DNA of 57,960 nt from Clostridia bacterium (GTDB lineage Bacteria; Bacillota; Clostridia; Oscillospirales; CAG-272): positions 1-57,960 of the forward strand of contig JAFQPI010000044.1 in NCBI GenBank assembly GCA_017411805.1, read 5' to 3'. The position numbers and the translations under genes are program-made. The notes beneath the pieces are model-generated. The model made no database searches. It had not been told where the DNA came from and worked only from the letters and a program-made list of their open reading frames with translations. This document shows positions 1-57,960 of the stretch, one piece after another (position 1 is the stretch's first letter; every line of letters begins with the position of its first letter).

Positions 1-37
1 ACAGTGATCAGAAAAAACGTGATATAATTCTTTAATG

Positions 38-71
38 AAAAAGCCCGATCTGCTTGAAGATCGGGCTTTTT
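38..71 (+). terminator. Intrinsic terminator of a gene upstream of the window
   Basis: A 14-bp perfect stem (38-51 with 58-71), 6-nt loop and T-rich right arm. It ends a transcript entering from the left edge; no coding sequence of that gene is inside the window. Confidence 0.85.
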
Positions 72-76
72 ATGTA

Positions 77-105
77 TTGACAATGAAAAAATTATGTGTT
101 ATAAT
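77..105 (+). promoter_or_regulatory. Sigma-A promoter of the first surface protein gene
   Basis: Consensus TTGACA (77-82), 17-bp spacer, TATAAT (100-105) preceded by TGT (extended -10). The ribosome binding site AAAGGAG lies at 134-140, six bases before the ATG at 147. Confidence 0.9.
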
Positions 106-146
106 TTATTCACTAATACTTTACAAATTTTATAAAGGAGAAAAAC

Positions 147-1274
147 ATGAAAAAGTATTTTGTTAGACCTCTTTGCCTTATTCTTATGCTTGCAATGCTC
201 GTTCCCATGATGAGCGTTATGGCAGGAGCAGAAGGCGAGATCGAGAACCTCTACGTTGAATCTGAGCTCCAGCTCGGTATTCCTCCCAAGGGAAACATGA
301 ATGACAAAGCATCCGGCAACAGAATGTACCACACTTCCGGTATTATTCCCGTTAAGGCGGGCGACGTTGTTACTTTTGGCCCCATCCTTACCGGTCAGGG
401 TTATTTCATCACAACCTATGATGAAACCGGAGCAATGAAGACCGAAAAAATCACACGTAACGATTGTACTATCGTTGAAGTTCTTACCCCCAGCGTTGAG
501 ATCCTGAAGTGGGTCGTTACCGAAGGTAACTCTTACATCAGAGTGGTCAACTCCATGGCTTTCAAGGAAGCTACCATAGTAACTCTCAACAGAGAGTTCT
601 CTGCCGCAGAGTTCTATGCTGAGATGAAGAAGAAGGATCTAAATCTTGATCACATTCAGCCTCATACTGTAAGCGAGCCTCTTGTAAACGTTTTCCCGAC
701 TTCTGACGCTACCTTCCCCGGAAGAGCCGATGCGACAAAGATCGAGATCGCTCATAAGTCCTACTGCTCCTCCGATTACATCCCCGTAAAGCCCGGCGAC
801 GTACTCTACTTCGGCGCAGCAGCAGAGAGCCAGAACTATCAGATCACCCTGTACGATGAAAACAAGAAGGGTACCACAAATGTAAAGGACGAGTACATGG
901 TCAAGTACGGCGATCTTGGCGACGGATTCTTCGTTTATTCCTTCAAGATGCCTCATGACACCGCTTACGTTCGTATAGTTGCACCCAAGGCTGTATATGA
1001 CGCAGGCAAGCAGCTTGCAACCATCAACCAGCCCTTCGACGCTGAAGGATACAACAACTACTTCAATCCTCCCGAGACGACCGAGCCCGCTCCCGAGACG
1101 ACCGAGCCCGCTCCCGAGACGACCGAGCCCGCTCCCGAGACGACCGAGCCCGCTCCTGAGACCACCGAGCCCGTAACTCCTCCCACGACCGGTGACACCG
1201 CTCTTGTATTCGCGGCTATCGCGATCATCTCTCTCGTCGGCGTTGCAGTTATTGCCAAGAGAAGAGAAAACTGA
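147..1274 (+). CDS. Anchored surface protein, two beta modules, PETTEPA stalk
   Basis: A 375-residue exported protein of unknown function. Residues 1-28 are a signal peptide (MKKYF, hydrophobic core, cut near AGAEG). Two related modules each contain a VKxGDVxxFG segment (near residues 69 and 214); both align with the N-terminal 300 residues of the next gene, so this is that ectodomain without the hydrolase. A stalk of PETTEPA repeats follows (about residues 310-342), encoded by 21-bp DNA repeats. The C-terminus has PTTGD, a hydrophobic span and an AKRREN tail, which resembles the layout of a sortase signal (LPXTG-like, but without LP). The start is fixed by AAAGGAG six bases upstream. It has its own promoter and terminator. 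It may bind a carbohydrate or partner at the cell surface; that is inference. Confidence 0.85.
   Translation: MKKYFVRPLCLILMLAMLVPMMSVMAGAEGEIENLYVESELQLGIPPKGNMNDKASGNRMYHTSGIIPVKAGDVVTFGPILTGQGYFITTYDETGAMKTEKITRNDCTIVEVLTPSVEILKWVVTEGNSYIRVVNSMAFKEATIVTLNREFSAAEFYAEMKKKDLNLDHIQPHTVSEPLVNVFPTSDATFPGRADATKIEIAHKSYCSSDYIPVKPGDVLYFGAAAESQNYQITLYDENKKGTTNVKDEYMVKYGDLGDGFFVYSFKMPHDTAYVRIVAPKAVYDAGKQLATINQPFDAEGYNNYFNPPETTEPAPETTEPAPETTEPAPETTEPAPETTEPVTPPTTGDTALVFAAIAIISLVGVAVIAKRREN
1072..1170 (+). repeat. 21-bp tandem repeats encoding PETTEPA
   Basis: Four to five copies of a 21-bp unit beginning CCCGAGACGACCGAG, nearly identical at the DNA level, encode the stalk. Such identity suggests recent expansion and length instability. 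Confidence 0.9.
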
Positions 1275-1285
1275 ATTTATATAAT

Positions 1286-1311
1286 AAAATGATGACCTCG
1301 GTCATCATTTT
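1286..1311 (+). terminator. Intrinsic terminator
   Basis: Inverted repeat AAAATGATGACC / GGTCATCATTTT followed by TATTTTTG, 11 bases after the stop codon of the preceding gene. Confidence 0.85.
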
Positions 1312-1328
1312 ATTTTTGTCAAATAAGG

Positions 1329-1357
1329 TTGACAAATCATATTTTACATGGTATAAT
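1329..1357 (+). promoter_or_regulatory. Sigma-A promoter of the SGNH surface protein
   Basis: TTGACA (1329-1334), 17-bp spacer, TATAAT (1352-1357) with TGG before it (extended -10). Confidence 0.9.
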
Positions 1358-1398
1358 AAATTAACATCAAAGGCGATATGCCAAAAAAGGAGACAACA

Positions 1399-3228
1399 AT
1401 GAAAAAGCTTTTCACAAAACAGATCTGTCTTCTGCTTATGCTTGCAATGCTCATCCCTATGATGACGTTTATGGCAAGTGCGGCAGATCTTACAAACCTT
1501 TACGTTTTGTCCGAAGTTAAGTGCGGTACTCCCCAGTCGACTGCGGACGCTGACCCCAAGTACAATGCAAACTATTATTGCTCGGGCAAGATCGAAGTTA
1601 AGCCCGGCGACGTTCTTACCTTCGGTCCCGTTATGACAGGTCAGGGCTACTATCTGACAGTATATAACGCAGAAGGCGCAACTCTTATCCAGCAGGTCAA
1701 GTATGCTGATTGTAAGAAGGTTGACGAGCTTAAGCCCGGCACCGAGATCGTTGAATGGACTGTTCCCGCGAATGCCGCATCGGTAAGAATGGCAACCGCA
1801 CAGCTCTTCTACGATAATACTCTCATTACCAAGAACCAGACCTTCAAGACTGCGGATTACTATGCTTACATGGATGCTAACAAGATCAATGTAGACATTG
1901 TCCGTACAACTACCACCGAATCCGACAAGCTCGCGAATATTTTCCCGAAGTCGGATAAGGTATTTGAGGGAAGAGCGGATGCAAGCAATGCTGAGATCGC
2001 ATCCGGCGCTTACCGCACCACTCCCATGATCCCCGTTAAGGAAGGCGACATCGTTTACTTCGGTGCTGCAGCTCTTGATCAGGGCTATCACCTCGCTCTT
2101 CAGGATACTAACGGAAAGGGCACCACCACCGTTAACAAGAACTATATGGTTCAGTACGACGTTATCGGCAATGGATTCGGTATTTACGCGTACAGAATTC
2201 GTCCCGGTACAGGTTACGTTCGTATCGTAGGCGCTACAGGCGTTTATGATGACGGAATCCAGCTCGCAACACTTAACCAGCCTTTCGACGCTGCTACCTA
2301 TATGAAGATGTACAATATTACTCTTCCCGGCACCGTCGAGAGCACCAGCCCCCTCAAGGACAAGAAGATGCTCTTTATGGGCGACTCGATCAGCTACGGC
2401 TCGGGCGACGGCGTATCTCCCTTCCGTACCGGCAGAGCATGGGCGGGCAGAATCGCTGACCGCACCGGCGCGATCGTTACCAATGCATCCGTAAGCGGCG
2501 CAAAGGCAAGCTTCGTCAGCGGCGACGATAAGGCTAAGTGGCTTTATACACAGTTTAACAGCAATAAGAATAAGGAGTTTGACATCATCGTAATGCACGG
2601 TGGCGTAAACGACGCAAGACACAACAGAAAGGTCGGAGAGATCCTTGATACAGACGATGCTACCAAGCTCAACAAGGCAATGGATACCTATGCCGGCGGT
2701 CTGCAGTGGCTCTTCTACAACGTAAAGAAGGAACAGCCCAACGCAAAGCTCTTCTTTATCGCAAACCATCGCCTTGACGGTCACAGCACCGGAAACGCAA
2801 AGAATATGTCTCCTTATTTCGATATGGCAAAGCAGCTTTGCGAGAAGTACGGAATCATCTTCATCGACCTTTACAACAACAAGGAACTCAACGATAAGCT
2901 CGAGACTACCACAACCAAGTATCTTCCCGATACTCTCCACCTCAATGCCGCAGGATATGAGATCATTACTCCTTATATCATTGACGCACTTGAGGCAGGC
3001 CTGACCGCTCCCGTAGAGCCCGAGACCACTCCCGCTCCCGAGACCACCGAGGAGCCCACTCAGACTACCGAAGAGCCTACTCAGTCCACCGAGGAACCCG
3101 AAGTTACTCCCGCTCCCGAGCAGACCACCGCTCCCGCTGAAGAAGACGGCTGCGGCGGAATGATCGCAGGCGCAGTTGCAATCATCGCTCTCCTTGGAAC
3201 TGCTGTAGTATTCAAGAAGAAGGACTAA
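1399..3228 (+). CDS. Surface-anchored SGNH/GDSL hydrolase
   Basis: A 609-residue exported esterase-type enzyme, likely deacylating or deacetylating a glycan; the substrate is unknown. A signal peptide (MKKLFTK, cut near ASAAD) is followed by two modules paralogous to the previous protein (about residues 28-310), then an SGNH hydrolase domain. That domain has the nucleophile motif MGDSIS (Ser330), block III GGVNDAR and the block V Asp/His in DTLHLN (Asp511, His514). A Pro/Glu/Thr linker leads to the C-terminal tail DGCGGMIAGA, a hydrophobic span and FKKKD. I chose ATG 1399, with AGGAG just upstream, over an in-frame ATG at 1378 that has no ribosome site. Own promoter and terminator. Confidence 0.88.
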   Translation: MKKLFTKQICLLLMLAMLIPMMTFMASAADLTNLYVLSEVKCGTPQSTADADPKYNANYYCSGKIEVKPGDVLTFGPVMTGQGYYLTVYNAEGATLIQQVKYADCKKVDELKPGTEIVEWTVPANAASVRMATAQLFYDNTLITKNQTFKTADYYAYMDANKINVDIVRTTTTESDKLANIFPKSDKVFEGRADASNAEIASGAYRTTPMIPVKEGDIVYFGAAALDQGYHLALQDTNGKGTTTVNKNYMVQYDVIGNGFGIYAYRIRPGTGYVRIVGATGVYDDGIQLATLNQPFDAATYMKMYNITLPGTVESTSPLKDKKMLFMGDSISYGSGDGVSPFRTGRAWAGRIADRTGAIVTNASVSGAKASFVSGDDKAKWLYTQFNSNKNKEFDIIVMHGGVNDARHNRKVGEILDTDDATKLNKAMDTYAGGLQWLFYNVKKEQPNAKLFFIANHRLDGHSTGNAKNMSPYFDMAKQLCEKYGIIFIDLYNNKELNDKLETTTTKYLPDTLHLNAAGYEIITPYIIDALEAGLTAPVEPETTPAPETTEEPTQTTEEPTQSTEEPEVTPAPEQTTAPAEEDGCGGMIAGAVAIIALLGTAVVFKKKD

Positions 3229-3242
3229 TTCAATATACCTAA

Positions 3243-3276
3243 AAATCGGCAGAGAATTTATTTTCTCTGCCGATTT
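3243..3276 (+). terminator. Intrinsic terminator
   Basis: A 14-bp stem AAATCGGCAGAGAA / TTCTCTGCCGATTT followed by GTTTATT, directly after the SGNH gene. Confidence 0.88.
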
Positions 3277-3281
3277 GTTTA

Positions 3282-3310
3282 TTGACAAAACCTTGAATAT
3301 ATGGTACAAT
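3282..3310 (+). promoter_or_regulatory. Sigma-A promoter of the isomerase/kinase pair
   Basis: TTGACA (3282-3287), 17-bp spacer, TACAAT (3305-3310) preceded by TGG. Confidence 0.85.
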
Positions 3311-3346
3311 AAATTCATACTTATTGGGAAAGGTAAGGTTTTCGAT

Positions 3347-4135
3347 ATGAGAATAGGAAGAATACAAAATAACTATACCGAGGCGGGGTTTGACCTCGTA
3401 AAGAATACGAATCTTGAGTTTATCGAGATCTGCTGTAACAATCAGGCTGAGGCTGAAAAGCTGATTTCCAACAAGGAAAGTATCAAGGCGCAGATCGCGC
3501 GCACGGGCATTGACGTTTCTTGCGTCGGACGTTGGAATCACGATATCAACGTCGGCGGTAAGATCGACGAGGGGAGGCTCTGCGTATATCTCGCTCAGCT
3601 TGACGCGGCTATCGAGCTTGGAGCCAAGACCTTTGTTTGCGGCTGTAACTATGCGGACGAGGTATCTCTTTACAAGAATTACACGGTCGCGCTCGAGTTC
3701 TTCGCAAAGCTTACCGAAAGAGCGAAGCCAAGCGGTATCAAGATCGCCATCCAGAACTGCCATTGGAACAATTTTATCGATTCTCCCGAGCAGTGGAAGG
3801 TCATCCTCGGTGAAAATCCCGATCTTTGGCTGAAATACGACCCGTCTCACGCGTATAACAGACACGCGGATTATCTCGCTGAAATGTCGGATTACGGCGA
3901 GAAGATCGCGCATTTCCACGTAAAGGGAACCACTCACGCGGGCAGCCGCGCGGTCTCCGATCCTCCCGCGGGAATGGACGATCTTCATTGGGGAAGCATA
4001 TTCTCGATCCTTTACGCAAGAGGTTATGACGGAGATCTGAGTATCGAGCCCCATTCAAAGACCTGGCAGGGCGAGCTTGGCGCGGCAGGCGTTGAGTTTA
4101 CAAGACAGTTTATCAGCAAGTTCGTTTTGAAATAA
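3347..4135 (+). CDS. Sugar phosphate isomerase/epimerase-like TIM-barrel protein
   Basis: A 262-residue cytosolic protein of the xylose-isomerase-like TIM barrel family (AP endonuclease 2 superfamily). Supporting segments are the early LEFIEICCNN strand, the central KIAIQNCHWNNF (metal-ligand region), KYDPSHAY (Asp/His ligands), HFHVKG and the late SIEPHSK strand, which is the usual order of metal-binding Glu/Asp/His residues. The ATG at 3347 follows GGAAAGGTAAGG; the in-frame upstream extension lies inside the promoter region and is rejected. It is probably co-transcribed with the small kinase 5 bases downstream. The exact sugar substrate cannot be told. Confidence 0.82.
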   Translation: MRIGRIQNNYTEAGFDLVKNTNLEFIEICCNNQAEAEKLISNKESIKAQIARTGIDVSCVGRWNHDINVGGKIDEGRLCVYLAQLDAAIELGAKTFVCGCNYADEVSLYKNYTVALEFFAKLTERAKPSGIKIAIQNCHWNNFIDSPEQWKVILGENPDLWLKYDPSHAYNRHADYLAEMSDYGEKIAHFHVKGTTHAGSRAVSDPPAGMDDLHWGSIFSILYARGYDGDLSIEPHSKTWQGELGAAGVEFTRQFISKFVLK

Positions 4136-4140
4136 ACAAT

Positions 4141-4656
4141 ATGCAATACGGAATTTGCATCTGCGGTCTCAACGGAAGCGGCAAGACGACGCTCGGCGCG
4201 GCTTTGGCAGAGAAACTCGGATACAAGCATATGGACGTTGAGGATTATTATTTCACACGAACCGATAATCCGTATGCTTCGGCAAGAACGCGCGATGAGG
4301 TTGAAGTGCTTCTTTTAGAGGATATAAAGCAAAATCCGTGTTTCGTATTTTCCGCCGTCAACGGGAATATGAATTCCGAGATCAATTCGTGCTACGATCT
4401 TGTCGTTTACCTTGAAGTTCCGCAAGAAATACGCATGAAGCGGATAAGACAGCGCGCTTTTGATAAGTTTGGCGACCGAGTTCTTCCCGGCGGAGATATG
4501 TATGAGCAGGAAGAGAGGTTCTTTGAATTTGCAGAAAAAAGAAGCCCCGAAAAGATCGAGGAGTGGCTGCAAACGCTTACGTGCAGAGTAGTAAAACTTG
4601 ATGGAAGCAAACCTATTGAGGATAATATCAAGGTTTTGATTGATCTTATTTGCTAA
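4141..4656 (+). CDS. Small P-loop kinase (shikimate/adenylate-kinase-like fold)
   Basis: A 171-residue P-loop NTPase. Walker A is GLNGSGKTT (about residues 9-17), followed by a substrate-side DVEDYYF segment, a DLVVYLEVP strand and the lid-like stretch KRIRQRAFDKFGDR. Size and motifs fit small nucleoside- or metabolite-kinases of the AAA_18/shikimate-kinase type. It lies 5 bases after the isomerase-like gene, so it may phosphorylate a related small molecule; that is inference. A strong bidirectional terminator follows. Confidence 0.72.
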   Translation: MQYGICICGLNGSGKTTLGAALAEKLGYKHMDVEDYYFTRTDNPYASARTRDEVEVLLLEDIKQNPCFVFSAVNGNMNSEINSCYDLVVYLEVPQEIRMKRIRQRAFDKFGDRVLPGGDMYEQEERFFEFAEKRSPEKIEEWLQTLTCRVVKLDGSKPIEDNIKVLIDLIC

Positions 4657-4660
4657 AACC

Positions 4661-4696
4661 AAAACCGAGAGCATCGGTGAAGATGCTCTCGGTTTT
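4661..4696. terminator. Bidirectional terminator between convergent genes
   Basis: A 15-bp perfect stem (4661-4675 with 4682-4696), A-run on the left and T-run on the right. It can serve the kinase on plus and the lipoprotein on minus. Confidence 0.88.
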
Positions 4697-4715
4697 GCTT
4701 TGTTGCAAAGATCGA

Positions 4716-5642
4716 TCAATAATACAACTGCGAAATTATCCGTGCGCATTCTTCTGCATTCATTCCGCAGACGAGCGCGGGGTGATAGAGCAGGCGCAGT
4801 ATGAGAAGGTCGGTGTTCGTCATGGCTTGCGGAGCCGAGAAACCCGAGAAGATAATGCTGTCTTCTCTGAGCTTTGTGTCCTGAATTGGTCCGAGACCGT
4901 TATAGATCTCCTCCATTATTACCGAATTCCGAAGCTCCTGATCGATGTCGTTACGTACGCAGATCACGGAGCTGTATATCTCGTTGAAACCGTTATACCA
5001 AAAGGTGACGAAGCCGTCGTTTCCGTTGCTTTGGTATCCCGTCAGAGGAGCAAAATCTGACTCGGGGCAAAAATAAATCTGCATATTGATGGGATTTATA
5101 TCGCTCGACGGATACATCCCGGGGAAGCCCTCGATGGAGTTGAGCGTGCGTGCCGTCTCTTCTATTACTTCCTTGTCCTTTTCTGTGGGCGTGCCCGCGA
5201 TGCTGTAATAGATCGGAATATTCCATTTTTGCAGAAGTGATGGGTCGCCCGAATTGACGTACTCGGCATCGAGGCAGACCTCTGAAAAGAATCTGATCGC
5301 ATCTTCGAGGGAGAGATCAGGATCATATAGATTTGAATGAGTTTCCTCAGGAATCGTGGTTTCGATCGGTACGGTAGTCTCGGGAATACAAGTTGTATCG
5401 GGAATGACGGTTGTATCGGGAATGACAGTTGTTTCGGGAATGACGGTTGTTTCGGGAATGACGGTTGTTTCGGGAATGACGGTTGTTTCGGGAATGACAG
5501 TTATTTCGGGAATGACAGTTGTATCGGGAATGACGGTTATTTCGGGAATGATGGTACTTTCCTCGCTCGGATACTCTTCCGTGCAGGATGTCATCAAAAC
5601 CGCCAAAAGCATAACCGAGATTATTCTGAATAATAATTTCAT
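4716..5642 (-). CDS. Lipoprotein with hexapeptide stalk and DUF2927-like domain
   Basis: A 308-residue exported lipoprotein. The N-terminus MKLLFRIISVMLLAVLMTSC carries a lipobox (Cys20). About eleven hexapeptides TVIPET/TVIPDT follow (about residues 35-105), encoded by 18-bp DNA repeats. The C-terminal ~200 residues (EEIYNGLG, then DSIIFSGF, then LRLLYHPALVCGM) resemble DUF2927, a family often compared with zincin proteases; no HExxH is present, so catalysis is not claimed. The ATG at 5642 follows GAGGTG six bases upstream; a GTG three codons earlier would sit on that site. A convincing promoter lies at 5661-5689. It is unrelated to the flanking surface proteins except for the low-complexity stalk. 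Confidence 0.75.
   Translation of the reverse strand: MKLLFRIISVMLLAVLMTSCTEEYPSEESTIIPEITVIPDTTVIPEITVIPETTVIPETTVIPETTVIPETTVIPDTTVIPDTTCIPETTVPIETTIPEETHSNLYDPDLSLEDAIRFFSEVCLDAEYVNSGDPSLLQKWNIPIYYSIAGTPTEKDKEVIEETARTLNSIEGFPGMYPSSDINPINMQIYFCPESDFAPLTGYQSNGNDGFVTFWYNGFNEIYSSVICVRNDIDQELRNSVIMEEIYNGLGPIQDTKLREDSIIFSGFSAPQAMTNTDLLILRLLYHPALVCGMNAEECARIISQLYY
5381..5560 (-). repeat. 18-bp tandem repeats encoding TVIPET
   Basis: About ten near-identical 18-bp units (plus-strand phase GGAATGACGGTTGTTTCG) encode the hexapeptide stalk. Occasional D/E and I/T changes distinguish the units. Confidence 0.9.
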
Positions 5643-5660
5643 TTCTCTCACCTCGGATAC

Positions 5661-5689
5661 ATTATATCACAAAAAACTCTATACTGCAA
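5661..5689 (-). promoter_or_regulatory. Sigma-A promoter of the DUF2927-like lipoprotein
   Basis: On the minus strand TTGCAG (5689-5684), 17-bp spacer, TATAAT (5666-5661) with extended -10 TGA. The predicted transcript starts just before the ribosome binding site, giving a very short leader. Confidence 0.8.
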
Positions 5690-5794
5690 TAGAAAAAAGA
5701 AAAGTTAATGTTTGAATAAGCAAAGGAGTGAATCGCTTTTTCTACTGTTCGATTGTCGGATAGGAGGGTTTTTGAATAATATTATAAAATATTA

Positions 5795-5823
5795 TTGACA
5801 AAAAATGAATGTTGTGGTATAAT
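5795..5823 (+). promoter_or_regulatory. Sigma-A promoter of the GLUG surface protein
   Basis: TTGACA (5795-5800), 17-bp spacer, TATAAT (5818-5823), extended -10 TGG. Confidence 0.9.
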
Positions 5824-5857
5824 GAAAGCATATTAAAAGAAAGGTAAGGTGTTTTCA

Positions 5858-7450
5858 ATGAAAAAAATCACCGCAATAGCCATTATTACGGCTATGTTGA
5901 CATCTTTGATGCTCGTTTTTGCTCCTTCGGCTTCCGCGGCTTGGGACGGTACTTCTGTTTCAGCAGCTCTCGTGGGTGCAGGAACAGAATTTGATCCGTA
6001 TCTTATTTCGAATGAGAATGACCTTGCTTACTTAGCAAAACAGGTCAATGACGGTGTTACACACTATGATGGTGAGTTCTTTAAGCTTATGGTAGACCTC
6101 GATCTTGGTCAAAAAGATTGGACCCCCATCGGCGCACTTTCCGCAAACTATTTCGGAGGCAATTTTGACGGCGACGGACATACCATCAGAGGCCTCAAGG
6201 TCAAGACCGATGCTAATGACAAAAAGGCTTTATACGGCGGTGTTTTCGGCAGATCAACAGATGCTACGTTCAAGAATCTCACCGTTGAGGGCGGATTTGT
6301 AAATTCTGCCAAGTATGCCGGAGCTATCGTAGGCTCAGCTTACGTTACTCCCGACACCGGTAAATCTGCTATTATTAACTGCCATGTAATCGATACTGAG
6401 GTTCGCGGTCTCCACGTCGGCGGTATCGTAGGACGTACCAGCACTGAAAATGCAACCAAGGGTCAGATAGAGATTATCGGCTGTTCTGCAACCAACGTTA
6501 CGGTTAATCATTGTACAACAGAAGATTTTCCGTCTGCAAGCAATTCAAACCACTATGCCGGCGGTATCGTCGGTGCAACCGGTGTGGCAATTATTTCCGG
6601 ATGTTATGTGGAAAACGTAACGATCAACGCATATGGAACAAAGAATTCCCGCACAGGCGGTATTATCGGAACTCAAGGTGCTGACGGCGTAGTTTCCGAC
6701 GTCTATAACTGCTACGTAAATGGTCTCACACTCAATGTTGACCCTGTATGCAGTCCCACAAACGGACGTTACGGCGGACTTATCGGTAGTGCAGCGTGCA
6801 TTACTGTATCATACGGAGATTTGAATACCGAGGCAAGTATGTTTAACTGCTTTGTTACCGGTATTGTTATTAACGACCCTACAGAGTGTCCTAACGTCGG
6901 CGTACTTATGGGATATGTAAATGACACGTTTCATTTTAATGATCTTTACTACACACCTACCGAAGGTCTCAAATCTTTCGGTGCTGACAAGTATTTGAAC
7001 GAATGGCCTTTCGTTGAGGTTGCTTCGCTTTCCGATATTAAAGTGGAAAATCTTAATAAGGGTAACAGCACGGCTGTATGGAAGAGCGACGTTGTAAAGG
7101 GTCATCCCATAATCGACATTGAAGCTGTGATTGCAAATGAGCCTGCTTTCGTTGATTATTATACTGAAAATGCAGACAAAACCGAAGAAGTAACCACAGA
7201 AGCTCCCGTGATTACCGATGAAGCAACCACCGCCGGTGCCGTTGTTACCGATGCGCCCACAGATGCCCCCGAGCAGACCGATGCTCCTACCGAGGCTATC
7301 GATTCTACCGACGCACCCGAGCAGACGCCTGCTCCCGGTACTGAAGCTCCCGCCAAGAAAGAAGAGAAGGGTTGCGGCGGTATGATCGCAGGCGCGGTTA
7401 CAGTCATTGCGCTTCTCGGAACTGCTGTTGTATTTAAGAAGAAAAACTAA
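5858..7450 (+). CDS. Surface protein with GLUG-type repeats and GCGG tail
   Basis: A 530-residue exported protein. A signal peptide ends near SASAAWDG. The body contains recurring glycine-rich turns GGIVGRT, GGIVGAT, GGIIGTQ and GGLIGSA, typical of the GLUG repeat found in surface adhesins and bacterial peptidase-like proteins. It begins with FDPYLISNENDLAYLA, a common start of such domains, and is predicted to form a right-handed beta-helix. A Thr/Pro/Asp linker (about residues 430-500) leads to GCGGMIAGA, a hydrophobic span and FKKKN, nearly identical to the tail of the SGNH protein. ATG 5858 is preferred to an in-frame GTG at 5849. A lipoprotein follows after 23 bases. Probable role: adhesion or glycan binding (inference). 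Confidence 0.82.
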   Translation: MKKITAIAIITAMLTSLMLVFAPSASAAWDGTSVSAALVGAGTEFDPYLISNENDLAYLAKQVNDGVTHYDGEFFKLMVDLDLGQKDWTPIGALSANYFGGNFDGDGHTIRGLKVKTDANDKKALYGGVFGRSTDATFKNLTVEGGFVNSAKYAGAIVGSAYVTPDTGKSAIINCHVIDTEVRGLHVGGIVGRTSTENATKGQIEIIGCSATNVTVNHCTTEDFPSASNSNHYAGGIVGATGVAIISGCYVENVTINAYGTKNSRTGGIIGTQGADGVVSDVYNCYVNGLTLNVDPVCSPTNGRYGGLIGSAACITVSYGDLNTEASMFNCFVTGIVINDPTECPNVGVLMGYVNDTFHFNDLYYTPTEGLKSFGADKYLNEWPFVEVASLSDIKVENLNKGNSTAVWKSDVVKGHPIIDIEAVIANEPAFVDYYTENADKTEEVTTEAPVITDEATTAGAVVTDAPTDAPEQTDAPTEAIDSTDAPEQTPAPGTEAPAKKEEKGCGGMIAGAVTVIALLGTAVVFKKKN

Positions 7451-7473
7451 GTATATGACATATTTTTGGTAAG

Positions 7474-8976
7474 ATGATGAAAAAGTATATTAGGATAATT
7501 GCGCTTATTTTGGCGGTGCTGACTCTCTCAGGGACGCTTGTTGCTTGCGCCAATACTGATGATCCCGAAGTAACGACAGATAATCCGGAAGCTGCAACCA
7601 CAACCGCTCCCGAACCGGAGTCAACTGCGGAAGAAACCCTCTTTGCTCCCGATGATCTTGAGGAATCCTATAATTTTGATACTGAGATAACCGTTTATAT
7701 GTGGTCGGATTACACAATGATGGAATTCTACGCCGAAGAATCAGGCGATATCATTGACGACGCAATATACGGCAGAAACAACGATGTTGAAAACAGACTT
7801 GGGATCACGCTTGAATTTGTTCAAGAGCCCGGAAGCGGTTCAAGTAAGATGACTCCTTGGATGGCAAGAGCCGAGAATGACTGGAAGGCAGATAATGACT
7901 ACGATATCTACGCCGGATACAGTATTTGCTTACCCCAGATGACTCTAAAGGGTATGACCGTAAACCTTCTCGAACATGATGCTTTCAGCGTAGAGAAGCC
8001 CTGGTGGCCCGAAGCTCTTACAACAGAGTGTACCATCAATGACAAGCTCTGCTACTGCTCGGGCGATATCTCTACAAACCTTCTTTGGATGATGACGGGT
8101 ACCTTCTACAACAAGGACCTCTACGAAAAGTACTATGGCGATGAAAAGTCCCCCATGGATATGGTCGAGAATAACGAATGGACCATGGAAAAGCTTTTTA
8201 CCATGACAAGAGATATCTATGAAGATGACGGCAACAGCAAGAAGGATGAAGCGGATACTTACGGCTACGTCCTTTACGAGGTCAACATCAATTCCTTCCA
8301 GACCGCCGCGGGTATTACCATGCTTGAGCGTGACAAGGATAAGGGACTTAGGATATCTGAGGCTTGGACAAGCCAGAGTTGCGCTGATGTTTGCGACTTC
8401 GTTGGTAACTTAGTTAAATCCGCGGGTGTAATTCACAGCAGCAAGACAAGTGTCAGAGATGTGTTCTATGAAGAACGTGCGCTCTTTATTACCGACCGTA
8501 CTTACATCGTTTCAGGTAAGGATACCGTGGAGAACTCTAAGAAAATCGAGTTTGATTACGGCGTAGTTCCCCAGCCAAAGTTCAACGCGAATCAGGAAAA
8601 CTTTAAGAACTACGTTGGACTCTCCTATACCATGTATGGAGTCAATTCTAATTCCAAAGATATCGAGGCGGCGGTTACCACTCTCGAGGCTATGGGTTCG
8701 GCTAATCACCGTACTGTTATTCCCGCAGTGTTTGAGGTTACAATGAAGGTAAGATATACCAATGACTCTCAGTCTGCGAGAATGTATGATATCCTCCGCG
8801 AAAATATTTCCTTCGATATAGGACAGCTCTTCACTAAGATGCTCGGTGATATTTCTCCTCTTTTCAGAACTACTGCTTTGTCCACTAACCCCTCGGGTAT
8901 TCTTTCCAACATCGAAAAGAACAGAAAAATTATCGAGTCGGGTATCAAGACGATCATGAAGTTTTACGAAGGCTGA
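7474..8976 (+). CDS. Extracellular solute-binding lipoprotein (family 1-like)
   Basis: A 500-residue lipoprotein (lipobox LVACAN, Cys near residue 25), a Thr/Pro/Glu linker to about residue 60, then a periplasmic-binding-protein fold. Segments include EITVYMWSDYTMMEFYAEESGD, NDVENRLGITLEFV, NDYDIYAGYS and the late DYGVVPQPKFN, all characteristic of ABC-type carbohydrate-binding proteins. No permease or ATPase gene is nearby, so it is an orphan that must share a transporter or act as a surface receptor. It starts 23 bases after the GLUG protein with no promoter between, so the two are probably one transcript. The ATG-ATG at 7474/7477 leaves the start ambiguous by one codon. Confidence 0.83.
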   Translation: MMKKYIRIIALILAVLTLSGTLVACANTDDPEVTTDNPEAATTTAPEPESTAEETLFAPDDLEESYNFDTEITVYMWSDYTMMEFYAEESGDIIDDAIYGRNNDVENRLGITLEFVQEPGSGSSKMTPWMARAENDWKADNDYDIYAGYSICLPQMTLKGMTVNLLEHDAFSVEKPWWPEALTTECTINDKLCYCSGDISTNLLWMMTGTFYNKDLYEKYYGDEKSPMDMVENNEWTMEKLFTMTRDIYEDDGNSKKDEADTYGYVLYEVNINSFQTAAGITMLERDKDKGLRISEAWTSQSCADVCDFVGNLVKSAGVIHSSKTSVRDVFYEERALFITDRTYIVSGKDTVENSKKIEFDYGVVPQPKFNANQENFKNYVGLSYTMYGVNSNSKDIEAAVTTLEAMGSANHRTVIPAVFEVTMKVRYTNDSQSARMYDILRENISFDIGQLFTKMLGDISPLFRTTALSTNPSGILSNIEKNRKIIESGIKTIMKFYEG

Positions 8977-9016
8977 TAATTTTACGTATTGAATCAATAG
9001 CTTGGACAGAAAAATG

Positions 9017-9051
9017 CTGATGCTTTTTACCGAAAGGTAAAAAAGCATCAG
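9017..9051 (+). terminator. Intrinsic terminator
   Basis: A stem CTGATGCTTTTTACC / GGTAAAAAAGCATCAG with a GAAA tetraloop, then CTTGTTTCATTTT. First of two hairpins after the solute-binding gene. Confidence 0.75.
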
Positions 9052-9081
9052 CTTGTTTCATTTTAATTTGAGTTGCTACTG

Positions 9082-9117
9082 AAAAATGCTGAGTCAATCA
9101 GGTGACTCAGCATTTTT
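9082..9117. terminator. Bidirectional terminator closing the rnf operon
   Basis: AAAAATGCTGAGTCA / TGACTCAGCATTTTT with a 6-nt loop, placed between convergent transcripts 4 bases from the end of the minus-strand rnf operon. Confidence 0.88.
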
Positions 9118-9120
9118 TAT

Positions 9121-9615
9121 TTACAGTTTCATTTTATCAAGCCTTTTGAGTATCAGCGCGGCGACAAATCCGATTATGATTCCCGCGGCGGTTCCGCTGA
9201 TCAGGAGCACAGGCAGGTAGTATGCTATCTCTGCGGTGTCCATTACGAAGCAGGCTGTTGCGATCTGACCGACGTTGTGGAGGATTCCGCCGACAACGCT
9301 GACGGTCACGGGAGCGAAGAGTCCCGTCTTCTTGAGTAGGATCATTCCGATAAGGCTGAGCGTTGCTCCGACGAGCGAGTAGATCATCGAAAGCGGAGTG
9401 CCGAAGAGGATCCCAACGAGGATGACACGGAGAATGCTGACGATGGCGGTTTCCTTCCACCCGATCTTATAGAGCATGAAGACCATAACGAGGTTCGGAA
9501 GTCCGACCTTGACTCCGGGGACTGCCATTAGCGGCGGTATCTGGCTTTCAACAAAGGACAGTATCATCGAAAGCGCAATGCACATCGAGAGAAACGCGAC
9601 TCTTTTTGTTTTCAC
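9121..9615 (-). CDS. Gx transporter family membrane protein
   Basis: A 164-residue membrane protein of the family annotated as Gx transporter or heptaprenyl diphosphate synthase component I. It has about five hydrophobic helices, with the family-like segments ALSMILSFVESQIPP, VGLPNLVMVFMLY and VVGGILHNVGQ. The protein resembles ECF-transporter substrate-binding subunits, but its substrate is not settled. Homologues commonly sit with NusG-domain-II proteins and rnf or apbE genes, as here. It is the last gene of the minus-strand rnf operon, 15 bases after its neighbour, preceded by AGGAGGA. Confidence 0.8.
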   Translation of the reverse strand: MKTKRVAFLSMCIALSMILSFVESQIPPLMAVPGVKVGLPNLVMVFMLYKIGWKETAIVSILRVILVGILFGTPLSMIYSLVGATLSLIGMILLKKTGLFAPVTVSVVGGILHNVGQIATACFVMDTAEIAYYLPVLLISGTAAGIIIGFVAALILKRLDKMKL

Positions 9616-9630
9616 GATACTGTCCTCCTT

Positions 9631-9981
9631 TTAACTAATTAAATCTACGCTTTCCTTTGCACCGAAGACGGTGACGGTCAGCTTATTGGGCAGGCAGGTG
9701 ATGACCTCGCCTGTCTTTGATATCTTGCCCTGATGAACGCAGAGCTTATCGGGACAATTTGCATCCGAGAGGTAGGCTTTGCCGTTCTCGATCACGAGGA
9801 TATTCGTTCCGCCGTTCAGCTCGTATCTGCCGCTTTCGGTGAGCGAGTATTCCGCGACCGTTTTTCCGTCGACCTTGATCTCGACCCGCGCGCCCTCCTC
9901 CTTTGTCAGTTCGACGACAAGGAGGAGAACTACCGCGATGAGAAGCACGGATGCTATGAGAATTATATCTCTTTTTTTCAT
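9631..9981 (-). CDS. NusG domain II-containing membrane-anchored protein
   Basis: A 116-residue protein: one N-terminal transmembrane helix (residues 6-26), then an extracytoplasmic NusG domain II fold. The family pattern is visible in VDGKTVAEYSLTESGRYEL and in the C-terminal SDANCPDKLCVHQGKIS...GEVITCLPNKL with its three Cys. The function of the family is unknown, and it recurs next to Gx transporter, ApbE and Rnf genes. It occupies the position directly after rnfA where rnfB would be expected; its ATG abuts the rnfA stop. Confidence 0.85.
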   Translation of the reverse strand: MKKRDIILIASVLLIAVVLLLVVELTKEEGARVEIKVDGKTVAEYSLTESGRYELNGGTNILVIENGKAYLSDANCPDKLCVHQGKISKTGEVITCLPNKLTVTVFGAKESVDLIS

Positions 9982-10548
9982 TTAGAAATTGAGTGCGAGC
10001 AGGGCAAGAGCGATCATTCCTGCGGTGAGAAGCGCGATGGGGAGTCCGCGGAAGGATGCGGGGATCGCTTCCTCATCTACCGCTACGTCCTTGACCTTTG
10101 CGAAGATGCACATTGTAACCATAAGTCCGAGACCGACAGCAAGGGATGTGATGAGGGTCTCGACATAGGAGAGGTGATGCTCTACGTTATGGATGCAGAG
10201 ACCGAGAACCGCGCCGTTGATGGCGAATTTTACGAAATCTGCGTGGCAGTAGTTGTCGAGAAGCTTCTTTGCGATGATGTGGAGGATCTCAACGACTATG
10301 AGGATAACGAGAACGAATACCATCGTCTGCAGGTAGGGCACCTTCTCGAGGAGATAGGTGTTCAGCGGCCAGCAGATGGCATTTGTGATGAGCATTACGA
10401 GTGTGGTTCCGAGTCCGAGGACAACCGACTGCTTGGTTGAACGCTCGTTCTCCATAACGGCACCAGTGCCGAGGAAGTGGAGAAGCGCGTAGTTATCGGA
10501 AAGAAGACCCGCAAGAAGGATTCCGAGTATCATTTCAAAGGTAAGCAT
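9982..10548 (-). CDS. rnfA: Rnf complex membrane subunit RnfA
   Basis: A 188-residue integral membrane subunit of the Rnf ferredoxin:NAD+ oxidoreductase, with about six helices. Recognised from the N-terminal motif LLSDNYALLHFLG, NAICWPLNTYLLEK, HNVEHHLSY and SFRGLPIALLTAGMIALA. RnfA and RnfE form the membrane core with a Cys-bound Fe-S cluster. The length fits the family. Start and stop overlap by one base with rnfE, indicating translational coupling. Confidence 0.95.
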   Translation of the reverse strand: MLTFEMILGILLAGLLSDNYALLHFLGTGAVMENERSTKQSVVLGLGTTLVMLITNAICWPLNTYLLEKVPYLQTMVFVLVILIVVEILHIIAKKLLDNYCHADFVKFAINGAVLGLCIHNVEHHLSYVETLITSLAVGLGLMVTMCIFAKVKDVAVDEEAIPASFRGLPIALLTAGMIALALLALNF

Positions 10549-11159
10549 TATTCGTTCTCCTCCTCTTCAAGATGTTCGTGCGCGCCCGTCAGCTTCTTAA
10601 TAGCCGCGAGGACGCAAGCGAGTACGAGATAGCCGCCGAACGCGCCTGCGAGAGCGGATACCTTATAGTTTGCAAGGAATGCGATCTCATGTCCCCAGAT
10701 GGAGGCGTTGCCGAGAACCTCGCGGATGAGTGCGCATACGATCATGATCACGGTAAGGAAGATACCGGTCGAAAGCGCGGTCTTGATCGAGGTCCATTCA
10801 CCGTTGTGGTCTGCAACCTCCTCGGCGTCTCGGTAGATGACGGCACTTACGGCAAGAGCCGCGAGATGCGCGCCAAGCATATTAACGACGATGGGGAAGA
10901 AGGCTTCCATAAGCATTTCGATGATCGAAACGAAGCCCGTGATGATCAGAAGATATACGGGAAGCTTTGCGTATGCGGGGATGAATTTGTGGATCGCGGA
11001 AACGACTATCGAGGTCAGGATCATCGAGATGAGCACAGCCGCGCCCATGCCGAGTGCCGCGCGGATATCAGCGCTTGATGCCATTACGAATCCTGCGCCA
11101 AGGGCGAGGACCATCGAGGGAGTTCCGCGGAGGAGACAAGTTTTAAAGAAGTTTTTCAT
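10548..11159 (-). CDS. rnfE: Rnf complex membrane subunit RnfE
   Basis: A 203-residue membrane subunit homologous to RnfE/NqrD. Supporting segments are LGMGAAVLISMILTSIVVSAIHKFIP, PVYLLIITGFVSIIEMLMEAFFP, LGAHLAALAVSAVIYRDAEEVA and the C-terminal ELG-type helices; the C-terminus is acidic (EHLEEEENE). It pairs with RnfA in the membrane core. It overlaps rnfG and rnfA by one base each. Length is normal. Confidence 0.95.
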   Translation of the reverse strand: MKNFFKTCLLRGTPSMVLALGAGFVMASSADIRAALGMGAAVLISMILTSIVVSAIHKFIPAYAKLPVYLLIITGFVSIIEMLMEAFFPIVVNMLGAHLAALAVSAVIYRDAEEVADHNGEWTSIKTALSTGIFLTVIMIVCALIREVLGNASIWGHEIAFLANYKVSALAGAFGGYLVLACVLAAIKKLTGAHEHLEEEENE

Positions 11160-12406
11160 TACTGTGCACCTCCCTTGATTGCGTTAAAGGTTGCGAAAAC
11201 ATCGTCGGTAGACTGTTTTACGGCGTTCGAGGTCATGGTAGCGGTTGCGATAACGGCCGCGTCGCCGTTCCAGGTATCGGTGGTAAGGCCCTCGAATCCT
11301 GCCTTGTAAGCGGCGTCATCCATGCCGGCAAAGCCGTGGAAGTATTCCTTATCGAAGATGAACTGATTTGCATCCATCTTTGCGATCGCGCCATTTGCGT
11401 CGATAACGAAGTAAACGTCCATCTGATGGAAGCCGATGCTTCTTGAGTAGAAGCCGTAGTATTCTGCGCCGTCAACCTTGAAGCTTACTGCCGCAACGAC
11501 GGTATTGAAGGTGTTGATCTCGATAGATGTGATCTCTGCTGCCGATGCGTAGAGACGGGTTACCTTGGTGGTCAGAGCGTCAACGTAGGATTTCTGTGCA
11601 GCTGCGGCGTGTGCCTTTGCCTCATCCGCAACTGCGGTCTGTGCGACGGTAACGTCAGCACCCGCAACGTCGTAAACCAAGCAAGCGCCGGTTGCGTTTA
11701 CAAGTGCGAGGTAGGAAGCCTCGCCGCTCTTGATAACGTAAGCAAATCCCGCGTCGTTGCCGGATTTCCAAGCCTTTTCGATGTTGCCCGAAACGGCTGC
11801 GTCCTCAAGCTTAAGCATACCGGGAGCGAGAGTGGGGATCATTTCAGCGAGGATCTGAGAGTCGCTCTTGACGCCCTCAGCGATGAGCTGATTCGAGATG
11901 AGAGCCGAGAAGCCTGCGCTTACGGCATCCTTGAATGCGGTAGAAGAGTATGTCGCGCCCGAAACTGTGCCGATATCGGCGAGTGCGGAGTCCTTCTCGA
12001 GGAAGGATGTGATATAGTTTGCGTCCTTTGTGCGGAAGTCGATCGAGTCGGTGTAGACGTCGAGCTGGATTCCGCAGATCTTACCGTCAGCGGTAACGCC
12101 GAAGGTGAGCTCCATGGGCTCCTTGGAATACTGAGTGGAAGCTTTAGCGCGGACAACGAATCCCTTGCCCGAGGTCTCCTTGTAAACTGCGATGACAGAC
12201 TCGGGAATGTCTGCGAGCGTGGAGGTGACTTCCTCGAAGTTTTCCGCATCGGGCATAACGGCGAGGAGGGGAGCAAATTCCGCACCCTTATTGTTCTCGG
12301 CAATGATGGGACCGGTCAGGAAATTGAGTCCAAACATTGCAACGCCGAATACAGCAACGATGGCAAGAAGAATGGCGATAGTTTTGAGAAGATGCTTAAT
12401 ATTCAT
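11159..12406 (-). CDS. rnfG: RnfG with duplicated FMN-binding domains
   Basis: A 415-residue protein, about twice the usual RnfG (roughly 180-220). An N-terminal membrane helix (residues 6-28) precedes two FMN_bind-type domains. The first has the canonical flavinylation motif VSGATYSST (Thr152 the expected FMN attachment). The second ends in ATATMTSNA (Thr390 at the same position, Gly replaced by Thr), so covalent FMN there is uncertain. RnfG carries electrons across the extracytoplasmic side. The start is ATG 12406, overlapping the rnfD stop by one base; a longer in-frame form from 12442 lies inside rnfD and is rejected. ApbE, encoded upstream, would attach the FMN. Confidence 0.9.
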   Translation of the reverse strand: MNIKHLLKTIAILLAIVAVFGVAMFGLNFLTGPIIAENNKGAEFAPLLAVMPDAENFEEVTSTLADIPESVIAVYKETSGKGFVVRAKASTQYSKEPMELTFGVTADGKICGIQLDVYTDSIDFRTKDANYITSFLEKDSALADIGTVSGATYSSTAFKDAVSAGFSALISNQLIAEGVKSDSQILAEMIPTLAPGMLKLEDAAVSGNIEKAWKSGNDAGFAYVIKSGEASYLALVNATGACLVYDVAGADVTVAQTAVADEAKAHAAAAQKSYVDALTTKVTRLYASAAEITSIEINTFNTVVAAVSFKVDGAEYYGFYSRSIGFHQMDVYFVIDANGAIAKMDANQFIFDKEYFHGFAGMDDAAYKAGFEGLTTDTWNGDAAVIATATMTSNAVKQSTDDVFATFNAIKGGAQ

Positions 12407-13380
12407 TATTTGATACCTCCGAGGGGCTTTTTCTTCGTCCAATCATTGATGAAGGGAACGAGGAGGTTCATTGTAAGGATGGCGATCGAAACGCCTTCGG
12501 GATAGGAGCCCCAGAAGCGGATCGCAAAGGTGAGAAGACCCGCGCCGATGCAGAATACGATTCTGCCCTTGTTGGTTGTGGGAGTGGTTACGTAGTCGGT
12601 AGCCATGAAGATAGCACCGAGGAATACGCCGCCGGCAAGGATGTGCTGAAGCGCAAAGGTAAAGTCAAATCCGCCTGCGATGAGGTAGCAAACGAAAACG
12701 GTTGCGATAAATGTTGCGGGAACGTACCACTTGATGATCTTGCGGCAAACGAGGTAGATAAAGCCGATCAGAAGCGCGATCGCGCAGGTCTCACCGATCG
12801 TACCGCCGTGTGCGCCGACAAGGAGCTGAAGCACCGTGGGAGCTTCTGCAGCAGCCTCTGCGCCCTCATTGAGGTAGGAGAGGGGTGTTGCGCCCGCCGC
12901 GATCTCGGGAACAGCATTGCCGAGGAAGGAGAGATCAAAGAGGGGGGAGATAGCCGCGCCGCCTGCTACGGACGCGAAGGTCAGGAGCATAAGTACACGA
13001 GCCGCGATAGCGGGATTGACGATATTCTTGCCGAGTCCGCCGAAGAGTCCTTTTACGACTACGATGGCGAAAACGCTGCCGAGTGCCGCCTGCCAGAGTT
13101 CGACGTTCGTTGAGAGATTGAGCGCGAGAAGGAGGCCTGTGACAATTGCGGAGCAATCGCCGATGGTCTGCTTTTTCTTAACGCAAAGGTTGAAGAGGAA
13201 TTCTGCAAGAACTGCGCTTGCAACGCAGGTGAGGATGAGAAGAAGTGCCTTGATGCCGAAGAGGAGGATCGCGGCGATGGAAGCGGGGATCATGGCGATG
13301 ACAACGTCAAGCATGATGTTATTGGTAGATATGCCGCTGTTGATATGAGGAGCGGCTGTTACGGAAAGCTTTTTCATCAC
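12406..13380 (-). CDS. rnfD: Rnf complex membrane flavoprotein RnfD
   Basis: A 324-residue integral membrane subunit homologous to RnfD/NqrB. It carries the covalent-FMN motif GATPLSYL (Thr165) and helical segments such as LDVVIAMIPASIAAILLFG, KQTIGDCSAIVTGLLLALNL, FGGLGKNIVNPAIAARV and ATDYVTTPTTNKGRIVFCIG. The C-terminus LLVPFINDWTKKKPLGG is typical. It is proposed to participate in Na+ or H+ pumping. Only 11 bases separate it from rnfC. Confidence 0.95.
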   Translation of the reverse strand: MMKKLSVTAAPHINSGISTNNIMLDVVIAMIPASIAAILLFGIKALLLILTCVASAVLAEFLFNLCVKKKQTIGDCSAIVTGLLLALNLSTNVELWQAALGSVFAIVVVKGLFGGLGKNIVNPAIAARVLMLLTFASVAGGAAISPLFDLSFLGNAVPEIAAGATPLSYLNEGAEAAAEAPTVLQLLVGAHGGTIGETCAIALLIGFIYLVCRKIIKWYVPATFIATVFVCYLIAGGFDFTFALQHILAGGVFLGAIFMATDYVTTPTTNKGRIVFCIGAGLLTFAIRFWGSYPEGVSIAILTMNLLVPFINDWTKKKPLGGIK

Positions 13381-13391
13381 TTATGACCTCC

Positions 13392-14741
13392 TTACTTAGA
13401 CTGTTTTGAGCGCTCGTACTGCTTGAGCCACCATTTTGCTTCCTGGTTGACTGCAAGGAGGGGACGGTGCGCGGGGCAAACGTAGGAGCAGCATCCGCAG
13501 TCAACGCACTGACGAACGCCGGTGTCGATGAGGGCTGCCTCTCTCTTTGCCTCGTCCTTTATGCTCCAAGCAGCCTCGACCTTTGCCACGCTGATGTCAA
13601 CGGGGCACTTTTCCATACATCTGCCGCAGCGGATGCAGGCGGTGGGCTCTGCGAGGGTAGCTCTCTTTTCGTCGAAAGCGAGAACGCAGTTGGAGACCTT
13701 AACGATGGGGGAATCTACGGAAACAGTTGCGTTACCGTTCATAGGACCGCCGATAACGACCTTGCCGACCTTCTCGAGATCTGTCTCGGTGAGGTTGAGA
13801 AGAGTACGGATCGAGGTACCGATGGGAGCGATGAAGTTTCCGGGCTTGCCTACAGCGGGACCGTCAACGGTTACGATACGCTCAACAAGGGGCATACCGG
13901 TATTGAGGTATTCCGCGATCTTAGCGAGGGAGGAAACGTTGATGATGAGCGCGCCGAAGGAGGGAAAACGCTTACCCGCGATGGCAACTCTGCCGGTCGC
14001 ATTGTAGAGCATTACCTGCTTCGCACCCTGAGGATAGATGGCATTCAGCTCATGGATGACCACGTAGGGCTTGTCCTTGAACCTCTTTTTAAGGACTTCG
14101 ATAGCGTCGGGCTTGTTTTTTTCGATGCAGATCATAAACTTAGCCTGTCCAAGATACTCGTTCATATACTTGCGCATATATTCGATTCCGTCTTCGATGA
14201 GATCGGAATGATCGAGCATCATATGGTGGTCGGATGTGATGTATGGCTCGCATTCAGCAGCATTTACGAGTACGGTATCAACCTTATAATCGGGGTTGGT
14301 TGCCTCGTTGAGCTTTGCCCATGTGGGGAAAGCTGCGCCTCCGAGACCGACGACTCCGCTCTCGCGGACTGCCTGAAGGAATCCCGCGCAGCCCTCGAAT
14401 ACGGGGGGCTTCATATTGGGATCGGCTTCCATCTTGCCGTCGCTTTCGATGCGGATGGCTTTGACCTCTTTACCGCGAGCGGTGGGAAGGATCATGATCT
14501 CGGCAATTGTGCCGGATACGGTTGCATGTACGGGGGAAGAGAATCTGCCTTCCTCGCGTGCGATGAGCTGTCCTACGTAAACGTGATCACCGGGGTTGAC
14601 GATGGGCTCAGCTTCGCCTCCTGAATGCATGTTCATCGGCAGGATAACTTCCTTGGGTGTCTCAATTTTCACAGGCTCGCATCCCGCAGTATTTTTGTTA
14701 TGCGGTACGTGCAGGGATGAGATATCTTTTTTGAAAATCAT
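13392..14741 (-). CDS. rnfC: Rnf complex NADH-binding subunit RnfC
   Basis: A 449-residue cytoplasmic-face subunit that binds NADH and FMN and reaches NAD+. The N-terminal barrel-sandwich segment (MHSGGEAEPIVNPGDHVYVGQ), the Rossmann-like GVVGLGGAAFPTWAKL and NAAECEPYITSDHH are RnfC hallmarks. Two 4Fe-4S sites follow: CIRCGRCMEKCP and CVDCGCCSYVCP. In known complexes RnfB passes electrons from ferredoxin towards RnfC, yet no rnfB is found here. A good ribosome site (AGGAGGAGTG) precedes the ATG. It lies 186 bases from apbE, separated by short hairpins and heptad repeats. Confidence 0.95.
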   Translation of the reverse strand: MIFKKDISSLHVPHNKNTAGCEPVKIETPKEVILPMNMHSGGEAEPIVNPGDHVYVGQLIAREEGRFSSPVHATVSGTIAEIMILPTARGKEVKAIRIESDGKMEADPNMKPPVFEGCAGFLQAVRESGVVGLGGAAFPTWAKLNEATNPDYKVDTVLVNAAECEPYITSDHHMMLDHSDLIEDGIEYMRKYMNEYLGQAKFMICIEKNKPDAIEVLKKRFKDKPYVVIHELNAIYPQGAKQVMLYNATGRVAIAGKRFPSFGALIINVSSLAKIAEYLNTGMPLVERIVTVDGPAVGKPGNFIAPIGTSIRTLLNLTETDLEKVGKVVIGGPMNGNATVSVDSPIVKVSNCVLAFDEKRATLAEPTACIRCGRCMEKCPVDISVAKVEAAWSIKDEAKREAALIDTGVRQCVDCGCCSYVCPAHRPLLAVNQEAKWWLKQYERSKQSK

Positions 14742-14788
14742 AGCACTCCTCCTGTTTATATTAATAAAAAATTTTTTACGTATTCTGT

Positions 14789-14846
14789 CACGCTTCGCGT
14801 GAGTTAATGTTGCTTCGCAAGTTAATATTCGCCTGCGGCGAAGTAT
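14789..14846. repeat. Short-hairpin chain (AGTTAAT-linked)
   Basis: Three consecutive small hairpins (CACGC-TTC-GCGTG, TTGC-TTC-GCAA, TTCGCC-TGC-GGCGAA) joined by GTTAAT-type linkers, in the gap between apbE and rnfC. Confidence 0.7.
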
Positions 14847-14869
14847 AATAGGTATTTAATTAAATTGAA

Positions 14870-14930
14870 AATTTCCGAGCAAAGCGAGGAAATTAACCGA
14901 AACTTTTCACTTTCCACTTTCAACTGTTCA
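14870..14930 (-). repeat. Stop-codon heptad array plus hairpin after apbE
   Basis: On the minus strand the apbE stop (14930-14928) opens four 7-base units, TGAACAG TTGAAAG TGGAAAG and TGAAAAG. A hairpin with 7-bp arms AATTTCC/GGAAATT (14870-14894) follows. The same plan occurs after other genes in this window. Confidence 0.75.
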
Positions 14931-15989
14931 CTGCTTCTCGGTAACGAGAAGCTTAAATCCATCCGTCATAAGCTTCTCTCCGCTCTCCGTGACCCAGAGA
15001 ACTTCAACGCCGCCGATCGAATTTACGAGCTTGAGTCCTTCCTCATAGCTCATTGAGAAGAGGGCGGTCGAGAGAGCGTCCGCAAGACCTGAGTGCTTGG
15101 TAATAACTGTAACGGAGGGGAAGAATTCGGACGGCATAAGCGTGTCCTTGTCGATTATATGGTGATACCGCACGCCGTCCACGGTGAAGAATCTTTCGTA
15201 GATTCCCGAGGTGACGCACGAGGTGTCTGCAATGTTAAGGTATTCTATATAAGCGGAATCCGAATTTTTGGGATCTTTGATTCCGGTAAGCCAACCGGTT
15301 CCGTCGGGTTTGGTTCCGATTATGCGGATATTACCGCCGATATTGAGTACGTAGCTTGTAACTCCCATGCTCTCAAGTGCCTGTGCCGCCATTTCGGTGG
15401 CGTAGCCCTTTCCGAGTGCACCGACGTCGATAGACGCCGCAGGGTCACTTATGCGTACCGTGTCGTTTTCGTCGTCGATCTCAAGCAGATCGATCGAGGT
15501 ATGCTTACTTGCCTCATCGAGAACCTCACGCGAGGGGATGGAGGCATTGGCGGGATCGCTTGAAGCCGCGGTCCTGCAGTCATGCCAGGGGCGAAGCACC
15601 GCGCCCATCATGACGTTCATCTCGCCGCCCGTGAGAGTATAAAGCTCCTTGGCATAGAGAAGAAAATCGATCAATTTTTGGTCTACCTTCATAGGTTCGC
15701 CGCCTGCATTCTTATTGATAGTGCAGAGGTTGTTTACGCCCGAATGCTCGTAATAAATGTCAAAAAGTCTATGGTATTCCTCAAGTATCTGAGCTGCCGC
15801 CGCGGTTCTTTCGTCAAATTCTTCCTGAGAATCGCCGGCATAACTGTAAATGTTGGAAACAGTGTCAAAATATGTGAAATACGCCTTACCAAGCGGTTGT
15901 GTCGTATGTGCAGTTTGAGGGCAGCCCGTCATACAGACGAGCAGCCCCCAAATCAGACATAGACAGGAAAGGGATCTGATGATCTTCAC
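14928..15989 (-). CDS. apbE: ApbE, FAD:protein FMN transferase (lipoprotein)
   Basis: A 353-residue lipoprotein that covalently attaches FMN to Thr/Ser of RnfG- and RnfD-type proteins outside the membrane. Signal peptide with lipobox CMTGC (Cys near residue 23). Family motifs: YFDTVSNIYSY, GGEMNVMMGAVL (substrate/FAD region), ASIDVGALGKGYATEMAA, YVLNIGGNIRIIG and the C-terminal ADALSTALFSMSYEEGL (Mg-binding Asp/Thr region). Length is normal. It lies 29 bases after the upstream lipoprotein and ahead of rnfC, matching its role of flavinylating RnfG/RnfD. Confidence 0.95.
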   Translation of the reverse strand: MKIIRSLSCLCLIWGLLVCMTGCPQTAHTTQPLGKAYFTYFDTVSNIYSYAGDSQEEFDERTAAAAQILEEYHRLFDIYYEHSGVNNLCTINKNAGGEPMKVDQKLIDFLLYAKELYTLTGGEMNVMMGAVLRPWHDCRTAASSDPANASIPSREVLDEASKHTSIDLLEIDDENDTVRISDPAASIDVGALGKGYATEMAAQALESMGVTSYVLNIGGNIRIIGTKPDGTGWLTGIKDPKNSDSAYIEYLNIADTSCVTSGIYERFFTVDGVRYHHIIDKDTLMPSEFFPSVTVITKHSGLADALSTALFSMSYEEGLKLVNSIGGVEVLWVTESGEKLMTDGFKLLVTEKQ

Positions 15990-16018
15990 GATTCCTATCT
16001 CCCGGTTTTAGAAATTAA

Positions 16019-17074
16019 TTATCTTGCGTTGGTAACAGACTGAGCAACAACTGCACAGATGCCACCGATCTGGATGGTGCAACCTGCGGTGAGAAGTGCA
16101 TCATCAGCAGAGATCATGTAGCCAACGGAACCCTGAGTAGCAGCAACGGTCTTCATTGCAGCAACCTCAGCGCCGGTCTTGCCAACTACGTGCTTAGAGA
16201 AAGCGAGGGACTGTTCGTACCACTCGAGAACCTTGCCGTCGCCGTTGTTGTCGAGGTTAGCACCGTAGGTAGCCATGTTGTAGCCTTCCTTGAGCTCTCT
16301 CTTTGTGCCCTTGAACTCCTGGGGAGCAACTTCGCCTGCAGCGGTAACCTTGATTACGGGCTGGATAGCGTCGTTGAGGGAAGCGAGGATCTTGCCGTCA
16401 GCAACTACGGAAGCTGCGAAATCTGTGTACATCTTAACTTCACCTTCAGCCTCTGCGGTAGCAGCGGTGGACTCAGCAGCGGTGGTCTTAGCAGCAACGC
16501 CGAGAGTGAAAGTCTGAGCGGTCTTGAAGCTCATACCCTGCTCGTCCTTGCAAGCCTTTACAACTGCCTGGATGAAATCGGTGATCTGCATGGAGCAACC
16601 TGCAGAGAGGAGTGCCTCGTCAACAGCGATCTGGTGACCCTTAGCTTCCTGGGTCTTGATAGCCTCAACCTCAGCTACGGTCTTACCGGTAACGTAAGTC
16701 TCGAAAGCCTTGGTCTGCTCGTGCCATTCCTTCATAACGCCGTCGTCATTGTTATCAACCTTGCCTGCCATGCCGTAACGATCGCCGAGCTCCATCTTGG
16801 TCTCGAAGGTCTTAGCGGTGTCAACAGCGCCGTTGGTAACGTCCATCTTGTTCTGTGCAACGTCGATGCGGCAGAGAACGATCTTGCCGTCAGCGTCGGT
16901 AACAACAGTAGCAACGGTAGCGTCTACCTGTGCATTGTTGGTAGCGGAGCTACCCATGCTGACTACGATGCCCATACCGAGCTTGTAGTCCTTCTCTTCG
17001 GGTGCCTTTTCGCCACATGCTACTACACAGAGTACCATGCAAAGGCAGAGAGCGAGTGCGAGAATCTTCTTCAT
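16019..17074 (-). CDS. Lipoprotein with two EF-hand-like repeat domains
   Basis: A 351-residue lipoprotein (MKKILALALCLCMVLCVVAC, Cys20) of unknown function, first gene of the rnf operon. It is an internal duplication: each half carries a strand-rich start (VATVVTDADGKIVLCRIDV; AASVVADGKILASLND), then KxELxxxYxMA, an EF-hand- or dockerin-like acidic loop (DNNDDGVMKEW; DNNGDGKVLEW), a (V)TGKT/VGKT-xAEV helix and an ALLxAGCxxQI end. The acidic loops suggest Ca2+ binding (inference). Co-expression with apbE and rnf suggests an extracytoplasmic electron-transfer or sensing role. No SGAT flavinylation motif was seen. The start at 17074 has AAGGAG upstream; the in-frame extension to 17173 lacks a ribosome site. 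Confidence 0.75.
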   Translation of the reverse strand: MKKILALALCLCMVLCVVACGEKAPEEKDYKLGMGIVVSMGSSATNNAQVDATVATVVTDADGKIVLCRIDVAQNKMDVTNGAVDTAKTFETKMELGDRYGMAGKVDNNDDGVMKEWHEQTKAFETYVTGKTVAEVEAIKTQEAKGHQIAVDEALLSAGCSMQITDFIQAVVKACKDEQGMSFKTAQTFTLGVAAKTTAAESTAATAEAEGEVKMYTDFAASVVADGKILASLNDAIQPVIKVTAAGEVAPQEFKGTKRELKEGYNMATYGANLDNNGDGKVLEWYEQSLAFSKHVVGKTGAEVAAMKTVAATQGSVGYMISADDALLTAGCTIQIGGICAVVAQSVTNAR

Positions 17075-17394
17075 TTTGTTTTTCTCCTTAAGAAAAATAT
17101 TTTTACTTTTTGATAATTCCGATCGTTTGCCGGCAGGGGTGAGCGAATACGATTGGTTGGATATAGAACCCAATGCCCGTAAAAGATCAAAATTTACCGC
17201 AGTCGCAGATATTATATTACATTAGGTATATAAAAATCAAGTCAAATTTGTTAACATAATATTATTTCTCTCTTTTGACTAATAGTTTGGGTCAGATCCG
17301 CGGCTTTTTTATTGAAAATAATTTCTATTTATAATAAGTGAATTAAAAATAGGAAATAGTATTATAAATTATTAATAAATAAACCGGAGGAAAA
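17075..17394. promoter_or_regulatory. Divergent intergenic region with rnf operon promoter
   Basis: On the minus strand TTGATT (17240-17235), 18-bp spacer and TATAAT (17216-17211) form a plausible rnf-operon promoter, giving a leader of about 130 nt. No known riboswitch was recognised in that leader. The plus-strand side upstream of 17395 is very AT-rich, with a GGAGG ribosome site but no clear -35. Confidence 0.6.
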
Positions 17395-18240
17395 ATGTGT
17401 ACTTCTGTAAGCTTTCGCGGATTATTCGGGCGGACTCTCGATCTTGAGGGAAGTCTCGGCGAGGAGATAGTTATAATGTCCAGAAGATTTCCGGAGAATT
17501 ATATTTATGAAGCTGAAATGGTTTTTCATCCTGCAATCATAGGTTGCGCGCTTGTAAAGAACGGGACTCCGCTTTGGTTTGACGCAGCCAATGAACATGG
17601 ACTTGCGGCGGCGGGGCTGAATTTTCCGGATCACGCCGCATACCTACCGCAGACGGAGGGGAAGATCAATCTCGCTTCTTTTGAGCTGATACCGTATATT
17701 CTTTCAAAATGCAAAAGCGTGAGTGATGCCGTAAGCATCTTGGAAAAATGTAATATCACGCCCGATGCCGTGTCTTCCGATCTGCCGCCGACGCCGATGC
17801 ATTGGATGATCTCGGACAAGGAGAGGAACATTGCCGTCGAGCCGACACGGGGCGGGCTGATCGTGTATAACAACCCTTTCGGAGTACTGACTAATTCGCC
17901 GCCCTTTCCCGTTCATCGGGATAACGTCATGCAGAGTCCGCCGTCCGCGAATCAGCTTCCGGGCGATTGGTCATCCGAATCGCGCTTCATACGCGCATTT
18001 TTTGCAAAAAAACACACCGCGGGAGGCGGTGTGAATGATTATTTTCATATTATGGATACCGTCGCGGTGCCAAACGGATGCAGTAAAAAGGATTGGCATA
18101 CCGTTTATACCTCTTCAGCCGACCTTGAGCGTGGGGATTATTATTTCACGACCTATGAGGACCGTCGGATAAGAAAGGTCTCGCTTGCAGACGCGGAGCT
18201 TGATTCGGATGAGCTTTTTCGATTTTCGATGCAGGAATAA
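17395..18240 (+). CDS. Choloylglycine hydrolase family (bile salt hydrolase/penicillin V acylase-like)
   Basis: A 281-residue Ntn-hydrolase. The protein begins MCTS, so removal of Met exposes the catalytic Cys2. Other expected active-site residues are visible: Arg13 and Asp16 in GRTLDLE, Asn in NEHGLAAAGLNF, Asn in NPFGVLTNSP, and Arg in SRFIRAFF. The reaction is hydrolysis of a linear amide such as conjugated bile salts, penicillin V or N-acyl signals; which one cannot be told. It is shorter than typical bile salt hydrolases (about 315-330). No signal peptide, so cytosolic. A GGAGG site lies just before the ATG. It stands alone; the next gene has its own promoter. Confidence 0.88.
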   Translation: MCTSVSFRGLFGRTLDLEGSLGEEIVIMSRRFPENYIYEAEMVFHPAIIGCALVKNGTPLWFDAANEHGLAAAGLNFPDHAAYLPQTEGKINLASFELIPYILSKCKSVSDAVSILEKCNITPDAVSSDLPPTPMHWMISDKERNIAVEPTRGGLIVYNNPFGVLTNSPPFPVHRDNVMQSPPSANQLPGDWSSESRFIRAFFAKKHTAGGGVNDYFHIMDTVAVPNGCSKKDWHTVYTSSADLERGDYYFTTYEDRRIRKVSLADAELDSDELFRFSMQE

Positions 18241-18247
18241 CCTTTTT

Positions 18248-18289
18248 TGTGACCAAATCACGGAATAATCCGTAAAAATGGTGTATAAT
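18248..18289 (+). promoter_or_regulatory. trxA promoter with Crp/Fnr-type operator
   Basis: Operator TGTGA-CCAAA-TCACG (18248-18262) with centre 18255; -10 TATAAT at 18284-18289, exactly 29 bases from the operator centre to the first base of the -10. That places the operator near -41, the class II activator position. There is no good -35. Identical geometry occurs before trxB and the desulfoferrodoxin gene. Confidence 0.82.
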
Positions 18290-18332
18290 ATGGGTGTAAA
18301 AAACAAGAAACACTCACAAAGGAGAAACGAAA

Positions 18333-18638
18333 ATGAAAGCACTTAAACTCAATAAAGATAATTTTGATTCCGCGATCCGCAGCGAAAAGCCGGTACTTCT
18401 CGATTTCTATGCAGACTGGTGCGGACCCTGCCGCATGGTTCTCCCGATCATCGAGGAGATTGCGGGCGAGAGGGATGACGTCGTTGTAGCAAAGGTCAAC
18501 GTCGACGACGAGCCCGAGCTTGCCGAAAGATTCGGCGTATTCAGCATCCCCGCACTCTTCGTGCTCAAAAACGGCGAGGTCGTCAACAAGTCGACGGGCG
18601 CAAGACCGAAGGAACAGATTCTTGCGCTGTTAAACTAA
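18333..18638 (+). CDS. trxA: Thioredoxin
   Basis: A 101-residue thioredoxin, a cytosolic protein-disulfide reductant. Active site WCGPC at residues 29-33, preceded by VLLDFYAD and followed by VNVDDEPELAERFGVFSIPALFVLKNGE with the cis-Pro (SIPA). Size is typical. AAGGAG precedes the ATG. It is reduced by TrxB encoded 4 kb downstream, whose promoter carries the same operator. Its 3' end overlaps the convergent Crp/Fnr regulator by 9 bases, so no terminator fits between them. Confidence 0.95.
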   Translation: MKALKLNKDNFDSAIRSEKPVLLDFYADWCGPCRMVLPIIEEIAGERDDVVVAKVNVDDEPELAERFGVFSIPALFVLKNGEVVNKSTGARPKEQILALLN

Positions 18639-19304
18639 TGCACGAAGACGGCGTTTGTCGAGAATTTTGATTCCCTCGCTTCGGGAGGATGAAACGATCC
18701 CCTCGGAGGCGAAATATTTAAGCATACGAGATACTACCTCACGGGCAGATCCCATGTACTTGGCGATCTGCTCGTGCGTCAGTTTTACGGTGTCGGTGCC
18801 GTTTTTGGCACATTCGTCGAGCAGGAAGATCGCGAGACGCTTGTCCATACTCATAAAGAGGATCTGTTGCATTACCCACATAACGTCGGAGAAGCGTCCG
18901 AGTGCGCTTTCGAGGGCGAATATCTTCGCCTCGGGCATACGGCGGGCAAGGTCCTCGTAGGCACAGCCGCCGACAACGACGCATTCGCTGTTTTCCTCCG
19001 AGTCAACGAAGACGTCGAAGTTGATCGACTCGAGCACGCAGGAAGCCGAGAGGATGCACATCTCGCCGGGGAAGATGCGGTAGAGGGTGATCTCCTTACC
19101 GTCCTCCGAGAGGATGTAGAGGCGCAGGCTTCCCGACTTGACGAGAATGACACCCGTACAGCTTGCACCGTCATGAATATTTGCGCCCTTGCGGAAATTG
19201 ACGTGCTGTGAGGAACGGATGAAGGTCTCGCGGTCGTGCTCGGACATCTGCTCCCAGAAGGGAAAGTTTTCTCTGAATAATTCTATAAGCTCTTGTTTTT
19301 CCAT
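18630..19304 (-). CDS. Crp/Fnr family transcriptional regulator
   Basis: A 224-residue regulator. The N-terminal cNMP-binding-like beta barrel is indicated by VNFRKGANIHDGASCTGVILVKSGSLRLY and EITLYRIFPGEMCILSASCVL. A dimerisation helix follows, then a C-terminal winged helix (LTHEQIAKYMGSAREVVSRMLKYFASEGIV) whose recognition helix REVVSRMLKYF fits the family. Several Cys in the barrel (CTG, CILSASC, CVVVGGC) could sense redox state; there is no FNR-type N-terminal Cys cluster. Convergent with trxA. It is the obvious candidate to bind the three TGTGA-N5-TCACR sites at trxA, trxB and the desulfoferrodoxin gene (inference). Confidence 0.92.
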   Translation of the reverse strand: MEKQELIELFRENFPFWEQMSEHDRETFIRSSQHVNFRKGANIHDGASCTGVILVKSGSLRLYILSEDGKEITLYRIFPGEMCILSASCVLESINFDVFVDSEENSECVVVGGCAYEDLARRMPEAKIFALESALGRFSDVMWVMQQILFMSMDKRLAIFLLDECAKNGTDTVKLTHEQIAKYMGSAREVVSRMLKYFASEGIVSSSRSEGIKILDKRRLRALV

Positions 19305-19332
19305 AACAGACTCCGAAAAGATTTATGGCTTG

Positions 19333-19361
19333 ATTATAGCACGAATTCGGGAGAAAGTCAA
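19333..19361 (-). promoter_or_regulatory. Sigma-A promoter of the Crp/Fnr regulator
   Basis: Minus strand TTGACT (19361-19356), 17-bp spacer, TATAAT (19338-19333) with extended -10 TGC. No TGTGA-N5-TCACR site here, so autoregulation through that motif is not indicated. Confidence 0.85.
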
Positions 19362-19480
19362 TAAAGCGGGAAAGTTTTTGAAGATTCTAAAGAAACTTTT
19401 TTCAAAAAGTTTCTTTAGTGGGGTGCGGGGCAAAGCCCTGCGTCTTGCGCTTCGAACAGACTGCGTCCCGCAGGATGTTC

Positions 19481-19527
19481 GGAAGGAGTAAAATCTCCGC
19501 TTGTCGGAGGTTTTCGCTCCTTCACTC
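19481..19527 (-). repeat. 47-bp dispersed repeat, inverted copy
   Basis: Read on the minus strand it begins GAGTGAAGGAGCGAAAA and ends GGAGATTTTACTCCTTCC, matching a plus-strand copy at 22346-22394 apart from the small loop. Confidence 0.75.
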
Positions 19528-19544
19528 TGCGCGCTCAGCAGAGC

Positions 19545-19632
19545 GCGCACGATATGCCTTTGGCGCGATATATCCTACGGATACGATATATCCCTTCGTG
19601 ATGCGATATGTTCCGCCTTGCGGAACGTAAAG
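19545..19632. repeat. Short-hairpin chain (GATAT-linked)
   Basis: Small hairpins such as ATCC-TAC-GGAT and TTCCGC-CTT-GCGGAA separated by cGATATat linkers, in noncoding DNA downstream of the regulator promoter. The rest of 19305-20088 holds other repeats and no gene. Confidence 0.65.
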
Positions 19633-19706
19633 GAAAAAATCCGCCGGGCGGATTTTTACATCATTATTATATTTCGCTCCGGATTTCATTCCGGCGGCAA
19701 AATTTC

Positions 19707-19895
19707 GCGCCCTTCAAGAGGGACCCCACCCCTGCCCCCGCCCCTTAAACAGGGGCGGGGAACCTCGTTTCTGCTCAAATTTTGTTTGCGGATGGAGTCT
19801 TTGCCGATATCCATGTAATTTTGTATCTGCAAATCGGGACCTCCCTCCCGCCCTCCCTCCGTAAACCGGAGGGAGGAGTCAGAGAGTGCGAGCTT
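19707..19895 (+). repeat. 190-bp dispersed repeat, copy A
   Basis: Begins GCGCCCTTCAAGAGGGACC and ends GAGAGTGCGAGCTT. It contains two G/C-rich hairpins (around CCCCTTAAACAGGGG and CCTCCGTAAACCGGAGG) and the shared middle block TTTCTGCT...TTTTGTTTGC. Copy B at 24089-24278 has the same order and length. Confidence 0.8.
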
Positions 19896-20088
19896 CATTG
19901 ATCTGTTTTCTGAATCTAAAAAACATCCGCGCATACTGTTCCGAAATCTGAAAGAGGAGCAGAATCTGCAAGGTTACATAGTCGGAAAAAGCGGTTTGTT
20001 AATAATCGAGAGGTCCTATTTACTTTTAGATAGTTTTATGATATAATTTGATTGATCGATAAACTTGAATCAGACGGGAGATAATAAT

Positions 20089-21189
20089 ATGAAAAAGCAT
20101 ACGTTGGCAATTTTAGTGATGATATTAGTCATATCACTATTGTTCCCCTCTTGCGTTGCTTTGCACAATCATACCTTTGGAGAATGGCAATACAACGGCA
20201 GCGAGCACTTCAAAGAGTGTTCTTGCGGATATTCAATTTACGAAAGCTCCTCTGAGCATATTGATGAGGATAAAGACGATGCATGTGATATTTGCGGCTA
20301 TTCAATTAAATACGAGATAAATTCGCTTCGCGATCTGGCGTGGTATCTTTTGTATTATTACGAATTGAGCCAATATGACTATTTGCAGGAAAACAACATG
20401 AAGGCTCACAGTATACACGATATGAACTTTAAAAACACGTTGACATATAACGAGAAGAAAACGCGAGTGAGCTTTGAAGAGCCGTATTTCAACGAATATT
20501 TAACGGCATTGCCGATGCACGAGGAGTATGTAAAATCAAACGAAGAGTATTATTCACACTATAAGGCATCAGGATATTCGCAAACCGATGTGCCTGCCAA
20601 ATATTATTCGTTCAGAACGCAGGAGACTATTCAATATGGTCTGAGTGACCAATTCTGCGATTATGAGAGATTCACAGAGACAAAATCGGATTTTAAAGCT
20701 GTGAATGATTTCTATGAAACCTCTTCGTCCTCAAGTTTGACAAAAAACATATACAAAGATTTCGCGTCATACGATGAAAACATTTTATCTGTGAAAAACG
20801 AAATAATATATACAGTCACCAATAAAATTACATATTTTATACGATATTATCTTAACGTAGAATTTAAGGACACCGGCGAGATCGTTTTACCGGAGACTTC
20901 GTATTTTAACAGATTTTATGTCAGAACGGAAAACGACACCGTTTATTTCAATATAGAAAAGAATGACGGCAAGACATTTTTTAATGAAGATATAAGATAT
21001 ACCATCAGTGGTTCAATAAATTTAAAAACGCACGATCTGTCGTATAATGTAAAAGAGAGCTATTATATTGACGGAGAAATAATGCATTATGTTGATTATG
21101 ATTATGATTTGTCATTGACAAATGACCCGATCGGTATAGAATTCGATACTGACGGGGCGTTTGAGGAAATTTATATGGAAAACAATTGA
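20089..21189 (+). CDS. Lipoprotein of unknown function with Cys/His-rich head
   Basis: A 366-residue lipoprotein: signal peptide MKKHTLAILVMILV..., lipobox LLFPSC (Cys near residue 22). Residues 27-68 are rich in His and Cys (HNHTFGEW, HFKECSCGYS, DACDICGYS), a pattern seen in Clostridia surface proteins and suggestive of metal binding. The remaining ~300 residues are Tyr/Asp/Glu-rich and not recognised. It starts at ATG 20089 with GGGAGA upstream. A -10 TATAAT at 20042-20047 and TTTACT at 20019-20024 make a plausible promoter. Its base composition is more AT-rich than most of the window, which may hint at separate ancestry. Confidence 0.7.
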   Translation: MKKHTLAILVMILVISLLFPSCVALHNHTFGEWQYNGSEHFKECSCGYSIYESSSEHIDEDKDDACDICGYSIKYEINSLRDLAWYLLYYYELSQYDYLQENNMKAHSIHDMNFKNTLTYNEKKTRVSFEEPYFNEYLTALPMHEEYVKSNEEYYSHYKASGYSQTDVPAKYYSFRTQETIQYGLSDQFCDYERFTETKSDFKAVNDFYETSSSSSLTKNIYKDFASYDENILSVKNEIIYTVTNKITYFIRYYLNVEFKDTGEIVLPETSYFNRFYVRTENDTVYFNIEKNDGKTFFNEDIRYTISGSINLKTHDLSYNVKESYYIDGEIMHYVDYDYDLSLTNDPIGIEFDTDGAFEEIYMENN

Positions 21190-21233
21190 GCTTAATTTTC
21201 CAAATTCTGATTTAACGGATACAGGATCAGCAA

Positions 21234-21262
21234 AATCCACGGTTCAAATCGAACCGTGGATT
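21234..21262. terminator. Bidirectional terminator
   Basis: A 12-bp perfect stem AATCCACGGTTC / GAACCGTGGATT with a 5-nt loop, between two convergent genes. Confidence 0.85.
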
Positions 21263-21268
21263 ATTTTA

Positions 21269-21742
21269 TTAATCATAATGAATATGCGCGTTTTTTGCCC
21301 AGCTCCTATGTAAAGAGAGACTTACGCAAAGGTTGAAAACGAAATAGAGCGGAATATTGATAAATATCCAACCGAAAACGTAGTTGAAGACCCAATAAAC
21401 GAAGGTTATGACCGCAACGAAGATCAGCTCTGCCCAGAAATCCTTTGACTTCATTATTTTATTGAAGTCGTTTTTGAAATCATAGGGTTCTTCACGCAGT
21501 TTTGCAACGAATGTGATCTTTTCTTCGCTGCCGTTCTTTTTGTAAAAAAAGATGATGATGAATGCTATCGCGGGCCACAACAGTCGCATAATTGTCTGCG
21601 TCAGCGCAACACCGTCTTTTTCCGAGCCCGCTATCGAATTGCAGATCGGCAAAAGAAGAAAGTTGCCCAATAAAAATGATGCAACTATCGCCATTACGTA
21701 CGCCAAAAGGATGAATAGGTGCTGTTTGAGTTTTGAGTTCAT
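21269..21742 (-). CDS. Small polytopic membrane protein, unknown
   Basis: A 157-residue membrane protein with about four hydrophobic helices (residues 8-32, 45-66, 100-120 and 122-143). A polar, charged loop (KKNGSEEKITFVAKLREEPYDFKNDFNKIMKSKDF) lies between the second and third helices. No family was recognised. A ribosome site AAAGGAG precedes the ATG. It shares a bidirectional terminator with the upstream lipoprotein but has its own transcription direction. Confidence 0.65.
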   Translation of the reverse strand: MNSKLKQHLFILLAYVMAIVASFLLGNFLLLPICNSIAGSEKDGVALTQTIMRLLWPAIAFIIIFFYKKNGSEEKITFVAKLREEPYDFKNDFNKIMKSKDFWAELIFVAVITFVYWVFNYVFGWIFINIPLYFVFNLCVSLSLHRSWAKNAHIHYD

Positions 21743-21957
21743 GATTTTTCTCCTTTAAAATGCAAGCGTTTGATTATTAAGGGGGGTCAATACATCATGC
21801 TGAAATCTAATATAATTATATCACAAAATCAAATGATTGGAAAGCGTGAAAATCAACAAATTTTCGCATTGATTTTTGTCTAAGATGCACAGTTTATGAT
21901 GGATTGGACGATGCTTGAAAAGATATTCAGAACGCTGAACTAAAGGTTTGTGCAAAC

Positions 21958-22001
21958 AAATTCCCCTCCCGGTTTACGGGAGGGGAAAGGGGTGGGTCCA
22001 T
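21958..22001 (-). repeat. Partial copy of the 190-bp dispersed repeat
   Basis: Read on the minus strand: GGACCCACCCC, then a hairpin around CCCGTAAACCGGG. Only the first and last boxes of the family are present. The interval 21743-22713 contains this, a 276-bp inverted-repeat element, hairpins and no convincing gene. Confidence 0.6.
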
Positions 22002-22040
22002 AATTGGAATACGTTAAATTATCGGATATCGTCCTCGGTT

Positions 22041-22316
22041 AGCCGTACGAGAATCGAACAAAATTGGTTTTGTCGGGCAGATTTTCTCGATAACTGCAGT
22101 TCTTTCCTTGATAATATTAATATATGATCGTCGGAAAGAACTTTGTTCTCGAAAAAATCTGCTCCGTCAAAACTGCTCGCACCTCACGGCGAATTAATTT
22201 TTGATGGATTTTGGTGGGATTTTGCGAAGCAAGGTATTAACCTTGCGAGTAAAAACACGCCGAAAGACGCGAAAAGTAATCGCCATGAGGCAATTAGGTT
22301 CGATTCCCGTACGGCT
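22041..22316. repeat. 276-bp element with 19-bp inverted ends
   Basis: The ends AGCCGTACGAGAATCGAAC (22041-22059) and its near-perfect inverse (22298-22316, one mismatch) bound the element. Inside are nested inverted repeats (22077-22090 with 22146-22163; AGTTCTTTCC 22098-22107 with 22133-22142). The right end reads GGTTCGATTCCCGT, like a tRNA T arm, but no complete tRNA can be folded. A 93-codon reading frame across it is not considered a gene. Confidence 0.65.
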
Positions 22317-22345
22317 AGGTTTTGGCGCGTTTTTGCACAAATGAG

Positions 22346-22394
22346 GAGTGAAGGAGCGAAAATCTCCCCGTCAGGGGGAGATTTTACTCCTTCC
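22346..22394 (+). repeat. 47-bp dispersed repeat, direct copy
   Basis: GAGTGAAGGAGCGAAAA ... GGAGATTTTACTCCTTCC, the plus-strand partner of the inverted copy at 19481-19527. The arms can pair into a hairpin. Confidence 0.75.
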
Positions 22395-22542
22395 AAGCAG
22401 CCGGCAGGGGCGCCGTCTGCTTGAAGCGCAGGGGTATTTCGACCTCTGCGGAGGTCGACTTAAGGCTCTGCCTTAAGGATCCGCAAACTTTGAAAAGTTT
22501 GATCAAACTTTACCGCTAATGATATTTATTAAAAATTTACCT

Positions 22543-22634
22543 TAAACTTCGCCGTAGGCGAACATTAACTCGGCGTAAGCCGATATTAACTCGCGCTATG
22601 CGCGATCTTAACTTGCGCATAGCGCAATTTTAAC
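22543..22634. repeat. Short-hairpin chain (TTAACT-linked)
   Basis: Four consecutive hairpins (TTCGCC-GTA-GGCGAA, CGGC-GTAA-GCCG, CGCG-CTATG-CGCG, TTGCGC-ATA-GCGCAA) joined by ATTAACT-type linkers, ending just before the trxB operator. Confidence 0.75.
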
Positions 22635-22639
22635 TTTTT

Positions 22640-22681
22640 TGTGATCGTGTCACGGAAAACTTATCGAAAAAGAGATATAAT
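22640..22681 (+). promoter_or_regulatory. trxB promoter with Crp/Fnr-type operator
   Basis: Operator TGTGA-TCGTG-TCACG (22640-22654), centre 22647; -10 TATAAT 22676-22681, again 29 bases downstream of the centre. No clear -35. Confidence 0.82.
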
Positions 22682-22713
22682 ATAAATGAAATAAACGAAA
22701 GCGAGATTGTGAA

Positions 22714-23622
22714 ATGGAACACATCCACGATATGATAGTAATAGGCGGCGGACCTGCGGGATATACGGCTGCGCTTTATGCGGCACGTGCGGGGCTTGAC
22801 GTTGCTCTGATTGAAAAAATGTCGGCGGGCGGTCAGATGGCTGTCACCGATACGATAGACAATTATTCGGGCTTCGACGAGGGCATCCCCGGCTACGAGC
22901 TCGGTATGAAGATGCAGGCGGGCGCGGAGAGATTCGGTGCCGTCACGAAATACGGCGAGGTCGTTTCCGCAGAGCTTGAAGGTAAGGTCAAGAATATCAA
23001 AACCTCCTCGGGTGAGCTTCATTCGCGCACGGTCGTCATCGCGACGGGCGCGAATCCCCGTGAGCTCGGTATTGATAGGGAAGAGGAATACGTCGGGCGC
23101 GGCGTTCACTACTGCGCTCACTGCGACGGCAGATTTTATAGAAACAAGGTGGTTGCCGTTGTCGGCGGAGGTAATTCCGCGCTCGAGGATGCGCTCTATC
23201 TCGCCCGACTTGCGAAAAAGGTCTACCTCATCCACCGCCGCGATTCCTTCCGCGCGTCGAAGATATACGTCGATGCCCTCGGCAAGTCCACAAATATCGA
23301 GTTCCTCGCGAACAGTTCGGTTTCGGAACTCATCGCGGACGAGAGAGTGACGGGAATCCGTCTTGCGGACGGACGCGAGCTTGAGGTTAACGGACTTTTC
23401 GTCAGCATCGGAAGAAAGCCTGCGTCCGAGCTTTTCCGCGGTCAGCTTGAGCTTGACGCGGGCGGTTATATCGTCGCGGACGAATCGACGAGGACGAATA
23501 TCGCGGGCGTGTATGCTATCGGCGATGTCAGAACGAAGCCGCTTCGTCAGGTTGTGACGGCTGTCGGTGACGGCGCGGTTGCCGTACATTTCGCTGAAGA
23601 ATATCTCGCACAATGTGATTAA
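22714..23622 (+). CDS. trxB: Thioredoxin reductase (NADPH-type flavoprotein)
   Basis: A 302-residue low-molecular-weight thioredoxin reductase that reduces TrxA. FAD-binding GGGPAGYTAALYAARAG at the N-terminus; redox pair CAHC at Cys134/Cys137 (His replaces the usual Thr of CATC); NAD(P)-binding GGGNSALEDALYLA and HRRDSFRAS, the Arg-rich motif that favours NADPH; C-terminal FAD motif GVYAIGDVRTKPLRQVVTAVGDGAVA. The intact NADPH motif argues against a ferredoxin-dependent enzyme. The ribosome site is weak (GAAAGCGAG), so the start is slightly uncertain. Its stop codon lies inside the operator of the next gene. Confidence 0.93.
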   Translation: MEHIHDMIVIGGGPAGYTAALYAARAGLDVALIEKMSAGGQMAVTDTIDNYSGFDEGIPGYELGMKMQAGAERFGAVTKYGEVVSAELEGKVKNIKTSSGELHSRTVVIATGANPRELGIDREEEYVGRGVHYCAHCDGRFYRNKVVAVVGGGNSALEDALYLARLAKKVYLIHRRDSFRASKIYVDALGKSTNIEFLANSSVSELIADERVTGIRLADGRELEVNGLFVSIGRKPASELFRGQLELDAGGYIVADESTRTNIAGVYAIGDVRTKPLRQVVTAVGDGAVAVHFAEEYLAQCD

Positions 23623-23655
23623 ATCACAGAAACCTGCGAAAAATTATGATATAAT
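23614..23655 (+). promoter_or_regulatory. Desulfoferrodoxin promoter with Crp/Fnr-type operator
   Basis: Operator TGTGA-TTAAA-TCACA (23614-23628), centre 23621, overlapping the trxB stop codon; -10 TATAAT 23650-23655, 29 bases from the centre, extended -10 TGA. Third member of the set. Confidence 0.82.
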
Positions 23656-23696
23656 ATAGTCACAACAAAACAAACAACCATTTGGAGGAAATAAAA

Positions 23697-24080
23697 ATGA
23701 AAAACAACGTTAAATTCTATATCTGTGAGCATTGCGGAAACGTAGTAGAAAAGGTCGAGGATCACGGCGTACCCGTGATGTGCTGCGGCAAGAAGATGGC
23801 AGAGCTCGTTCCCGGAACTGTTGAGGCAAGCCACGAAAAGCATATTCCCGTAGCAGTAGTTGAGGGCAACCTCGTTAAGGTATCGGTTGGCTCGGTCGAG
23901 CATCCTATGGCAGAGGAGCACAGCATCCTCTGGGTAGCACTCGAGAGCGACCGCGGACTCTACCGCAAGCATCTTGAAGTCGGTACGGCACCCGAGGCAG
24001 TCTTCGCACTCGCAGACGAAAAGCCCGTCGCAGTCTACGCTTACTGCAACCTGCACGGACTTTGGAAGGTCGAGCTTTAA
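23697..24080 (+). CDS. dfx: Desulfoferrodoxin (superoxide reductase)
   Basis: A 127-residue 2Fe superoxide reductase, converting superoxide to hydrogen peroxide without making oxygen. The N-terminal desulforedoxin domain has the Fe(Cys)4 ligands in YICEHCGN and PVMCCGKK. The C-terminal catalytic domain has the His ligands in HEKHIP, VEHPMAEEH and the Cys/His pair in YCNLHGLW. The start is ATG 23697, with GGAGG nine bases upstream; a TTG in that site (23682) is rejected. It shares the operator geometry of trxA and trxB, so it belongs to the same stress response. Confidence 0.95.
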   Translation: MKNNVKFYICEHCGNVVEKVEDHGVPVMCCGKKMAELVPGTVEASHEKHIPVAVVEGNLVKVSVGSVEHPMAEEHSILWVALESDRGLYRKHLEVGTAPEAVFALADEKPVAVYAYCNLHGLWKVEL

Positions 24081-24088
24081 TTAAAAAT

Positions 24089-24278
24089 GCGCCTTTAAGA
24101 GGGACCCATCCCCTAACCCCTTCCCGTGAACCGGGAAGGGGTATTTGTTTCTGCTTGTGTTTTGTTTGCACACAGAGATTTCATCGATATCCGTGAAATT
24201 TTGTATCGGTAAAGTTGGACCATCCCCCTCGCTCCCCCTTCCGTAAACCGGAAGGGGGAAGTCGGAGAGCTCGAGCTT
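24089..24278 (+). repeat. 190-bp dispersed repeat, copy B
   Basis: GCGCCTTTAAGAGGGACCC ... GAGAGCTCGAGCTT, colinear with copy A. The first hairpin (CCCCTTCCCG-TGAA-CCGGGAAGGGG then TATTTGTTT) could terminate the desulfoferrodoxin transcript. Confidence 0.8.
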
Positions 24279-24340
24279 ATTTATGCGGAGGTCTGAACCT
24301 CGTATATCATGTCTCCGACACGATATATCGTGTTTGCCTA

Positions 24341-24424
24341 TTGACTCCGCAAATCGAATATGTTATTATTATATAAACCCGTCGACATGCACAAATCCGT
24401 CCTTCCCTGTTTGTGCATATCGAC
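24341..24424 (+). promoter_or_regulatory. Vegetative promoter and 15-bp hairpin before the ECF operon
   Basis: TTGACT (24341-24346), 17-bp spacer, TATTAT (24364-24369). A hairpin with arms GTCGACATGCACAAA (24381-24395) and TTTGTGCATATCGAC (24410-24424), one mismatch, starts a few bases after the predicted transcript start. There is no T-run, so it is not a clear terminator. Confidence 0.6.
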
Positions 24425-24448
24425 AAAATTGAAAAACTTTCCGAAATC

Positions 24449-24490
24449 GCGTTACTTTTTGGGTGCAAACCGATTCTTATAGGATGAAGG
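24449..24490 (+). promoter_or_regulatory. Predicted autoregulated ECF promoter, module 1
   Basis: CGTTACTTTTTGGGT..CAAACCG..TCTTATAGG.TGAAGGGA is closely matched by the sequence at 25920-25961 before the second sigma gene, and lies at a suitable distance from the ATG at 24514. The shared motif is likely the sigma factors' own promoter. Confidence 0.65.
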
Positions 24491-24513
24491 GACAAATCGA
24501 GAGGAGTGAGCAT

Positions 24514-25071
24514 ATGGACGACAAGAAAATAATCGAACTCTATTTCGCGCGGAACGAGGCTGCGATCAGCGAGACCGAGAAGAAATACGGTGCGCTTTGC
24601 CGATACATAGCCGATAACATTCTGTCGCGCAAGGAGGACGTTGAAGAATGCGTCAGCGACGTCCTTCTCGCGCTTTGGAACGCGATACCTCCGGACAGAC
24701 CGAATGATCTTCGCGCCTATATAGGTAAGTCTGTGCGAAACCGCGCAAAAGCGATCTCGCGTGACGCGAACGCCTGGAAGCGCGGGGGTAAGATCACGCT
24801 TGTCGGCGAGGAATTCCTTGCGGGACTTGACGACGGTACAGATCTGGCGGCAGATTTCGAGGTGCGAAGGATGGGCGAGCTGATCAGCAGATTTCTCCGA
24901 AAAATCGGAGAAGCAAACAAGGATATTTTCGTAATGCGCTATTGGCTCGGAATGAGTCACGCGCAGATCATGAAGCAGACGGGCTTTACCGAGGGTAAGA
25001 TCAAGATGTCCCTCAGACGAACCAAGGAAAAGCTCGCCGAAGAACTCAGAAAGGAAGGCTTTACGGTATGA
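24514..25071 (+). CDS. ECF-type RNA polymerase sigma factor, module 1
   Basis: A 185-residue sigma-70 family factor. Region 2 is seen in KKYGALCRYIADNILSRKEDVEECVSDVLLALWNAIPPDRP and region 4 in IFVMRYWLGMSHAQIMKQTGFTEGKIKMSLRRTKEKLAEEL (helix-turn-helix). A short acidic linker lies between them. The ATG at 24514 follows GAGGAG; an in-frame ATG at 24463 falls inside the predicted promoter. It overlaps the downstream membrane gene as ATGA. About 65 percent similar by eye to the second sigma factor at 25987. Confidence 0.92.
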   Translation: MDDKKIIELYFARNEAAISETEKKYGALCRYIADNILSRKEDVEECVSDVLLALWNAIPPDRPNDLRAYIGKSVRNRAKAISRDANAWKRGGKITLVGEEFLAGLDDGTDLAADFEVRRMGELISRFLRKIGEANKDIFVMRYWLGMSHAQIMKQTGFTEGKIKMSLRRTKEKLAEELRKEGFTV

Positions 25072-25805
25072 ACAATGAAATCAGAATGAAAAAAAGGCAG
25101 ATGCTCGAGTCGCTTGATTATATCGACGATGATATTATCTCCGGCGTGCTCCGAAAGATTAAGCCCGAGCGTGAATATGCCGACCCCGTCAGGACGTGGA
25201 GAACGCCGCTCAAGCACAGTAAAATATATATTGCTCTGGCGGCGAGCCTGCTCTTGCTTGCTATGGCTTCACCGCTTGTCAGCTTCTTCACATACGTGGT
25301 AAGCAATTTTACAGCCGGCGCGGGAAGCGGGACTAGTGAATCAACCGAAACCGAGGAAGTACCTTATCTGCAGTTTTCTCCCGATCTTGAGCCACTTTCG
25401 CAAGAGTTGGTAGACGAGATCAATGAGGCTTTCATCCCTCTTTTTCTCGATATGACTAAGGATGAACTCTTGGCAACTTTCGGCGAAAACGCAGAAGAGA
25501 AATACGACAAACGTTGGAGAGTAATTCGAAACTATGATTTATTTTCGCCATACTATGGAACATTTGGTGATTGTATAATATTTGGTATGTTCTCAGACAG
25601 CGACGGTAGCGGATGGTGGCTTGTAGAAATCGATGGGTATACATTTGACAGATTCACTTATGTTTATGTCAACCAAGAACTGTATTATCTTGAAGATGCA
25701 TACGAAAAAGGTCTATTGACTTCAGCAGATATATCACTTTTAGCAAAACGCTATGAGGAGTATTTACAATTCAAGAAAGAGAATAGAGAAATGTATCCAT
25801 GGTAA
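25068..25805 (+). CDS. Membrane-anchored putative anti-sigma factor, module 1
   Basis: A 245-residue single-pass membrane protein. A charged cytoplasmic head of ~60 residues (MLESLDYIDDDIISGVLRKI) would hold the sigma factor; the helix (IYIALAASLLLLAMASPLVSFFTYV) spans the membrane; the outer ~150 residues carry DLEPLSQELVDEINEAF, PYYGTFGDCIIFG and LYYLEDAYEKGLLTSADISLLAKRYEEY. There is no zinc-finger (HC2) motif. The start overlaps the sigma stop as ATGA, which supports a sigma/anti-sigma pair. The signal it senses is unknown. Confidence 0.78.
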   Translation: MNNEIRMKKRQMLESLDYIDDDIISGVLRKIKPEREYADPVRTWRTPLKHSKIYIALAASLLLLAMASPLVSFFTYVVSNFTAGAGSGTSESTETEEVPYLQFSPDLEPLSQELVDEINEAFIPLFLDMTKDELLATFGENAEEKYDKRWRVIRNYDLFSPYYGTFGDCIIFGMFSDSDGSGWWLVEIDGYTFDRFTYVYVNQELYYLEDAYEKGLLTSADISLLAKRYEEYLQFKKENREMYPW

Positions 25806-25919
25806 TTGAACTATGATAAGCATAATATTAGGCGTGAATATTGTAGACAAAGAAGCAAAAATATGGTAGTATAAATGTGATTTAATAAAATACAAAAATT
25901 TTTATTTTTTTATGAAAAA

Positions 25920-25961
25920 ACGTGACTTTTCGGGATCAAACCGTGTCTATGTAGGTGAAGG
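25920..25961 (+). promoter_or_regulatory. Predicted autoregulated ECF promoter, module 2
   Basis: CGTGACTTTTCGGGAT-CAAACCG-N2-TCTATGTAGG-TGAAGGGA, aligned with the module 1 sequence. A weaker vegetative candidate (TAGACA 25844-25849, 17-bp spacer, TAGTAT 25867-25872) lies just upstream. Confidence 0.65.
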
Positions 25962-25986
25962 GAAAATTCGAAAAGGAGGAAAGTAC

Positions 25987-26544
25987 ATGACCGACGAAAA
26001 AATTATTGAATTATTCTGGTCTCGGAACGAGGACGCGATCAAGGAGACCGAGAAAAAATACGGTGATCTCTGTTATTACGTAACCTCGGGTATCCTGGCG
26101 ATTAAGGAGGATCGCGAGGAATGTGTAAGCGACGTTATGCTCGCGCTCTGGAACAATATTCCGCCCGAAAAGCCGAAGAATCTCCGTTCCTACATAGGCA
26201 CTGCCGCGCGTAATCATGCGCTCAACCGCTCACGCGACGCAAACGCATGGAAGCGCGGAGGAAACGTCAGGATTGTCGGCGATGAGCTTCTTGAGCTTTT
26301 TGACGACGGCAGCGATCTTGCCGCAGACTACGAGGCGAAACGCGCGGGAGAGATCATCAACCGCCTTCTCGGCACTCTGAAGAAGGAGGACAGAAAGATC
26401 TTCACCATGCGCTTTTGGCTCGGGCTCAGCTATACGGAGATCGCAAAACAGACGGGATTTGGCGAGAGCCGTGTGAAAATGTCCGTCACAAGGACCCGTA
26501 AAAAGCTTGCGGAAGAACTCAAGAAGGAGGGGATCACGTTATGA
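25987..26544 (+). CDS. ECF-type RNA polymerase sigma factor, module 2
   Basis: A 185-residue paralogue of the module 1 sigma factor with the same length and layout: region 2 KKYGDLCYYVTSGILAIKEDREECVSDVMLALWNNIPPEKP, region 4 IFTMRFWLGLSYTEIAKQTGFGESRVKMSVTRTRKKLAEEL. The ATG at 25987 follows AAAAGGAGGAAAG. It overlaps the next gene by four bases (ATGA). The recognition helices differ (TEGKIKMSLRRTKE versus GESRVKMSVTRTRK), but both upstream promoters share one motif, so cross-recognition is possible. Confidence 0.92.
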   Translation: MTDEKIIELFWSRNEDAIKETEKKYGDLCYYVTSGILAIKEDREECVSDVMLALWNNIPPEKPKNLRSYIGTAARNHALNRSRDANAWKRGGNVRIVGDELLELFDDGSDLAADYEAKRAGEIINRLLGTLKKEDRKIFTMRFWLGLSYTEIAKQTGFGESRVKMSVTRTRKKLAEELKKEGITL

Positions 26545-27284
26545 GCACGGACAGAGCGATCAACAACAGACGTCTTCTTGAGGCAATCGAATACCTTGAC
26601 AGCAAATATATTGATGAAATGTTCGATGATATCAAAGCACCGCCCCGCGAGGATGGAACCCTGAGTACGCGCAGGACTCCCTTCAAGTATTGGAAGCAAT
26701 TCACCGCTCTCGCGGCGTGCATGGTCTTGCTTGCCTTTTCGGCACCGATATTCAGTTACTTTTCAAAAGTGATCGGCAACTGGGGCGCCGCCTCGGGTGT
26801 CGGGACGACGGAAGTCTCAACTCAAGCAGTTGAAGAAAGCAGCCCTTTCTTTTGGATGTATACCCCCGAGCTTGAGCCTTTGACACAGGAGCAGGTTGAT
26901 GCGTGTAATCAAGCCTGGAGGCTAAAATTGTGCGGAACTTTAGAGGATTATATTGCATCTTATCCGGAAGGGAAAGAACAAAAAGCTGAAAACGATTACT
27001 ACGATGTGATGTTTATTTCCACTACAAAAAGTAGACCTTACTTGGGTACGTTCAATGGCGCTATTGTTACCGCAGGCTTGATGATAGGGATAACAGGATT
27101 GGAAGTAGAGAATGTGGAGTTGGGGGGACATATTATTCATTTTGAACACTCTGGTGGTATATCTGTATATAAAGATGGAACAATAATCGGCATTTATGAA
27201 GCTTATGAACGTGAATGGCTTACTGATGATGACATAGAAATAATTTCGAAACGAATGGATAAATTTAATCAAGCATTAAATTAG
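26541..27284 (+). CDS. Membrane-anchored putative anti-sigma factor, module 2
   Basis: A 247-residue single-pass protein paralogous to module 1: head RRLLEAIEYLDSKYIDEMFDDIKAPP, helix FTALAACMVLLAFSAPIFSYFSKVI, outer domain with TPELEPLTQEQVDACNQAW, PYLGTFNGAIV and GIYEAYEREWLTDDDIEII. The outer domains have diverged more than the sigma factors, suggesting different signals. ATGA overlap with the sigma gene. Confidence 0.78.
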   Translation: MSTDRAINNRRLLEAIEYLDSKYIDEMFDDIKAPPREDGTLSTRRTPFKYWKQFTALAACMVLLAFSAPIFSYFSKVIGNWGAASGVGTTEVSTQAVEESSPFFWMYTPELEPLTQEQVDACNQAWRLKLCGTLEDYIASYPEGKEQKAENDYYDVMFISTTKSRPYLGTFNGAIVTAGLMIGITGLEVENVELGGHIIHFEHSGGISVYKDGTIIGIYEAYEREWLTDDDIEIISKRMDKFNQALN

Positions 27285-27296
27285 GAGGGATAATTA

Positions 27297-27413
27297 ATGA
27301 ATAAGTGAGTAATATCAATAATGTTATGCGCCAGTTTATTGATTAGTGTATTTGCGGCAGGAATTATTATACCCCAGGCTGCTGACAAACCCTCAATAAA
27401 AAATAGCATATAG
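27297..27413 (+). pseudogene. Remnant of a small exported protein, interrupted by TGA
   Basis: An AGGAGGG site is followed by ATG AAT AAG, then an in-frame TGA at 27306-27308. The same frame continues for 34 codons as a hydrophobic, signal-peptide-like stretch (VISIMLCASLLISVFAAGIIIP) to TAG at 27411-27413. TGA is used as a normal stop elsewhere here, so this is best seen as a decayed gene end of the sigma/anti-sigma operon rather than recoding. Confidence 0.55.
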
Positions 27414-27498
27414 CAAAATGCACAAAAAGCAGAAAGCTATGTTCGCACTTGTGAAGCAGGGGTGCAGGGGCGAAGCCCATATTACGCACTTGCCCGTC

Positions 27499-27541
27499 GG
27501 GTCTGACGGTTTTCCAAAGGAAAACGACGGTGTTCAGCCGT
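27499..27541 (-). repeat. 42-bp dispersed repeat, inverted copy
   Basis: Minus-strand text CGGCTGAACACCG..GTTTTCCTTTGGAAAACCGTCAGA matches the plus-strand segment at 30698-30740. It contains a TTTTCC/GGAAAA hairpin. The rest of 27414-27757 holds repeat-like hairpins (for example AAAGTTTGATCAAACTTT at 27627-27644) and no gene. Confidence 0.7.
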
Positions 27542-27670
27542 CGAGGCAGAACCGACTGTTGAGCTCCGCTCAACAATGTCATCCTGAGGGCGCGAATACT
27601 TGCCGAAGGCAAGCATAACTTTCTGAAAAAGTTTGATCAAACTTTCCCTCTGTAATTAATCAATAAACAA

Positions 27671-27696
27671 AAATCCGCCCGATTTCGGGCGGATTT
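27671..27696. terminator. Terminator of the antiporter gene
   Basis: An 11-bp stem AAATCCGCCCG / CGGGCGGATTT with an ATTT loop, A/T runs on both sides. It follows the heptad array after the antiporter stop codon. Confidence 0.82.
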
Positions 27697-27705
27697 TTTA
27701 CCTTT

Positions 27706-27758
27706 CACTAGCCACTAGTCACTAGCCACTAGCCACTAGTCACTAGTCACTAGCCACT
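27706..27758 (-). repeat. CACTAG[C/T] heptad array at the antiporter stop codon
   Basis: Seven and a half exact 7-bp units, CACTAGC or CACTAGT, run from 27706 directly into the stop codon (27758-27760) of the antiporter gene. Units differ only at the last base. Confidence 0.92.
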
Positions 27759-29047
27759 TATTTCTGCGCCATAAGCTTCTTTGCTTCTTCACGCGCGTTG
27801 GTCTTGCCCTCGGCACGGATGTCGCCTGCCTTGGTCAGTGCGATCTTTGTGAGCGCGGGACCTACGAGCTCGTAAACGAGAACGGCAAAGAGGGTGATGC
27901 TCTGCGCAAGTACGCCGATCTCACCGCCGAAGGTGAGTGCCTGTGCTGCCATACCGAGTGCAACTCCCGCCTGCGGGAAGAGGGTGATGCCGAGGTATTT
28001 TACAATATTTTCGTCGCAGCCCGAGATTTTTGCGCTCCAGCGTGCGCCGAAATACTTACCGACGCAGCGGAATACGATATAGCAAACGCCGATTACGACG
28101 AATACCCAGTTGGAGAAAACGCCGAGGTTGAGCTCTGCGCCGCTGATAACGAAGAAGAGAATAAGTAGGGGCGCGGTCCATCTGTCGGCTCTCTCCATAA
28201 GCTCCTCGGAGAAGTCACAGATGTTGCAGAAGATGGTTCCGAGCATCATACAAGCAAGAAGGCTTGAGAAACCGATATGTACGTGTCCGATCTCGAACTT
28301 GAGCGAGGAGATCGCTACGGTCATCATTACGAACGTGACCGAAACAGCCATACGCTTTGAGCGGGAGAAGAAGAATCTCTCGGTGAGGGTGAAGAGAAGA
28401 CCCATAAGCGTTCCGAGGACGAGCGAGAGAACGACCTCGAGAAGAGGATTGACGATCATGGAGATGGGATCGACGGTGCCTGTGTTGATTGCGCCCGCAA
28501 CCCCAAAGGAGATCGCGAATACGACAAGTCCGACAGCGTCGTCAAGCGCAACAACGGGGAGGAGAATGTCGGTTACGGGACCCTTCGCCTTGTACTGACG
28601 AACGACCATAAGGGTTGCCGCGGGAGCTGTTGCGGTTGCAACGGCACCGAGGATGATAGCGGCGGGAAGGGGAAGGCATCCCTCGGGAAGGATGAAGGAA
28701 AGTCCGATAAGACCCGCGTCAACAATTATGGTTGTGACGATAGCCTGCGCGATTCCGACGATGGTTGCCTGACGTCCGACCTTCTTGAGTTGCTCGAGAC
28801 GGAATTCGTTACCGATCGCAAATGCGATAAATCCGAGCGCGAGGTCGCAGAGTATCTTGTAATTTTCGGGGGAGTTCGATTCGTGGTCAAATCCGATGCC
28901 GAACTGACCGAGGAGGTAGGGGCCGATAATGACGCCCGCTACGAGATATGCGGTTACAGCGGGAAGTCCGACCTTCTTCGCAAGGCGCGAGAGAAGAAGT
29001 CCCGAAAGGAGTGCGATCGAGAGCGTAAGGAATACGTTTGCTGTCAT
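27758..29047 (-). CDS. Kef-type cation/proton antiporter (CPA2 family)
   Basis: A 429-residue membrane antiporter with about 12 helices and no C-terminal TrkA nucleotide-binding domain. Family features: VTAYLVAGVIIGPYLLG, LALGFIAFAIGNEFRLEQLKK, VATATAPAATLMVVRQYKAKGPVTDILLPVVALDDAVGLVVFAISFG (the conserved Asp pair of the ion site) and the late GWTAPLL-type helices. It probably exchanges Na+ or K+ for protons. It is transcribed alone from a promoter at 29090-29118. The ribosome site AAGAAAGAAG is modest. Confidence 0.9.
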   Translation of the reverse strand: MTANVFLTLSIALLSGLLLSRLAKKVGLPAVTAYLVAGVIIGPYLLGQFGIGFDHESNSPENYKILCDLALGFIAFAIGNEFRLEQLKKVGRQATIVGIAQAIVTTIIVDAGLIGLSFILPEGCLPLPAAIILGAVATATAPAATLMVVRQYKAKGPVTDILLPVVALDDAVGLVVFAISFGVAGAINTGTVDPISMIVNPLLEVVLSLVLGTLMGLLFTLTERFFFSRSKRMAVSVTFVMMTVAISSLKFEIGHVHIGFSSLLACMMLGTIFCNICDFSEELMERADRWTAPLLILFFVISGAELNLGVFSNWVFVVIGVCYIVFRCVGKYFGARWSAKISGCDENIVKYLGITLFPQAGVALGMAAQALTFGGEIGVLAQSITLFAVLVYELVGPALTKIALTKAGDIRAEGKTNAREEAKKLMAQK

Positions 29048-29089
29048 TTTTTATCTTCTTTCTTTTAATTATAATTTTCGCAAGTTCAT

Positions 29090-29118
29090 ATTATATCACA
29101 AAGCGCGCGGATATTCAA
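29090..29118 (-). promoter_or_regulatory. Sigma-A promoter of the antiporter
   Basis: Minus strand TTGAAT (29118-29113), 17-bp spacer, TATAAT (29095-29090), extended -10 TGA. Confidence 0.82.
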
Positions 29119-29201
29119 GAGATTTGGCGTTTTTTGTAATAAAATAAGCGACAATCTTTTCCCGAAAATGAGCGAATGTGTTGGGTAATTTGACATAATT
29201 G

Positions 29202-29264
29202 AATGCTAAATGCAAAATTCAAAATGCAAAATTGAGGTAAATTTCCTCGCGTTGCTCGGAAATT
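29202..29264 (+). repeat. AATGCAA heptad array plus hairpin (no gene upstream)
   Basis: Five 7-bp units (AATGCTA AATGCAA AATTCAA AATGCAA AATTGAG) at 29202-29236, then a hairpin with arms AATTTCC/GGAAATT (29240-29264). It faces the array at 29462-29526 in inverted orientation. The interval 29265-29461 holds no gene. Confidence 0.85.
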
Positions 29265-29461
29265 ATTCTCCTAATATTTTTGTTTATGCTAGATATTCCA
29301 TTCCATTGCTCTAACCTGAAGTATTGCGATCATAATTCAGCAGTGTAAAAAATCGAGATGCTTTGAGTGTTGATACTCACTACATCTCGATTTTTATATT
29401 ACTTATTTTAGCTTTGAACTTGACAAAGGTTTGTCAAGTCTGAACTCAAATATTAAGGTAT

Positions 29462-29526
29462 GCTTTTCGAGCAACGCTCGAAAAGCTACCTCAATTTTGC
29501 ATTCTGCATTCTGCATTCTGCATTAT
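29462..29526 (-). repeat. Heptad array plus hairpin after hsp20
   Basis: On the minus strand the hsp20 stop codon lies in the first of four AATGCAG-type units, then AATTGAG, then an 11-bp-stem hairpin (29462-29486) with an AAC loop. The AATGCAA-AATTGAGGTA segment is identical to the opposing array at 29223-29239. Confidence 0.88.
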
Positions 29527-29945
29527 TGAATCTCCAACCGTCTCGCTTCCTCTGTCTTCGGCTGTAGCTTGGGCAGCTCGAGGGTGAGCACTCCGTCCTT
29601 GAAGGATGCGGTGATCGCGTCGGCATCGATGCCCTCAAGATCGAAGGTTCGGCTGAATGAGCCGTAGCTGCGCTCGCGGCGGAGATAGTTTTCCTTCTTG
29701 TCTTCGGTCTCGGATTTGTGCTCTGCGCGGATGGTGAGATAGCCGTTTTTGATCTCAGCGTGGACGTCCTCACGGGTGAATCCGGGGAGGTCGGCTTCAA
29801 GGATATATGCGTTTTCGGTCTCGCGGATATCGGTCCTCATAGCAGGAGTCCGCTGTCCGAAAAAGCGTCTTTCGAACTCCTCCATTTCTTTGAAAGGGTC
29901 GTAAGCAGAAACGTAATTGCTTCTAAAGGGTGTAAGTCCAAACAT
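29523..29945 (-). CDS. hsp20: Small heat-shock protein Hsp20
   Basis: A 140-residue small heat-shock chaperone. The alpha-crystallin domain spans about residues 35-130, with TRxDIxETENAYILEADLPGFTREDVHAEIKNGYLTIRAEH, RRERSYGSFSRTFDL and the C-terminal FKDGVLTLELPK. It binds unfolding proteins without ATP. AAGGAGGA precedes the ATG. A perfect CIRCE element 160 bases upstream indicates HrcA repression and heat induction. The stop codon lies within a 7-bp repeat array. Confidence 0.95.
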   Translation of the reverse strand: MFGLTPFRSNYVSAYDPFKEMEEFERRFFGQRTPAMRTDIRETENAYILEADLPGFTREDVHAEIKNGYLTIRAEHKSETEDKKENYLRRERSYGSFSRTFDLEGIDADAITASFKDGVLTLELPKLQPKTEEARRLEIQ

Positions 29946-30106
29946 AACAGAATCCTCCTTTTAGGTTCTATGTAAAATGATTTTTGTGATTTTTTCGGTC
30001 GATCGGGATGCGTCTTCGGCGCCTTTTGCGCATCTTTTTTCGACACTAATATGATACACCCAAAGTATTGCGAAAATATGACAAAAGTGTTGCGTAATAG
30101 AAAATA

Positions 30107-30133
30107 TTAGCACTCTCGATCAAAGAGTGCTAA
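30107..30133. promoter_or_regulatory. CIRCE element (HrcA operator)
   Basis: TTAGCACTC-N9-GAGTGCTAA, a perfect inverted repeat identical to the CIRCE consensus, upstream of hsp20. Confidence 0.95.
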
Positions 30134-30172
30134 AAATATGATTGGCAAAAAGCGGTGAAAAGTGCGCGAATC

Positions 30173-30199
30173 TTGGCATTTAACGAATCGGAGTGCTAA
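30173..30199. promoter_or_regulatory. Degenerate second CIRCE-like site
   Basis: TTGGCATTT-N9-GAGTGCTAA: one perfect half and one half matching 6 of 9 positions, with the exact 9-base spacing. On the minus strand a TATCAT -10-like box sits directly before it. Confidence 0.45.
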
Positions 30200-30270
30200 T
30201 GATACTTTTGCTTTGCGAGAGCTGAAATTACGACTTTTCACTATATTTTTTGGTCAAATTTCGCGCGCCG

Positions 30271-30340
30271 GCGCAGAGGGACCCACCCCCTCGCTCCCCC
30301 TCCCCTGAACGGGGCGGGGGAAGTCAGAGAGCGCGAACTT
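30271..30340 (+). repeat. 190-bp dispersed repeat, internally deleted copy C
   Basis: GCGCAGAGGGACCC joins directly to the terminal hairpin block and GAGAGCGCGAACTT, lacking about 120 bases present in copies A and B. Confidence 0.7.
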
Positions 30341-30360
30341 TTCTGTTAAGCGTTCTGAAT

Positions 30361-30680
30361 ATCGTTATATGTGCCTGCGGCACGTGATATATCCTACGGA
30401 TACGATATACCTACGGCACGATATATCCTGCGGATACGATATGTTCCGCAAAGCGGAACGTGTGTTAATAGGAAAATTTCCGCACGGCGGAAATTCACCG
30501 ATCTAATTCACGTTCGCCTTTGGCGAACATATCGTATTTATATATCGCATTCGCGAAGCGAATATATCGTGTTTACCTTATTAAGCTTTCTGAATATCGT
30601 TATAGGTGCCTGCGGCACGAGATATATCGCCTTCGGCGATACGATATGTTTCACACGATATGCTACTTGCCTTCGGCAAG
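30361..30680. repeat. Long short-hairpin chain (GATAT-linked)
   Basis: At least ten small perfect hairpins (for example GTGCC-TGC-GGCAC, ATCC-TAC-GGAT, ATCC-TGC-GGAT, TTCCGC-AAA-GCGGAA, TTCGCC-TTT-GGCGAA, ATCGCC-TTC-GGCGAT) joined by acGATATat-like linkers. Together with copy C, the CIRCE sites and the 42-bp repeat it fills 29946-31141; no gene was seen there. Confidence 0.75.
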
Positions 30681-30697
30681 CTGCGACTCTGACTCGG

Positions 30698-30740
30698 CGG
30701 CTGAACACCGCCGTTTTCCTTGGGAAAACCGTCAGAGCCG
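30698..30740 (+). repeat. 42-bp dispersed repeat, direct copy
   Basis: CGGCTGAACACCGCCG..TTCCTTGGGAAAACCGTCAGAG, the partner of the inverted copy at 27499-27541. Confidence 0.7.
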
Positions 30741-31031
30741 CGAGGGACCCATCCCCCGCCAAGCAAGTGCGAGCATAGCTTTCTAAATAATGTCAAGTTT
30801 TAGATAAAACAAGGTGCTAAGGCCTCATTGTGATATATTGATTGAAAATGTAACAATGCACTCGTTCTTTTATGTATTCGCGCATCCGGAAAAACCGTCA
30901 AAAAAGGCTTGATTTTAGTTTTGTCGGACCGAGAAGAAAAAAGTCGCAAAACCTTTTGAGCAATATGCAAATTTTATGTATATCTATTTATTATACTTGT
31001 AGGTAAAGATGCTGAATGTTATTCAATTATA

Positions 31032-31060
31032 TTGACAAAAAACGCGGATTGTGCTATAAT
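31032..31060 (+). promoter_or_regulatory. Sigma-A promoter of the C4-reduction/Flx-Hdr operon
   Basis: Consensus TTGACA (31032-31037), 17-bp spacer, TATAAT (31055-31060), extended -10 TGC. It is the only strong promoter before the run of genes from 31142 to 43732. Confidence 0.92.
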
Positions 31061-31141
31061 GTAAGATGAATCAAAATGTTTTGCCGGTTGCAAAAAACGT
31101 CGATAATCGGCAGAGCTTTAACATTCCGGAGGACTTTGCTA

Positions 31142-32089
31142 ATGGGAGCAAAAATTACCATCATCGGAGCCGGCAACGTCGGCTCAACCATCGCGTTTGC
31201 GCTTTCGGACGAGGATCTTGCATCCGAGATAGTTCTTATTGACATCAACAAGAACAAGGTCGAGGGCGAGGCAATGGATATCGTTCAGGGCACCTACTTC
31301 CGCGATCCGATCTCGGTCGTTGCCGGTGAGTATGAGGATGCCAAGGGATCCGATATCGTCATCATCACCTCGGGAGTTGCGCGCAAGCCCGGTCAGACAA
31401 GACTTGATCTGGCGCAGATCAACCTCAACATCATCAAGAGCATCACGCCCGAGATCGTCAGCGTTTGTCCCGACGCGCTTTACGTTATCGTAAGCAACCC
31501 CATGGATATCATGACCTACGCCTTTACCAAATATTCGGGACTCCCCGAAAGACAGATAATCGGCTCGGGCACCATCCTTGACACCGCGCGTCTCCGCTAT
31601 GCTCTCTCGGAGCATTACGGCGTATCTCAGAGAAGCATCCACGCTTACGTCTTCGGCGAGCACGGCGATACGTCCTTCATCCCGTGGTCGAGAGCATTCG
31701 TATCCTGCGTTCATATCGACGAATACCACAGACTCATGGCGCAGAAGGTCAAGTCGCTCAAGCCGCTTGACAAGGATTATATGCTTGAATACGTCCGCAA
31801 TTCGGGAGCAAAGATCATCAAGAACAAGGGCGCGACCTTCTATGCGATCGCGCAGACTGTTGCACAGCTCTGCGGCATACTGCTTGCTTCTTGCGATTCG
31901 ATCCAGATGGTATCCTCCATGATGCACGGCGAATACGGCATCAAGGACGTATGTCTTTCCACTCTTACGCTTGTCGGACCCCAGGGTATCCACGGAAAGG
32001 TGCCTATGGATCTGACCTACGAGGAGATCAGATTGCTCAACGCGAGCGCGGAATCGCTCAAGGCTGTCATCTCTAAGTTGGAATTTTAA
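31142..32089 (+). CDS. LDH/MDH-family dehydrogenase, Arg at specificity site (probable malate dehydrogenase)
   Basis: A 315-residue NAD-dependent 2-hydroxyacid dehydrogenase. The Rossmann motif IIGAGNVGSTIAFAL opens the protein; the catalytic His is His174 in FGEHGDTSF. Overall it resembles bacterial L-lactate dehydrogenases (SNPMDIMTY, GSGTILDTARLRY, NKGATFYAIA). However, at the substrate-specificity position (102 in LDH numbering, where lactate enzymes usually have Gln) it has Arg81 in GVARKPGQTR; that change is known to switch LDH towards oxaloacetate/malate. As first gene of an operon with fumarase and fumarate reductase, malate dehydrogenase is the better guess; lactate dehydrogenase remains possible. 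The ATG at 31142 follows GGAGG; the in-frame ATG at 31076 is too near the promoter. Confidence 0.85.
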   Translation: MGAKITIIGAGNVGSTIAFALSDEDLASEIVLIDINKNKVEGEAMDIVQGTYFRDPISVVAGEYEDAKGSDIVIITSGVARKPGQTRLDLAQINLNIIKSITPEIVSVCPDALYVIVSNPMDIMTYAFTKYSGLPERQIIGSGTILDTARLRYALSEHYGVSQRSIHAYVFGEHGDTSFIPWSRAFVSCVHIDEYHRLMAQKVKSLKPLDKDYMLEYVRNSGAKIIKNKGATFYAIAQTVAQLCGILLASCDSIQMVSSMMHGEYGIKDVCLSTLTLVGPQGIHGKVPMDLTYEEIRLLNASAESLKAVISKLEF

Positions 32090-32122
32090 TTTTTGGAAAT
32101 TATTTTTGAAAGGATAAAGATA

Positions 32123-32917
32123 ATGAAGTACAGTTACTATCCCGGTTGTACTCTGAAGAACAAGGCAAAGGATCTTGACGCATACGCAAGAGCGTCTGCC
32201 CTCGCGCTTGGCTTCGAGCTCGAGGAGATCGAAAATTGGCAGTGCTGCGGCGGTGTTTACCCCCTCGGCAGTGACGAGATCGCAACAAAGCTTTCCTCGG
32301 TTCGTGCGCTGAGTGATGCGAAGGAAAAGGGTCAGGATCTTGTTACCCTCTGTTCCGCATGCCATCACGTCATCAAGCGCGTAAACGATGATATGAAGAA
32401 TTGCGACGACATCCGCTTCAGAGCAAACAACTACCTTAAGCTGGACACACCCTACGCGGGCGAGACGAAGGTCATCCACTTCCTCGAGCTGCTGCGCGAT
32501 ACCATCGGCTTTGACGAGCTGAAGAAGCGTGTAGTAAAGCCCCTCACCGGAAAGAAGATCGGCGCTTATTACGGCTGTCTCCTGCTCCGTCCCTCCGGAG
32601 TTCTCGCGTTCGACGATCCCGAGAATCCCAAGATCATCGAGGACTTTATCCGCGCTATCGGCGCGACCCCCGTGGTCTACCCCTACCGCAATGAGTGCTG
32701 CGGCGGTTACATATCCCTCAAGGAGAAGGATATGGCGAAGAGTATGTGCGATAAGATCAAGGAAAGCGCATCCGGCTTCGGCGCAGATATGCTCATCACG
32801 GCATGTCCCCTTTGCATGTACAACCTCAACAAGAGTGCTGCAAACGGAATCCCCGTATACTATTTCACCGAGCTCCTCGCAGAGGCTCTCGGACTTAAGG
32901 AGGAGGCAGAGTCATGA
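32123..32917 (+). CDS. hdrB: Heterodisulfide reductase-like subunit B
   Basis: A 264-residue HdrB. Two CCG domains are complete: YYPGC...WQCCGGVYP...CSACHH and YYGCLLL...NECCGGY...CPLCMYN, each with the Cys set that binds a noncubane [4Fe-4S] cluster in HdrB. It is the catalytic site for cleaving a disulfide (CoM-S-S-CoB in methanogens); the bacterial substrate is unknown. It starts at ATG 32123 after AAAGGATAAAG, 33 bases behind the dehydrogenase, and overlaps hdrC by four bases. Confidence 0.93.
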   Translation: MKYSYYPGCTLKNKAKDLDAYARASALALGFELEEIENWQCCGGVYPLGSDEIATKLSSVRALSDAKEKGQDLVTLCSACHHVIKRVNDDMKNCDDIRFRANNYLKLDTPYAGETKVIHFLELLRDTIGFDELKKRVVKPLTGKKIGAYYGCLLLRPSGVLAFDDPENPKIIEDFIRAIGATPVVYPYRNECCGGYISLKEKDMAKSMCDKIKESASGFGADMLITACPLCMYNLNKSAANGIPVYYFTELLAEALGLKEEAES

Positions 32918-33303
32918 GTCACGCAAAGAATCAGGCAGAGCGCATCCGCGAGATCAGCGGAGTAAATCCTCTTAAATGTATGAAGTGCGGCAAGTGCTCG
33001 GCTACCTGCCCCGCTTTCAATGAGATGGACATCAAGCCCCATCAGTTCGTATCCTACGTTGCAAACGAGAATATCGAGGAGCTCGTAAAGAGCGATTCAC
33101 TCTGGAAGTGCCTTTCTTGCTTTGCATGCGTTGAGCGTTGCCCCAGAGACGTCAAGCCCGGCAAGATCATTGACGCGGCACGTCAGCTCGTTGTCCGCGA
33201 GCGCGGTGGCAATTACCTGAGCGCGGATGAGATCCCCGAGCTTCTTGATGAGGATACTCCTCAGCAGCTCCTCGTCAGCGCGTACAGAAGATATAAGAGG
33301 TGA
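32914..33303 (+). CDS. hdrC: Heterodisulfide reductase-like subunit C
   Basis: A 129-residue HdrC-type ferredoxin with two 4Fe-4S sites, CMKCGKCSATCPAF and CLSCFACVERCPRDVKP. It passes electrons from HdrA to HdrB. The ATGA overlap with hdrB and the very short distance to hdrA indicate a stoichiometric HdrABC complex. Length is normal for free-standing HdrC. Confidence 0.93.
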   Translation: MSHAKNQAERIREISGVNPLKCMKCGKCSATCPAFNEMDIKPHQFVSYVANENIEELVKSDSLWKCLSCFACVERCPRDVKPGKIIDAARQLVVRERGGNYLSADEIPELLDEDTPQQLLVSAYRRYKR

Positions 33304-33308
33304 GCAGA

Positions 33309-35297
33309 ATGCAGAGAATTGGTGTATTTGTCTGTCATTGCGGTAGTAACATCGCCGCAACGGTAGACGTTAAAAAGGTTGTCGAGGTGATCGCCTCCGA
33401 GCCCGGCGTTGTACATGCTGAGGATTATCAGTACATGTGCTCCGAGGCAGGTCAGGAAAAGATCGCCATCGCAGTAAGAGAGAAGAAGCTTACGGGTATA
33501 GTCGTTTGCTCCTGCTCTCCCCGTATGCACGAGGCTACCTTCAGAAAGGCTGCCGAGCGCGCGGGCATCAACCCCTATATGGTTGAGATCGCAAACATCC
33601 GTGAGCATTGCTCCTGGATCCATAAGGATATCAATGAGGCGACCGAGAAGGCAGTTATCCTCGCTCGTGCCGCAGTTGCAAAGGTCAACCTCAATACTCC
33701 CCTGACTCCCGGCGAGAGCCGCGTAACCAAGCGCGCGCTCGTTATCGGCGGCGGTATTGCGGGTATTCAGACCGCTCTCGATATCGCAGACGCGGGCTAC
33801 AAGGTTGATATCGTTGAGAAGACCCCCTCGATCGGCGGAAGAATGTCCCAGCTTGACAAGACCTTCCCGACCCTCGACTGCTCGGCTTGTATCCTCACCC
33901 CCAAGATGGTTGAGGCAGCCGCTCACGAGAACATTACCATTTATACATACAGCGAAGTAGAGAAGGTAAGCGGATTTGTCGGCGACTTCACCGTTGATAT
34001 CCGCAAGAAGGCAAGATTCATCGACGCCGATAAGTGTACCGGCTGCGGTGCTTGTCAGGAAAAGTGCCCCTCCAAGAAGACTCCGAGCGAGTTCAACCGC
34101 GGTCTCGGCACGAGAACTGCTATCTACACCCCCTTCGCTCAGGCTATCCCGAACGTACCCGTAATCGACACCGAGGCTTGTATCAAGTTCAAGACCGGTA
34201 AGTGCGGTCTCTGCCAGAAGATCTGTGCGGCAGGCGCGGTCGATTACACTCAGAAGGATGAGATCGTAACCGAGAAGTACGGCGCGATCGTCGTTGCAAC
34301 CGGTTTCGACACCATAAGTCTTGATAAGTACGACGAGTACGCATACAACCAGAGCCCCGACGTTATCACCTCCCTCGAGCTCGAGAGAGTAATGAACGCC
34401 GCAGGTCCTACACACGGTCATCTCGAGAGACTTTCCGACGGTAAGGCACCGAAGGAGATCGTATTCATTCAGTGCGTCGGCAGCCGTTGCTCGGACGACA
34501 GAGGCAAGCCCTACTGCTCCAAGATCTGCTGCATGTACACAGCAAAGCACGCAATGCTCATCCGCGATAAGTATCCGGACGTAAACGTGACCGTATTCTA
34601 CATCGACGTTCGTACCCCCGGTAAGAACTTCGACGAATTCTACCGCCGCGCTGTTGAGCAGTACGGTGTAAACTACGTCAAGGGTCAGGTCGGCAAGGTC
34701 ATTCCTCAGCCGAACGGCAAGCTCCTTGTTCAGGGAAGCGACCTTCTTGACAACAAGCAGATCCTCAAGGAAGCCGATATGGTAGTTCTCGCTACCGCGA
34801 TCGAGCCTAATAAGGATGTAAGAAAGATCGCTACAATGCTCACCGCAAGTATCGATACCAACAACTTCCTGACCGAAGCTCACGCAAAGCTCCGTCCCGT
34901 TGAGTCTCCCACAGCGGGTATCTTCCTCTCCGGCGTTGTTCAGGGACCGAAGGATATCCCCGAGACTGTTTCTCAGGCGGGTGCGGCTGCCGTTAAGGTC
35001 GTCGGACTCCTTGCAAAGGATAAGCTTATGACCAACCCCTGCACCGCAAAGGCAGACGAGCTTCTCTGTAACGGTTGCTCGAGCTGTGCTAACGTATGTC
35101 CCTACGGTGCTATCTCTTATGAGGACACTCTCGTCAACGACCACGGTATCCGTGAGACCCGCCGCATAGCGATCGTCAACAGCGCGCTTTGCCAGGGATG
35201 CGGTGCTTGTACCGTTGCTTGTCCTTCGGGAGCTATGGACCTTCAGGGCTTCTCTAACAGACAGATCTTGTCGGAGGTAGATGCAATATGTCGGTAA
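33309..35297 (+). CDS. hdrA: Heterodisulfide reductase-like subunit A, bifurcating flavoprotein
   Basis: A 662-residue HdrA. An N-terminal Cys-rich segment (FVCHCGSNIA; CSCSPRMHEATFRKA; NIREHCSWIH) precedes the FAD domain (VIGGGIAGIQTALDIADAGYKVDIVEK, PSIGGRMSQLDKTFPTLDCSACILTPKMVE). Inserted Fe-S sites are CTGCGACQEKCP and KCGLCQKICAAGAVDY; C-terminal ferredoxin sites are CNGCSSCANVCPYGAIS and CQGCGACTVACPSGAM. In known complexes the HdrA FAD splits electron pairs between ferredoxin and HdrB. The ATG at 33309 has AGAGGTGAG upstream; a GTG at 33300 overlapping the hdrC stop is the alternative. Confidence 0.93.
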   Translation: MQRIGVFVCHCGSNIAATVDVKKVVEVIASEPGVVHAEDYQYMCSEAGQEKIAIAVREKKLTGIVVCSCSPRMHEATFRKAAERAGINPYMVEIANIREHCSWIHKDINEATEKAVILARAAVAKVNLNTPLTPGESRVTKRALVIGGGIAGIQTALDIADAGYKVDIVEKTPSIGGRMSQLDKTFPTLDCSACILTPKMVEAAAHENITIYTYSEVEKVSGFVGDFTVDIRKKARFIDADKCTGCGACQEKCPSKKTPSEFNRGLGTRTAIYTPFAQAIPNVPVIDTEACIKFKTGKCGLCQKICAAGAVDYTQKDEIVTEKYGAIVVATGFDTISLDKYDEYAYNQSPDVITSLELERVMNAAGPTHGHLERLSDGKAPKEIVFIQCVGSRCSDDRGKPYCSKICCMYTAKHAMLIRDKYPDVNVTVFYIDVRTPGKNFDEFYRRAVEQYGVNYVKGQVGKVIPQPNGKLLVQGSDLLDNKQILKEADMVVLATAIEPNKDVRKIATMLTASIDTNNFLTEAHAKLRPVESPTAGIFLSGVVQGPKDIPETVSQAGAAAVKVVGLLAKDKLMTNPCTAKADELLCNGCSSCANVCPYGAISYEDTLVNDHGIRETRRIAIVNSALCQGCGACTVACPSGAMDLQGFSNRQILSEVDAICR

Positions 35298-35725
35298 ATA
35301 ATGAATTCAGACCCAAGATAGTTGCTTTCTGTTGCAACTGGTGCAGCTATGCGGGCGCGGACCTTGCGGGAAGCTCGAGACTTGCTTACCCCGCAGACGT
35401 AAAGATCATCCGCGTGCCCTGCTCCTGCCGTGTAAATCCTATGTTCATCCTTCGTGCTTTTGAAAAGGGCGCCGACGGCGTTATCATCTGCGGATGCCAC
35501 CCCGGCGACTGCCACTACAGCACGGGTAACTACTACGCAAGAAGAAGAATGACACTTCTGTTCTCAATGCTCGACTACATCGGCGTTGAGAAGGGACGTA
35601 CCCGCGTTGAGTGGGTATCCGCAGCAGAGGGTGTTAAGTTCTCTGATACAATGAATGACTTCGTAGCCAAGATCAAGGGTCTCGGCGAGAACGTCAGATT
35701 GGGGGATCTGAGATGCAAGAACTGA
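35288..35725 (+). CDS. flxD: MvhD/FlxD, electron-transfer adaptor to HdrA
   Basis: A 145-residue member of the MvhD family (methyl-viologen-reducing hydrogenase delta subunit). Cys-rich motifs FCCNWCSYAGADLAG, VPCSCRVNPMFILRAFEKGADGV and ICGCHPGDCHYSTGN are diagnostic. The protein carries a [2Fe-2S] cluster and docks an electron-input module on HdrA. Ten bases of overlap with hdrA and 13 with the next gene point to translational coupling. Confidence 0.93.
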   Translation: MSVNNEFRPKIVAFCCNWCSYAGADLAGSSRLAYPADVKIIRVPCSCRVNPMFILRAFEKGADGVIICGCHPGDCHYSTGNYYARRRMTLLFSMLDYIGVEKGRTRVEWVSAAEGVKFSDTMNDFVAKIKGLGENVRLGDLRCKN

Positions 35726-36684
35726 TTAATCGCGCAAAAGAGCTCCTTGCCGACGGTACAGTCGCAAGAGTTCTGGGCTGGAAGATCGGCGATATGCCCT
35801 ACAATCCCGAGCCCGCATATTTCGAGACCGTAGAAAGCCTTGATAAGTTCGTTTACAACGGATTCTGCGGCGCAAACCTTTCAAAATACATGATCGAGGC
35901 ATCCAAGCTCGAGGGCAAGACCCTCGTTTGCCTCAAGCCCTGCGACAGCTACAGCTTCAACCAGCTCCTCACCGAGCACCGCGTTGACAGAGATAAGGCG
36001 TACATAATCGGCGTCGGCTGTAAGGGTAAGCTCGATATCGAGAAGATCAAGAAGACCGGTATCAAGGGTATCACCGCAGTAAGCGGTGCCGAGATGACCG
36101 ACGCTTGCGACACTCTCGAGATCGATACTATATATGGTAAGAAATCCTGCTCCTACAACGACGGCATGCTTGAGAGATGCCACGTCTGCAAGGGCAAGGA
36201 GCACAAGATCTACGATGAGCTTATCGGCGAATCCCGAGATACCTGCGACAAGGAAAGATTCGCAGAGGTCGAGAGGATCGAGGCTATGAGCCCCGAGGAG
36301 AAGTTCGAGTTCTTCAAGGCTGAGCTTTCCAAGTGCATCCGCTGCAACGCGTGCAGAAACGTATGCCCCGCTTGCTCCTGCCGTAAGTGCGTATTCGACA
36401 GCACGAAGTTCGATTCGGCTCAGAAGGCGAATGTCGATTCCTTCGAGGAAAAGATGTTCCACATCATCCGCGCGTTCCACGTTGCGGGCAGATGCACCGA
36501 CTGCGGCGAGTGTAGCAGAGTATGTCCTCAGGGCATTCCGCTCCACCTCTTCAACAGAAAGTTCATCAAGGACATCAACGAGATCTACGGCGAGTACGTA
36601 GCGGGCGCAGAGGCGGGAAGCCGCGCACCCCTCGTAAACTTCGATACCGAGGACGCCGAGCCCTCCATTGTTAACGAAAGGTGA
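35713..36684 (+). CDS. flxC: FlxC-like iron-sulfur protein
   Basis: A 323-residue Fe-S protein. The N-terminal half has FrhB-like segments (LVCLKPCDSYSFNQLL, YIIGVGCKGKLDIEKI, CHVCKGKEHKIYDE); the C-terminal half has two 4Fe-4S sites, CIRCNACRNVCPACSCRKC and CTDCGECSRVCPQGIPL. This is the composition and position of FlxC in FlxABCD-HdrABC clusters, where it relays electrons from the NADH-binding FlxA. It overlaps both neighbours. The naming as FlxC rather than FlxB is by similarity and gene order. Confidence 0.8.
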   Translation: MQELINRAKELLADGTVARVLGWKIGDMPYNPEPAYFETVESLDKFVYNGFCGANLSKYMIEASKLEGKTLVCLKPCDSYSFNQLLTEHRVDRDKAYIIGVGCKGKLDIEKIKKTGIKGITAVSGAEMTDACDTLEIDTIYGKKSCSYNDGMLERCHVCKGKEHKIYDELIGESRDTCDKERFAEVERIEAMSPEEKFEFFKAELSKCIRCNACRNVCPACSCRKCVFDSTKFDSAQKANVDSFEEKMFHIIRAFHVAGRCTDCGECSRVCPQGIPLHLFNRKFIKDINEIYGEYVAGAEAGSRAPLVNFDTEDAEPSIVNER

Positions 36685-36692
36685 GTATAGTG

Positions 36693-37721
36693 ATGTATAA
36701 GATAGCAAAAGAAAATCTGGCGTCCTTATTCGCCCTTATCAATGAAAATAACGAGCTCTACCTGCCCGTGCAGGTCGCGGGACAGACCAACTTCGCGGCT
36801 TACACAGCTGACGCAAACGTAGATCTTGACACCCTCAAGACCGTAAAGTCCCCCAAGGACGTATTCTTCCCCCAGAGCGAGACCCTTTATACTTGTAATA
36901 AGGAAGACAATAAGCTGAAGATCACTCCCGAGAAGCTTGTTGACGCACCCTTCGTAGTTTTCGGCATGAAGGCTTGCGACATCAAGGGCATTGAGGTGCT
37001 CGACAGAGTATTCCTTTCCGACCCCGTTGACTCCTTCTACGCGGCAAGACGCGCACACGGCACGATCGTTGCTCTCGCTTGCCATGAGCCCGAGGAGAGC
37101 TGCTTCTGTAAGGTTTTCGGCGTTGACTGCACCGAGCCCGCTGCGGATGTTGCAACCTGGATGATTGAGGGTGAGCTCTACTGGAAGGCTCTCACCGAAA
37201 AGGGCGAGAAGCTGACCGAGTCCCTCAAGTCGCTTCTGACCGACGCTGACGAGGCAAAGGTCGAGGCAGAGAAGAGCGCAGTCAAGGAGATCGTAGAAAA
37301 GCTTCCTTATTCCAACCTCTCTCTCGAGGGCTGGAACGGCGACGTTCTCACCGAGAAGTTCAATGACGCTCTTTGGAATGAGCTTTACAAGCCCTGTCTT
37401 GCGTGCGGCACATGCACATTCGTATGCCCCACCTGCCAGTGCTACGATATCAAGGACTACAACACCGGTAACGGTGTGCAGAGATACCGCTGCTGGGACT
37501 CCTGCATGTACTCCGATTTCACAATGATGGCACACGGTAACAACCGTAACAGCCAGATGCAGAGATTCAGACAGAGATTTATGCACAAGCTCGTCTATTT
37601 CCCTGCAAACAACGACGGTATGTATTCCTGCGTAGGATGCGGACGTTGCGTGGACAAGTGCCCCGCGTCTCTCAATATCGTCAAGGTAATCAAAGCATTC
37701 AGCGAGAAGGGAGATAAGTGA
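36693..37721 (+). CDS. flxB: FlxB-like 4Fe-4S dicluster protein (AsrA-like)
   Basis: A 342-residue protein with an AsrA/hydrogenase-associated N-terminal region (FGMKACDIKGIEVLDRVF, ALACHEPEESCFCKVFGVDC) and two C-terminal 4Fe-4S sites, CLACGTCTFVCPTCQCYD and CVGCGRCVDKCPASLNI. It is thought to relay electrons in the Flx module. The ATG at 36693 with AAAGGTGAG upstream is preferred; a GTG at 36681 overlaps the previous gene. It ends against flxA with an overlap or a two-base gap depending on the flxA start. Confidence 0.82.
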   Translation: MYKIAKENLASLFALINENNELYLPVQVAGQTNFAAYTADANVDLDTLKTVKSPKDVFFPQSETLYTCNKEDNKLKITPEKLVDAPFVVFGMKACDIKGIEVLDRVFLSDPVDSFYAARRAHGTIVALACHEPEESCFCKVFGVDCTEPAADVATWMIEGELYWKALTEKGEKLTESLKSLLTDADEAKVEAEKSAVKEIVEKLPYSNLSLEGWNGDVLTEKFNDALWNELYKPCLACGTCTFVCPTCQCYDIKDYNTGNGVQRYRCWDSCMYSDFTMMAHGNNRNSQMQRFRQRFMHKLVYFPANNDGMYSCVGCGRCVDKCPASLNIVKVIKAFSEKGDK

Positions 37722-37723
37722 TA

Positions 37724-38623
37724 ATGAGCAACCATGACCACAAGCACGGCGAGCATGAATGTACATGCTTCCCCGGCTTCAAGCACGACGTTCTGATCCC
37801 CCAGATCGGTATCATCACCGATATCCGTGAGGAGACACCCGACGTAAAGACCTTCCGCGTTAATGCTCCCGAGGGCGGCAAGCTCTTCGAGCATATGCCC
37901 GGCCAGTGCGCAATGCTCTGCGTTCCCGGCGTAAGCGAGGGTATGTTCTCGATTACTTCCTCCCCCACAAACAAGGAATATCAGGAATTCAGTATCAAGA
38001 GATGCGGAATGCTCACAGAGATGCTCCACAGCCTCGAGGTCGGTTCCGAGATCACCGTAAGAGGACCCTACGGCAACAACTTCCCCGTAGATACCGTCCT
38101 CAAGGGAAAGGATCTCGTATTCATCGCCGGCGGTATCGGACTTGCTCCCCTCCGTTCGGTAATCAACTACGTTATCGACAACAGAGCGGATTACGGCAAG
38201 GTAGACATCATCTACGGCTCCCGTTCGGCTGACGACCTTGTTCAGCTTAAGGAAATTCAGGAAGTCTGGATGAACACTCCCGGTGTAAACGTACACCTCA
38301 CCATCGACCGTGAGCAGGAGGGCTGGACCGGACACGTAGGCTTCGTTCCCACCTTCGTCAAGGAGCTTGGCGAATCGGGACAGGTCGAGTTCGGTATCAA
38401 TACTATCTCCCTCATCTGCGGACCTCCCATCATGATCAAGTTCGTTCTCGGCGCACTCGGCGATATGGGCGTTTCCAAGACCCAGATCTACACCACCCTC
38501 GAGCTTCGTATGAAGTGCGGCGTTGGCAAGTGCGGAAGATGCAATATCGGCTCCAAGTACGTCTGCAAGGACGGACCGGTATTCCGCTTCGACGAGGTCG
38601 ACGAGCTTCCCCCCGAGTTTTAA
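37724..38623 (+). CDS. flxA: FlxA-like NAD(P)H-binding flavoprotein
   Basis: A 299-residue ferredoxin-NADP-reductase-type protein. FAD domain (PGQCAMLCVPGVSEGMFSITSSP), NAD domain (VFIAGGIGLAPLRSVINYV; IYGSRSADDL; CGPPIMIKFVLGAL) and a C-terminal [2Fe-2S] motif (LRMKCGVGKCGRCNIGSKYVCKDG). This is the family of AsrB and dihydroorotate-dehydrogenase electron-transfer subunits; FlxA is the NADH entry point of the Flx-Hdr complex. The N-terminus has an unusual His/Cys stretch (HDHKHGEHECTC). The start could be GTG 37718 instead of ATG 37724. Confidence 0.88.
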   Translation: MSNHDHKHGEHECTCFPGFKHDVLIPQIGIITDIREETPDVKTFRVNAPEGGKLFEHMPGQCAMLCVPGVSEGMFSITSSPTNKEYQEFSIKRCGMLTEMLHSLEVGSEITVRGPYGNNFPVDTVLKGKDLVFIAGGIGLAPLRSVINYVIDNRADYGKVDIIYGSRSADDLVQLKEIQEVWMNTPGVNVHLTIDREQEGWTGHVGFVPTFVKELGESGQVEFGINTISLICGPPIMIKFVLGALGDMGVSKTQIYTTLELRMKCGVGKCGRCNIGSKYVCKDGPVFRFDEVDELPPEF

Positions 38624-38670
38624 TTAACACCTAATCTGATATTGAATTATTGAAAGGACTTAAACCGAAT

Positions 38671-39345
38671 ATGGAAAATATGGTTAATGTGTATTTCTTC
38701 GGTAAGAAATACAGCGTTCCCGCAGACCTTACGATCATGACGGCTATGGAGTATGCAGGCTACACTCTCAAGAGAGGTTGCGGCTGCCGCCACGGTTTCT
38801 GCGGTGCTTGTGCTACTATTTACAGAATCAAGGGTCAGAATGAGCTTAAGACCTGCCTCGCTTGCCAGACTCAGGTACAGGAAGGCATGTACGTAGCGTC
38901 GATCCCCTTCTTCCCCACAGATAAGAGAACATACGAGATCAAGGATCTTCGTCCCAACCAGCAGGTTATGATGGAGCTCTACCCCGAGATCTACTCCTGC
39001 ATCGGATGCAATGCCTGCACCAAGGCTTGTACCCAGGGCCTCAACGTTATGCAGTACATCGCATACGCGCAGAGAGGCGAGTTCGAGAAGTGCGCTGAGG
39101 AATCCTTCGACTGCGTAAGCTGCGGCGTTTGCTCGGTTCGCTGCCCCGCAGAGATCTCGCATCCTCACGTAGGACTTCTTGCAAGACGTCTTACCGGTAA
39201 GTACATCGCTCCCGAGACCGAGCATCTCAAGAACCGCGTTGACGAGATCAACCGCGGCGAGTATGACGAGCTCATCGAGAAGGTTATGCAGAAGCCTATC
39301 TCCGAAATGCAGGAGCTCTACAACACCAGAGAAATTGAGAAATAA
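38671..39345 (+). CDS. frdB: Fumarate reductase iron-sulfur subunit (TfrB-like, no CCG domain)
   Basis: A 224-residue Fe-S protein: an N-terminal [2Fe-2S] domain (RGCGCRHGFCGACATIY, TCLACQ) and two C-terminal 4Fe-4S sites (CIGCNACTKACTQG; CVSCGVCSVRCPAEISH). Ordinary SdhB/FrdB would end in a [3Fe-4S] site facing a membrane anchor; here both C-terminal sites look 4Fe-4S and HdrC-like. The layout matches methanogen thiol:fumarate reductase TfrB without its CCG domain, and HdrB of this operon could supply that role. No sdhC/frdC anchor gene exists nearby, so the enzyme is probably soluble. ATG 38671 is favoured over a TTG at 38650. Confidence 0.82.
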   Translation: MENMVNVYFFGKKYSVPADLTIMTAMEYAGYTLKRGCGCRHGFCGACATIYRIKGQNELKTCLACQTQVQEGMYVASIPFFPTDKRTYEIKDLRPNQQVMMELYPEIYSCIGCNACTKACTQGLNVMQYIAYAQRGEFEKCAEESFDCVSCGVCSVRCPAEISHPHVGLLARRLTGKYIAPETEHLKNRVDEINRGEYDELIEKVMQKPISEMQELYNTREIEK

Positions 39346-39359
39346 GGAGGGACTACAGA

Positions 39360-40961
39360 ATGTATACTCAGGAAATGCTTGAATCCATAAAGAAACTTGA
39401 AGCATCGCGTGCCGCACGTATGGCTACAGAGCCCAGACGTATGACCGCTGACGAAAAGTCCGCTCTTCTTAAGGCTTACCATCCCGACTACCGTCCCGAA
39501 GGCTTCGCTGAGATCAAGGTTGGTCCCAACAAGGGCGAAAAGGTTCCCTGCGAGCTCGGTCAGCTTCTCCATTCCAACAGCCGTATCCTTGGCGAGAAGA
39601 TCGACCTTAATAAGGTTGATTACGACGTTGACGTTCTCGTAATCGGCGGCGGCGGCGCAGGCTGTGCGGCTGCGATCGAGGCTCACGAGGCAGGTGCTGA
39701 CGTAATGATCGTTACAAAGCTCCGCATCGGTGACGCTAACACTATGATGGCAGAGGGCGGTATCCAGGCTGCTGACAAGCCCAACGACTCCCCCGTTCAG
39801 CACTATCTCGACGCTTTCGGCGGCGGACACTTTGCAGCTCGTCCCGAGCTTCTTCGCCGTCTCGTTATGGAAGCTCCCGACGCGATCCGTTGGCTCAACG
39901 ACCTCGGCGTTATGTTCGATAAGGACGCAGAGGGCAATATGGTCACAACCCACGGCGGCGGAACCTCCCGCAAGAGAATGCACGCTTGCAAGGACTACTC
40001 GGGCGCAGAGATCATGAGAACCGTACGCGACGAGGTTCTTAACAGACAGGTTCCCGTTGTTGAGTTCACCGCAGCAGTTGAGCTCATCAAGGACGAAAAG
40101 GGTCAGGTTGCAGGCGCGGTTCTTCAGAACCTTGAGACCGAGGATTACCTCGTAGCTCGCGCTAAGACCGTTATCATCGCAACCGGCGGCGCGGGACGTC
40201 TCCACTATCAGGGCTTCCCCACCTCCAACCACTACGGCGCAACCGCAGACGGTCTCGTTCTCGGTTACCGCGCAGGTGCTCCCCTCCTTTATCAGGACAC
40301 AATTCAGTACCATCCCACAGGAGCTATCTTCCCCGCACAGATCAAGGGTGCGCTCGTTACCGAGAAGGTACGTTCGATCGGTGCAATGCTCGTAAACTCC
40401 GAGGGCGAGGCATTTATGCATCCCCTTGAGACCCGTGACGTTTCCGCGGCATCCATCATCCGTGAGTGCTCGACAAACGGCAAGGGCGTCAACACTCCCA
40501 GCGGCAAGGGCGTATGGCTTGATACTCCCATGATCGAGAAGCTCCATGGCGAGGGAACCATCGAGAAGAGAATCCCCGCTATGCTCCGTATGTACATGAA
40601 CTACGGTATCGATATGAGAAAGGTACCGATCGTTATCTACCCCACTCTCCACTATCAGAACGGCGGTCTCGAGATCGGCGGAGAGGGCTTTACCAAGACC
40701 ATTCCCAACCTCCTTGTTGCGGGTGAGGCTGTCGGCGGTATCCACGGTAGAAACAGACTTATGGGTAACTCCCTCCTTGATATCATCGTATTCGGCCGTA
40801 ACGCAGGTAAGGCAGCAGCGGCTAAGGCACGCGAAGTTGAGCTCGGCACAATGAACCTTGACCACCTCCAGGCTTATGCTGAGGAACTCAAGGCGGCAGA
40901 TGCGACCGAAGAGGGCGTATCTCCCATGCTTCTTCCCAACTACGCTCGCCACGAAAGATAA
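39360..40961 (+). CDS. frdA: Fumarate reductase/succinate dehydrogenase flavoprotein subunit
   Basis: A 533-residue FAD enzyme that reduces fumarate to succinate (or the reverse). FAD-binding VIGGGGAGCAAAIEAHEAGADV; DANTMMAEGGIQAA; HGGGTSRKRMH; the substrate motif HPTGAIFP; the C-terminal FAD motif VAGEAVGGIHGRNRLMGNSLLDIIVFGRNAGK. The family also includes L-aspartate oxidase, but no NAD-biosynthesis genes are near and an Fe-S partner lies 14 bases upstream. An extra N-terminal stretch of ~85 residues precedes the FAD domain, as in TfrA-like enzymes. AAGGAGGGA before the ATG. Confidence 0.88.
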   Translation: MYTQEMLESIKKLEASRAARMATEPRRMTADEKSALLKAYHPDYRPEGFAEIKVGPNKGEKVPCELGQLLHSNSRILGEKIDLNKVDYDVDVLVIGGGGAGCAAAIEAHEAGADVMIVTKLRIGDANTMMAEGGIQAADKPNDSPVQHYLDAFGGGHFAARPELLRRLVMEAPDAIRWLNDLGVMFDKDAEGNMVTTHGGGTSRKRMHACKDYSGAEIMRTVRDEVLNRQVPVVEFTAAVELIKDEKGQVAGAVLQNLETEDYLVARAKTVIIATGGAGRLHYQGFPTSNHYGATADGLVLGYRAGAPLLYQDTIQYHPTGAIFPAQIKGALVTEKVRSIGAMLVNSEGEAFMHPLETRDVSAASIIRECSTNGKGVNTPSGKGVWLDTPMIEKLHGEGTIEKRIPAMLRMYMNYGIDMRKVPIVIYPTLHYQNGGLEIGGEGFTKTIPNLLVAGEAVGGIHGRNRLMGNSLLDIIVFGRNAGKAAAAKAREVELGTMNLDHLQAYAEELKAADATEEGVSPMLLPNYARHER

Positions 40962-40981
40962 TAGGGGGCGGCGAATAACAA

Positions 40982-42253
40982 ATGGAGTTTATTTCTAAGC
41001 TGATAAATCCCGGAAGCGCGGCTGTTGTGCTCCTCGGAGCATTCTTCATCACCTTTCTCGGATACTGTCTCGGCAGAATCTCGATCAAGGGCGTTTCGCT
41101 CGGAACTGCGGGTGTGTTCCTCGTAGCACTCCTTTTCGGATATCTGTTCACCCTTCCGGGTCTGCAGAATATTCCCGTTCTCTCTAAGTTTTTCATAGCC
41201 GATGCATCCGCGTCCGCTATGGATAGCTATGGATTTATCGGAGACATTGGACTTGTACTCTTTGTGACCGCGGTTGGTTCTATCGCAGGACCTAACTTCT
41301 TCCGCGACCTTAAAAAGAACGCGAAAACATATCTCCCTATGGGAGCGATCATTATCGTTATCGGCGCGGGCGTCGCAACAGCGTTCGCACTCATCCCCGG
41401 AATCGGCTCCGCTTTTGCAAGCGGAGTCCTCTCCGGAGCTCTCACCTCGACCCCCGCGTTCTCCGCTGCTAAGGAGATCGCAGGCGAGAATTCCGCAATG
41501 GTTTCGCTCGGACAGGCTATTTCCTACCCCTTCGGAGTAGTCGGCGTTGTTCTTTTTGTTCAGATCATGCCGAAGATCCTCCGCGCTGATATGGCGAAGG
41601 AAAGAGCGCTCATTGCCGCTCCCGCAAAGAACGCGGAGACCAAGACCGTGGAAAAGAAGGAAAAGAAGAGATTTGACATCGACGGATTCGGCTTTGCCGC
41701 ATTCGGACTTGCGGTCGTATTCGGACTCCTCCTCGGCTCTATCAAGATACCGCTTACCTCCGCAGGCTTTGGCGGATCTTGCTTCTCGCTCGGTATGACG
41801 GGAGGTCCGCTGATCATGGCACTTGTCCTTGCTCATTTCGGACACATCGGCCCGCTCAATATGAGAGTCAATACTCAGGTCCTCAAGATCTTCCGCGAAT
41901 TCGGACTCGTACTCTTCCTTCTGGGAGCCGGCGTCGAGGGTGGCGTACAGCTCGTACAGCAGATCCAGAATTCCGAGTACGGACTTATGATCGTTCTCTA
42001 CGGATTTATTGCAGGTGTTATCATTACCCTCATCCCGATGGTGGTCGGTTACATCTTCGCAAGAAAGGTTTGCAAGCTTCCTCTGCTCAATACCCTCGGT
42101 TCTATCACCGGCGGTATGACCTCTACTCCCGCACTCGGTACCCTTATCGCAGTTGCGGAGACCGACGACGTTGCGGGCGCGTATGCTTCGACCTACCCGA
42201 TCGCACTCGTTCTGGTCGTATTTGCTTGCCAGATCATTGGTATTGTTTGCTGA
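40982..42253 (+). CDS. AspT/SucE-family dicarboxylate exchanger or exporter
   Basis: A 423-residue membrane protein with about ten helices in two halves. Each half has the repeated motifs of the aspartate:alanine exchanger family (DIGLVLFVTAVGSIAGPNFF and FGLVLFLLGAGVEGGVQL; GALTSTPAFSAAK and GGMTSTPALGTLI). The charged central linker KTVEKKEKKRFD is cytoplasmic. Corynebacterium SucE, a succinate exporter, belongs to this family, so export of the succinate made by the operon (or exchange with malate/aspartate) is the likely role (inference). It lies 20 bases after frdA and 79 before fumarase. Confidence 0.83.
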   Translation: MEFISKLINPGSAAVVLLGAFFITFLGYCLGRISIKGVSLGTAGVFLVALLFGYLFTLPGLQNIPVLSKFFIADASASAMDSYGFIGDIGLVLFVTAVGSIAGPNFFRDLKKNAKTYLPMGAIIIVIGAGVATAFALIPGIGSAFASGVLSGALTSTPAFSAAKEIAGENSAMVSLGQAISYPFGVVGVVLFVQIMPKILRADMAKERALIAAPAKNAETKTVEKKEKKRFDIDGFGFAAFGLAVVFGLLLGSIKIPLTSAGFGGSCFSLGMTGGPLIMALVLAHFGHIGPLNMRVNTQVLKIFREFGLVLFLLGAGVEGGVQLVQQIQNSEYGLMIVLYGFIAGVIITLIPMVVGYIFARKVCKLPLLNTLGSITGGMTSTPALGTLIAVAETDDVAGAYASTYPIALVLVVFACQIIGIVC

Positions 42254-42332
42254 CGCAGCACTTGTAAAACTGCGTTTAACAAGATTTATAATTGGCTATT
42301 TGTTAATCTATTTTATAGGAGAAACTTAAAAA

Positions 42333-43175
42333 ATGCGTGAAATTAACGTACAGCAGATCATCGATACCGTTGAAAAGCTCTGTATCGATGCAAACACTCA
42401 TCTTCCTTCCGATGTTAAGTGTGCAATTAAGAATTGCCGTGCTTGTGAGGACGGCAAGATCGCTCAGGGTGTTCTTGATAACATTATCGAGAACTTCGAG
42501 ATCGCGGATAACGAGAACGTTCCGATCTGTCAGGATACCGGCATGGCTTGCGTATTCCTTGAGATCGGTCAGGACGTACATATCGTAGGCGGCGACCTTA
42601 CCGATGCCATCAACGAAGGCGTACGCCGCGGTTATACCAACGGCTACCTTCGTAAGTCTGTAGTTGCAGACCCCGTTCGCCGCGGCAACACCGGCGACAA
42701 CACTCCCGCAATGATCTACACTGAGATCGTTCCCGGCGAGAACCTCAAGATCACAGTCGGCCCCAAGGGCTTCGGCAGTGAGAACATGTCGGCTATCCGT
42801 ATGTTCAAGCCCTCCGCAGGTCTCCAGGGTATCAAGGACTTCATCATTGAGACAGTTGAGACCGCAGGTCCCAATCCCTGTCCTCCCATCGTAGTCGGCG
42901 TCGGAATCGGCGGTACATTCGATAAGGCGGCTCTCCTTGCAAAGAAGGCTATCATGAGATCCATCGACTCCTCCAACCCCGATCCTTACTACGCAGATCT
43001 TGAGCGTGAAATGCTCGAGAAGATCAATCAGCTCGGCATCGGTCCCCAGGGCTTCGGCGGCAAGACCACCGCTATCGGTCTCAATATCGAAACTCTCCCC
43101 ACTCATATCGCGGGTATGCCTTGTGCAATCAACATCAACTGCCACGTAACCCGTCATAAATCGGAGGTACTTTAA
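42333..43175 (+). CDS. Class I fumarase, alpha subunit
   Basis: A 280-residue alpha subunit of the two-subunit Fe-S hydro-lyase (fumarase/tartrate dehydratase family), interconverting malate and fumarate. Likely [4Fe-4S] ligands are the Cys in PICQDTG, the Cys in GPNPCPP and one further Cys. Other markers: RGNTGDNTPAMIYTEIVPG, GPKGFGSENMS, VVGVGIGGTFDKAALLAKKA, GPQGFGGKTTAIG. An ATAGGAG site precedes the ATG. Tartrate dehydratase is an alternative, but the operon context favours fumarase. The beta subunit begins two bases after the stop. Confidence 0.92.
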   Translation: MREINVQQIIDTVEKLCIDANTHLPSDVKCAIKNCRACEDGKIAQGVLDNIIENFEIADNENVPICQDTGMACVFLEIGQDVHIVGGDLTDAINEGVRRGYTNGYLRKSVVADPVRRGNTGDNTPAMIYTEIVPGENLKITVGPKGFGSENMSAIRMFKPSAGLQGIKDFIIETVETAGPNPCPPIVVGVGIGGTFDKAALLAKKAIMRSIDSSNPDPYYADLEREMLEKINQLGIGPQGFGGKTTAIGLNIETLPTHIAGMPCAININCHVTRHKSEVL

Positions 43176-43177
43176 TC

Positions 43178-43732
43178 ATGGCAAGAAAGATCACACTTCC
43201 TCTTACCGAGGAGCTTGCAAAGACACTTCATGCAGGTGACGAGGTTCTCGTAACCGGTATCATCTACACGTCTCGTGACGCAGGTCACAAAAGAATGTGC
43301 GAGACTCTCGCGGCAGGCGAGAAGCTTCCCTTCGATCCCACCGACGCAACTATTTACTACGTTGGTCCCACTCCCGCAAAGCCCGGTCAGGTCATCGGCT
43401 CCGCAGGACCCACCACCAGCGGCCGTATGGACGCATACGCTCCCACAATGATGAGCGTCGGCGCACGCGGCATGATCGGTAAGGGCGCGCGCCTTCCCGA
43501 AGTTATCGACGCTATGAAGAAATATTCGGGCGTTTACTTCGGTGCTATCGGAGGCGCAGGCGCACTTCTTGCAAAGTGCATCAAGAGCTGTGAGCTCATC
43601 GCTTACGAGGATCTCGGAGCAGAGGCTCTCCGCAAGCTCTACGTTGAGGATATGCCCCTCGTTGTTATCATCGACAGCGAAGGCAAGAACCTCTACGAGG
43701 ACGGCAGAAAGGCTTACCTCGAGAGCAAATAA
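43178..43732 (+). CDS. Class I fumarase, beta subunit
   Basis: A 184-residue beta subunit completing the fumarase. Supporting segments are AGDEVLVTGIIYTSRDAGHKRM, IYYVGPTPAKPGQVIGSAGPTTSGRMD, MIGKGAR and YFGAIGGAGALLAKCIKS. Length is normal for split fumarases. Last gene of the operon; an intrinsic terminator begins six bases after its stop codon. Confidence 0.92.
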   Translation: MARKITLPLTEELAKTLHAGDEVLVTGIIYTSRDAGHKRMCETLAAGEKLPFDPTDATIYYVGPTPAKPGQVIGSAGPTTSGRMDAYAPTMMSVGARGMIGKGARLPEVIDAMKKYSGVYFGAIGGAGALLAKCIKSCELIAYEDLGAEALRKLYVEDMPLVVIIDSEGKNLYEDGRKAYLESK

Positions 43733-43738
43733 TCACAC

Positions 43739-43776
43739 AAAAAACGACTCGCTGTTTTTACGGCGAGTCGTTTTTT
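43739..43776 (+). terminator. Terminator of the C4-reduction/Flx-Hdr operon
   Basis: A 14-bp stem AAAAAACGACTCGC / GCGAGTCGTTTTTT with an 8- to 10-nt loop and T-run. Confidence 0.92.
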
Positions 43777-43873
43777 GTGTATGTCGAAAAAAGAAGAAAC
43801 ATTGAATACACTATAATTTGATAAGTTTTTTCAACTTACGTTGACTTTTTTGGCAAAAGTATAGAAAAAGTAC

Positions 43874-43902
43874 TTGACAAAAGCGAAAAAATAGTGTATC
43901 AT
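43874..43902 (+). promoter_or_regulatory. Sigma-A promoter of the fourth surface protein
   Basis: TTGACA (43874-43879), 17-bp spacer, TATCAT (43897-43902). Confidence 0.85.
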
Positions 43903-43933
43903 TAACATACCAAAAAAATATATGGAGGCTACC

Positions 43934-45001
43934 ATGAAAAAAATTACAGCAATTCTTGTTGCCGTTGTGCTTATGCTCAATATGATGGCAATCATGGCAT
44001 CTGCAGATGCAGCGCAGGTTACCGATATCACTAATGATATCAAGTATGTCACCGCTTACGAGATGTACGCTAATAAGATGGCTATCGTAAGAGCTGACGC
44101 AGTATTTATGGGTGCGTACGATTACGATACCACTCTCGTCGCGAAGGCTCCCGGCTACGGTACACGTTGGGTTACCTTTACCGACTGGGCAGCCAACGGT
44201 ATGGAAAGCTACTTCGACGACTATTTCAACCTCGGCGACGGTTACTTCGGATATGACGCAGTTTGGGCAGAGTCCGGCTCCGATCCCTATGACCACGGAC
44301 GTCTTTCCTACAAGTTCACTGTAGAAGAGGCAGGTATGTACGAGCTCGTTATCGTTGGATGCGCTCAGATCAAGCCTGAAAACGTTGACAACGACGCTAA
44401 GGACCGTGGATTTGCATTCCAGATCGACGGCGGCGAGATCCAGCAGGTCAACATTTCCGATACTCTCGGTACTTTCCAGAATCCCACCTATATGTACACC
44501 TATAGTAAGGCAGAGCTTGATTCTACTCTCATCACCACCGCCAACGGTGTCAACTCTTACTACTATCAGCCTACTTACTACTACGGCATTCAGGTCAATC
44601 TGACCGCAGGCGAGCACATTTTCGATTACTATCACCTCTTCTACAGCGGTGAGCACGTATTCGAAAGCGGTAACGGCCCCAGACTTAACTACATGGGTGC
44701 ATACGTTCAGAAGTTCCTGACCGACGCTGAGCGCGATAACTACGTATATCCCGAGACCACTGCAGCTCCCGAGACCACCGAAGAGCCCAAGCCCGAGACC
44801 ACCAAGGCAGAGGAGACCACTGCAGCTCCCGAGAAGACAGATGATGCTACTCAGGCTCCCACTCCCGAGCAGACCAAGGCTCCCACTGCAGGAACCGAGG
44901 CTCCCAAGGAAGAGAAGCCCGGTTGCGGCGGTATGATCGGTTTTGCTACCATCCTCGCTCTCATTCCCGCAGCTATCGTTATTAAGAAGAAGAGAGACTA
45001 A
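43934..45001 (+). CDS. Surface protein with Thr/Pro/Glu linker and GCGG tail
   Basis: A 355-residue exported protein of unknown function. Signal peptide MKKITAILVAVVLMLNMMAIMASADA; a ~250-residue beta-rich domain (VEEAGMYELVIVGCAQIKPE; GIQVNLTAGEHIFDYYHLF) resembling carbohydrate-binding or lectin-type modules; a linker of PETTEEP/APEKTD repeats (about residues 275-325); then PGCGGMIGFA, a hydrophobic span and IKKKRD. The tail is the third GCGG signal in this window. The ATG at 43934 is set by GGAGG at 43924-43928; an ATG at 43922 would include that site as codons. Own promoter and terminator. Confidence 0.82.
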   Translation: MKKITAILVAVVLMLNMMAIMASADAAQVTDITNDIKYVTAYEMYANKMAIVRADAVFMGAYDYDTTLVAKAPGYGTRWVTFTDWAANGMESYFDDYFNLGDGYFGYDAVWAESGSDPYDHGRLSYKFTVEEAGMYELVIVGCAQIKPENVDNDAKDRGFAFQIDGGEIQQVNISDTLGTFQNPTYMYTYSKAELDSTLITTANGVNSYYYQPTYYYGIQVNLTAGEHIFDYYHLFYSGEHVFESGNGPRLNYMGAYVQKFLTDAERDNYVYPETTAAPETTEEPKPETTKAEETTAAPEKTDDATQAPTPEQTKAPTAGTEAPKEEKPGCGGMIGFATILALIPAAIVIKKKRD

Positions 45002-45046
45002 TCTCTGATCTTAAATAAGATACTACATAAACACAGCCAATGGCAA

Positions 45047-45078
45047 TGGCGTGATACTCTTGACGGAGTATCACGCCA
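45047..45078 (+). terminator. Intrinsic terminator
   Basis: A 13-bp perfect stem TGGCGTGATACTC / GAGTATCACGCCA then GTTTTATT, after the surface protein gene. Confidence 0.88.
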
Positions 45079-45083
45079 GTTTT

Positions 45084-45235
45084 ATTCGCCTACGGCGAGT
45101 TATATTGCTACGCAGTGATATTCGGCTTACGCCGAGTGTTATTCGCTTCGCGAGTTTTGTGGCGAATAAAATATCACTGCCCGCAAGGGCAATATCACTC
45201 TTTGCGAAAGCAAAGAATATCACTTATAGACAGCA
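45084..45235. repeat. Short-hairpin chain (ATATCAC-linked)
   Basis: At least five hairpins (TTCGCC-TAC-GGCGA, TTCGGC-TTAC-GCCGA, TTCGC-TTC-GCGA, TGCCC-GCAA-GGGCA, CTTTGC-GAAA-GCAAAG) with linkers like gTTATAT and aATATCAC. A longer GAGAGAGT/ACTCTCTC hairpin follows to about 45295. The rest of 45002-45530 holds the nfn promoter and no gene. Confidence 0.7.
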
Positions 45236-45437
45236 GAAAAAGAGAGAGTCTTACGGATTTTTGCTTCCGAAGCACTCTCTCTTCTGTTTTTATTGCAAGT
45301 TTCGCATTTGATTTACAAATGCATCGGGCTGCGCCAATACCCCTATCTTATTTCTCCGATAAGAACATCACGCTTTGCCGTTGGCTGTGTTTATTCGTAA
45401 ACTTTCTGTCAATTTTGTTCCTATTTGCCAATTCGGC

Positions 45438-45466
45438 TTGACAATGGGCGTTATATATGTTATAAT
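45438..45466 (+). promoter_or_regulatory. Sigma-A promoter of nfnAB
   Basis: TTGACA (45438-45443), 17-bp spacer, TATAAT (45461-45466), extended -10 TGT. Confidence 0.92.
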
Positions 45467-45530
45467 ATTATGATTTAATAGGTAGGAATCTACTTTATCA
45501 TTGAAATTTTTATTTGAACGGAGAGATAAA

Positions 45531-46385
45531 ATGTACAGAATCGTTGAAAAAAAGATTTTGAACCCCACAGTCGTTCAGCTCCAGATCGAGGCTCCCCTTG
45601 TAGCAAACAAGGCAAAGCCCGGTCAGTTCATCATCCTTCGCGTTGATGAGAGCGGCGAGCGTATCCCCCTTACCGTTGCAGGCACCAACAAGGAAGCAGG
45701 CACCGTTAAGATCATCTTCCAGATCGTCGGCGGAACTACCGAAAAGCTCAGCCACAAGGAAGAGGGCGATTACATTCAGGACTTCGTAGGTCCCCTCGGT
45801 GTTGCTACCCACCTCGACGGACTCAAGAAGGTCTGCATCGTTGGCGGCGGCGTTGGCTGCGCTATTGCGATGCCCATCGCAGAGGCACTTCACGCAAGAG
45901 GCGTTGATGTCACCTCCATCATCGGCTTCAGAAACAAGGATCTTCTCATCCTTGAGGACGAGTTCAGAGCTTGCTCCAATACCCTTCGCGTCATGACCGA
46001 CGACGGTTCCTACGGCGAGCACGGTAACGTAACCGTTCCGCTTAAGGAAATGCTCGAGGCAGGCGAGAAGTTTGATATGATCATCACCATCGGCCCGCTG
46101 ATCATGATGAAGTTCGTAACCCTCACAGCAAAGCCCTTCGGCACTCCCGTAACCGTTTCGATGAACCCCATCATGATCGACGGTACAGGCATGTGCGGCG
46201 GCTGCCGTCTTACCCTCAACGTTGACGGTAAGAAGGTTACCAAGTTCGCATGCGTTGACGGTCCCGACTTCAACGGCTACGAAGTAGATTTCGACGAGGC
46301 TATGTCCCGCGGAAGAATGTATTTCGATTTCGAGCGTCACGCTCACGAGGAGACTTGCAATCTCTTCAAAAAGGAGGTACAGTAA
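45531..46385 (+). CDS. nfnA: NfnA, ferredoxin:NADP+ oxidoreductase small subunit
   Basis: A 284-residue FAD/[2Fe-2S] subunit of the bifurcating NADH-dependent reduced ferredoxin:NADP+ oxidoreductase. FAD domain AKPGQFIILRVDESGERIPLTVAG; NAD-binding VCIVGGGVGCAIAMPIAEALHARGVDVTSIIGFRNKDLL; [2Fe-2S] Cys in GTGMCGGCRLTLNVDGKKVTKFACVDGP. The start is ATG 45531 with GGAGAG upstream. One base separates it from nfnB, so the two subunits are made together. Sulfide dehydrogenase is an older name for relatives. Confidence 0.93.
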   Translation: MYRIVEKKILNPTVVQLQIEAPLVANKAKPGQFIILRVDESGERIPLTVAGTNKEAGTVKIIFQIVGGTTEKLSHKEEGDYIQDFVGPLGVATHLDGLKKVCIVGGGVGCAIAMPIAEALHARGVDVTSIIGFRNKDLLILEDEFRACSNTLRVMTDDGSYGEHGNVTVPLKEMLEAGEKFDMIITIGPLIMMKFVTLTAKPFGTPVTVSMNPIMIDGTGMCGGCRLTLNVDGKKVTKFACVDGPDFNGYEVDFDEAMSRGRMYFDFERHAHEETCNLFKKEVQ

Positions 46386-46386
46386 A

Positions 46387-47802
46387 ATGGCAAAGGCAAA
46401 TATGTCGCTCACACGTAACCCCATGCCCAACCAGGATCCTCTGGTTCGTGCACATAACTTCAGCGAGGTTGCTCTCGGTTATTCCGAAGAGACCGCTATC
46501 GACGAGGCTATGAGATGCCTTAACTGCAAGCATATGCCCTGCGTTGACGGCTGCCCCGTTAAGATACATATCCCCGAGTTCATCGGAAAGATCAAGGAAG
46601 GCGACTTCGAGGGCGCATACCAGATCATTTCGAAGTCCTCCTCGCTCCCCGCAGTTTGCGGACGCGTATGTCCTCAGGAGACACAGTGCGAGTCCAAGTG
46701 CGTTCGCGGTATCAAGGGTGAATCGGTTGGTATCGGACGTCTTGAGAGATTCGTTGCTGACTGGCACAACACATTCGCTACCGAGTCTCCCGTTCGTCCC
46801 GAGTCGAACGGCCACCGTGTTGCTGTAGTCGGCTCCGGCCCCTCCGGCCTTACCTGCGCGGGCGACCTCGCAAAGAAGGGCTATGAGGTAACAGTTTACG
46901 AGGCGCTCCACACCGCAGGCGGCGTTCTTGTTTACGGTATTCCCGAGTTCCGTCTTCCCAAGGCTATCGTTGCCAAGGAAGTTGATACTCTCGAGAAGCT
47001 CGGCGTAAAGGTCGAGACAAACGTAGTTATCGGTAAGACTCTTACCGTTGACGAGCTCTTCGGCATGGGATACGAGGCTGTATTTATCGGCTCGGGCGCA
47101 GGTCTTCCCAACTTCATGGGCATCCCCGGCGAGTCCTACAAGGGCGTTTATTCCGCAAACGAGTTCCTTACCAGATCCAACCTTATGAAGGCATACCTCG
47201 ACAACCCCGAGACTCCCATTATGAAGGGCGGCAAGGTTGCTGTCGTCGGCGGCGGTAACGTTGCTATGGACGCTGCAAGAACCGCACTCCGTCTCGGCGC
47301 TGAGAAGGTATATATCGTTTACCGTCGTTCGATGGAAGAGCTTCCCGCACGTAAGGAAGAGGTTGAGCACGCTGAGGAAGAGGGAATCGAATTCCGTCTT
47401 CTTTGCAACCCCACCGAGATCATCGGCTACAACAACCCCGAGGATCCCCGCGATCCCAAGAACGGCTTCGTTACCGGCATGAAGTGTGTTAAGATGGAGC
47501 TTGGCGAGCCCGACGCAAAGGGACGCCGCCGCCCCGTTGTTATCGAGGGTAGCGAGTTCGAAATCGAAGTTGACACCGTTGTTATCTCCATCGGTACCTC
47601 TCCCAACCCGCTGATCAAGTCCACCACAGAGGGACTTGAGGTTAACGCACACGGCGGTATCATCGTCAACGAGGACGGACTTTCCTCCCGTAACGCTGTC
47701 TATGCGGGCGGCGACGTTGTAACCGGTGCAGCAACCGTTATCTCCGCTATGGGCGCAGGTAAGACAGCAGCTAAGGCAATCGACGAGTATCTTTCCAAGT
47801 AA
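46387..47802 (+). CDS. nfnB: NfnB, NADPH-binding large subunit
   Basis: A 471-residue FAD/[4Fe-4S] subunit resembling the small chain of glutamate synthase. N-terminal Fe-S domain (RCLNCKHMPCVDGCPVKIHIPEF, CGRVCPQETQCESKCVRG), FAD motif VAVVGSGPSGLTCAGDLAKKGYEVTVYE, NADPH motif VAVVGGGNVAMDAARTALRLGAEKVYIVYRRSMEELPAR, C-terminal VYAGGDVVTGAATVISAMGAGKTAAKAI. No glutamate synthase large subunit is near and nfnA is directly upstream, which settles the assignment. Confidence 0.93.
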   Translation: MAKANMSLTRNPMPNQDPLVRAHNFSEVALGYSEETAIDEAMRCLNCKHMPCVDGCPVKIHIPEFIGKIKEGDFEGAYQIISKSSSLPAVCGRVCPQETQCESKCVRGIKGESVGIGRLERFVADWHNTFATESPVRPESNGHRVAVVGSGPSGLTCAGDLAKKGYEVTVYEALHTAGGVLVYGIPEFRLPKAIVAKEVDTLEKLGVKVETNVVIGKTLTVDELFGMGYEAVFIGSGAGLPNFMGIPGESYKGVYSANEFLTRSNLMKAYLDNPETPIMKGGKVAVVGGGNVAMDAARTALRLGAEKVYIVYRRSMEELPARKEEVEHAEEEGIEFRLLCNPTEIIGYNNPEDPRDPKNGFVTGMKCVKMELGEPDAKGRRRPVVIEGSEFEIEVDTVVISIGTSPNPLIKSTTEGLEVNAHGGIIVNEDGLSSRNAVYAGGDVVTGAATVISAMGAGKTAAKAIDEYLSK

Positions 47803-47807
47803 TACTT

Positions 47808-47871
47808 AAGGCAATACCGCACAAATTCGTGACGGTACACATTCACCATCAGAATTGTGCGGTATTGCCTT
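47808..47871 (+). terminator. Large hairpin terminator after nfnB
   Basis: A 17-bp perfect stem AAGGCAATACCGCACAA / TTGTGCGGTATTGCCTT with a 30-nt loop, then TGATTCTT. A second hairpin (TTCTTCCGTGGC / GCCACGGAAGAA, 47876-47912) follows without a T-run. No clear promoter for the hydrogenase operon was seen in 47913-47980. Confidence 0.7.
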
Positions 47872-47980
47872 TGATTCTTCCGTGGCTGCAATAATTTCGG
47901 CCACGGAAGAATGCTTATAGGGTGATTTTCCCAGAAAAATTTTGCGCGGCAACTTCGCGCCAATAATAAAGGAGAACAAA

Positions 47981-48457
47981 ATGAGCAGTTCTTTCGATTT
48001 CACCGTGGTGGATCAGGTCCTGTCCGCCAACAATAATAGCTCACAGTATATTATTGCCATTCTTCAGGACATTCAGGAGCACTATCGCTACCTCCCCCGC
48101 GAGATCGTTCCCTACCTTTCCGAAAAGCTCGGAATGAGCGAGGCGAAGATCTACAGTATCGCAACCTTCTATGAGAACTTTTCCTTCGAGCCGAAGGGCA
48201 AGTACGTCATCAAGGTCTGCGACGGAACGGCGTGCCACGTGCGTCATTCCACACCCGTACTTGAGGCTCTCTGGAAGGAGCTCGGACTCTCCAAGGAGAA
48301 GCACACCACCGACGACCTTATGTTTACCGTTGAGACAGTCTCCTGCCTCGGCGCATGCGGTCTCGCACCGACAATGATGGTAAACGAGCAGGTCTACGCC
48401 GCAATGACACCCGAAAAGGTTCTGGCGGTACTTGAAGAATTGAGAGGTAGAGGCTGA
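47981..48457 (+). CDS. hydC: HydC, NuoE-like subunit of bifurcating hydrogenase
   Basis: A 158-residue thioredoxin-fold [2Fe-2S] protein. Ligand Cys in CDGTACHVR and CLGACGLAP; the family helix YLPREIVPYLSEKLGMSEAKIYSIATFYENF is clear. With HydB and HydA it forms an enzyme that makes H2 from NADH and reduced ferredoxin together, or runs in reverse. The ATG at 47981 follows AAAGGAG. Its stop overlaps the hydB start as TGATG. Confidence 0.93.
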   Translation: MSSSFDFTVVDQVLSANNNSSQYIIAILQDIQEHYRYLPREIVPYLSEKLGMSEAKIYSIATFYENFSFEPKGKYVIKVCDGTACHVRHSTPVLEALWKELGLSKEKHTTDDLMFTVETVSCLGACGLAPTMMVNEQVYAAMTPEKVLAVLEELRGRG

Positions 48458-50343
48458 TGATCAAGACACAGAACGAGCTTTCTATCGCCCGCAACGAGGC
48501 AGTCAAGATTCTCGGAAGCTATGATTGCCGTATTCTCGTCTGCTCGGGCACCGGTTGTATCGCTACCGGTTCTAACAAGATCTATGAAATCTTCGCCGAT
48601 CTCGTCCGCGAGACTCCCGGCGTTACACTTGAGTTCGCGCCCCACGATGCCAAGGAGCATGAGGAGCTTGTCGGCGTAAAGAAGACGGGCTGCCAGGGCT
48701 GCTGCGAGCTCGGTCCGCTCGTCCGTATTCAGAAGGGCGAGCGTGTCGTTCAGTACGTAAAGGTACAGCCGGACGACTGCAAGACCATTTTTGAGAAGTC
48801 GGTCCTCGGCGACGAGATCATCGAATCCCTGCTTTATCACAAGGCAGGCGAGGCGTTTGTCCGTCCCGACGAGATCCCCTTCATTGCAAAGCAGACCCGT
48901 ATGGTTCTTGAGAACTGCGGTCACTTTGACAGCGAATCTCTCGACGAATACATAGCCGCAGGCGGCTTCAAGGCTCTTGAGAAGGCAATGTTCGAGATGA
49001 GCCGCGACGACGTTATCGAGGAGATCGATAAGTCGGGTCTCCGCGGACGCGGAGGCGGAGGCTTCCCCGCAGGCAGAAAGTGGAAGCAGGTAGCAAGCCA
49101 GAAGGAGCCCGTCCGTTACGTTGTTTGTAACGGTGACGAGGGCGACCCCGGCGCATTTATGGACGGCTCGGTAATGGAGGGCGACCCCTACAAGCTTATC
49201 GAGGGTATGATGATCGCGGCATACGCGGTCAGAGCGGAGAACGGTTATATCTACGTTCGTGCCGAGTACCCGATGAGCGTAAGCCGTCTCAAGCTCGCTA
49301 TCAAGACGCTCGAGGAGAGAGGTCTTCTCGGCGACAATATTATGGGCACCGATTTCAATTTCCATATGCATATCAACCGCGGCGCAGGCGCGTTCGTCTG
49401 CGGCGAGGGCTCTGCTCTGACCGCATCCATCGAGGGTAACCGCGGTTTCCCGAGAGTTAAGCCTCCCCGTACGGTTGAGCACGGACTTTTCGATAAGCCC
49501 ACAGTACTCAATAACGTTGAGACCTATGCAAACGTACCGAAGATCATAGAGATGGGCGCGGATTGGTATCGCACCATCGGTACCGAGAACAGCTCGGGCT
49601 GTAAGACCTTCTCGCTGACCGGCGCGATCGAAAACACGGGTCTTATTGAGGTTCCCATGGGAACCACCCTCCGCGAGGTCATCTTTGACATCGGCGGCGG
49701 TATGAAGAACGGCGCGGAGTTCAAGGCAGTTCAGATCGGCGGACCTTCGGGTGCTTGCCTTACCAAGGAACACCTTGATATGCCCCTCGACTTCGACACC
49801 CTCAAGAAGGTTGGCGCAATGGTCGGCTCGGGCGGTCTCGTTGTTATGGACGAGAGCACCTGTATGGTCGAAGTTGCACGCTTCTTTATGAACTTTACAC
49901 AGAACGAGTCCTGCGGTAAGTGCGTACCCTGCCGTGAGGGCACGAAGAGAATGCTTGAGATCCTCGAGCGCATTGTTGCGGGCGAGGGAAGAGACGGCGA
50001 CATCGAGCTCCTTCTTGAGCTTGCAGAGACTATCTCCGCAACCGCACTCTGCGGTCTCGGAAAGTCCGCGCCTTCTCCCGTTGTCAGCACTATCAAGAAC
50101 TTCCGCCACGAATACGAGGCGCATATCTACGAGAAGAGATGTCCCGCGGGCGCATGCCAGAAGCTCAAGAGATTCTATATCGACCCCGAGCTTTGTAAGG
50201 GTTGCTCTAAGTGCGCGCGTCAGTGTCCCGTCGGCGCGATCAGCGGTAAGATCAAGGAGCCCTTCTCGATCGATCTTGAGAAGTGCATCCGTTGCGGAAG
50301 CTGTATCTCTGCCTGCCCGTTCGGCGCAATTAAGGAGGGTTAA
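48457..50343 (+). CDS. hydB: HydB, NuoF-like NADH-binding subunit
   Basis: A 628-residue flavoprotein. N-terminal [2Fe-2S] thioredoxin-like domain (RILVCSGTGCIATGSNKI, GCQGCCELGPLVRI), NuoF core with FMN/NADH site (GLRGRGGGGFPAGRKW, VCNGDEGDPGAFMD) and 4Fe-4S ligands (ESCGKCVPCREGTKRM), then two C-terminal ferredoxin sites (CKGCSKCARQCPVGAIS; CIRCGSCISACPFGAIKEG). It is the presumed bifurcation site of HydABC. Two bases separate it from hydA. Confidence 0.94.
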   Translation: MIKTQNELSIARNEAVKILGSYDCRILVCSGTGCIATGSNKIYEIFADLVRETPGVTLEFAPHDAKEHEELVGVKKTGCQGCCELGPLVRIQKGERVVQYVKVQPDDCKTIFEKSVLGDEIIESLLYHKAGEAFVRPDEIPFIAKQTRMVLENCGHFDSESLDEYIAAGGFKALEKAMFEMSRDDVIEEIDKSGLRGRGGGGFPAGRKWKQVASQKEPVRYVVCNGDEGDPGAFMDGSVMEGDPYKLIEGMMIAAYAVRAENGYIYVRAEYPMSVSRLKLAIKTLEERGLLGDNIMGTDFNFHMHINRGAGAFVCGEGSALTASIEGNRGFPRVKPPRTVEHGLFDKPTVLNNVETYANVPKIIEMGADWYRTIGTENSSGCKTFSLTGAIENTGLIEVPMGTTLREVIFDIGGGMKNGAEFKAVQIGGPSGACLTKEHLDMPLDFDTLKKVGAMVGSGGLVVMDESTCMVEVARFFMNFTQNESCGKCVPCREGTKRMLEILERIVAGEGRDGDIELLLELAETISATALCGLGKSAPSPVVSTIKNFRHEYEAHIYEKRCPAGACQKLKRFYIDPELCKGCSKCARQCPVGAISGKIKEPFSIDLEKCIRCGSCISACPFGAIKEG

Positions 50344-50345
50344 TC

Positions 50346-52040
50346 ATGAGCGAAAAGCAGTATATGACAATAGACGGTATTCCCGTAGAAATAAACGGCG
50401 AGAAGAATATTCTCGAGCTTTGCCAGAAGATCGGCGTCAAGATGCCCACCTTCTGCTACCACTCCGATCTTTCGATCTACGGTGCTTGCCGTATGTGTAT
50501 GGTAGAGAACAAGTGGGGCGGCATTGAGGCTGCCTGCTCGACTCCTCCCCGCGCGGGAATGGAGATCAAGACAAACACCGAGCGTCTCCGCCGTTACCGT
50601 AAGAACATCCTCGAGCTCCTGCTCGCTAACCATTGCCGCGATTGCACGGTTTGCGAGAACAACCAGAAGTGCAAGCTCCAGGATCTTGCGATGCGCTTCA
50701 ACATTGAGGGCGTTCGTTTCCCGAACCGCGCAAAGTCGACAAAGAACGACGATACCTCGTCGGTCTGCATCGTCCGCGACGCGGGCAAGTGTATTCTCTG
50801 CGGCGACTGCGTAAGAGTTTGTAACGAGATCCAGAACGTCGGCGCGATCGATTTCGCTCACCGCGGCTCGAAGATGGTCATCTCGACCGCATTCGGCAAG
50901 CCTCTCGCGGAATCTCCCTGCGTAGGATGCGGCCAGTGTGCGGCTGTTTGTCCCACCGGCGCGATCGTTGTAAAGAACAATATCAAGTGCGTTTGGGAGG
51001 CTATCTCGAACCCGAACGTCAGAACAAGCGTGCAGATCGCTCCCGCAGTCCGCGTTGCGATCGGCAAGGAGCTTAAGTGCCAGGATGGCGAGAACGTAAT
51101 GGGCAAGATCGTTGCCGCGCTCCGCCGTATGGGCTTTGACGAGATCTACGACACCACTCTCTCCGCCGATCTCACCGTTATGGAGGAGACTGCAGAGTTC
51201 ATCGAACGCCTTGAAAACGGCGGTAAGCTCCCGCTCATCACATCCTGCTGTCCCGGCTGGATCCAGTATGCGGAGAAGAAGCATCCCGAGTTCCTCGAGA
51301 ATATCTCCACCTGCCGCTCACCCATGCAGATGATGGGATCCCTCGTCAAGGATCAAAATAAGGACAAGGAACAGAAGATGTTCCATGTCGCGATTATGCC
51401 CTGTACCGCCAAGAAGTTCGAGGCTTCTCGCCCCGAATTTATGAAGGACGGAGAGCCCGACGTTGATGCAGTTATCACGACACAGGAGCTCATCCTTATG
51501 ATCAAGGAATCGGGTCTCGTATTCGACGAGCTCGAGCCCGAGGCAGTTGATATGCCCTTTGGTACCGTTTCGGGTGCGGGCGTTATCTTCGGTGTAACCG
51601 GAGGCGTTACCGAGGCGGTCCTCCGCCGTGTATCCGAGAGCAAGTCTCGTGCGTCTCTCCTTCAGGCTGCAAACGCAGGTCAGCGCGGTATGGAAGGTAT
51701 AAAGGAATTCTATCTGCCCTACGGTGACCGTCAGCTCCACATCGCCGTTGTCAGTGGTCTTGGCAACGCAGAGAGAGTTCTCCTCCGCGCATCCGCAGGC
51801 GAGCATTTCGACTTCATCGAGATCATGGCTTGTCCCGGCGGCTGTGTAAACGGCGGCGGTCAGCCCTATTTCAGCAACGCTAAGGAAGCAAGAAGCAAGG
51901 GACTCTACGAGGCAGACAGAATGCTCAGCATTCGCCGCTCGCAGGAGAATCCCGTTGTAAACTCTGTTTACAAGAAGATCATCAAGGATCGCGCTCACGA
52001 GCTTCTCCACGTTCATTACACCGCAAAGAAAGACGACTAA
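50346..52040 (+). CDS. hydA: HydA, [FeFe] hydrogenase catalytic subunit (group A, bifurcating)
   Basis: A 564-residue [FeFe] hydrogenase. N-terminal [2Fe-2S] domain (CYHSDLSIYGACRMCMVE), a His/Cys 4Fe-4S site (HCRDCTVCENNQKC), two ferredoxin sites (CILCGDCVRVC; CVGCGQCAAVCPTGA), then the H-cluster motifs TSCCPGWIQYAE (L1), MPCTAKKFEA (L2) and MACPGGCVNGGGQPY (L3). It makes or consumes H2 in the HydABC complex. Length and order match trimeric bifurcating enzymes. No maturation genes (hydE, F, G) are in the window. Confidence 0.95.
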   Translation: MSEKQYMTIDGIPVEINGEKNILELCQKIGVKMPTFCYHSDLSIYGACRMCMVENKWGGIEAACSTPPRAGMEIKTNTERLRRYRKNILELLLANHCRDCTVCENNQKCKLQDLAMRFNIEGVRFPNRAKSTKNDDTSSVCIVRDAGKCILCGDCVRVCNEIQNVGAIDFAHRGSKMVISTAFGKPLAESPCVGCGQCAAVCPTGAIVVKNNIKCVWEAISNPNVRTSVQIAPAVRVAIGKELKCQDGENVMGKIVAALRRMGFDEIYDTTLSADLTVMEETAEFIERLENGGKLPLITSCCPGWIQYAEKKHPEFLENISTCRSPMQMMGSLVKDQNKDKEQKMFHVAIMPCTAKKFEASRPEFMKDGEPDVDAVITTQELILMIKESGLVFDELEPEAVDMPFGTVSGAGVIFGVTGGVTEAVLRRVSESKSRASLLQAANAGQRGMEGIKEFYLPYGDRQLHIAVVSGLGNAERVLLRASAGEHFDFIEIMACPGGCVNGGGQPYFSNAKEARSKGLYEADRMLSIRRSQENPVVNSVYKKIIKDRAHELLHVHYTAKKDD

Positions 52041-52054
52041 TAATAATAATATCT

Positions 52055-52079
52055 GCGGCGGCTTTGCCGCCGCAGACTT
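52055..52079 (+). terminator. Hairpin between the two hydrogenase genes (attenuator-like)
   Basis: An 11-bp stem TCTGCGGCGGC / GCCGCCGCAGA with a TTT loop, no T-run. It may weaken rather than end transcription into the second hydrogenase gene. Confidence 0.55.
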
Positions 52080-52094
52080 ACTGTAAGGTAAAAA

Positions 52095-53510
52095 ATGCGA
52101 AAATTCGACACAAAAGTACAACATCTGAAATATAAGGTACTCCGCGAGGTAGCGCGCCTTGCCTGGAACGGAACTCTTCTTGAGAATTGCATCGACATTC
52201 CGAAGACGATCGTTCCCGGAAACGAGCCGACGATGCGTTGCTGCGTTTACAAAGAGCGCGCTATCCTCGGCGAGAGAGTTAAGCTTGCCATTGGCGGTGA
52301 CAGACAGAATCCCAACGTCATCGAGGTCATTGAGATCGCGTGCGACGAGTGTCCCGTGAGCGGATACGAGGTGACCAATGCCTGCCGCGGATGCCTTGCG
52401 CACCGTTGCGAGGACGTCTGCAAGAAGGGTGCGCTCTCCTTTGACGAAAATCACGTTGCGCATATCGACAAGACAAAGTGCGTTGAGTGCGGAGCCTGCG
52501 CGAAGGTCTGCCCCTATACCGCGATAGTCAAGCGCACACGTCCCTGCCAGAACGCATGTAAGGTCAAGGCGATCTCTATGAACGAGCAAAAGGCGGCTCT
52601 TATCGACAACAACAAGTGCATCCGTTGCGGTGCCTGCGTTTATCAGTGCCCCTTCGGCGCGATCTCGGATAAATCCTACATCGTGGACGTCGTCCGGATG
52701 CTCAAGAATAAGGGTGAATATAAGGTCTACGCAATGGTTGCTCCGTCGATCGCGAGCCAATTTACCTACGCGAAGAACGGTCAGGTCATCACGGGTCTAT
52801 ACGAGCTCGGCTTTGACCGCATAGTTGAGGCGGCTCTGGGGGCGGATATGGTCGCGCTTGCCGAGTCGCGCGAGCTTGCGGAGAAGGGCTTCCTAACATC
52901 GTCTTGCTGTCCTGCGTTTGTTACTTATATCAATTCCGCGTTCCCGAATCTGAAGCAGCTCATCTCGCACAACCCCTCCCCCATGGCACTTCTCGCAAAG
53001 CATATCAAGGAAAAGGATCCCGATGCAAAGGTCATATTTGTCGGACCTTGCACCGCAAAGAAGGGAGAGGCACAGCGCCAGGAGGTCAAGCCCTACGTCG
53101 ACGCGGTCATTACCTTTGAGGAGCTTCAGGCTCTCTTTGACAGCCGCGATATCGATATTATGGCGCTTGACGAGACCTCTCTTTCCGATGCATCCTACTA
53201 CGGACGCATCTTTGCTCGCTCGGGCGGACTCGGAGAGGCTGTGGCGCAGGCTTTAGCGGAGCAGAATATTGATTTTGATCTTAAACCGATCACTTGCGAC
53301 GGTATCGAGGCTTGCCGTGTCGCGCTTCTGAAGAAGAATAAAAACCTCCTCGACGGCAATTTCATCGAGGGAATGGCTTGCGTCGGCGGCTGTATCGGCG
53401 GCGCGGGATGTTTGACCCACGGCGAAAAGAACAAAACCGAAGTGGATAAGTACGGCAAAGAGGCGATCGATAAAAGCATCAAAGATGCTGCAAAAAATGT
53501 AAAATGCTAA
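52095..53510 (+). CDS. Second [FeFe] hydrogenase, group B-like
   Basis: A 471-residue monomeric-type hydrogenase. An N-terminal Cys-rich region (CDECPVSGYEVTNACRGCLAHRCEDVCKKGAL), ferredoxin sites CVECGACAKVCP and CIRCGACVYQCPFGAI, and H-cluster motifs TSCCPAFVTYI (L1), GPCTAKKGEA (L2) and GMACVGGCIGGAG (L3). The L1 variant TSCCPAF and the short length distinguish it from the HydA next to it and fit group B. Its physiological direction is unknown. It follows hydA by 54 bases with a hairpin between and no promoter seen. The stop codon lies in a 7-bp repeat array. Confidence 0.9.
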   Translation: MRKFDTKVQHLKYKVLREVARLAWNGTLLENCIDIPKTIVPGNEPTMRCCVYKERAILGERVKLAIGGDRQNPNVIEVIEIACDECPVSGYEVTNACRGCLAHRCEDVCKKGALSFDENHVAHIDKTKCVECGACAKVCPYTAIVKRTRPCQNACKVKAISMNEQKAALIDNNKCIRCGACVYQCPFGAISDKSYIVDVVRMLKNKGEYKVYAMVAPSIASQFTYAKNGQVITGLYELGFDRIVEAALGADMVALAESRELAEKGFLTSSCCPAFVTYINSAFPNLKQLISHNPSPMALLAKHIKEKDPDAKVIFVGPCTAKKGEAQRQEVKPYVDAVITFEELQALFDSRDIDIMALDETSLSDASYYGRIFARSGGLGEAVAQALAEQNIDFDLKPITCDGIEACRVALLKKNKNLLDGNFIEGMACVGGCIGGAGCLTHGEKNKTEVDKYGKEAIDKSIKDAAKNVKC

Positions 53511-53548
53511 ATACAAAATGACCCGATAGTTCGTTCTGTCGGGTCATT
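53494..53548 (+). repeat. Heptad array over a stop codon, then terminator hairpin
   Basis: Units AAAATGT AAAATGC TAAATAC AAAATGA (53494-53521) span the hydrogenase stop codon. A hairpin AATGACCCGA / TCGGGTCATT (53517-53548) then TGTCTATT follows and probably terminates transcription. Confidence 0.8.
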
Positions 53549-53640
53549 GTCTATTACCGATGAATATTGTCGGGACAGTACGCTTTCCTGAATAATATCA
53601 CAATAGGCGTTAACGTGCATACTTTTTTTGTTTTCGGGGA

Positions 53641-53669
53641 TTTACAACGGGGAAAAAACATGGTATAAT
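53641..53669 (+). promoter_or_regulatory. Sigma-A promoter of the HAD/sirtuin/two-component operon
   Basis: TTTACA (53641-53646), 17-bp spacer, TATAAT (53664-53669), extended -10 TGG. Confidence 0.85.
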
Positions 53670-53695
53670 AAAATGAGATAATTTGGAGGTGTACC

Positions 53696-54868
53696 ATGTC
53701 AAGCAAGGTTTTTGAAAGAAGATATAAGGAGGATCGCCCGGTCCTTGCGATCTGCTATGATTTTGACAAGACTCTTTCGCCCGATGATATGCAGGCGCAG
53801 GGCTATATCCAGTCGGTCGGCTACGACGTGGGTGAATTCTGGAAAGAAACCAACGAGCTCGCGGAAGGAAATGAAATGGATCAGAACCTTGCGTATATGC
53901 TCAAAATGGTCAGAGAGGCAGAGGGGAATATTGTTTTCAGCCGCAAGACTCTTGAAGAATACGGCTCTCGGGTCACGCTTTTTCCCGGAGTTGAAAGCTG
54001 GTTTTCACGTATACGCAAATACGGCGCGGAAAAAGGCGTAATAATCGAGCACTATATCATCTCCTCGGGGCTTCGCGAGATGATCGAGGGTACGCGCGTT
54101 GCCGGCGAGTTTGAGAAGATATATGCAAGCTCATTTTATTACAACGAGCGCGGCATCGCGGTATGGCCTGCGCAGGTTATAAATTACACGAACAAGACCC
54201 AGTTCCTTTTCAGGATCGAAAAGGGCGTTCTTGACGTAAATGATACGACGGTCAATGATTCCTTCCCGCCCGAGGATATCCGAGTGCCCTTCAGAAATAT
54301 GGTCTATATCGGCGACAGCGACACCGACGTTCCCTGCATGAAGCTTGTCAATTCAAACGGCGGACATTCGATAGGCGTTTTCAATGCCGAGACGAAGGAC
54401 AAGACCAAGGTGCATAAGATGATGCGCGACCGCAGGATAAGATATTTCGTTCCGGCGGATTATACCGAGGGCTCTGAGCTTGACGTCCTCGTTAAGGCTA
54501 TTATCGACAGAACGGCAACGAACGAGGTCCTTGAGAGCATTTATTACGAATGCAAGCGCGAGAATGCCGATGCCGAAAGTCACAGCAGTGCCGATGAGCA
54601 AAGAAGAAGCGACCTTATCATGGCGCTTGAAGAGAGCCACAGCTTTGCGCAGACGCACAAGGTGATCGCCGAGCTTTCTGAAATATCCGAGTGGAGCGAT
54701 GAAGAAAAGGAAATATTGTTCGGTATCGCGCTTTCGAACAGCCAGGTCTATTATATTCTGTCCGATAGTGACGTGACCGAGTTTTATCGCATGCTTCTCT
54801 GCGATGCAAGGATATCCGACGCCGCGCTTGCGATCAAATCGGAAATAGAGAAAAAGGCATTACAATGA
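53696..54868 (+). CDS. HAD-superfamily phosphatase with C-terminal extension
   Basis: A 390-residue protein. Residues 14-280 form a HAD phosphatase domain: motif I YDFDKTLSP (nucleophile and acid Asp), motif II Ser in YIISSGLREMI, Lys of motif III in NKTQFLFRIEKG, motif IV VYIGDSDTDVPCM. The cap lies between motifs I and II, as in type I (phosphoserine-phosphatase-like) enzymes. The C-terminal ~110 residues are helical and charged, and not recognised. GGAGGTGTACC precedes the ATG. The stop overlaps the sirtuin start (ATGA), so a linked function is possible. The substrate cannot be predicted. Confidence 0.82.
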   Translation: MSSKVFERRYKEDRPVLAICYDFDKTLSPDDMQAQGYIQSVGYDVGEFWKETNELAEGNEMDQNLAYMLKMVREAEGNIVFSRKTLEEYGSRVTLFPGVESWFSRIRKYGAEKGVIIEHYIISSGLREMIEGTRVAGEFEKIYASSFYYNERGIAVWPAQVINYTNKTQFLFRIEKGVLDVNDTTVNDSFPPEDIRVPFRNMVYIGDSDTDVPCMKLVNSNGGHSIGVFNAETKDKTKVHKMMRDRRIRYFVPADYTEGSELDVLVKAIIDRTATNEVLESIYYECKRENADAESHSSADEQRRSDLIMALEESHSFAQTHKVIAELSEISEWSDEEKEILFGIALSNSQVYYILSDSDVTEFYRMLLCDARISDAALAIKSEIEKKALQ

Positions 54869-55602
54869 AAGAAAATATGAGTAAAGACATAGAAGCACTG
54901 CGTCAAATATTGAAGGATGCCAAGCACGCCGTCTTTTTCGGCGGCGCGGGAATGTCCACGGAGAGCGGTATCCCCGATTTCCGCGGCACGGGCGGTCTAT
55001 ATACCTCGGAAGGCTCCGGAAATGAATATTATCTGAGCCGCCGATGTCTTACTGTCAATCCCCTGGGCTTCTACAAGTTTTATAAAGAAAACATGATATT
55101 TCCCGATGCCAAGCCGAATCGCGCGCATTATGCTTTGGCAAAGCTTGAGGGAAAAGGAATAATAAAGGCTGTCATCACGCAGAATATCGATGGGCTTCAT
55201 CAGGCTGCGGGAAGCCAAAGGGTAATCGAGCTTCACGGTACGGTGAGCAGAAGCTACTGCATGCGTTGCGGAAAGATCTTTGAGCGCGAATACGTAGACG
55301 AGCAAAGCGGCGTTCCGAAATGCTCCAAATGCGGAGGTATCGTGCGTCCCGACGTTACTCTTTACGGTGAATCGCTCGATGGCTTTACTTTCCGCGATGC
55401 CGAAAACGAGGTTGCCGCGGCAGACGTGCTGATCGTCGGCGGATCTTCTCTTACGGTCTTTCCTGCGGCTTCGCTCGTTGAGAATTACGAAGGAAGGCTT
55501 ATAATTATCAATTATTCTCCAACGGCATATGACAGCTCTGCGGATCACGTTATCCACGAATCGGTCTCTGACGTACTTTGGGAGCTTTCGGAGGTTTTAT
55601 GA
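54865..55602 (+). CDS. cobB: Sir2-family NAD-dependent protein deacylase
   Basis: A 245-residue sirtuin that removes acyl groups from lysine using NAD+. NAD-binding GGAGMSTESGIPDFRGTGG, TQNIDGLHQAAGSQ with the catalytic His in VIELHGTV, zinc ligands CMRCGK and CSKCGG, GGSSLTVFPAASLV and INYSPTAYD. Residues for desuccinylation (Tyr/Arg pair of the Sirt5 type) are not evident, so deacetylation is more likely. ATGA overlaps link it both to the HAD gene and to the response regulator. Confidence 0.93.
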   Translation: MKENMSKDIEALRQILKDAKHAVFFGGAGMSTESGIPDFRGTGGLYTSEGSGNEYYLSRRCLTVNPLGFYKFYKENMIFPDAKPNRAHYALAKLEGKGIIKAVITQNIDGLHQAAGSQRVIELHGTVSRSYCMRCGKIFEREYVDEQSGVPKCSKCGGIVRPDVTLYGESLDGFTFRDAENEVAAADVLIVGGSSLTVFPAASLVENYEGRLIIINYSPTAYDSSADHVIHESVSDVLWELSEVL

Positions 55603-56297
55603 TGAAAAACGGCAAAAAATATATACTGATCGCAGATGACGAGCGCGAGATCCGCGACGTTGTCGGACTTTTGATGCGCGGCGAGGGCTACGAGGTCATA
55701 CTCGCGGAGGACGGAGAGGACGTACTCGGGAAAATGAGCCCCGAGGTCGATCTCTGTATTCTTGACGTGAATATGCCGCGGCTTTCGGGAATTATGGCGG
55801 CATCGGAGCTGCGCAAGAAGTATGATACGCCGATAATATTTCTGACAGCATTTTCGGGCGAGTCGGATAAGGTCATGGGCTTTTCGGTCGGGGCGGACGA
55901 TTATATCGTAAAGCCTTTTTCAAACGTTGAGCTCATGATGCGCGTAAGGGCAATACTTCGCAGACACGTCAGTCCTGCTGCAGAAAGTACCGAAAAATGC
56001 GAAAACCGACTTGCCATAGGCGATCTTTTCCTGGATCTTGATACACAATCAATAATAAAGAACGGAGATTCGATCGCCCTTACCTATACCGAGTTCAAGA
56101 TCCTTGAGCTTCTTGCCTCGCATAGAAAAAAGATATACTCGCTTGACAATATTTATGAGAGCATCTGGAACGAGAATGCCGTCGGCAACGATGCCATCAT
56201 GGTGCATATCAAGAATATCCGCAAGAAGCTTGGCGACGATTCGCGCAATCCCGCCTATATAAAGACCGCGTGGGGAAGGGGATATTATATTGACTAA
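55599..56297 (+). CDS. OmpR/PhoB-family response regulator
   Basis: A 232-residue regulator. Receiver domain with the acidic pair in LIADDERE, the phospho-acceptor Asp in CILDVNMPRLSG, Thr in IIFLTAFSG and Lys in DYIVKPFS; C-terminal winged helix (LTYTEFKILELLASHRKKIYSLDNIYESIWNENAVGNDAIMVHIKNIRKKLGDD). It pairs with the histidine kinase whose TTG start overlaps its 3' end. ATG 55599 overlaps the sirtuin stop; ATG 55602 is one codon later. Confidence 0.94.
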   Translation: MMKNGKKYILIADDEREIRDVVGLLMRGEGYEVILAEDGEDVLGKMSPEVDLCILDVNMPRLSGIMAASELRKKYDTPIIFLTAFSGESDKVMGFSVGADDYIVKPFSNVELMMRVRAILRRHVSPAAESTEKCENRLAIGDLFLDLDTQSIIKNGDSIALTYTEFKILELLASHRKKIYSLDNIYESIWNENAVGNDAIMVHIKNIRKKLGDDSRNPAYIKTAWGRGYYID

Positions 56298-57309
56298 AAA
56301 ACGAAAAAAGCTTTCTCTTGAGATCCTCGGAGACCTCGCGATATCCTTTGCTGCAGCAATAGCTCTGTTTCTGTTCCTTTTCTTTGCCTCGATCCATATT
56401 GCAGATACCTATCTTTTCTTGCAAAATATCGAGCTTTCGGATATAGATTACGATTATATGATAAGCTGGATCTTCAGCCTCGGGCTAATCATATCTGTTG
56501 CCGTTTACGTTATTATATTCCTTATTCTGCTCGGAAAGAGGCTTTCGGATATCCCGAAAATCACGAAAGGGATCGAGGCGCTGAGAGACGGACGTGAGCA
56601 TAGGGTTGAGGTAGAGGGAACCAACGAGCTTTGCGAGCTTGCAAACTCGATCAATTATCTTTCGGAAACTCAAAGGCGTGTACGTTCCGAGGAGGAAGCT
56701 CTCATGAAGGAAAAGGAGGAGCTGATCCGATCTCTTTCGCATGATATCAGAACGCCGCTTACCTCTATCATGGCTTATTCCGAGCTGATTGCCGCCCAAA
56801 GCGATATTTCAGAGGAAGATAGAAGGGAATATTTTGCTCTGATACGAAAAAAGAGCGAGCAGATCAAGGAGCTGACAGATATCCTTCTTGACGGAGGATC
56901 ACGCAAGCTTGAATATTTCGAGGATTGCAGGCTGCTTATGGTTCAGCTTGCGGATGAATTCGAATATTCTCTTGAGGATACCTTCAAGGTCAGCGCAAAT
57001 ATCAACTTGCCGTCCTTCCCCGGAAGCTTTGATCCGGGCGAGCTGCAGCGTATCTTTGATAATCTGATCTCTAATGTCCGTAAATACGCGGACCCGGAAG
57101 GAGAGATATCGCTTTCTATCTCGCTTGAGTGCTGCGCGCTTGCAATATGTCAATCCAACCGGGTTTCTGCCGCGGTCGGAAAAGGCGACAGTTACGGCAT
57201 AGGGCTTAAGAGCATTCGGCGTATCGCTCAGCTTTACGGCGGAAGAGCAGACGTCAAGAAAGATAACGGCAGATTCGAAATAAAAATCATTCTTACCGAT
57301 TTTTCATAG
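56290..57309 (+). CDS. Membrane sensor histidine kinase
   Basis: A 339-residue kinase. Two transmembrane helices (about residues 13-35 and 57-80) flank a short ~20-residue outer loop, so sensing is probably within the membrane. A HAMP-like linker (LGKRLSDIPKITKGIEALRDG) is followed by HisKA with the phospho-His in SLSHDIRTPLTSIM and an ATPase domain (N box IFDNLISNVRKYAD; G box KGDSYGIGLKSIRRIAQLYGG). It uses a TTG start overlapping the regulator gene by eight bases, preceded by AAGGGGA. The small sensor resembles intramembrane-sensing kinases that watch cell-envelope stress (inference). Confidence 0.9.
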   Translation: MTKKRKKLSLEILGDLAISFAAAIALFLFLFFASIHIADTYLFLQNIELSDIDYDYMISWIFSLGLIISVAVYVIIFLILLGKRLSDIPKITKGIEALRDGREHRVEVEGTNELCELANSINYLSETQRRVRSEEEALMKEKEELIRSLSHDIRTPLTSIMAYSELIAAQSDISEEDRREYFALIRKKSEQIKELTDILLDGGSRKLEYFEDCRLLMVQLADEFEYSLEDTFKVSANINLPSFPGSFDPGELQRIFDNLISNVRKYADPEGEISLSISLECCALAICQSNRVSAAVGKGDSYGIGLKSIRRIAQLYGGRADVKKDNGRFEIKIILTDFS

Positions 57310-57334
57310 AATTCCTTCAGAATTCTTCAGAATT
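57303..57334 (+). promoter_or_regulatory. Direct repeats, predicted response-regulator operator
   Basis: AGAATT occurs at 57308, 57319 and 57329, the last two inside TTCAGAATT units 10 bases apart, directly after the kinase stop and upstream of the next -10. This helical-turn spacing is typical of OmpR/PhoB-family sites. Confidence 0.6.
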
Positions 57335-57363
57335 TCCTCTCGGTTTTCTTTAGAAAACTGCGT

Positions 57364-57369
57364 TATAAT
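57364..57369 (+). promoter_or_regulatory. -10 box of the small membrane protein gene
   Basis: TATAAT with no recognisable -35 17 bases upstream (CGGTTT at that position), which fits an activator-dependent promoter. AGTGAGG ribosome site at 57414-57420. Confidence 0.65.
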
Positions 57370-57428
57370 ATAGACACCAAAGCAAAGAACACACAACACA
57401 AACAAAAAATGAAAGTGAGGAAATTAAA

Positions 57429-57776
57429 ATGTTGAATTCTATTGATCTCTTGGTAATCGTATTTATGTCAATATCGGCGCTGAGCCTTATCGCACTGCTT
57501 CTTATGGGTCTGATGAAAAATAAGATCGTAAGGCGGATCAGCGTTTGCATCGCAGCAGCGATCACGCTTTACACCGCCTGGGTTGGAATCATGTTTTTTG
57601 GTTCTTATTTTATAGAGCAAGCGATCCTCGGAATCCTTGTCGGTGTTGCGGCGATCGGAGCAGTCGTGCTTACGTTTGTCGGTGCAAAGAAGCATAACGA
57701 GAAATTCGAGAAGATCGCAAGGATCGCGTCATCGCTGGCTCTCGTCGCGGGTATCATGAATATCTTCTTTATCTGA
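57429..57776 (+). CDS. Small membrane protein, possible two-component target
   Basis: A 115-residue membrane protein with about four hydrophobic helices (residues 7-28, 34-57, 62-82 and 95-113) and short polar loops (KNKIVRR; AKKHNEKFEK). No family was recognised. It begins 119 bases after the histidine kinase, behind its own -10 box and the direct repeats, so it is a candidate target or modulator of that two-component system. AGTGAGG precedes the ATG. Confidence 0.72.
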   Translation: MLNSIDLLVIVFMSISALSLIALLLMGLMKNKIVRRISVCIAAAITLYTAWVGIMFFGSYFIEQAILGILVGVAAIGAVVLTFVGAKKHNEKFEKIARIASSLALVAGIMNIFFI

Positions 57777-57844
57777 TAATACAAAGAGGCTGATTCATTA
57801 AGGATTTGTGTAATATACCGCTCGAACTGAAGTTATTACTAACA

Positions 57845-57910
57845 AAGTGCATCCGTCGCTTCCCCTCATCCACCGCGTCTGCGGTCCCCCTTCCCCACCG
57901 GGGAAGGTAA
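57845..57910. repeat. G/C-box repeat near the right edge
   Basis: CTTCCCCTCATCCACCG...CCCCCTTCCCCACCGGGGAAGG, related in style to the 190-bp family boxes. It lies in noncoding DNA downstream of the last gene; nothing else was seen to the window end. Confidence 0.45.
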
Positions 57911-57960
57911 AATGGTTAGACCGAACCTTATCGCATTTCAGCGAATATTGTTAAGTTTTC

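What the first reader, a model, noticed from the sequence alone, without database searches (positions are those of the whole stretch)
31032..43776. Single operon for oxaloacetate-to-succinate reduction and export, wired to an electron-bifurcating Flx-Hdr complex
One consensus promoter and one terminator enclose thirteen co-directional genes: LDH/MDH-like enzyme, hdrB-C-A, flxD-C-B-A, frdB, frdA, AspT/SucE-type transporter and fumarase alpha/beta. Seen: gene order, overlaps and cofactor motifs. Known: FlxABCD-HdrABC couples NADH oxidation to ferredoxin and disulfide reduction; fumarase and fumarate reductase form the reductive C4 branch; SucE is a succinate exporter of the AspT family. Inference: NADH oxidised at FlxA is split at HdrA, with the high-potential branch ending at fumarate (directly or through a thiol pair made by HdrB) and the low-potential branch reducing ferredoxin for Rnf and hydrogenase. 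That would make this a soluble NADH-dependent, ferredoxin-bifurcating fumarate reductase system, which I do not know as a described complex.
Basis: partly seen in the sequence, partly recalled or inferred. Interest (0 to 1): 0.9.

Follow-up and report, generated by a model that had tools for sequence, protein, structure and literature searches.

The report
NADH-bifurcating fumarate reductase operon
One operon joins a succinate-forming enzyme to a complex thought to split the electrons of NADH; the idea is already in print for another bacterium, but here it proves to be a widespread, tightly kept arrangement in gut Clostridia, which makes it testable.

Summary
In detail: promoter 31032-31060, thirteen + strand genes, terminator 43736-43779. 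The claim that the complex is undescribed is not: the same "succinate operon", with ferredoxin coupling proposed, is published for Pseudoclostridium thermosuccinogenes (PMC7282089), and Flx-Hdr interspersed with tfrAB for tubeworm symbionts (PMC6315080). My searches found no biochemical proof.
Added here: in the window's class this FrdA occurs in 40 of 291 genomes and FlxD in 45, 39 shared. Of 113 distinct frdA loci, 104 hold hdr/flx genes; the other nine start at a contig edge. FrdAB co-diverges with Hdr-Flx (r 0.80-0.93); the transporter does not (0.11-0.24). FrdA has Asn where covalent-FAD enzymes have His; FrdB has ligands for [2Fe-2S] plus two [4Fe-4S].
Limit: in other classes 19 of 39 relatives have no Hdr beside them. 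Best reading: NADH is bifurcated at HdrA to ferredoxin and, through HdrCB-FrdB-FrdA, to fumarate; the ferredoxin and direct-transfer steps are inferred. Blautia luti carries the operon; its fumarate reductase activity was assayed in crude extract in 2026.

The parts
31032..31060 (+). sigma-70 type promoter, TTGACA-17-TATAAT, extended -10
   Evidence: 12 of 12 consensus match; sequence
31142..32089 (+). malate dehydrogenase of the LDH/MDH family (longer ORF from 31076)
   Evidence: Ldh_1_N/Ldh_1_C; L-LDH model over cut-off, MDH models under; MDH-type Arg in ARKPG, 50 of 50 copies aligned
32123..32917 (+). hdrB, two CCG non-cubane cluster motifs (ORF from TTG 32093)
   Evidence: PF02754; ten cluster Cys invariant in 83 of 83 distinct class sequences
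32914..33303 (+). hdrC, two [4Fe-4S]
   Evidence: 8 Cys 80 of 80
33300..35297 (+). hdrA, FAD subunit with ferredoxin-type domains (presumed bifurcation site)
   Evidence: NF040770 805.6 bits (cut-off 1100); PDB relatives 5odc_A, 8rvu_a
35288..35725 (+). flxD (FlpD/MvhD-like)
   Evidence: PF02662 1.6e-54
35713..36684 (+). flxC, dicluster Fe-S subunit
   Evidence: Fer4_8; C-terminal part matches FdhB chains of Hdr complexes
36681..37721 (+). flxB, Fe-S subunit (Fer4_22)
   Evidence: sulfhydrogenase/AsrA-like under cut-offs
37718..38623 (+). flxA, FAD/NAD(P)H subunit with [2Fe-2S]
   Evidence: PF00175, PF00970, PF10418
38665..39345 (+). frdB: [2Fe-2S] domain plus two [4Fe-4S] motifs, no CCG domain (ORF from TTG 38650)
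   Evidence: 12 ligand Cys 106 of 106 distinct sequences
39360..40961 (+). frdA: fumarate reductase flavoprotein, Asn at the covalent-FAD His position, N-terminal extension of about 86 aa, no PF02910 match
40982..42253 (+). AspT/YidE/YbjL-family transporter, candidate succinate exporter
   Evidence: PF06826; TIGR01625 over cut-off
42333..43175 (+). fumarase class I alpha subunit
   Evidence: PF05681 1.2e-119
43178..43732 (+). fumarase class I beta subunit
   Evidence: PF05683 7.1e-57
43736..43779 (+). intrinsic terminator hairpin, 17-nt arms with loop of 10
   Evidence: read from sequence

Best explanation
The operon encodes the last steps of oxaloacetate to succinate, with an anchorless fumarate reductase as the high-potential end of an NADH-oxidising bifurcating complex. 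Steps: MDH and fumarase make fumarate (inferred from families). NADH is oxidised at FlxA; electrons pass FlxB/FlxC and FlxD to the FAD of HdrA (by homology). There one electron of each pair goes down in potential to ferredoxin through HdrA's ferredoxin domains and the other goes up through HdrC and HdrB to FrdB and FrdA, which reduces fumarate with a non-covalent FAD (inferred). Net: 2 NADH + Fd(ox) + fumarate gives 2 NAD+ + Fd(red) + succinate, about -33 to -49 kJ/mol under standard conditions for ferredoxin at -500 to -420 mV (textbook potentials). Reduced ferredoxin feeds Rnf (genes at 10548-14741) or the hydrogenases (47942-53510) of the same contig; succinate may leave by the AspT-type carrier.
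For: Co-occurrence in the class: FrdA 40 of 291, FlxD 45 of 291, both 39 (Fisher p 8e-41, genomes not independent). Adjacency in 38 of 38 fetched class neighbourhoods; with the 80 named loci 109 of 118, or 104 of 113 after removing five repeats of the same DNA, the other nine having frdA at most 867 nt from a contig edge. On the FrdA tree the Flx-Hdr label is clustered and needs four changes, gains or losses, and three gene orders occur. Pairwise distances of FrdA and FrdB track the seven Hdr/Flx subunits at r 0.80-0.93; against frdA, frdB, hdrA and flxA, fumA gives 0.84-0.92, mdh 0.48-0.60, aspT 0.11-0.24. HdrB goes with FrdAB: present in 81 of 82 distinct class loci with hdrA and hdrC (the one without, L054, is cut in hdrC by the contig end); not found in four HdrC-HdrA-FlxABCD clusters of the MTHFR type (MTHFR by Pfam in three, by size and order in one); and beside hdrC-frdBA without hdrA or flx in four loci. 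Methanogen TfrB aligns in pieces to FrdB (19-88), HdrC (119-219) and HdrB (396-487). Catalytic residues kept, covalent-FAD His replaced. No Sdh_cyt over cut-off in 291 genomes; 7 weak matches below it, none in a FrdA genome. In P. thermosuccinogenes the operon rises about 4-fold under CO2 limitation, not significant for all subunits (PMC7282089, passages).
Against: I found no biochemistry that shows ferredoxin reduction with fumarate. A purified relative, HdrABC-MvhD-MetFV of Moorella, did not reduce ferredoxin (Mock 2014 as told in PMC8578096, passage), so Hdr linkage alone does not prove bifurcation. FrdAB of this family occurs without Hdr beside it in 19 of 39 places in other classes (one truncated, L235), next to malic-enzyme-like, pyruvate carboxylase, NapC-type cytochrome or b561 genes (named by family search for eight of these loci only); four family genomes have no FlxD match. 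The four label changes on the tree may be losses as well as gains. HdrB keeps all ten cluster cysteines (83 of 83), as a thiol enzyme would. In tubeworm symbionts tfrAB expression departed from the rest of the cluster (PMC11636981, passage). Correlated distances also follow from linkage and shared descent. One class locus (L146) has a broken frdA frame.
Confidence: 0.55

Rival explanations
1. Thiol-mediated: HdrB reduces a cellular disulfide as in classical FlxABCD-HdrABC, and the dithiol then gives electrons to FrdAB as in methanogen thiol:fumarate reductase. Bifurcation to ferredoxin still takes place.
For: All ten CCG cysteines of HdrB conserved, 83 of 83 class and 19 of 19 in the other-class set that includes the window. 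FrdA's best NCBIfam model is TfrA. Four hdrCB-frdBA loci without hdrA or flx resemble a split Tfr.
Against: FrdB has no CCG match to take up a thiol. The operon has no carrier gene such as dsrC and no room for one (gaps at most 79 nt); the rest of the genome was not searched for one. HdrB would have to act both ways.
Confidence: 0.17
2. Plain NADH:fumarate reductase: Flx-Hdr passes both electrons from NADH to FrdAB and no ferredoxin is reduced.
For: Exergonic without coupling (-68 kJ/mol). The Moorella MetFV-Hdr complex did not reduce ferredoxin (PMC8578096). The B. luti paper uses an NADH-dependent fumarate reductase in its theoretical pathway (PMC12773636).
Against: The eight Cys of HdrA's C-terminal ferredoxin domain are kept in 84 of 84; a simple enzyme would not need seven Hdr/Flx subunits.
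Confidence: 0.17
3. FrdAB uses another donor (reduced ferredoxin, flavodoxin or a membrane carrier) and Flx-Hdr serves a different reaction, the two merely being co-regulated.
For: FrdAB relatives without Hdr in other classes; low-potential viologen drives fumarate reduction in B. luti extract.
Against: Near-total co-occurrence and adjacency in the class and co-divergence.
Confidence: 0.08
4. The complex runs backwards, confurcating reduced ferredoxin and succinate electrons to NAD+.
For: Such complexes are reversible in principle (recalled).
Against: Uphill by 33 to 49 kJ/mol in standard terms; succinate is a product in P. thermosuccinogenes and B. luti.
Confidence: 0.03

Closest known systems
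Succinate operon of Pseudoclostridium thermosuccinogenes (PMC7282089; preprint 201912.0288 cited there, not held)
   Same: Fumarate hydratase, Flx-Hdr, fumarate reductase and a possible succinate transporter in one operon; coupling to ferredoxin reduction proposed
   Different: There a single fumarate hydratase locus tag is listed; here a two-subunit fumarase and an MDH gene are included. I did not obtain its sequence for comparison
flxABCD-hdrABC with tfrAB and korABCD in tubeworm symbionts and Thioflavicoccus (PMC6315080, PMC11636981)
   Same: Hdr-Flx genes conserved in one cluster with a fumarate reductase; a complex with direct transfer suggested
   Different: Reverse TCA cycle in autotrophs, with OGOR and transhydrogenase genes; called thiol:fumarate reductase
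FlxABCD-HdrABC of Desulfovibrio (Ramos 2015, recalled and as cited)
   Same: Same seven subunits
   Different: No frdAB in the complex; a disulfide is taken as acceptor (recalled)
Methanogen thiol:fumarate reductase TfrAB
   Same: Best NCBIfam model for FrdA; TfrB matches FrdB, HdrC and HdrB in pieces
   Different: One fused TfrB chain; FrdA 336.9 bits against a cut-off of 718
MetVF-Hdr-MvhD/Flx complexes of acetogens
   Same: HdrA-HdrC-FlxABCD type genes beside a different reductase
   Different: Methylene-THF reductase as end module; no HdrB found in the four clusters seen here; HdrA 34-42% identical to the window's

Membership tests
FlxABCD-HdrABC NADH dehydrogenase/heterodisulfide reductase | All seven subunits with their Fe-S and flavin motifs | tested here: met
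   PDB relatives for HdrA. The archaeal NCBIfam equivalog cut-offs are not reached
FlxABCD-HdrABC NADH dehydrogenase/heterodisulfide reductase | Electron bifurcation to ferredoxin and a disulfide | not testable with these tools
   needs enzyme assay
Thiol:fumarate reductase (TfrAB) | TfrA over the curated cut-off | tested here: not met
   336.9 bits against 718
Thiol:fumarate reductase (TfrAB) | TfrB with fused CCG (HdrB-like) domain | tested here: not met
   FrdB has no PF02754 match; HdrB is a separate gene
Quinol:fumarate reductase / succinate dehydrogenase | Covalent-FAD histidine | tested here: not met
   Asn in 118 of 118 class loci (five repeat the same DNA) and 39 of 39 other family members; His in 4 of 9 distant controls (Gly 4, Asn 1)
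Quinol:fumarate reductase / succinate dehydrogenase | Membrane anchor subunit | tested here: not met
   none in the operon; PF01127 over cut-off in 0 of 291 genomes, 7 weak matches below; other anchor families not searched
Quinol:fumarate reductase / succinate dehydrogenase | [3Fe-4S] cluster pattern in FrdB | tested here: not met
   eight Cys in a two-[4Fe-4S] pattern in 106 of 106, (cluster types read from the motifs)
8-methylmenaquinol:fumarate reductase (SdhABE) | SdhE over the curated cut-off | tested here: not met
   HdrB's best NCBIfam model but 140.4 bits against 500
Succinate operon of P. thermosuccinogenes | Fumarase, Flx-Hdr, Frd and a possible transporter in one operon | tested here: met
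   gene content, against PMC7282089 passages
Succinate operon of P. thermosuccinogenes | Sequence relation of the subunits | not tested
   that genome's sequence was not obtained
SucE succinate exporter | Succinate export by the AspT-family protein | not testable with these tools
   only family level shown: TIGR01625 over cut-off; Asp/Ala antiporter model 108 against 546.95; SucE itself recalled

The most novel reading that the evidence does not exclude
FlxABCD-HdrAC is a general bifurcating core with exchangeable acceptor modules (MTHFR without HdrB; FrdAB with HdrB). In gut Clostridia HdrB has become a direct wire, its non-cubane clusters passing single electrons to FrdB with no disulfide, so that one soluble nine-subunit complex makes succinate and reduced ferredoxin and gives Blautia and its kin extra ATP through Rnf (at most about 0.23 ATP per glucose at 0.42 succinate per glucose).
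Probability: 0.4. Interest if true: 0.75.

Novelty: new member of a known kind. Interest (0 to 1): 0.5.

Why it matters
Succinate is a product of gut fermentation, and how anchorless fumarate reductases of Clostridia get their electrons is, as far as my searches show, not settled. If the operon works as read, each succinate brings a reduced ferredoxin, which changes ATP and hydrogen budgets. The 2026 study of Blautia luti measured viologen:fumarate reductase in crude extract (504 to 989 mU/mg), found frdAB highly transcribed and modelled ATP yield with an NADH-dependent enzyme; the words Hdr, Flx and heterodisulfide do not occur in its main text (PMC12773636, passages). The locus of a B. luti strain (L131, MSK.16.34) carries hdrBCA-flxDCBA-frdBA-fumAB, so the question can be tested in a cultured gut bacterium.

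Tried and rejected
Rejected: 'seen only in this genome'. Rejected: canonical quinol:fumarate reductase. Rejected: 'always linked to Flx-Hdr'; outside the class 19 of 39 are not. Flags of missing flxD (L091, L125, L140) or hdrC (L081) were artefacts of my ORF choice: tblastn finds the missing gene in each, so 83 of 118 with all nine genes labelled is an undercount. Five of the 118 class loci repeat DNA drawn twice. A 1144-aa neighbour that I thought might be a redox subunit is pyruvate carboxylase (L225), and the 446-483-aa neighbours tested (L236, L247, L258) are malic-enzyme-like. PF02621 (menaquinone pathway, also found in solute-binding proteins as I recall) gave one partial match, 29.7 bits over a cut-off of 26, in the own genome, so menaquinone is neither shown nor excluded. 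PF13375 hits are unspecific (they ring in Bacillus subtilis); Rnf genes were confirmed. Co-evolution of residue pairs was not tried: the sequences are too alike. The own genome is 84.7% complete, so absences are weak.
Full report
What is there. Thirteen co-directional ORFs lie between a perfect promoter (31032-31060) and a hairpin terminator (43736-43779): MDH-like, hdrB, hdrC, hdrA, flxD, flxC, flxB, flxA, frdB, frdA, AspT-type transporter, fumarase alpha and beta. hdrB to flxA overlap by 4 to 13 nt; the other gaps are 2 to 79 nt. Families were confirmed.

What kind of fumarate reductase. FrdA keeps residues that line the dicarboxylate site of SdhA/FrdA (H318, T334, E335, R338, H431, R466; 112 of 112 distinct class sequences; in other classes 39 of 39 except T334, Ser in one; that these are the site residues is recalled). 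Where covalent-FAD enzymes have His (aligned) it has Asn127: 118 of 118 class loci (five repeats) and 39 of 39 family members in other classes, against His in 4 of 9 distant controls (Gly 4, Asn 1). It has no PF02910 match and an N-terminal extension of about 86 residues. FrdB has four [2Fe-2S] Cys and eight Cys for two [4Fe-4S], invariant in 106 of 106. Its dicluster part resembles RnfC and CdhA, its N-terminus TfrB. The best NCBIfam model for FrdA is TfrA, well below cut-off. No anchor gene lies in the operon, and PF01127 passes its cut-off in 0 of 291 class genomes (7 weaker matches, none in a FrdA genome).

How firm is the link to Flx-Hdr in the class. In an even draw of 291 genomes FrdA (E up to 1e-60) is in 40 and FlxD (PF02662) in 45; 39 have both. 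The FrdA-only genome, G071, is 75% complete and its cluster ends at a contig edge. Of six FlxD-only genomes one (G032) is a truncated Frd-type cluster, four carry an Hdr-Flx cluster of the MTHFR type without HdrB (MTHFR by Pfam in three, by size and order in L187), and one (G022) differs. I fetched 38 neighbourhoods of the 40 (the other two are the window itself and G196, whose gene is split over contigs): 38 of 38 show Hdr/Flx genes next to frdBA. Together 109 of 118, or 104 of 113 distinct; the other nine begin at a contig edge with frdA at most 867 nt in. Among the 113: all nine core genes labelled in 79, a fumarase in 88, the transporter in 66, MDH in 53, truncated loci included. In some loci a class II fumarase replaces the two-subunit one (Pfam on L048).

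Co-divergence. On 100 FrdA sequences under 97% identity, distances of FrdA and FrdB correlate with those of the seven Hdr/Flx subunits at 0.80 to 0.93 (71 to 91 shared loci), as high as HdrA and FlxA do with the other Hdr/Flx subunits (0.81-0.94). Against frdA, frdB, hdrA and flxA, fumA gives 0.84 to 0.92 (45-61 loci), MDH 0.48 to 0.60 (39-40), the transporter 0.11 to 0.24 (38-54). Linkage alone contributes, but the transporter and MDH are linked too and follow poorly.

The wider family, for and against. In 398 genomes of the phylum the scores are bimodal: 39 places in 38 genomes beside the own at 600 bits or more, then nothing until 277. Around the 39: full Flx-Hdr 5, HdrCBA with a second long HdrA and FlxD 11 (some cut by contig ends), HdrCB only 4, no Hdr 19 (one truncated). 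34 of 38 family genomes hold FlxD somewhere against 125 of 359 others; four have no match. On a quick tree of 84 rows (39 family, 9 distant controls, window, and 35 class loci chosen by identity) the Flx-Hdr label needs four changes, gains or losses (the tree has long control branches). So FrdAB is a module that has gained or lost the Hdr core more than once, and in the window's class it is bound to it.

Where HdrB stands. HdrB is present in 81 of 82 distinct class loci with hdrA and hdrC (the exception, L054, is cut in hdrC), is not found in the four MTHFR-type clusters, and lies with hdrC and frdBA without hdrA or flx in four loci. TfrB of methanogens matches FrdB, HdrC and HdrB in successive pieces. 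This places HdrB on the fumarate branch. It does not say whether electrons cross directly or through a thiol.

Energy and context. The same contig carries Rnf genes (RnfC, D, E models), NfnAB-type genes, a HydABC-type hydrogenase and a monomeric [FeFe] hydrogenase. The overall reaction is exergonic by about 33 to 49 kJ/mol in standard terms.

What was known. PMC7282089 (passages) describes the succinate operon of P. [quoted passage not shown] PMC6315080 (passages) suggests a complex with direct transfer in tubeworm symbionts; PMC11636981 (passages) adds expression data, with tfrAB departing from the rest. Searches for a biochemical demonstration found none (one open-access library). PMC12773636 (passages) gives fumarate reductase activity in crude extract of B. 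luti without naming Hdr or Flx; a PF00890 search shows further FAD_binding_2 proteins in the genome of L131, so the assayed activity is likely but not proven to be this enzyme.

Verdict. A real, well conserved system; the hypothesis is published and, as far as I found, unproven. The value added is breadth, boundary conditions (where it holds and where not), subunit signatures and a ready test organism. Checking the counts changed none of my odds.

Noticed in passing
45501-47802: NfnAB-type (electron-bifurcating transhydrogenase) genes with a perfect promoter of their own at 45438-45466, same extended -10 form as the operon's
   Followed up: partly
47942-53510: HydC-, HydB- and HydA-type (group A6-like, under its cut-off) hydrogenase genes followed by a monomeric [FeFe] hydrogenase of the B1 model
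   Followed up: partly
10548-14741 (- strand): Rnf genes: RnfC, RnfD and RnfE models; the ORF 11159-12442 between them matches no NCBIfam model at 1e-20
   Followed up: partly
L186-L189: HdrC-long HdrA-FlxABCD clusters with an MTHFR gene (Pfam in L186, L188, L189; by size and order in L187) and no HdrB or CCG-pattern protein found: an alternative end module on the same core
   Followed up: partly
L234, L241, L248, L252: hdrC-hdrB-frdB-frdA without hdrA or flx genes: looks like a four-gene split thiol:fumarate reductase
   Followed up: no
L227-L229, L231-L233, L237, L238, L243, L249, L256: hdrCBA plus a second long HdrA, FlxD and a protein of about 367 aa (no NCBIfam match at 1e-15 in L228), then frdBA; some loci are cut by contig or locus ends: an unexplained electron-input variant
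   Followed up: no
phylum search: Many FlpD-type frames carry one in-frame TGA, which suggests selenocysteine in those FlxD/MvhD proteins; the window's FlxD frame has none
   Followed up: no
L262, L263: Early-branching family members beside a protein with Fer4 and cytochrome b561 domains, a possible membrane donor for the same FrdAB
   Followed up: no
L146: frdA of Sporofaciens musculi is in two pieces with stops inside, so the gene looks broken there while the rest of the cluster is labelled
   Followed up: no
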